A DNA stretch of 15,842 nt from Ignavibacteriales bacterium (GTDB lineage Bacteria > Bacteroidota > Ignavibacteria > T3Sed10-11): the NCBI GenBank assembly GCA_003560935.1, contig PWJF01000120.1, positions 1 through 15,842 of the forward strand, read 5' to 3'. Made by a program: the position numbers and the translations under genes. The notes below the pieces were generated by a model, which ran no database searches, was not told the origin of the DNA, and was given only the letters and a program-made list of their open reading frames with translations. This document shows, in pieces, positions 1-15,842 of the stretch. How positions within the stretch are numbered: the stretch's first letter is position 1; each line of letters starts with the position of its first letter.

Positions 1-176
1 CAGCTCAATCTGTTAGGTATTATTACGAAAGAGCTGTTCAAGATGAGTCATATGGTGAAGTGGAATCAGGGATTGATATAACACATGATGGTATTGAAGA
101 TGTATTTCTTTCAAAAGCATCTGTTATATTTTATATGGTTAGTGGTAATTGGATGAGAATGATAGCAGCAGATTAG
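1..176 (+). CDS. 3' end of an unrecognised cassette gene (partial)
   Basis: The frame beginning at base 3 is open for 57 codons and ends with TAG at 174-176; the start lies outside the window. The visible product is acidic and hydrophilic (RYYYERAVQDES early on, ending SGNWMRMIAAD). I do not recognise a family and assign no function. The stop codon lies 13 nt before the first attC-like boundary at 190, which is how genes sit in integron cassettes. I therefore read it as the gene of the preceding cassette. Codon use is more A/T-rich than in the genes beyond 2382, consistent with an acquired gene. The coding call rests on the open frame and the position relative to attC, so it is moderate. Confidence 0.5.
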   Translation, partial: AQSVRYYYERAVQDESYGEVESGIDITHDGIEDVFLSKASVIFYMVSGNWMRMIAAD

Positions 177-189
177 TAATGTTGTCGGC

Positions 190-369
190 GCATATCTATT
201 TGCAACAACGGCTCACACTTTTATTATAGCCCTTAATTGTTGTGTTCGCCCAAACCCCGCCGCATCTGGTTTACGGGTGGTGCGGGGTAATCATCGGGCG
301 GTGCTTTCTGGCGGGTGTTGAACTAAACTACACGGCGGCGGGGCTTCGTCGTTGCGGGAAACGTTATGC
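190..369 (+). repeat. attC-like integron recombination site 1
   Basis: The element is about 180 nt. Its right end is GTTATGC (363-369), close to the integron core GTTRRRY. Its left end is GCATATC (190-196), complementary to the right core at six of seven positions. Inside the ends a second pair of arms is imperfectly complementary: TTGCAACAACGG near 200-211 against a stretch before 362 containing CGTCGTTGCGGGAAAC. The middle carries a G+C-rich stem, CCCCGCCGCA with GGTGCGGGG. The block 201-251 is clearly homologous to 1103-1152 in site 2. Folded-palindrome architecture, a non-conserved centre and its place just after a stop codon are the hallmarks of attC. The call is inferred, because no integrase gene is visible. 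Confidence 0.6.
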
Positions 370-378
370 GTAACTGCC
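363..378 (+). repeat. 16-bp inverted repeat, left copy
   Basis: GTTATGCGTAACTGCC at 363-378 is the exact reverse complement of 1084-1099. The two copies bracket the isochorismatase-like gene. The first seven bases are the R' core of attC-like site 1. The remaining nine would be the start of the cassette and extend the attC stem outwards. Confidence 0.75.
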
Positions 379-411
379 GTTACAGAATAAACAGATTGGA
401 GAGTGAATACG

Positions 412-1080
412 ATGAAATCGAATTCATTTACGAAGGAAGAGGTTCTTACCTTTGCGAAGAAGGCCTACGACCTGGGCATTGCCACTTTTCAAATCGACTC
501 GAGCAGATGTGCTCTCCTCGTCATCGATATGCAAGATGAGTTTGTGAAACCAGGCTGGACTCCGTATTGGGTACCTGGAGCTACTGAAATAGTTTCTCAC
601 ATTAAGAGCCTTATCAACCATTGTCGATTGAGGAATATTCCAATAATATTTACGGCTTTTTCTCATACGCATCATTACCTCGACAGGCCGAGAACAGGAA
701 GTTTGATGCCGAATCGGTTTCACCAATTTGGTAAAGAAGATCCATCTTGGTTCAATGAAGGTAAGATATGGTACGAATTAGCACCAATGCAGAATGACAT
801 CGTTATCCATAAGCCATCATACGGTGCGTTCTACGATACACCTTTGGAGACAATTCTGAAGAATCTTGAGAAAGACACGATCATCATATGTGGTACACTC
901 ACGAACTTCTGCTGTGGAACGACTGCGCGGCAAGCCTACGAACGAGGATTCAAAGTGGTTTTTGGCAGTGATCTAACGGCCACTGATGATCCATCGTTGC
1001 AGGAGCCGGAGTTGAAAGTTCTTCGCAAGGGATTCGCCAAGGTCATGTCGCTTTCTCAAATCATTGAAGAACTGAATTAA
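412..1080 (+). CDS. Isochorismatase-family cysteine hydrolase (cassette gene)
   Basis: This is a member of the isochorismatase-like hydrolases, cytosolic enzymes that cleave amide, ether or ureido-type bonds with an Asp-Lys-Cys triad. Counting from the GTG at 403, the triad is visible as D42 in LLVIDMQDEF, K137 in IHKPSYGAF and C170 in GTLTNFCCGTTARQA. GTLTN before the Cys, followed by an ARQAYERGF helix, is the family pattern. I prefer ATG at 412 because GGAGAG (398-403) is well spaced for it, whereas the GTG at 403 overlaps that ribosome site. The protein is 222 aa, normal for the family. It lies alone between two attC-like sites, starts 42 nt after the core and stops 12 nt before the next site, so it is probably a mobile gene cassette. 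The substrate cannot be told; nicotinamidase, isochorismatase and N-carbamoyl-type activities are all in this fold. Confidence 0.88.
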   Translation: MKSNSFTKEEVLTFAKKAYDLGIATFQIDSSRCALLVIDMQDEFVKPGWTPYWVPGATEIVSHIKSLINHCRLRNIPIIFTAFSHTHHYLDRPRTGSLMPNRFHQFGKEDPSWFNEGKIWYELAPMQNDIVIHKPSYGAFYDTPLETILKNLEKDTIIICGTLTNFCCGTTARQAYERGFKVVFGSDLTATDDPSLQEPELKVLRKGFAKVMSLSQIIEELN

Positions 1081-1083
1081 TGT

Positions 1084-1215
1084 GGCAGTTACGCATAACT
1101 TTGCGTAACAACGGTTCGCACTCGTTCGTAGTCTTTTAAGTTGTGCTCACCCACCTACTCCCGGCAAGTCGGGATTCGGCGGGCAGGCGTTTGTTACGGC
1201 AGCACTTGAATTAAA
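1084..1215 (+). repeat. attC-like site 2, apparently truncated; includes right inverted-repeat copy
   Basis: GGCAGTTACGCATAAC (1084-1099) is the right copy of the 16-bp inverted repeat and contains GCATAAC (1093-1099), an exact complement of the GTTATGC core of site 1. The following block (1103-1152) aligns with 201-251 of site 1: AACAACGG, then a CAC motif, then TTGTG(T/C)TC(G/A)CCCA. Similarity resumes as CTTGAATTAAA (1205-1215) against GTTGAACTAAA in site 1 and then stops. The closing arm and the GTT-type core are missing. I infer a deletion or rearrangement at about 1215 that removed the end of the cassette. Confidence 0.55.
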
Positions 1216-1293
1216 TTTGCTTCGATATTTAAATTATGAAGCGGACAAAATTATCTTCTATTTTTTATAAATCACATTTTCATCAATAATATT

Positions 1294-1362
1294 ATGTCAA
1301 AAGGAATGCGCAATATAGTGAAGATGGGATACGAAAAAGGAGATTATGCGAGTACTTTATAA
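1294..1362 (+). pseudogene. Possible N-terminal remnant of a SAM-methyltransferase-like gene
   Basis: ATG at 1294 opens 22 codons reading MSKGMRNIVKMGYEKGDYAS and then stops. The pattern IRxIVKxGYExGDY resembles, from memory, the N-terminus of small class I SAM-dependent methyltransferases. None of the SAM-binding core follows. It lies just past the truncated attC-like site, so it could be what remains of a deleted cassette gene. The evidence is short and weak, and chance resemblance is possible. Confidence 0.2.
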
Positions 1363-1783
1363 TCTTATTGGGTACCTCGTCCGGAAAGATAATCGGTATT
1401 TCTCCGGACGATGTAAAGATGTACGATATACTGTTGGAATATACTCAAAGATGACCGAAGTTTACTGGAAGCGGCACTCAATATAAATTCTCCGATCAGG
1501 AATATCAAATTCGAGAGCAAGTATTCAACCGGCCTGCGGGGAACAAGTCCAAATCTTGATATTATTCCGGTCGAAAGACTTAATATTGTCGAAGCCGACG
1601 GCAATCTTTCAATCGTACTTTCCGATTCCGACCGGGTGCCGCTTGCCACTATCGACGGTGTCATACTGATGACAATCCGTTTTAAAACAGTATATTGCCG
1701 GAAATACACAGAGAAACTGTATCACACTGATCGATACCGTATACTATCAAAGGGAAAAACAAACATATCAAGGAGAAACTACT
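1346..1783 (+). pseudogene. Frame-disrupted coding remnant upstream of the TM2 gene
   Basis: A ribosome site AAGGAG (1337-1342) precedes ATG at 1346. Three frames then look coding one after the other: MRVLYNLIG, then TSSGKIIGISPDDVKMYDIL and on, then DDRSLLEAALNINSPIRN through LSIVLSDSDRVPLATIDGV. Removing one base from GGG (1370-1372), one from AAA (1447-1449) and one from AAAA (1684-1687) joins them into a single frame that leads into the TM2 protein at 1784. All three corrections have the same sign and lie in homopolymers. This could be a decayed gene or read/assembly error. I do not recognise the family. The stretch 1216-1345 before it holds only the short methyltransferase-like remnant and A+T-rich sequence. 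Confidence 0.35.
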
Positions 1784-2032
1784 ATGATACAACCCGGAAG
1801 CAACGAATGGTGGGGAAACTTAGCGGTATTAGCAATAATAATGTTCATGTTCGGGGGATCGTGGCTGGGCTTGGACAGATTCTACCGGGGACAGATCGGA
1901 TTGGGAGTTCTAAAACTCATTACCCTCGGCGGCGCATTAATATGGGGGCTTGTCGATATCTGCATGTATTTTTACCGGTTCGGTACAACGGGACAATGGC
2001 TTAAGCCGGCCGGAGAAATACCGCAACGATAG
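1784..2032 (+). CDS. TM2-domain membrane protein
   Basis: This 82-aa protein is built around a TM2 domain: two transmembrane helices joined by a short turn carrying a conserved Asp-Arg. Visible are a first hydrophobic helix (about residues 13-30, LAVLAIIMFMFGG), the signature GLDRFYRGQIGLGVLKLITLG, and a second segment (ALIWGLVDICMYFY). Its biochemical role is unknown; TM2 proteins sit in the inner membrane. The start is supported by AAGGAG eight bases before the ATG. It stands on the + strand, opposite to the convergent operon ending at 2382. The sequence just upstream reads in the same frame after one base is removed, so the intact ORF may be the surviving end of a longer protein rather than a stand-alone gene. 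Confidence 0.75.
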   Translation: MIQPGSNEWWGNLAVLAIIMFMFGGSWLGLDRFYRGQIGLGVLKLITLGGALIWGLVDICMYFYRFGTTGQWLKPAGEIPQR

Positions 2033-2167
2033 TCGATTAAAACCCTGACGAACCGTTTTTTTATTTTCCCGTCGACTACCGGGGTATGGCTGAGAGAAAC
2101 ATTCTTTATCTGAGTCGATGACGACGTCTACCAATACGGCAGAAACAACGAACGGAGGTGAACGACG

Positions 2168-2230
2168 ATGTATCGGATAGCAATCGTAACATCGGTACCA
2201 AAAGAAATAAACGATAAAATGGAAAAATAA
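2168..2230 (+). CDS. Tiny ORF with strong ribosome site (doubtful)
   Basis: GGAGGTG (2155-2161) lies seven bases before an ATG that opens 20 codons (MYRIAIVTSVPKEINDKMEK). Its stop TAA overlaps the ATG of a 66-codon frame (2230-2430), which runs into the end of the convergent flavoprotein gene. The ribosome site and stop-start overlap look like real translation signals. The product matches nothing I know and the second frame ends in sequence antisense to a gene. It may be the head of a decayed gene. The remainder of the 2033-2381 gap shows a T-rich tract after the TM2 stop, without a clear stem. Confidence 0.25.
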   Translation: MYRIAIVTSVPKEINDKMEK

Positions 2231-2381
2231 TGAAATACATTATACCTCACATCGGAATCGGCGCATCGATCGATCCGGAAGAGGCAAAGTCAATATGTCC
2301 CGTTTGCTCCATATCGTCCACAGCCGGTATTGTATTCGACAATCGACCTATCGTCAACCATAGCACATTTCCGCTTTCCCG

Positions 2382-3866
2382 TTACACGATTCTTTCCGGG
2401 TCACTCAAGTCCGGTAACGGTCCGCGATAGCCGAAAATCCGCTGTATCCATTTTATCATTTTTACAGACTGTTTCCTTACATACCATTGATCGGCGGTGC
2501 GGCGGTTGCCGAGTGCGTAGGTGGGATACGGATGAATTGTGTCCGCCATTTGGCGGAGTGATATTTTATTTTTTATCGCAAGCACCCATTCGCCGAGCAT
2601 ATCGCCCGCGTGTGCTCCGAGTATATCGACACCGAGGATTCTGCCGTTCCATTTTTTTGCATACACCTTTATCCAACCTGTTGCCTCACGGTCGATGAGC
2701 GCACGGTCGATCTTTGCATAAGGAAATTTATAAATTTCGAAAGGCCCGCCCCTCTGACGTAGTTCATTCTCCGTTGCGCCGACATGTGCAAGCTCGGGGT
2801 CGGTATAGGTACACCATGGAACGTGTTTCGTATCGATCTTTATCGGAAGTTTGAGAAGTGCATTGCTCACTGCAACTTTTGCGGTATGCTCAGACATATG
2901 CGTAAACTGAAATCCGCCCGTGACATCGCCGCAAGCATAAATATTTTTTACCGATGTTCGTCCCCGATCGTTTACTACAATACCGGAGCGCGTGGACTTC
3001 ACTCCGGCTGCTTCGAGATTGAGTCCGTTTATATTCGGCTTTCTGCCTACCGATATCAATAATGCATCGCCGTAGACGGTGGATATTGACGGTCCATTTT
3101 TTTCTTCGACCGTCACCGCAATCGTTCCGTTTACCTTCTCTATCCGCTTCACACCGTTATTTAAGACAAAATTAATTCCTTCGCATGATAACGATTCGCG
3201 TAATATCTCCGTTAATTCTTTATTATCACGGATCAGTATCGAATCCATAAAGTCAATAACGGTCACCTGTGAATCGAACCGCCTGAACGACTGCGCCATC
3301 TCCATCCCGATCGGACCGGCGCCCACAATTATCAAATGTCCGGGTAGCTGGTCGATTTCAAAGATTGTCTCGTTCGTTAAAAAAGGAACATCCGATAATC
3401 CTTCTATCGGTGGGACAACCGGCGAGCTGCCGGTCGCGATAATAAAATACCGTGACGTGATTGTCTCGTCGTTTCGCTCGCCGTCGTCCAATATTATTGT
3501 ATATTTATCAACAAAGGAAGCGCGACCGTAAATCACTTCGATCCCCAGTTTTTCGAAATGATGCGGCGCGTCTGCTTCTTCATAGATTTCGTTTCGTGTT
3601 GTATGTACCTGCTTGATTACCTCGGCAAAATTAAATTTCGGTGCCGTATCCTTTAATCCGTATTTACCTGCGGTGCTTATTGTTCGTGCGGTCTTTGCCG
3701 CTTTGATAAGCGCCTTGCTCGGCACGCATCCGTACCAGGTGCAATCGCCGCCGAGCTTCGCCGCTTCGATCATTGCAGTCTTTGCGCCGAGCGACGCCGA
3801 AATTCCCGCCGCGGTCAGTCCGGCCGATCCACCTCCGATCACGACCATATCATAATCAGGCTTCAT
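2382..3866 (-). CDS. MerA/Lpd-like FAD/NAD(P) disulfide oxidoreductase
   Basis: This is a two-dinucleotide flavoprotein of the glutathione reductase/dihydrolipoyl dehydrogenase/mercuric reductase group, 494 aa and cytosolic. Visible are the FAD-binding GGGSAG (11-16), redox cysteines C42 and C47 in CTWYGCVPSK, an NAD(P)-binding GAGPIG (182-187), the second FAD motif ACGDV (311-315), and a C-terminal dimer domain with HPYPTYALG from H445. Databases often call such proteins mercuric reductase. This one has no N-terminal HMA domain and no C-terminal vicinal cysteines for Hg(II). The usual HPT-x-x-E catalytic pair lacks its Glu. An extra basic, aromatic tail of about 40 residues follows. The start overlaps the preceding gene by 11 nt, so it is the last gene of the arsenosugar operon. 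I infer a thiol/disulfide or arsenic-linked reductase of unknown substrate. Confidence 0.85.
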   Translation of the reverse strand: MKPDYDMVVIGGGSAGLTAAGISASLGAKTAMIEAAKLGGDCTWYGCVPSKALIKAAKTARTISTAGKYGLKDTAPKFNFAEVIKQVHTTRNEIYEEADAPHHFEKLGIEVIYGRASFVDKYTIILDDGERNDETITSRYFIIATGSSPVVPPIEGLSDVPFLTNETIFEIDQLPGHLIIVGAGPIGMEMAQSFRRFDSQVTVIDFMDSILIRDNKELTEILRESLSCEGINFVLNNGVKRIEKVNGTIAVTVEEKNGPSISTVYGDALLISVGRKPNINGLNLEAAGVKSTRSGIVVNDRGRTSVKNIYACGDVTGGFQFTHMSEHTAKVAVSNALLKLPIKIDTKHVPWCTYTDPELAHVGATENELRQRGGPFEIYKFPYAKIDRALIDREATGWIKVYAKKWNGRILGVDILGAHAGDMLGEWVLAIKNKISLRQMADTIHPYPTYALGNRRTADQWYVRKQSVKMIKWIQRIFGYRGPLPDLSDPERIV

Positions 3867-4191
3867 GAGCGACCTCTTTGATTTTTGAACGGACCTTCTT
3901 CAGCGTCGAATAGATTCCCGCGAGGACCAGCGCGGCTATTACGACATACACCCAATACGGCAGGTTTTCTCCCGCGATCATCAGATATACGTAGGCTGAA
4001 ATCGCACAGCAACACGCTGCAAAAACAGGAGGCATTATAGAGCGCTTAATTTTCAAATTATGCACCATCCACCCTACCGCAGCAAAGAAGAAGGGTATCG
4101 CCCCGACGTAGATACCACCGAATATATACGGATTGACGCCGTACTCTGCGCCGAGTCCGACAAACCACTCGTGTATTGTTGTGAAATCCAT
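3856..4191 (-). CDS. Small multi-spanning membrane protein of the arsenosugar operon
   Basis: The 111-aa product has three hydrophobic segments, at about residues 23-41 (YIFGGIYVGAIPFFFAAVGW), 51-67 (MPPVFAACCCAISAYVYLM) and 74-92 (YWVYVVIAALVLAGIY), and a basic C-terminal tail. I recognise no named family and give no function. A longer reading from a TTG at 4233, directly after the arsS stop, is possible. I prefer ATG at 4191 because the extra 14 residues are basic and unconserved-looking; neither start has a clear ribosome site, so coupling to arsS translation is likely. The 3' end overlaps the flavoprotein gene by 11 nt, which suggests tightly coupled expression. A membrane anchor or partner for the flavoprotein is a reasonable guess. 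Confidence 0.7.
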   Translation of the reverse strand: MDFTTIHEWFVGLGAEYGVNPYIFGGIYVGAIPFFFAAVGWMVHNLKIKRSIMPPVFAACCCAISAYVYLMIAGENLPYWVYVVIAALVLAGIYSTLKKVRSKIKEVAHEA

Positions 4192-4233
4192 ATGTTTTTT
4201 GTTTCGTGTTTTGGGTTTATAGACAATAATCAA

Positions 4234-5262
4234 TCACACCGCCGTCGTTCCCCCGCAACTACTTCCGTTTCCCGCCGTACACCCGAAGCAATGCGAATCG
4301 AATAAAATCCGGCGGCTCAGCAGCTCATCATGATCGAAATCGAAGACGGTTAACGGTTTCCCGTTTTGTATCTGCATATCGAGCATTTGATTAAAATCGC
4401 AATCGTAGATACGCCCGTCATAACCGACGCTGATGAGAGAACGGCACATCACTCCTTCGGCGGCGGCGGGGTTAAATGCATTGATCAATTTTTCCATGTA
4501 CTCCTCATACGTACCGGACCGAAGGAGAAATTCTCTGAACCGGTGTATCGGCATATTGGTTATGGTAAACAGCTTATTAAACACAAGATCGAATTTATCT
4601 TTCAATTCCCTTTTATAATCCTTCTCAAGGTTTTCCTGCGGCGGCGGCAAATATGTCCCGACCGGATTATAGACGAGGTTCAACTCCAGACCGGTATTTT
4701 CTTGTCCGTATCCCTGATTATTCAACAGGCGTATACTCTCGACACTTTTGTTAAAGACCCCCTTTCCGCGCTGTTTATCGGTAAAGAATTCCTGATAATA
4801 GGGAAGCGAGGAGATCACCTCCACTTTATTTTCGGCAAAAAACTCCGGTAAATAACGTTTGGATTCTCCCGTATGCGGATGACCGTCGAACGTAACAGTT
4901 AAGTTATGCCGGACCATAACGTGCTTGTTTAATTTCTTAGCTTCGAGCACAAAATAATCGAAATGCGGATGAAGTTCCGGAGCTCCTCCGGTGATATCGA
5001 GGTTAATAATCCGTTCGTTTTCCGTGAGTATCTCAAGGCAGCGGTCAACGGTACGTTGGTCCATCTCTTCCGTTCGTTTGGGAGAGGCATCTACGTGACA
5101 GTGATGACATGCTTGATTGCAAAGTTTCGCTATATTTACCTGTAAGGTTTCAATTAAAACCGGCTTCGGGTCAAGTTTACGGTTTTCTAAATTTCGATTA
5201 AAATCGTAATGAACACTCACATCAGGTTGAACCTGATTATTCAGTACATTCAATTCCCTCAT
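4234..5262 (-). CDS. arsS: Arsenosugar biosynthesis radical SAM protein ArsS
   Basis: ArsS-type radical SAM enzymes (TIGR04167) join a 5'-deoxyadenosyl group from SAM to dimethylarsenic, an early step to arsenosugars. The 342-aa protein shows the [4Fe-4S] motif CNQACHHC (C48, C52, C55), the SAM-contacting TGGAPELHP (91-99) and the family's Cys-rich C-terminal domain: C273, C288, then HCFGCTAGNGSSCGG with C325, C328 and C336. Some relatives carry selenocysteine near this end; here all are ordinary TGC/TGT Cys codons. Length fits the family. ATG at 5262 follows a GGGG-containing ribosome site. The neighbours (AhpD-like protein, TIGR04282/TIGR04283 glycosyltransferase) are the usual partners of arsS and strengthen the call. 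ArsM, which makes dimethylarsenic, is not in the window. Confidence 0.93.
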   Translation of the reverse strand: MRELNVLNNQVQPDVSVHYDFNRNLENRKLDPKPVLIETLQVNIAKLCNQACHHCHVDASPKRTEEMDQRTVDRCLEILTENERIINLDITGGAPELHPHFDYFVLEAKKLNKHVMVRHNLTVTFDGHPHTGESKRYLPEFFAENKVEVISSLPYYQEFFTDKQRGKGVFNKSVESIRLLNNQGYGQENTGLELNLVYNPVGTYLPPPQENLEKDYKRELKDKFDLVFNKLFTITNMPIHRFREFLLRSGTYEEYMEKLINAFNPAAAEGVMCRSLISVGYDGRIYDCDFNQMLDMQIQNGKPLTVFDFDHDELLSRRILFDSHCFGCTAGNGSSCGGTTAV

Positions 5263-5294
5263 TTTACATCCCCGTTATAAATCGTAGTGTTTTG

Positions 5295-5627
5295 TCAAAT
5301 ACCATTCCGTTTGAGTGCGTTATGCATCTGCACACCGTGGACCAGTGTAATACCCGCTTCCATCGCAGCTGCAACATGAACTGCTTCGGTCATCTGATCG
5401 GGATTTGCACCGGTTTCCAGACATGCCGTCGTGTATGCATCGATACAGTAGGGGCATTGTTTTGCATGGGCAACGGCAAGAGCGATCAAGGCCTTCTCGC
5501 GTTTGGTTAATGCACCGTCTTCCCCTGTGACGGTGTTATAATATTCAAAAAATTTATCGGCAAGCTCTTTACGGAAATCACCGATTTCACCGAATTTTTT
5601 TAAGTCTTTTGTTTCATAGTAGTGCAT
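5295..5627 (-). CDS. Arsenosugar-associated AhpD/carboxymuconolactone decarboxylase-like protein
   Basis: The 110-aa, all-helical protein belongs to the AhpD/CMD superfamily, whose members use a CxxC for peroxide or thiol chemistry. The motif CPYC (C58, C61) follows ALIALAVAHAKQ and is followed by IDAYTTACLETGAN and a C-terminal VHVAAAMEAGITLVHGVQM. The His that usually follows the second Cys in AhpD (CxxxH) is Tyr65 here; I recall the same Tyr in the arsS-linked subfamily. ATG at 5627 has a GGGGAA ribosome site. It lies 32 nt before arsS and 51 nt after the DUF3047 gene. The role in arsenosugar formation is unproven; redox support of ArsS or its product is plausible. Confidence 0.88.
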   Translation of the reverse strand: MHYYETKDLKKFGEIGDFRKELADKFFEYYNTVTGEDGALTKREKALIALAVAHAKQCPYCIDAYTTACLETGANPDQMTEAVHVAAAMEAGITLVHGVQMHNALKRNGI

Positions 5628-5678
5628 GTCATTCCCCGCGCATAAGTTAATGAATAAATGATGGATTGCACGGAATAT

Positions 5679-6443
5679 TTATTCGCCTGCAATCATATCT
5701 TTTCTTATAAATTTTATGTCGCCGTAATAGGCCACTGCAGATTCGCCGGTATCGTCAGTATCGGTCATTATAGCTATGCCGTTTATTCTCGGAGGTTCCG
5801 TACCGTAAATTTCAAGATAATCTTCATAGACATTGCGTTCATGCTCTACCCATGTACCAACGTTTCGATCTCCGCTCTCAACCACAATCATCATAACTAA
5901 ATCCGAATACGGATTCGGTACAACTGTGCCGACTTCTGCCGTACTTTCCCAGATATAATTTATAGCCCGCGTAGGTACCTCTCCGTAAAATATTCTGATG
6001 GCGCGAAGCAGCGTACGATTCCACCAGCTTAAATTACGGATATCGTAATCGAACGTCACATAAATCCGTGCCGGATAATCATCACCGGATTTCTTTGTCA
6101 CATCACCCTTTTCGATTATATTCTCGGCTCTCCATGTCCATCGCAATACGGGATACTCTTCCGGATCTATATCTACTCTCCGTATCAGTCCGGACGCCGA
6201 TTTATTGCCGACAGCCCTAATCACAACTTTCCCGTCGATCTCATGTAAACGGTATTCGGTGTCTTTTTTTCCGCGGAAACTCAAGGGTTCCCAGAGATCG
6301 GGGAGTTTATCCTCGATATAGTAGGTGGAAAATGAACCGGCATAATAAACCGGGGGATTATATATAGGTGCAGTCATACAGGTCGTCACCGTCAATAGCG
6401 GAAGTACAAATTTCAACAATATATATCCTTTTCGTTCGATCAT
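5679..6443 (-). CDS. DUF3047 protein, probably exported or membrane-anchored
   Basis: This 254-aa protein resembles the DUF3047 family: a beta-rich domain with VLRWTWRAENIIEKGDVTKKSGDDYPARIYVTFDYD around residues 98-134, then a conserved TRAINYIWESTAEVGTVVPNPY, and ending near YYGDIKFI. Residues 7-24 form a hydrophobic segment after a basic start, a likely signal peptide. VTTC at 19-22 is a poor lipobox because the residue before Cys is Thr. I therefore place it in the envelope without choosing lipoprotein. Its ATG overlaps the stop of the glycosyltransferase gene in an ATGA, indicating translational coupling. The biochemical function is unknown. Its presence inside the arsenosugar operon suggests it handles or binds an exported or glycosylated product. 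Confidence 0.75.
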   Translation of the reverse strand: MIERKGYILLKFVLPLLTVTTCMTAPIYNPPVYYAGSFSTYYIEDKLPDLWEPLSFRGKKDTEYRLHEIDGKVVIRAVGNKSASGLIRRVDIDPEEYPVLRWTWRAENIIEKGDVTKKSGDDYPARIYVTFDYDIRNLSWWNRTLLRAIRIFYGEVPTRAINYIWESTAEVGTVVPNPYSDLVMMIVVESGDRNVGTWVEHERNVYEDYLEIYGTEPPRINGIAIMTDTDDTGESAVAYYGDIKFIRKDMIAGE

Positions 6444-7753
6444 AGATGTGAAGACCTTTGTCCGGTTTGATTATATCTCCAACGAGTGAGATCATCGAAC
6501 GTATCGATATCCATTATGACAGGTAAACGGTAATAACGAAGTCCGATCTCGTTCATTCTTTTAACTGTTTCATCGAACACGTTTTCGCTGCTCCACGGGA
6601 TACCGTTGAATAATTCCGGATAAAATTGTTTCATACCGAGAAGATAGTAACCGCCATCTTCGGCCGGACCGATGACGACATCGTGTGTATCCAAACGATG
6701 AATCGCATTATCTATGATCTCTCCGGTAAGATCGGGAGAATCAGTACCGATAATGACGACTTTTCGCATCGCATCGCGAAATACTTTCTGTAAGGAGTAT
6801 TTAATTCGTTCTCCCAAATCCCTTCCTTGCTGCACGTGCAACAGAAAACCGTTTTTCGTCCAGGAATTTATTTTCTTACCGTCACCCGGATCGGCATAAA
6901 ATATATACCGGTGTGTGATCGTTTTTGTTTGTTCGGATTCGAAAAATATTTTTTCCGCCCACTGCTTGTAAAGTGCCGTTGCTCTTTCATTACCGATGAT
7001 CGATGCGAGACGGGTTTTTACTTTTCCCGGCTCCGGATATCGGGCAAAAACAATCAGGGCATTTCTCATCCGTTTCATCCGTAAGCTTTCATATCGTCGT
7101 GCAATCTCCTCGACCGGAACGTTGCATATAAACTGCACCGTAAAATAGATATTATACAGTTGCTGACGAACAATTCCGTTTTCCACGAACCGTCTGGCGG
7201 AGGTCGTCACATATGCCGGCAGTTTTGTTATCTTCTTTTTCAAACGCCGTACGCGCCGGAGGAACTCAAGGTCTTCGAACAGCATCCAATCAGGAAATCC
7301 GCCTGCTTGTTCGAATGTTTCCCTCCGCACGGTGATACATTGATCGCCGAAACTGGTAAAGACCGAATCGAAATGCGTAAACCACGAATATAATGCAAAC
7401 CACCTGCTCGAATGGTCGAACTTCATTCGAAACAATGCTGCATCGCATTTCGGATTTAAAAAATACCGTTCGAGCTGAAAGTACGCATCGCCGGGTAATT
7501 CCGTATCGGCATGAAGAAAAATCAGGACGTTGCCTCGGGCAAAACGCGCACCGGCATTGCACTGGATTCCACGGCCCTTCTTCGATTCAACGACCCTCGC
7601 TCCCATCCGCGAAGCGATAGAGCGCGTTGCATCCGTGCTTCCGCCATCGGCGACGATTATCTCGATATCCGGAATCGTACGCTTCACCGATTTAATACAG
7701 GATGCGATCCCGTCCTCTTCGTTTATAGTTTGTATTATAACGGAATATTTCAT
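6440..7753 (-). CDS. Fused glycosyltransferase: TIGR04283 domain plus TIGR04282 (DUF2064) domain
   Basis: Two arsenosugar-linked transferase domains that are commonly separate genes are joined in one 437-aa protein. Residues 1 to about 225 are a family 2 glycosyltransferase (TIGR04283 type): SVIIQTINEEDGI, VADGGSTDAT, KGRGIQCNAGA, the metal/nucleotide-sugar loop FLHADTELP (79-87) and LFEDLEF (158-164). From about 231 the DUF2064/TIGR04282 nucleotidyl-glycosyltransferase-like domain begins with LIVFARYPEPGKVKTRLA (233-250) and has GTDSPDL (336-342), GPAEDGGYYLLG (362-373) and DIDTFDDL (415-422). Both active sites look intact. It follows the mini-thioredoxin gene by 9 nt and overlaps the DUF3047 start by 4 nt. 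I infer it builds or decorates the sugar part of the arsenosugar product; donor and acceptor are unknown. Confidence 0.9.
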   Translation of the reverse strand: MKYSVIIQTINEEDGIASCIKSVKRTIPDIEIIVADGGSTDATRSIASRMGARVVESKKGRGIQCNAGARFARGNVLIFLHADTELPGDAYFQLERYFLNPKCDAALFRMKFDHSSRWFALYSWFTHFDSVFTSFGDQCITVRRETFEQAGGFPDWMLFEDLEFLRRVRRLKKKITKLPAYVTTSARRFVENGIVRQQLYNIYFTVQFICNVPVEEIARRYESLRMKRMRNALIVFARYPEPGKVKTRLASIIGNERATALYKQWAEKIFFESEQTKTITHRYIFYADPGDGKKINSWTKNGFLLHVQQGRDLGERIKYSLQKVFRDAMRKVVIIGTDSPDLTGEIIDNAIHRLDTHDVVIGPAEDGGYYLLGMKQFYPELFNGIPWSSENVFDETVKRMNEIGLRYYRLPVIMDIDTFDDLTRWRYNQTGQRSSHL

Positions 7754-7762
7754 ATCAAGTCA

Positions 7763-8020
7763 CTACCCGGAATAAACACTATAAACTTTCTTTTTAATAT
7801 CCTCGGGTGATACTTCGCCGTAAAACATAAGTACACCTTCGATAAAAATAGCCGGCGTAATTACTACTTTTCGTTCCCTGAACACATCCTTGTTTTTCTC
7901 GCGCCGGTAAACGATTACGTCAAGCGGCATCCCGGATTGAAGATTGCGTATGGAATAAAGTGCCCCAACACACGCTTTACAACCTGATTCAATAAATACT
8001 TCGAGTCTTACTTTTCTCAT
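7763..8020 (-). CDS. Mini-thioredoxin/glutaredoxin-like protein, first gene of the arsenosugar operon
   Basis: The 85-aa product has the thioredoxin fold in its shortest form: beta strand VRLEVFI, redox pair CKAC (C14, C17), and the cis-proline loop VITPAIFIEG with P56. It resembles the small thioredoxin_3-like proteins. The function is presumably dithiol transfer, perhaps as electron donor to the ArsS-linked steps. A longer reading from a TTG at 8053 exists. I choose ATG at 8020 because the fold begins right there and the extra residues are non-conserved. No ribosome site precedes either start. The predicted transcription start (about 8022) is only two bases upstream, so translation may be leaderless. 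The gene is 9 nt ahead of the glycosyltransferase gene. Confidence 0.8.
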   Translation of the reverse strand: MRKVRLEVFIESGCKACVGALYSIRNLQSGMPLDVIVYRREKNKDVFRERKVVITPAIFIEGVLMFYGEVSPEDIKKKVYSVYSG

Positions 8021-8041
8021 AATGTATGAATATACATTATG
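8018..8041. promoter_or_regulatory. 10+10 bp perfect palindrome over the -10 box and start codon
   Basis: CATAATGTAT (8018-8027) and ATACATTATG (8032-8041) are exact reverse complements around a 4-nt spacer. On the - strand the palindrome contains the predicted -10 hexamer TATATT (8034 down to 8029) and the ATG of the mini-thioredoxin gene. Such a position suits a repressor operator, for example of the ArsR/SmtB type. The same sequence could also form a hairpin that hides the start codon. The regulator is not identified. Confidence 0.5.
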
Positions 8042-8055
8042 GATTAGACTCAAGA

Positions 8056-8071
8056 TGTCAGATAAACGACA
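8056..8071. promoter_or_regulatory. CooA/CRP-type operator, arsenosugar operon
   Basis: TGTCA-GATAAA-CGACA at 8056-8071 has the 5-6-5 layout of CRP-family sites and equals the R. rubrum CooA consensus TGTCA-N6-CGACA as I recall it. Its centre lies 41.5 bp before the transcription start (about 8022) implied by the TATATT hexamer at 8029-8034 on the - strand, i.e. class-II activator spacing. It sits in the gap between the upstream Crp-type gene and the arsenosugar operon. Confidence 0.55.
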
Positions 8072-8080
8072 GAAACGGAG

Positions 8081-8773
8081 TTATATACCGATTTTTTTCA
8101 ATCGGGATAAATCATTAATGGTTATCTGTTTCCGGTCGAAATCGATTATTTCCTGGGTTCGCAGCTCGTTTAAGGTAGATGTGACGGTCTGGCGGGCAGC
8201 ACCGGTAAGAAAACCCAGCTCTTGATGAGATAACGGCGGTTTAATCGTAATAACACCGGATTTTATCATGCCGAATTCTTCGGCATACCGAACTAAAAAA
8301 CTTGCTATCCGTTTTTTAACATCTTTAAAGACGAGTTCGGTGACGCGTTCCTCGACTTTCCGTAAACGATTGCCAACCTCTTTGGTTACACGGAAATTTA
8401 ATTCGGGATACTTCCTCAGCATTTTTTCAAAATCCGATCTCAGCATATTACAGATCAACACTTCGCCGATGGCAGTGGCAATTTCATTCCGATCTTCGGT
8501 ACCTTCGGTATATAACAATTCACCGAATACCTCGCCCGGTCCGATAATATCAAGGATAATTTCTTTGCCGTCTTCGGATATGCGGGAAATTTTGACATGC
8601 CCCTTTTTTAAGAAATAAATACAACGGGAAGGTTCGGCCGGAAAATAGACCGGATCGGTTGTTTTGAACGTACACATAGCCGCCAGTTTATCGACGGCCT
8701 TCATAGTTTCTTCATCCAGCCCCTCAAAAATATTAAAATGCCTTAAATACCAAAACTTCGATTTCTCCTCCAT
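8081..8773 (-). CDS. Crp/Fnr-family regulator 1 with CooA-like DNA-recognition helix
   Basis: This cytosolic 230-aa transcription factor has an N-terminal cyclic-nucleotide-binding-like sensor (about 12-125, with YFLKKGHVKISRIS and IIGPGEVFGEL), a dimerisation helix (130-165) and a winged helix-turn-helix (182-207). The recognition helix GAARQTVTSTLNEL places R194, Q195 and S199 where E. coli CRP has R180, E181 and R185. Arg-Gln there is the CooA arrangement. The CooA haem ligands (Cys-x-His in the sensor) are absent, as is the N-terminal Cys cluster of Fnr. The effector is unknown. It starts 5 nt after the stop of its paralog and ends 60 nt before the arsenosugar operon, so it probably controls that operon. 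The weak ribosome context suggests coupling to the upstream gene. Confidence 0.9.
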   Translation of the reverse strand: MEEKSKFWYLRHFNIFEGLDEETMKAVDKLAAMCTFKTTDPVYFPAEPSRCIYFLKKGHVKISRISEDGKEIILDIIGPGEVFGELLYTEGTEDRNEIATAIGEVLICNMLRSDFEKMLRKYPELNFRVTKEVGNRLRKVEERVTELVFKDVKKRIASFLVRYAEEFGMIKSGVITIKPPLSHQELGFLTGAARQTVTSTLNELRTQEIIDFDRKQITINDLSRLKKIGI

Positions 8774-8778
8774 ATAAA

Positions 8779-9471
8779 TTATTTATCCATTTTTTTTAGC
8801 TGATTGTAGTTCTTTATGAGAAATTGTTTACGATCGAAGTCAATAATATCCTCGCTTCTCAGCTTATTGAGAACGGTGGTGACCGTCTGCCGGGCACAAC
8901 CGGTTAAATAGCCGATATCCTGATGAGAGAGAGTGGGTTTTATTGTAACGACACCGTCCTTGATCTTGCCGAATTCTTCCGCATACTTTGCCAGGAACCC
9001 GACAACCCTACTATTAACATCCTTGAACATCAGATCGGGTATACGCTCTTCGAATTTACGTAGCCGGAGTCCCATCCATTTTGTCACACGGAGATTAAGA
9101 TCGGAATTTTCGCGCATCATTGATTCGAAATCTTTTACCCGCATCGTACAGATAAGGACATCATCCATCGCCTGCGCAATTTCGTCCCGATCGCGCTCGG
9201 GATCGACGATTCCGAGCTCGCCGAATAATTCACCCGGACCGATAATATCGAGGATTACTTCCTGCCCTTCGGGTGAAATACGCGATATTTTCACCCTTCC
9301 TTCTTTGAGAAAGAATATAGAGGAAGACTGCTCGTCGGGAAAATAAATCGGTTGGCTTGCTTTGACGGTCGACATCGTAGTCATATCGTTCAGCTTCATC
9401 ATCGTCGCTTTGTCGACGCTTTCGAGGATGTTGAAATGCTTCAGATACCAGAATTTGGTTTTTTCAGCCAT
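8779..9471 (-). CDS. Crp/Fnr-family regulator 2, tandem paralog
   Basis: This regulator is also 230 aa and is similar to its neighbour along the whole length: both begin (M)xEKxKFWYLxHFNI, share KISRIS, ILDIIGPG and FGEL, and end DFDRKQ followed by QLKK or RLKK. The recognition helix GCARQTVTTVLNKL keeps R194 and Q195 but has T199. The sensor domains differ more than the DNA-binding domains (for example ELGIVDPERDRDEIAQ here against ELLYTEGTEDRNEIAT), which suggests similar DNA targets with different signals. I reject a longer reading from 9768 because its extra 99 residues are antisense to the end of the amidase gene and look non-coding. ATG at 9471 matches the paralog's start exactly. It is the first gene of the pair; a possible promoter lies at 9513-9540. 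Confidence 0.9.
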   Translation of the reverse strand: MAEKTKFWYLKHFNILESVDKATMMKLNDMTTMSTVKASQPIYFPDEQSSSIFFLKEGRVKISRISPEGQEVILDIIGPGELFGELGIVDPERDRDEIAQAMDDVLICTMRVKDFESMMRENSDLNLRVTKWMGLRLRKFEERIPDLMFKDVNSRVVGFLAKYAEEFGKIKDGVVTIKPTLSHQDIGYLTGCARQTVTTVLNKLRSEDIIDFDRKQFLIKNYNQLKKMDK

Positions 9472-9512
9472 AGTGTATCCGGGGAATATATGGGGATTAT
9501 TTTTATTTATCG

Positions 9513-9540
9513 ATATTATTGTAACATTCTTAAAGTCGAA
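9513..9540 (-). promoter_or_regulatory. Possible sigma70-type promoter for the Crp/Fnr pair
   Basis: Read on the - strand, TTCGAC (9540-9535) and TAATAT (9518-9513) are separated by 16 nt in the 82-nt gap between the amidase stop and the regulator start. Both hexamers are imperfect and the region is A+T-rich, so this is only a candidate. I see no TGTCA-type palindrome here, so simple autoregulation by that motif is not supported. Confidence 0.3.
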
Positions 9541-9553
9541 AATAATTCCCGGA

Positions 9554-11224
9554 TTAATTATCCATTGATGGATGTTTTTTGTGATAACCGGTCGCTTTCT
9601 GGAACTCGTACGCCAGGGATAGAATTCTCCCCTCATCAAACAATCGTCCCGTAAAACTGATACTTGTCGGTGTGCCCTGTTCGGAGAATCCGTTCGGAAC
9701 AACCACACACGGGTGACCGCTGAGGTTGGTAAGCAAGAGATTCGGACCCTGCCACGACGGAGCGACATACAGATCGACCGTCCCCATCAATTCATGCATC
9801 CGTTGAATAAGTTCGTACCTGATCCTGTTAGCATTGATATATTCGACCGCGGGTACGAATCTTGCTTGCCGGAAAACATTCGGCCAGGCATTTTTGATTT
9901 GCCTTACCATGAGACTATCTCTTCCGCTTCGTGTTAACTCATCGAACGCAGCCGCCGCTTCCACGCTGAGTATAAAACTGAGAGCCGAGACCGGTAAATC
10001 AGGAAGCTCGATCGGTACAAGTTCGGCGCCGAGATTCCGCAGTACTTCAAGCGACAGCGAATCCTGTGAATGGAACGGATAGTCTGCTTCAAAATCTTTT
10101 TTCACATATCCGATGCGCAGCTCAGATATATTGATGTCCGGATTATAAGAAAACGGGAAATCATATACCGTTCGATCTCTTCCATCGGGACCAAGAATTG
10201 CATCGAATACGATAGCGGCATCTTCGGCATTTCGGGTAAGCGGTCCTACTTTGTCCATCGACCAGCTTAACGCCATCGCACCGTATCTGCTTACTCGTCC
10301 ATACGTCGGGCGCAGGCCGGTAACTCCGTTAACCGTCGCGGGCGATACGATCGATCCCCACGTCTCGGTTCCGATTGCGAACGGTACAAGTCCCGCCGCC
10401 ACCACTGCCGCAGAGCCGGCGGATGAACCGCTCGATCCCTGTGTTATATCCCACGGATTGCGGGTTCTGCCGCCGAACCACACATCGCCCCATGCAAGCG
10501 CGCCAAGGGTAAGCTTCGCAACGAGAACCGCACCGGCTTCGTCAAGTTTTTGTACCACGGTTGCGTCATAGTCGATCATCTGGTCTTTAAACGGTACGGC
10601 ACCCCATGTTGTTTTATAACCTCTGGTGGAAAACAGATCTTTAATTCCATATGGAATGCCGTGTAATGGACCGCGATAATTGCCCGCAGCAATCTCTTCG
10701 TCGGCTTCCCGGGCTTTCTGTATTGCATGTTCTTCGGTAAAGGTAATGACACACTCAAGCACCGGATCGAATTTTTTCAGTCTGTCAAGATAAAATTCCG
10801 TAAGTTGTATTGATGTTATCTGACGGGTCCTGATCAATCCGGCAAGTTCACGGATTGAATAAAAGGCGAGATCGTCGGGATCATCGGGCAATTGAACATT
10901 GGAAAGGTTCTCTAAATCCAATCCGCTATCATTAGTATCGAAAGAATAACCCAAAGGAAGCGGGTCGAACGTCAGCGCAGGCGGTATGCTGTTATTCAAT
11001 CCATATGCGCGAATGGCTTCGTAACTCGAGCGGTATTGTGAAAGGCCATCGATCATGGAATCCCGCTCTGCTTCGGAGAAACTAAGTCCTATTATGTTTT
11101 CCGCATGTGAGATATTTTCTATCGTGATATTATTTTGTTCGGCCGGTATGATATACAGTACGCCGAAGAATACAAATCCCGCTAACGTGCCGCAGACGAA
11201 GTATTTAAGTTCTTTCCGAATCAT
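9554..11224 (-). CDS. Amidase-signature family hydrolase, membrane-anchored or exported
   Basis: This 556-aa member of the amidase signature family (relatives: GatA, FAAH, plant and bacterial amidases) hydrolyses amide bonds with a Ser-cisSer-Lys triad. The triad is visible: K195 in GIPYGIKDL, S267 in the Gly/Ser-rich stretch GSSGSSAGSAAVVAAG, and nucleophile S291 in GTETWGSIVSPA. The alignment to GatA K79/S154/S178 keeps the 24-residue Ser-Ser spacing. Residues 8-27 are a hydrophobic helix after a basic start, so the enzyme is anchored in the inner membrane or exported. About 115 residues of acidic, Asn-rich sequence precede the catalytic domain. This is not GatA, which is cytosolic. ATG at 11224 follows GGAG. 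It stands 88 nt after the Omp85 gene in the same direction. Substrate unknown. Confidence 0.88.
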   Translation of the reverse strand: MIRKELKYFVCGTLAGFVFFGVLYIIPAEQNNITIENISHAENIIGLSFSEAERDSMIDGLSQYRSSYEAIRAYGLNNSIPPALTFDPLPLGYSFDTNDSGLDLENLSNVQLPDDPDDLAFYSIRELAGLIRTRQITSIQLTEFYLDRLKKFDPVLECVITFTEEHAIQKAREADEEIAAGNYRGPLHGIPYGIKDLFSTRGYKTTWGAVPFKDQMIDYDATVVQKLDEAGAVLVAKLTLGALAWGDVWFGGRTRNPWDITQGSSGSSAGSAAVVAAGLVPFAIGTETWGSIVSPATVNGVTGLRPTYGRVSRYGAMALSWSMDKVGPLTRNAEDAAIVFDAILGPDGRDRTVYDFPFSYNPDINISELRIGYVKKDFEADYPFHSQDSLSLEVLRNLGAELVPIELPDLPVSALSFILSVEAAAAFDELTRSGRDSLMVRQIKNAWPNVFRQARFVPAVEYINANRIRYELIQRMHELMGTVDLYVAPSWQGPNLLLTNLSGHPCVVVPNGFSEQGTPTSISFTGRLFDEGRILSLAYEFQKATGYHKKHPSMDN

Positions 11225-11312
11225 GGTGCGCTCCGTTTATGAAAGGTCGGATATTGTTAATAAAGGATAAAAGGTTATGAAAGATGGAGGAATTATTTAA
11301 GAAAGTCAATCG

Positions 11313-12773
11313 CTACCATACTCCCCGTCCGATCTGAATGTGATACTGCCAGCCCGGTTTTTCGGGACGCCGGTCGGGAGGAGCGAACACAGTATCAAAT
11401 CCGTATGCATAATCGAATCCGATCATACCAAGCCACGGGACATTAATACGAATGCCGAAGCCTGCTGATCTGCGCAGATCACGGAATCGTATATCCCGGA
11501 GTTCTTCCCAGACATTTCCAGTCTCTGCAAATGCGAGTAGAAAAACAGTGAATGGATCCAGAATAGGAGCGTACCGTAATTCTACTGTATAAGCTGCGAT
11601 TGCTTGTCCGCCGACCGGATTCCCCTCGTCATCGACTGGCCCCACGCTTCGGTCTTTATAACCTCGCAGCGGAATCGTGTTAAACTGACCGAGACCGGTG
11701 CCGCCCATGAAGAAAAGTTCAACCGGAGGTATTCTCGACGCATCGTTTATTGGAAATAACGACGCGGTTTTTGTTTTCACGGCAAGAACAATTCTTTTCG
11801 AATTAAAGAGCGACGCATACCAATTTGCATCCATCATATGACGGTGAAAATCAACGGTACCGGGCAACAGAGGGCCTCCCGCGATTTCATTGGTAATCGA
11901 GATATCGGATCCCCTTGTTGGAAACACCGGATGATCTGTGCTATTGCGGCCGATAATCTGTGCAACGCCGAAATGTGTCGATATGCCGGGAAGAAATATA
12001 TCCTGACCTTCTTCTACATCGTTCCGTTGCCAGCGTATAATCCACGTCCCGCGAAAATAATCGTCGGGCCATTGAAACCGCCTGCCGATCCGGAGCGCTG
12101 CACCAGTCCGCCGATGATCGATAAATATTCTCTGCCGTGTATCGAATAAGTCGACACCGAATAAAGTGGGAGTATCGTATAACCAGGGTTCGGTAAATGA
12201 GATACGGAACGTTCTGAATGTACCCGGCTCACCGAATTGCCAGTCGAGCTGCAACTGCTGCCCCGCGCCGCCGCGAAACGGGCGCCGCAGGTCGAAATTA
12301 TTAAAGCTTACTCCAAGACCGCCCGTTAATCCGAAACCGGGCGTATATCCCACCGATGCGTTGTATGTATCGCTGGATTGTTCTTCAAGATTATACACGA
12401 TGTTTACGGTTTCGTCGTCCTCGAACTTAAGTTCGGGCTGAATTGATTCTGGTTTGAAATAATTAAGCTGCTGCAGTGTGCTGACGCTGCGAATCAGATT
12501 CTCACGGGAAAAATAGTCTCCGGGAATCGTGTAGAGTTCTCTGCGTATGACACGTTCCTGGGTTCTCGTATTACCGCTGATTATAACCCGCCCGATGCGA
12601 AACCGACCGGGTACTTCTTCGCCGGGTTGCATAATTATGCTATCTCTTGTGCCGCATCGATTCAGATTGCCGGACGGACCGTTCTCCGAATGTTCGACAT
12701 TTATCTCAAATGCTTTGATCGTCAATGCAGCGACTAATATTCCGGAATAAAATACTACCGTGTGAAATCGCAT
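11313..12773 (-). CDS. Short Omp85/BamA-like outer-membrane protein with one POTRA domain
   Basis: The 486-aa protein has a hydrophobic signal segment (1-22), one POTRA-like domain (about 57-132: IGRVIISGNTRTQERVIRREL through VNIVYNLEEQ) and an Omp85 beta-barrel (about 135-486). The barrel carries the loop-6 motif LRGY (369-372), a repeated aromatic/Gly pattern and a C-terminal Trp, the usual barrel-insertion signal. BamA normally has five POTRA domains and about 800 residues, so this is not the house-keeping assembly factor; a dedicated translocation or assembly paralog is likelier. No TamB- or TpsA-type partner is next to it. A TTGACA-like box lies at 12835-12830, but a good -10 is not at standard spacing. 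The ribosome site GGAGG is 13 nt before the ATG, rather far. Confidence 0.85.
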   Translation of the reverse strand: MRFHTVVFYSGILVAALTIKAFEINVEHSENGPSGNLNRCGTRDSIIMQPGEEVPGRFRIGRVIISGNTRTQERVIRRELYTIPGDYFSRENLIRSVSTLQQLNYFKPESIQPELKFEDDETVNIVYNLEEQSSDTYNASVGYTPGFGLTGGLGVSFNNFDLRRPFRGGAGQQLQLDWQFGEPGTFRTFRISFTEPWLYDTPTLFGVDLFDTRQRIFIDHRRTGAALRIGRRFQWPDDYFRGTWIIRWQRNDVEEGQDIFLPGISTHFGVAQIIGRNSTDHPVFPTRGSDISITNEIAGGPLLPGTVDFHRHMMDANWYASLFNSKRIVLAVKTKTASLFPINDASRIPPVELFFMGGTGLGQFNTIPLRGYKDRSVGPVDDEGNPVGGQAIAAYTVELRYAPILDPFTVFLLAFAETGNVWEELRDIRFRDLRRSAGFGIRINVPWLGMIGFDYAYGFDTVFAPPDRRPEKPGWQYHIQIGRGVW

Positions 12774-13000
12774 GATGAAACAGCAGCCTCCATCAATTCC
12801 AGAAATAACAGCGACGAACTGGAAAATATTGTCAACACCGCTTAAGATACGAAAAATAAACTATTCTTTGTGGTCTGTTAATGAAATACGCGGGAAGACG
12901 TTTTAAACAATTCAGAGATGAGGTGCTCAAATCATGTAAGTTCGCCGCAGGTTATACAGATTATTCCCTTATCCTGTTTCAGAATCAGTGCAATCCGTGG

Positions 13001-13047
13001 CTTTATTTATTTAAATATGCAGGTACGCTCAGGAGAACGTACCTGCA
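13001..13047 (-). terminator. Hairpin with A/T-rich tail after the DsrE gene
   Basis: TGCAGGTACG (13018-13027) and CGTACCTGCA (13038-13047) form a perfect 10-bp stem with a 10-nt loop. It lies 24-53 nt after the dsrE-type stop on the - strand and is followed by TATTTAAATAAATAAA. The tail is A/T-rich but not a pure U run, so termination strength is uncertain. The rest of the 12774-13070 gap holds the Omp85 leader; I see no gene in it. Confidence 0.55.
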
Positions 13048-13070
13048 CAATGGAGATAGAGTGCTATGTG

Positions 13071-13427
13071 TTAGAATGTTACGACGTGGTAGCCCTTATC
13101 GAGATATTGCTTCAGACTCGGATGACCTTCATATTCATCGAGTAATTTGACGCCCGACGATTGCACGGCATTTTTTACTCCAAATGCGCCCGCACAGAAA
13201 CTGCACACACCAGAAATTTTATCTCTTATCGCAACATAATGATTATGCAGCTTATGATCCTCCTTTTCAAGTTCCGGCACCCATTTGGCGCCTGCACCGT
13301 CGAATATAAGCGTTACATCCTCGTTCGATTCTTTATACTCCTTCGTTAATTCCAGGGCATTCAACATTCTTCCCATATTTTCGTGTGTATCGGTATCTGC
13401 CATTACTACTACTGCTGCTTTGGACAA
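13071..13427 (-). CDS. DsrE-family sulfur-relay-like protein
   Basis: The 118-aa cytosolic protein has the DsrE/F fold: an initial strand AAVVVMADTDTHENMGRMLNALELTKE, a central VTLIFDGAGAKWV, then VCSFCAGAFGV with C75 and C78, and KLLDEYEGHPSLKQYLDKGYHVVTF at the end. DsrE/TusD relatives carry persulfide sulfur on a conserved Cys; C78 (in CAGAFG) is the likely one. Translation starts at TTG (13427): AAGGAG lies eight bases upstream and no ATG is in frame near it. It follows the thioredoxin gene by 30 nt, so the two form an operon ending at the hairpin at 13001-13047. The partner protein in sulfur transfer is not evident. Confidence 0.82.
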   Translation of the reverse strand: MSKAAVVVMADTDTHENMGRMLNALELTKEYKESNEDVTLIFDGAGAKWVPELEKEDHKLHNHYVAIRDKISGVCSFCAGAFGVKNAVQSSGVKLLDEYEGHPSLKQYLDKGYHVVTF

Positions 13428-13457
13428 TTAGATTACTCCTTTCTTGATAATTAGTGA

Positions 13458-13853
13458 TTAATTTAAGTATGCCGTTAGTTTATTACGTAACTCATCTACA
13501 CTGATTTGATGCGTTATTCGCTCCTTGATTTTTCCGCTTTCGGGATCGATGAGAAGCAGCAATCCTGTCTGCCCTCCGAATTCCCTCTGAACATGATCAA
13601 GACCGAGAAGCCGTGCGTGCAGCACAGATTGTTCCTGTGCAAACTCATCGGTTTGATCGAATACTGCAAAGAGAACGCCCTTCCCTTTGAATTCTTTTTT
13701 CACCTCGTCGACTTTCGGATCGAGGGTTTTGCATTTTCCGCACCAATCCGCATACATCCGGAGCGCTATCAGTTCCGGTTCACTCTCATTTTCACCCGTT
13801 ATTACCGGCAATGAGATAAGGACAATCATCAAAAACGACATTACATATTTCAT
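13458..13853 (-). CDS. Exported thioredoxin-like protein lacking the cis-proline
   Basis: The 131-aa product has a signal peptide (1-20, MKYVMSFLMIVLISLPVITG) and a thioredoxin domain with ADWCGKCK (C38, C41), so it works in the periplasm or at the membrane. The loop that should hold the cis-proline reads EFGGQTGLLLLIDPESG, with no Pro before the final strand. That is unusual and may alter substrate release or redox potential. ATG at 13853 is chosen over an upstream ATG at 13871 because GGGAGG is correctly spaced for it and the signal peptide begins there. It leads the two-gene unit with dsrE. A CooA-type site is centred about 88 bp upstream. Confidence 0.83.
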   Translation of the reverse strand: MKYVMSFLMIVLISLPVITGENESEPELIALRMYADWCGKCKTLDPKVDEVKKEFKGKGVLFAVFDQTDEFAQEQSVLHARLLGLDHVQREFGGQTGLLLLIDPESGKIKERITHQISVDELRNKLTAYLN

Positions 13854-13933
13854 GTTGCTTCCTCCCTGCATTAAGTAATCATTGATTGTTTTGAGTTAAC
13901 ATGGTTAATTTACGAAATTTCACTGGGCAATAC

Positions 13934-13949
13934 TGTCAGAAAGATGACA
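13934..13949. promoter_or_regulatory. CooA/CRP-type operator, thioredoxin-dsrE operon
   Basis: TGTCA-GAAAGA-TGACA at 13934-13949 is a perfect 5-6-5 palindrome. On the - strand a -10-like TAAATT (13912-13907) lies 29.5 bp from the palindrome centre, placing the start near 13900 and the site at -41.5. The flanks match the site before the DUF3179 gene (CTTGTCA ... CTGACAG on the - strand). Confidence 0.5.
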
Positions 13950-13972
13950 AGTCACGATAGATGCAGTACCTT

Positions 13973-14200
13973 ATGTTACGCAAAAATAGAAAGGTCCACT
14001 AAAACTCTAAATCCCAATATCGAAATCCGGTCACGTCCTGAACAATTTTCAAATTACCCAAATTAAAATGTTCAAAACTTCCTGAATTCATGCTGTTTTG
14101 GACATTAAAACATTAGAATTTAGACATTGTTTAGGATTTAGAAAATTAGTGCTTAGGATTTTCATCAGCTAAAGAATCAAAGTACTATAATGCGTAACAT
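13973..14200. repeat. Foldback element bounded by 10-bp inverted repeats
   Basis: ATGTTACGCA (13973-13982) and TGCGTAACAT (14191-14200) are exact inverted repeats. Between them a long imperfect palindrome pairs about 14001-14078 with 14095-14163 around a 16-nt loop; the inner arms include TTCAAAAC (14071-14078) against GTTTTGGA. CATCAGCTAA occurs twice as a direct repeat (14163-14172 and 14198-14207). No gene is present from 13872 to 14212 apart from the promoter signals near 13900-13949. It may be a miniature mobile or intergenic repeat. It is read outward into the end of the DUF3179 gene. Confidence 0.6.
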
Positions 14201-14212
14201 CAGCTAATACCT

Positions 14213-15328
14213 CTACTGCCCGTATATCTCGCTTTCAGGATGAAACGCCAACCACGCAAATGCAAAGTGATTACCGTGGAACATCCACGGAAGCTGTGTG
14301 CCTTCAAGTTCGCCTTCTACGGCTTTGCCCGATATATTCCAGCGTGTGCCGGTTTGGTCGTCAATAAATCCTCTGTCGGTTTTCCGGAACGTCAATCGCT
14401 TTCCGTTTACAACCGGATCGAATACGCTCACCGCTCCGACATCCCTTCCTTCGGAAATATCAGGTGTATCTAATACCGACACGGTTCCTTCCTGAAAGAA
14501 TATCGCAACGCGTTTTCCAAACGGGTCATCATTAATTACGCCTTCTTTCTGAATTTTTGAGAGTGGATAAATTATATGATCCTCGTTTACCGAAATATTT
14601 ATAACCCGTTCCATTGCCGGTAATCGGTCGTCTACTTCACCGTCAAATAGCCGCGGCCTGTCGACGCCAAGATCGTCGTATTGTACATAAGGATTTGAGC
14701 CATAATCCCGAAGCGCACCGGTTTCCGTGGAGAGTACTTTCCCATCGGGATAGCTTTCGGTAAACTCCTCAAAGGAAATAAGCAGCGACGGTACCATAGT
14801 CAATTGTGCCTCTGCGAGTTTTCCGACGATTCCTTCACCTGTTAGTTGCTGCCACCACGTCTCCGTTTGGCGGTCCCACATCACCAGGTCGCTTTTACGC
14901 AGCATACCGGAAGTACCGAAATCAAGCAATAATTCCCTGCCATCGTGTTGGAGCCGCCGGTCGAACACGATCGCTGCGTTACAGAGCGGGCAATAGGTTA
15001 CCGAGACCGGTTTCCCGCCGACGACATCGTTCACAATCTCGTGCCACATTAAAATGCTCAATGGATATGCCCGCGCATCGCCGTCAATATCCACAACCAT
15101 AACGGGTTCGTGCTCAAAAAAAGTATTTTTCGCACGTTTAATATCCCAATAGACCGGGTCGTCTATCGGCGGTATCCTGTCGCGCGGAAGCAGTGCAACG
15201 ATCTCATTGAGATCGACGATACGGTTTTCTTTGTCCGTATTCCATTCCTGCCCGACGCGTTCGATGTTTCGTTGTGCAAATGCGGGTAAGCTCATGAGAA
15301 CTATGAGTAGTATTCCGATTAATTTCAT
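14213..15328 (-). CDS. Exported DUF3179 protein
   Basis: The 371-aa product has a signal peptide ending near PAFAQ (15-19) and the DUF3179 domain over most of its length. Recognisable parts are the early DLNEIVALLPRDRIPPIDDPVYWD, DGDARAYPLSILMWHEIVND, the conserved Cys pair in VTYCPLCNAAIVFDR, GMLRKSDLVMWDRQTETWWQQLTGEGIVG, and the C-terminal HFAFAWLAFHPE. The family's biochemical function is not known; the CPLC pair and Trp/His-rich pattern hint at metal or thiol chemistry in the envelope. ATG at 15328 is preferred to the longer reading from 15364, because AAAGGAG lies just upstream and the signal peptide begins there. A CooA-type palindrome is centred 75 bp before the start. Confidence 0.88.
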   Translation of the reverse strand: MKLIGILLIVLMSLPAFAQRNIERVGQEWNTDKENRIVDLNEIVALLPRDRIPPIDDPVYWDIKRAKNTFFEHEPVMVVDIDGDARAYPLSILMWHEIVNDVVGGKPVSVTYCPLCNAAIVFDRRLQHDGRELLLDFGTSGMLRKSDLVMWDRQTETWWQQLTGEGIVGKLAEAQLTMVPSLLISFEEFTESYPDGKVLSTETGALRDYGSNPYVQYDDLGVDRPRLFDGEVDDRLPAMERVINISVNEDHIIYPLSKIQKEGVINDDPFGKRVAIFFQEGTVSVLDTPDISEGRDVGAVSVFDPVVNGKRLTFRKTDRGFIDDQTGTRWNISGKAVEGELEGTQLPWMFHGNHFAFAWLAFHPESEIYGQ

Positions 15329-15395
15329 AGTAACACTCCTTTTGTTATATGATTTAATTTTCATATAAAGAATAAGAAATCGGGATATGGAAATC

Positions 15396-15411
15396 TGTCA
15401 GCAGGGTGACA
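15396..15411. promoter_or_regulatory. CooA/CRP-type operator, DUF3179 gene
   Basis: TGTCA-GCAGGG-TGACA at 15396-15411 is a perfect 5-6-5 palindrome. On the - strand TATTCT (15374-15369) lies 29.5 bp from its centre, putting the transcription start near 15362 and the leader at about 34 nt. Beyond it (15412-15470) is a simple-looking tract with GTTTTCGGTTTTCGG, in which I see no gene. Confidence 0.5.
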
Positions 15412-15480
15412 AGGGGGGTTCCAGTTGCCGGTTTACAGTTTTCGGTTTTCGGGGGTCGGTTGGTTAGTTGTATTTAGTAA

Positions 15481-15630
15481 TTACTGCTTACTCCGATGAT
15501 GTTTACGAGCTTGGTACATACGTTCGGTGATGCCGCCATCTTCTAAAAATTGCTTTTCGAGTTGACGCAGTTGCTGATCGAGGAGATAGTTTGTTTGGTG
15601 TATAAGGCAAATGTATGCAAGTTTTCTAAT
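15481..15630 (-). pseudogene. C-terminal fragment of a four-helix-bundle suffix-domain protein
   Basis: The - strand frame reads LAYICLIHQTNYLLDQQLRQ and continues to FLEDGGITERMYQARKHHR before its stop at 15481. I recall this as the ending of proteins with a four-helix-bundle suffix domain, relatives of the S23/23S-rRNA-intervening-sequence family. The frame stays open upstream to 15669, but only from a TTG with no ribosome site, and residues before LAYIC look non-coding. The four-helix part is absent. I read it as a truncated leftover lying in the short gap after the phosphogluconolactonase gene. Confidence 0.5.
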
Positions 15631-15674
15631 TGGGAAGCAGTATTTTACAAAGGTAGGGAAAATATACAATAAAT

Positions 15675-15842
15675 TTATTTAAATTCAACATTTGCTCCCG
15701 CGGCTTTATCTATAAAATATATCAATGTACCATTTGCAGGATTAACCCGCGCTGCAGGATATGTTGTATCAGTTCTATAATATATCTGTTTCATAATTTT
15801 TGCCTTAAAAGATCCCGCCACAAGAAAAATAACATTCTTACC
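15675..15842 (-). CDS. pgl: 6-phosphogluconolactonase (DevB/Pgl type), C-terminal part
   Basis: The frame entering from the right edge gives 55 residues ending with TAA at 15677-15675. GKNVIFLVAGSFKAKIMKQI followed by YPAARVNPANGTLIYFIDKAAG is the C-terminal signature of the SugarP isomerase-like lactonase that hydrolyses 6-phosphogluconolactone in the oxidative pentose phosphate pathway, in the cytosol. The related glucosamine-6-phosphate deaminases lack this PA-x-x-(N/P)-NG-x-L-x-x-x-(V/I)D ending. The start and active site are outside the window. It is on the same strand as everything from 2382 onward. Confidence 0.8.
   Translation of the reverse strand, partial: GKNVIFLVAGSFKAKIMKQIYYRTDTTYPAARVNPANGTLIYFIDKAAGANVEFK

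Follow-up and report, generated by a model that had tools for sequence, protein, structure and literature searches.

What acts on the three TGTCA-type palindromes that stand 5' of an arsenosugar operon, a thioredoxin-dsrE pair and a DUF3179 gene in a 15,842-nucleotide stretch of DNA (the window) from an Ignavibacteriales bacterium, and do these genes belong together? Our best reading, drawn from sequence, is that they would be part of a new regulon of the CRP/FNR family that responds to thiol stress and to thiophilic metalloids.

Palindromes and operons in the window

All three palindromes described in an earlier note on this DNA were recovered (Table 1, sites A-C), but its statement that no further copy exists was wrong, as there is a fourth exact one. 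The pattern TGTCA-N6-(T/C)GACA yields seven matches over both strands of the window, i.e., four places, against a mean of 0.06 in 200 dinucleotide shuffles. The fourth copy has no -10-like hexamer 21 bp away on either strand (TGCCGG 1/6, ACCCGG 0/6) and was rejected as a regulon site. Given that the source genome (G000) holds nine exact palindromes where ca. three are expected from the base composition of the window, this copy may well be due to chance; the ORF spanning it is a doubtful call.

Table 1 Features of the window
Feature	Position	Strand	Remarks
Fourth exact palindrome	1659..1674	.	Lacks a -10-like hexamer at 21 bp; regulon membership improbable
FAD disulfide oxidoreductase (MerA/DLDH-like)	2382..3866	-	Under the cut-off of all 25 NCBIfam models shown
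Small operon A protein	3856..4233	-	No family match above cut-off
ArsS radical SAM protein	4234..5262	-	TIGR04167, 429 bits, cut-off 300
Arsenosugar biosynthesis-associated peroxidase-like protein (TIGR04169, CMD)	5295..5627	-	TIGR04169 above cut-off
DUF3047 protein	5679..6443	-	Operon A
Arsenosugar glycosyltransferase fusion (TIGR04283 + TIGR04282)	6440..7753	-	Both models above cut-off
Thioredoxin_3-like protein	7763..8020	-	Operon A gene 1; ATG 8 nt past the -10
-10-like hexamer TATATT	8029..8034	-	At 21 bp from site A; unchanged in G000, G003, G004, G005
Site A palindrome TGTCGTTTATCTGACA	8056..8071	-	~10 bp past crpA stop codon, 5' of Trx3-arsenosugar operon
crpA	8081..8773	-	CRP/FNR-family, cNMP-binding + HTH_Crp_2, recognition helix GAARQTVTSTLN, Cys108
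crpB	8779..9471	-	Tandem paralog of crpA with 58% identity; start probably 9471 rather than 9768
DsrE-like protein	13071..13427	-	Operon B
Thioredoxin-like protein	13458..13871	-	Operon B; N-terminal signal-like stretch (by eye)
-10-like hexamer TAAATT	13907..13912	-	21 bp from site B; relatives: TACATT, TATACT, TATAAT, TATACT
Site B palindrome TGTCATCTTTCTGACA	13934..13949	-	5' of trx-dsrE
DUF3179 protein	14213..15328	-	Start 15328 preferred (RBS and signal-like stretch, by eye); listed ORF start 15364
-10-like hexamer TATTCT	15369..15374	-	21 bp from site C; TATTAT in G002
Site C palindrome TGTCACCCTGCTGACA	15396..15411	-	5' of DUF3179 gene

Matches to TIGR04167, TIGR04283, TIGR04282 and TIGR04169 in operon A, all above cut-off, correspond to ArsS and the glycosyltransferases of the arsenosugar biosynthesis operon, and its mRNA is predicted to be leaderless. 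ArsM exceeded the family cut-off in four of six genomes of the genus and in neither G000 nor G005, thus a complete arsenosugar route in G000 stays putative. Elsewhere, an ArsM-like gene in the L135 series fell under the cut-offs shown, and no exact TGTC-N8-GACA was found at the ArsM-type loci L267-L272 (the match and up to ~1.5 kb per side).

Promoter geometry

In agreement with the earlier note, the three -10-like hexamers begin 29.5 bp from the palindrome centre on the minus strand, exactly 21 bp past the palindrome. Its caveat that 4/6 matches to a -10 are not rare was well placed: among the 34 exact palindromes of the six genus genomes, such a hexamer (>= 4/6) occurs at other offsets in up to 12 (the second-best offset), and at offset 21 in 24. 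This spike over all 34 palindromes supports, by sequence alone, the class-II geometry that had been proposed. The source genome (2.95 Mb, 79% complete) contains seven matches to TGTC-N8-GACA-N21-TANNNT, sites A, B and C among them, and none in the reversed control; for the genus, the class-II pattern gave 28 strand-wise matches (24 distinct palindromes) vs seven in the reversed control.

The palindrome-to--10 distance is 21 bp in all of the 24 listed genus promoters, which had been gathered as regulon members, and none of them has a -35-like hexamer (>= 4/6, spacers of 15-19 bp). One centre-to--10 distance is common to six promoter groups. Class II promoters carry the Crp motif at -41.5, according to PMC5957442, and the 24 promoters appear to fit this activated type (centre at -41.5, a -10, a -35 dispensable). 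In G001, G003 and G005, the Trx gap holds a palindrome that lies between two divergent -10-like hexamers.

Conservation in the genus and extent of the regulon

Orthologous promoters with sites A, B and C were found in four, five and six genus genomes, respectively (own genome included), with unchanged half-sites: TGTC/GACA is identical at site A in 4/4 genomes having the orthologous gap, site B is present in 5/5 genomes having the gap, and site C in 6/6. The 40 bp upstream of sites A-C are only 32-47% identical among orthologous promoters, and across five ortholog groups the half-sites are 100% identical vs 30-47% for the upstream 40 bp. The same-contig DUF3179 gene at site C amounts to only 39 residues in G003 and is missing in G005. 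Exact palindromes in the six genomes number 34 vs five in the control (hand sums from a table; counts among related genomes are non-independent). The motif is not as frequent within genes as in promoters, with 24 of the 34 outside called ORFs of >= 60 aa and ten inside, the ORFs being mechanically called (genes truncated at the contig 5' side are missed, and the 66-aa ORF across site L100:9637 is doubtful). These results confirm that the TGTCA-type sites are real and beyond chance. The ArsS gene of G001, which has a different context, showed no site in the 12 kb searched with one mismatch allowed.

The earlier note had proposed a local regulon joining arsenosugar synthesis, Trx-DsrE and DUF3179. 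The joint regulon held up, on ortholog conservation, the offset-21 spike and co-occurrence with CRP-type genes, but it is not local: regulon-type promoters on other G000 contigs (C378, C31) make it genome-wide, and confinement of the motif to the window was rejected. Judging by promoter sequence, it also takes in another DUF3179 operon and a gene for a DsbD-like protein; the G000 DsbD-like gene itself lies off contig C31, which ends soon after the site, and was assigned by promoter similarity.

Candidate regulators and their association with the sites

CrpA and CrpB are the probable activators acting on the palindromes. Both match PF00027 and PF13545 above cut-off, placing them in the CRP/FNR superfamily, and the CrpA model agrees with CRP folds, since a Foldseek comparison put MtbCRP or GlxR chains at ranks 1-16 and 19 (TMq 0.69-0.88, 25-30% identity) and NtcA chains at rank 21 and below. 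Within the phosphate-binding cassette (Glu, Arg and Ser in a cAMP-dependent CRP), Glu85 is invariant in 23/23 sequences, Arg95 is invariant in eight genus sequences and absent in L131, L132, L134 and L138, and the Ser position is Asn or Asp in CrpA/CrpB. The invariant Cys108 is a candidate sensor.

Across a sample of 119 class genomes out of a larger group, 18 (four of the own genus) encode a CrpA homolog at E <= 1e-40, and two separate searches showed that 13 of these have a class-II site no more than 120 bp downstream of the homolog gene; a site directly downstream is absent in the other five (G025, G030, G065, G074, G085). The 14 homolog-bearing genomes outside the genus hold 42 class-II matches vs 18 in the control, and the 99 genomes without a homolog 56 vs 99. 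These two sets of genomes differ in class-II matches (Mann-Whitney p = 5e-7; control p = 0.27; uncorrected for phylogeny). The exact palindrome alone is a weak class-wide signal (137 vs 92 in the control in 55 genomes outside the genus, hand sums from a table), and palindrome plus spaced -10 separates better.

Distant loci were compared in subsets of at least 80 listed: 43 for helix RQTVT and motif, 25 for recognition-helix and effector-pocket residues, 23 for sites against the CooA consensus, and 12 by eye for neighbouring genes. A homolog with 42% identity is encoded by Pontibacter diazotrophicus (L144), which is culturable. The Saprospiraceae-type homologs L147, L148, L150, L151, L153 and L159 carry helix RQTVT and have no TGTC-N8-GACA within 400 bp, so the helix alone is no predictor of the motif and was rejected as a sufficient one. 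At some loci outside the genus, the regulator neighbours are ArsR, MerT, CsoR-type, MerA (above cut-off), ArsM-like and ArsS, and several distant loci have mercury, arsenic and thioredoxin-type genes next to a CrpA-type regulator. In L136 an ArsR-type gene stands beside the CRP-type gene, and inspection by eye shows the same arrangement in L137 and L138.

Proposed mechanism and alternative explanations

We consider it quite likely that the palindromes are operators of a CRP/FNR activator whose gene the window itself contains, namely CrpA and/or CrpB, and which serves a thiol/metalloid regulon in class-II mode. A CrpA and/or CrpB dimer would bind TGTC(A/G)-N6-(T/C)GACA, the centre of which would lie 41.5 bp before the transcription start, and by class-II activation would stimulate a promoter that has a -10 only, at a distance of 21 bp, switching on the Trx3-arsenosugar operon, trx-dsrE, the DUF3179 genes, the P316-DUF3179 operon and the DsbD-like protein. 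Such a regulon could protect the cell from thiophilic metalloids (As, Hg), or from related oxidation of thiols, by converting arsenic and by delivering reducing power both within the cytoplasm and beyond it, and its signal may be thiol-reactive, perhaps read by Cys108. A wider proposal is more tentative and rather doubtful, i.e., that CrpA/CrpB are a new haem-free CRP/FNR subclass that uses Cys108 to sense thiophilic metalloids or reactive sulfur/thiol oxidation, and whose regulon across Bacteroidota-related lineages links arsenosugar synthesis and mercury detoxification with DUF3179 proteins and exported thiol relays.

It seems unlikely to us that a genuine CO sensor of the CooA type, or some other CRP/FNR protein of the genome, binds the sites instead. 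The CooA operator consensus published in PMC545781 is TGTCGGCNNGCCGACA, with the same TGTC...GACA core; G000 has further CRP-type genes (C397, C513); no CrpA homolog was found in G001 and G002 (68% and 81% complete MAGs), though both have sites; and sites nearer the CooA consensus exist outside the genus, e.g., TGTCGGGTAGCCGACA in L137. However, TGTC and GACA are present in 24/24 genus promoters and the full GGC..GCC extension in 0/24, with one extension half (GCCGACA) in a single promoter (G000 C378). Cys75 is a haem ligand in CooA, and the Gln of the helix has a role in recognition. In the 1ft9 alignment CooA has MFCMHSG where CrpA has VFGELLY, so that His77 and Cys75 are absent from CrpA. 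According to PMC12937710, His77 is a haem ligand (a role of Pro2 comes from the same source), and the segment equivalent to EcCRP 72-82 must be missing in CooA; from the FGEL motif to the C helix, CrpA/B have about nine more residues than CooA, with the exact gap position set by the alignment program. Without haem ligand His77, CrpA/CrpB are not CooA, and membership was rejected on the haem-ligand and segment tests. Of the six genus genomes, only G003 gave a match to the CODH catalytic subunit (TIGR01702); the search of G000 (79% complete) found none, and no CO genes were seen at the inspected sites. Hence the half-site that the earlier note had called that of CooA is CooA-like, but its adjacent regulators lack the CooA haem ligand. 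Against another binder stands the class-II site that closely follows the crpA homolog in 13/18 genomes.

A regulator that represses, or acts both ways, by overlapping the -35 region and blocking RNA polymerase is similarly improbable. CRP-type proteins are able to repress, and the divergent hexamers facing one palindrome in the Trx gap would suit such a role, but the fixed centre-to--10 distance and the missing -35-like hexamers are what class II predicts (PMC5957442). Chance palindromes next to chance -10 matches in A/T-rich gaps are scarcely credible: single 4/6 hexamers are common and ten palindromes lie inside called ORFs, but the reversed control, the offset scan with its spike at 21 only and the half-site conservation led us to reject such an origin. 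The operators of CrpA and/or CrpB remain our preferred reading.

Significance

No report on the regulation of arsenosugar genes appeared in the literature searched, with subscription papers mostly outside it; the regulator, operator and promoter geometry proposed here for these genes are open to test. DUF3179, the P316 protein and the DsbD-like protein are placed in one response, and DUF3179 function thereby becomes directly testable. A CooA-type operator core alone is no evidence of CO sensing. In this group of uncultured bacteria a palindromic signal stands at one exact distance from the start of several arsenic and sulfur-type redox stress gene sets, and very likely two switch proteins encoded side by side dock there and turn the sets on together.

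Comparison with known systems

The CooA regulon (a CO-sensing haem CRP/FNR; R. rubrum, Desulfovibrio) shares with the present one the TGTC-N8-GACA core, the R-Q-T recognition-helix core and CRP-type domains, whereas CrpA/B lack His77/Cys75 and keep the segment equivalent to EcCRP 72-82, the genus operators lack the full GGC/GCC extension, and the targets are thiol/metalloid genes, not CO oxidation. The class-II CRP promoters of E. coli are alike in the centre at -41.5 from the inferred start, a -10 and no -35-like hexamer; the E. coli CRP half-site is TGTGA, whereas here it is TGTC(A/G), and the effector here need not be cAMP. Mycobacterial CRP, GlxR and NtcA, the closest solved structures, resemble the CrpA model in overall fold; the recognition-helix Gln of CrpA is Glu in MtbCRP, and the effector-pocket residues are kept only in part. 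The ars and mer operons controlled by ArsR/SmtB and MerR overlap in target functions (metalloid and mercury handling), whereas the regulator here would be of the CRP/FNR family.

Palindromes in the window and genome

The three palindromes claimed in the earlier note were all found in place, upstream of the Trx3-arsenosugar operon (operon A), trx-dsrE and the DUF3179 gene, with each -10-like hexamer at exactly the proposed spacing. That no further copy could be seen by eye did not hold, as the window has a fourth exact palindrome, which lacks such a hexamer.

Coordinates of palindromes and associated features (L and C numbers, compared loci and contigs; G numbers, genomes)
Feature	Contig	Position	Strand	Description
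Site A	window	8056-8071	-	TGTCGTTTATCTGACA; TATATT from 21 bp after palindrome
Site B	window	13934-13949	-	TGTCATCTTTCTGACA; TAAATT from 21 bp after palindrome
Site C	window	15396-15411	-	TGTCACCCTGCTGACA; TATTCT from 21 bp after palindrome
Fourth exact palindrome	window	1659-1674		no -10-like hexamer at 21 bp, either strand
Isochorismatase gene	window	403-1080		within 180-1210
19-nt inverted repeat	window	360-378 / 1084-1102		95% complementary
31-nt direct repeat	window	189-219 / 1092-1122		77%
P316 gene	L107	4387-5337		about 316 aa
Two palindromes	L234	3768-3890		TGTCTTCCCGGCGACA and TGTCATCCAGCCGACA
AhpC/TSA-family gene	L101 (G005)	1214-1972		family by Pfam
AhpC/TSA-family gene	L103 (G003)	1338-2100		70% identical
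AhpC/TSA-family gene	L063 (G001)	2223-2988		88% identical
Palindrome	G003:C354	909-951		6/6 TATAAT at 21 bp

In the genome itself (G000; 2.95 Mb, 574 contigs, 79% complete, the window being contig C484), exact TGTCA-N6-TGACA occurs nine times vs none for the reversed control, about three copies being expected from the window's base composition, and with at most one mismatch there are 78 matches vs 34. The combined pattern TGTC-N8-GACA-N21-TANNNT has seven matches (control, 0): sites A, B and C, three matches at two palindromes of contig C378, and one on C397.

Elsewhere in the window, an isochorismatase gene is flanked by inverted and direct repeats containing GTTATGC / GCATAAC; we take these repeats to be attC-like sites, and the arrangement resembles that of an integron gene cassette. 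Mechanical ORF starts seem overlong for crpB (9472-9768 in excess) and DUF3179 (15329-15364 in excess), the likely starts being 9471 and 15328.

Conservation and members of the regulon

Judged from sequence, where its support is strong, the regulon is real and conserved. Among the genome and its five relatives in the genus (G001-G005), the window locus is syntenic in G003 (split over two contigs), G004 and G005. With the own genome included, site A is kept in 4/4 genomes having that gap, site B in 5/5 and site C in all six, which supports the proposed regulon spanning the arsenosugar operon, trx-dsrE and DUF3179; the contig with site C holds no more than the first 39 residues of the DUF3179 gene in G003 and none of it in G005. 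Half-sites are 100% identical in all five ortholog groups vs 30-47% over the 40 bp upstream (ungapped pairwise). The ArsS gene of G001 lies on a differently arranged contig, with no site in the 12 kb searched, and no ArsS was found in G002.

Further members are a G005 protein of 616 aa that matches Pfam DsbD_TM (its G003 and G004 counterparts, 83-84% identical, have the same promoter in front, and in G000 such a promoter ends contig C31, which stops before the gene), an operon of P316 and DUF3179 shared by G003, G004 and G005 (the P316 genes of G000, G004 and G005 match the G003 copy at 72-75% identity) and, in G005, another DUF3179 gene. All 24 gathered promoters have both TGTC and GACA; the base preceding TGACA is C in 19 and the base following it is G in 21, and their consensus continues through 21 bp to T(A/T)NNNT.

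P316, without a match in Pfam or NCBIfam, has an ACCSSGTPLLS-type N-terminal motif, preceded in related copies by a signal-like stretch; it adjoins a DUF3179 gene in L107, L108, L109, L137 (not its second copy), L234 and L259. The two L234 palindromes, the first (TGTCTTCCCGGCGACA) having a -10-like hexamer 21 bp away on each strand, separate the P316-DUF3179 genes from a divergent gene resembling a LytTR response regulator by eye, as the divergent gene of L109 is by Pfam. Across the shared trx-dsrE palindrome, AhpC/TSA-family genes diverge in G005, G003 and G001, with TACTAT, TACCAT or TACTCT at 21 bp on their side; the trx-dsrE gaps of the window and of G004 have no such divergent gene. The G003:C354 palindrome, found in one genome only, lies upstream of another isochorismatase-family gene.

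The locus contigs of G004 and G005 are identical to the MAG records Bacteroidetes bacterium CSSed165cm_521R1 and Ignavibacteriales bacterium T3Sed10_11, whose isolate names suggest a sediment origin; their habitat may be soda lakes.

Promoter architecture

To avoid selective picking of sites, every exact palindrome in the six genus genomes was taken (34, of which 10 lie inside a called ORF), and hexamers on the better strand were scored for offsets from 5 to 49. A hexamer with 4/6 or more matches to TATAAT stands at offset 21 in 24/34 palindromes vs 12/34 at the next best offsets. Sites of related genomes are not independent, and class-II sites (TGTC-N8-GACA with a -10-like hexamer 21 bp on) reduce to some seven groups of promoters. 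At spacers of 15-19 bp, a -35-like hexamer of at least 4/6 is absent from all 24 gathered promoters. A class-II promoter is described with its Crp motif centred at -41.5 (PMC5957442), and a palindrome with one fixed -10 distance and no -35 has the look of class-II CRP activation, in line with the spacing first proposed. The palindrome could instead be bound by a repressor, which would not need one fixed distance to the -10; that distance argues for an activator. With activation, transcription is predicted, reckoning from the -10, to start near 8022, 13900 and 15362. The Trx3 ATG, operon A's first (window 8018-8034), stands 8 nt after the -10, and 7-9 nt across all four genomes (with G003, G004 and G005), and from this distance we predict that operon A mRNA should be leaderless.

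The putative regulators

CrpA and CrpB, the tandem CRP/FNR-type proteins of the window, are 58% identical, and homolog neighbourhoods, a class survey and match counts link their family to the motif. Neighbourhoods were examined at 43 of 80 loci listed, two of them of the genus (both with TGTC-N8-GACA). Among matches listed, the motif follows the gene by no more than 112 bp in 9/11 homologs at 50-61% identity from other MAGs, mostly labelled Bacteroidetes or Ignavibacteria, and by no more than 104 bp in 2/3 at 41-45%, and within 400 bp on either side in 1/27 at 39% or less; it was not found near distant homologs with the same recognition helix.

When homolog (E<=1e-40) and site were searched separately in 119 class genomes, 18 had a CrpA homolog, which in 13 of them is followed on its own strand by a class-II site no more than 120 bp away (G000, G003, G004, G005, G007, G022, G031, G037, G075, G100, G101, G104, G105) and in five has none directly downstream. 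In G030 (L258) a class-II site stands instead ahead of a gene series that opens with Trx3 and has the regulator among its members, L140 (probably G025, by coordinates) is arranged similarly with a CATATT hexamer, and G085 (L259) has a palindrome without -10 17 bp downstream of the homolog. No CrpA homolog was found in G001 or G002, though both have sites. Outside the genus, and ignoring kinship, the 14 homolog-bearing genomes hold 42 pattern matches vs 18 control, the 99 homolog-less ones 56 vs 99.

The common theme of the loci is thiol chemistry and thiophilic metals. Operon A opens with a small thioredoxin-like gene; its ArsS, its two arsenosugar glycosyltransferase domains and its arsenosugar-associated peroxidase-like protein each score above the NCBIfam cut-off. 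Sites in the window, L100, L101, L102, L250, L253 and L255 have a Trx3-like gene behind them. On a distant Ignavibacteriae contig (L135), a site with TATATA 21 bp on heads a series of genes for a phosphate transporter, an ArsM-like protein (below the cut-offs shown), a glycosyltransferase and ArsS. ArsR-type, MerT and CsoR-type genes follow the CRP-type gene in L136, an arrangement that L137 and L138 resemble by eye; MerA is above its cut-off in L137 and, upstream, in L250. A published table of selenoprotein families in prokaryotes (PMC9312934) also lists the DsrE, DUF3179, CMD-like, MerT and mercuric reductase families. Cys108, invariant in 13/13 close CRP-type sequences, may be the sensor.

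Comparison with known systems

The recognition-helix Gln presumably has a role in TGTC recognition. Aligned with R. rubrum CooA (PDB 1ft9), CrpA shares the recognition-helix R-Q-T but has G-E-L in place of the C-M-H haem segment. A structural review describes CooA haem as using His77 and Pro2 and as requiring that the stretch corresponding to EcCRP residues 72-82 be missing (PMC12937710); there, CrpA and CrpB are longer than CooA. The missing haem segment and this extra length rule out CrpA or CrpB as CooA. CO dehydrogenase was found in 1/6 genus genomes and not in G000. The published CooA consensus is TGTCGGCNNGCCGACA (PMC545781), to which some sites outside the genus come nearer, e.g., TGTCGGGTAGCCGACA in L137. 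CRP/FNR regulons with class-II promoters are already known as a kind; within the literature searched, the gene content of this one appears to be new, as does the combination of its CooA-like operator core and a regulator that lacks the CooA haem ligand.
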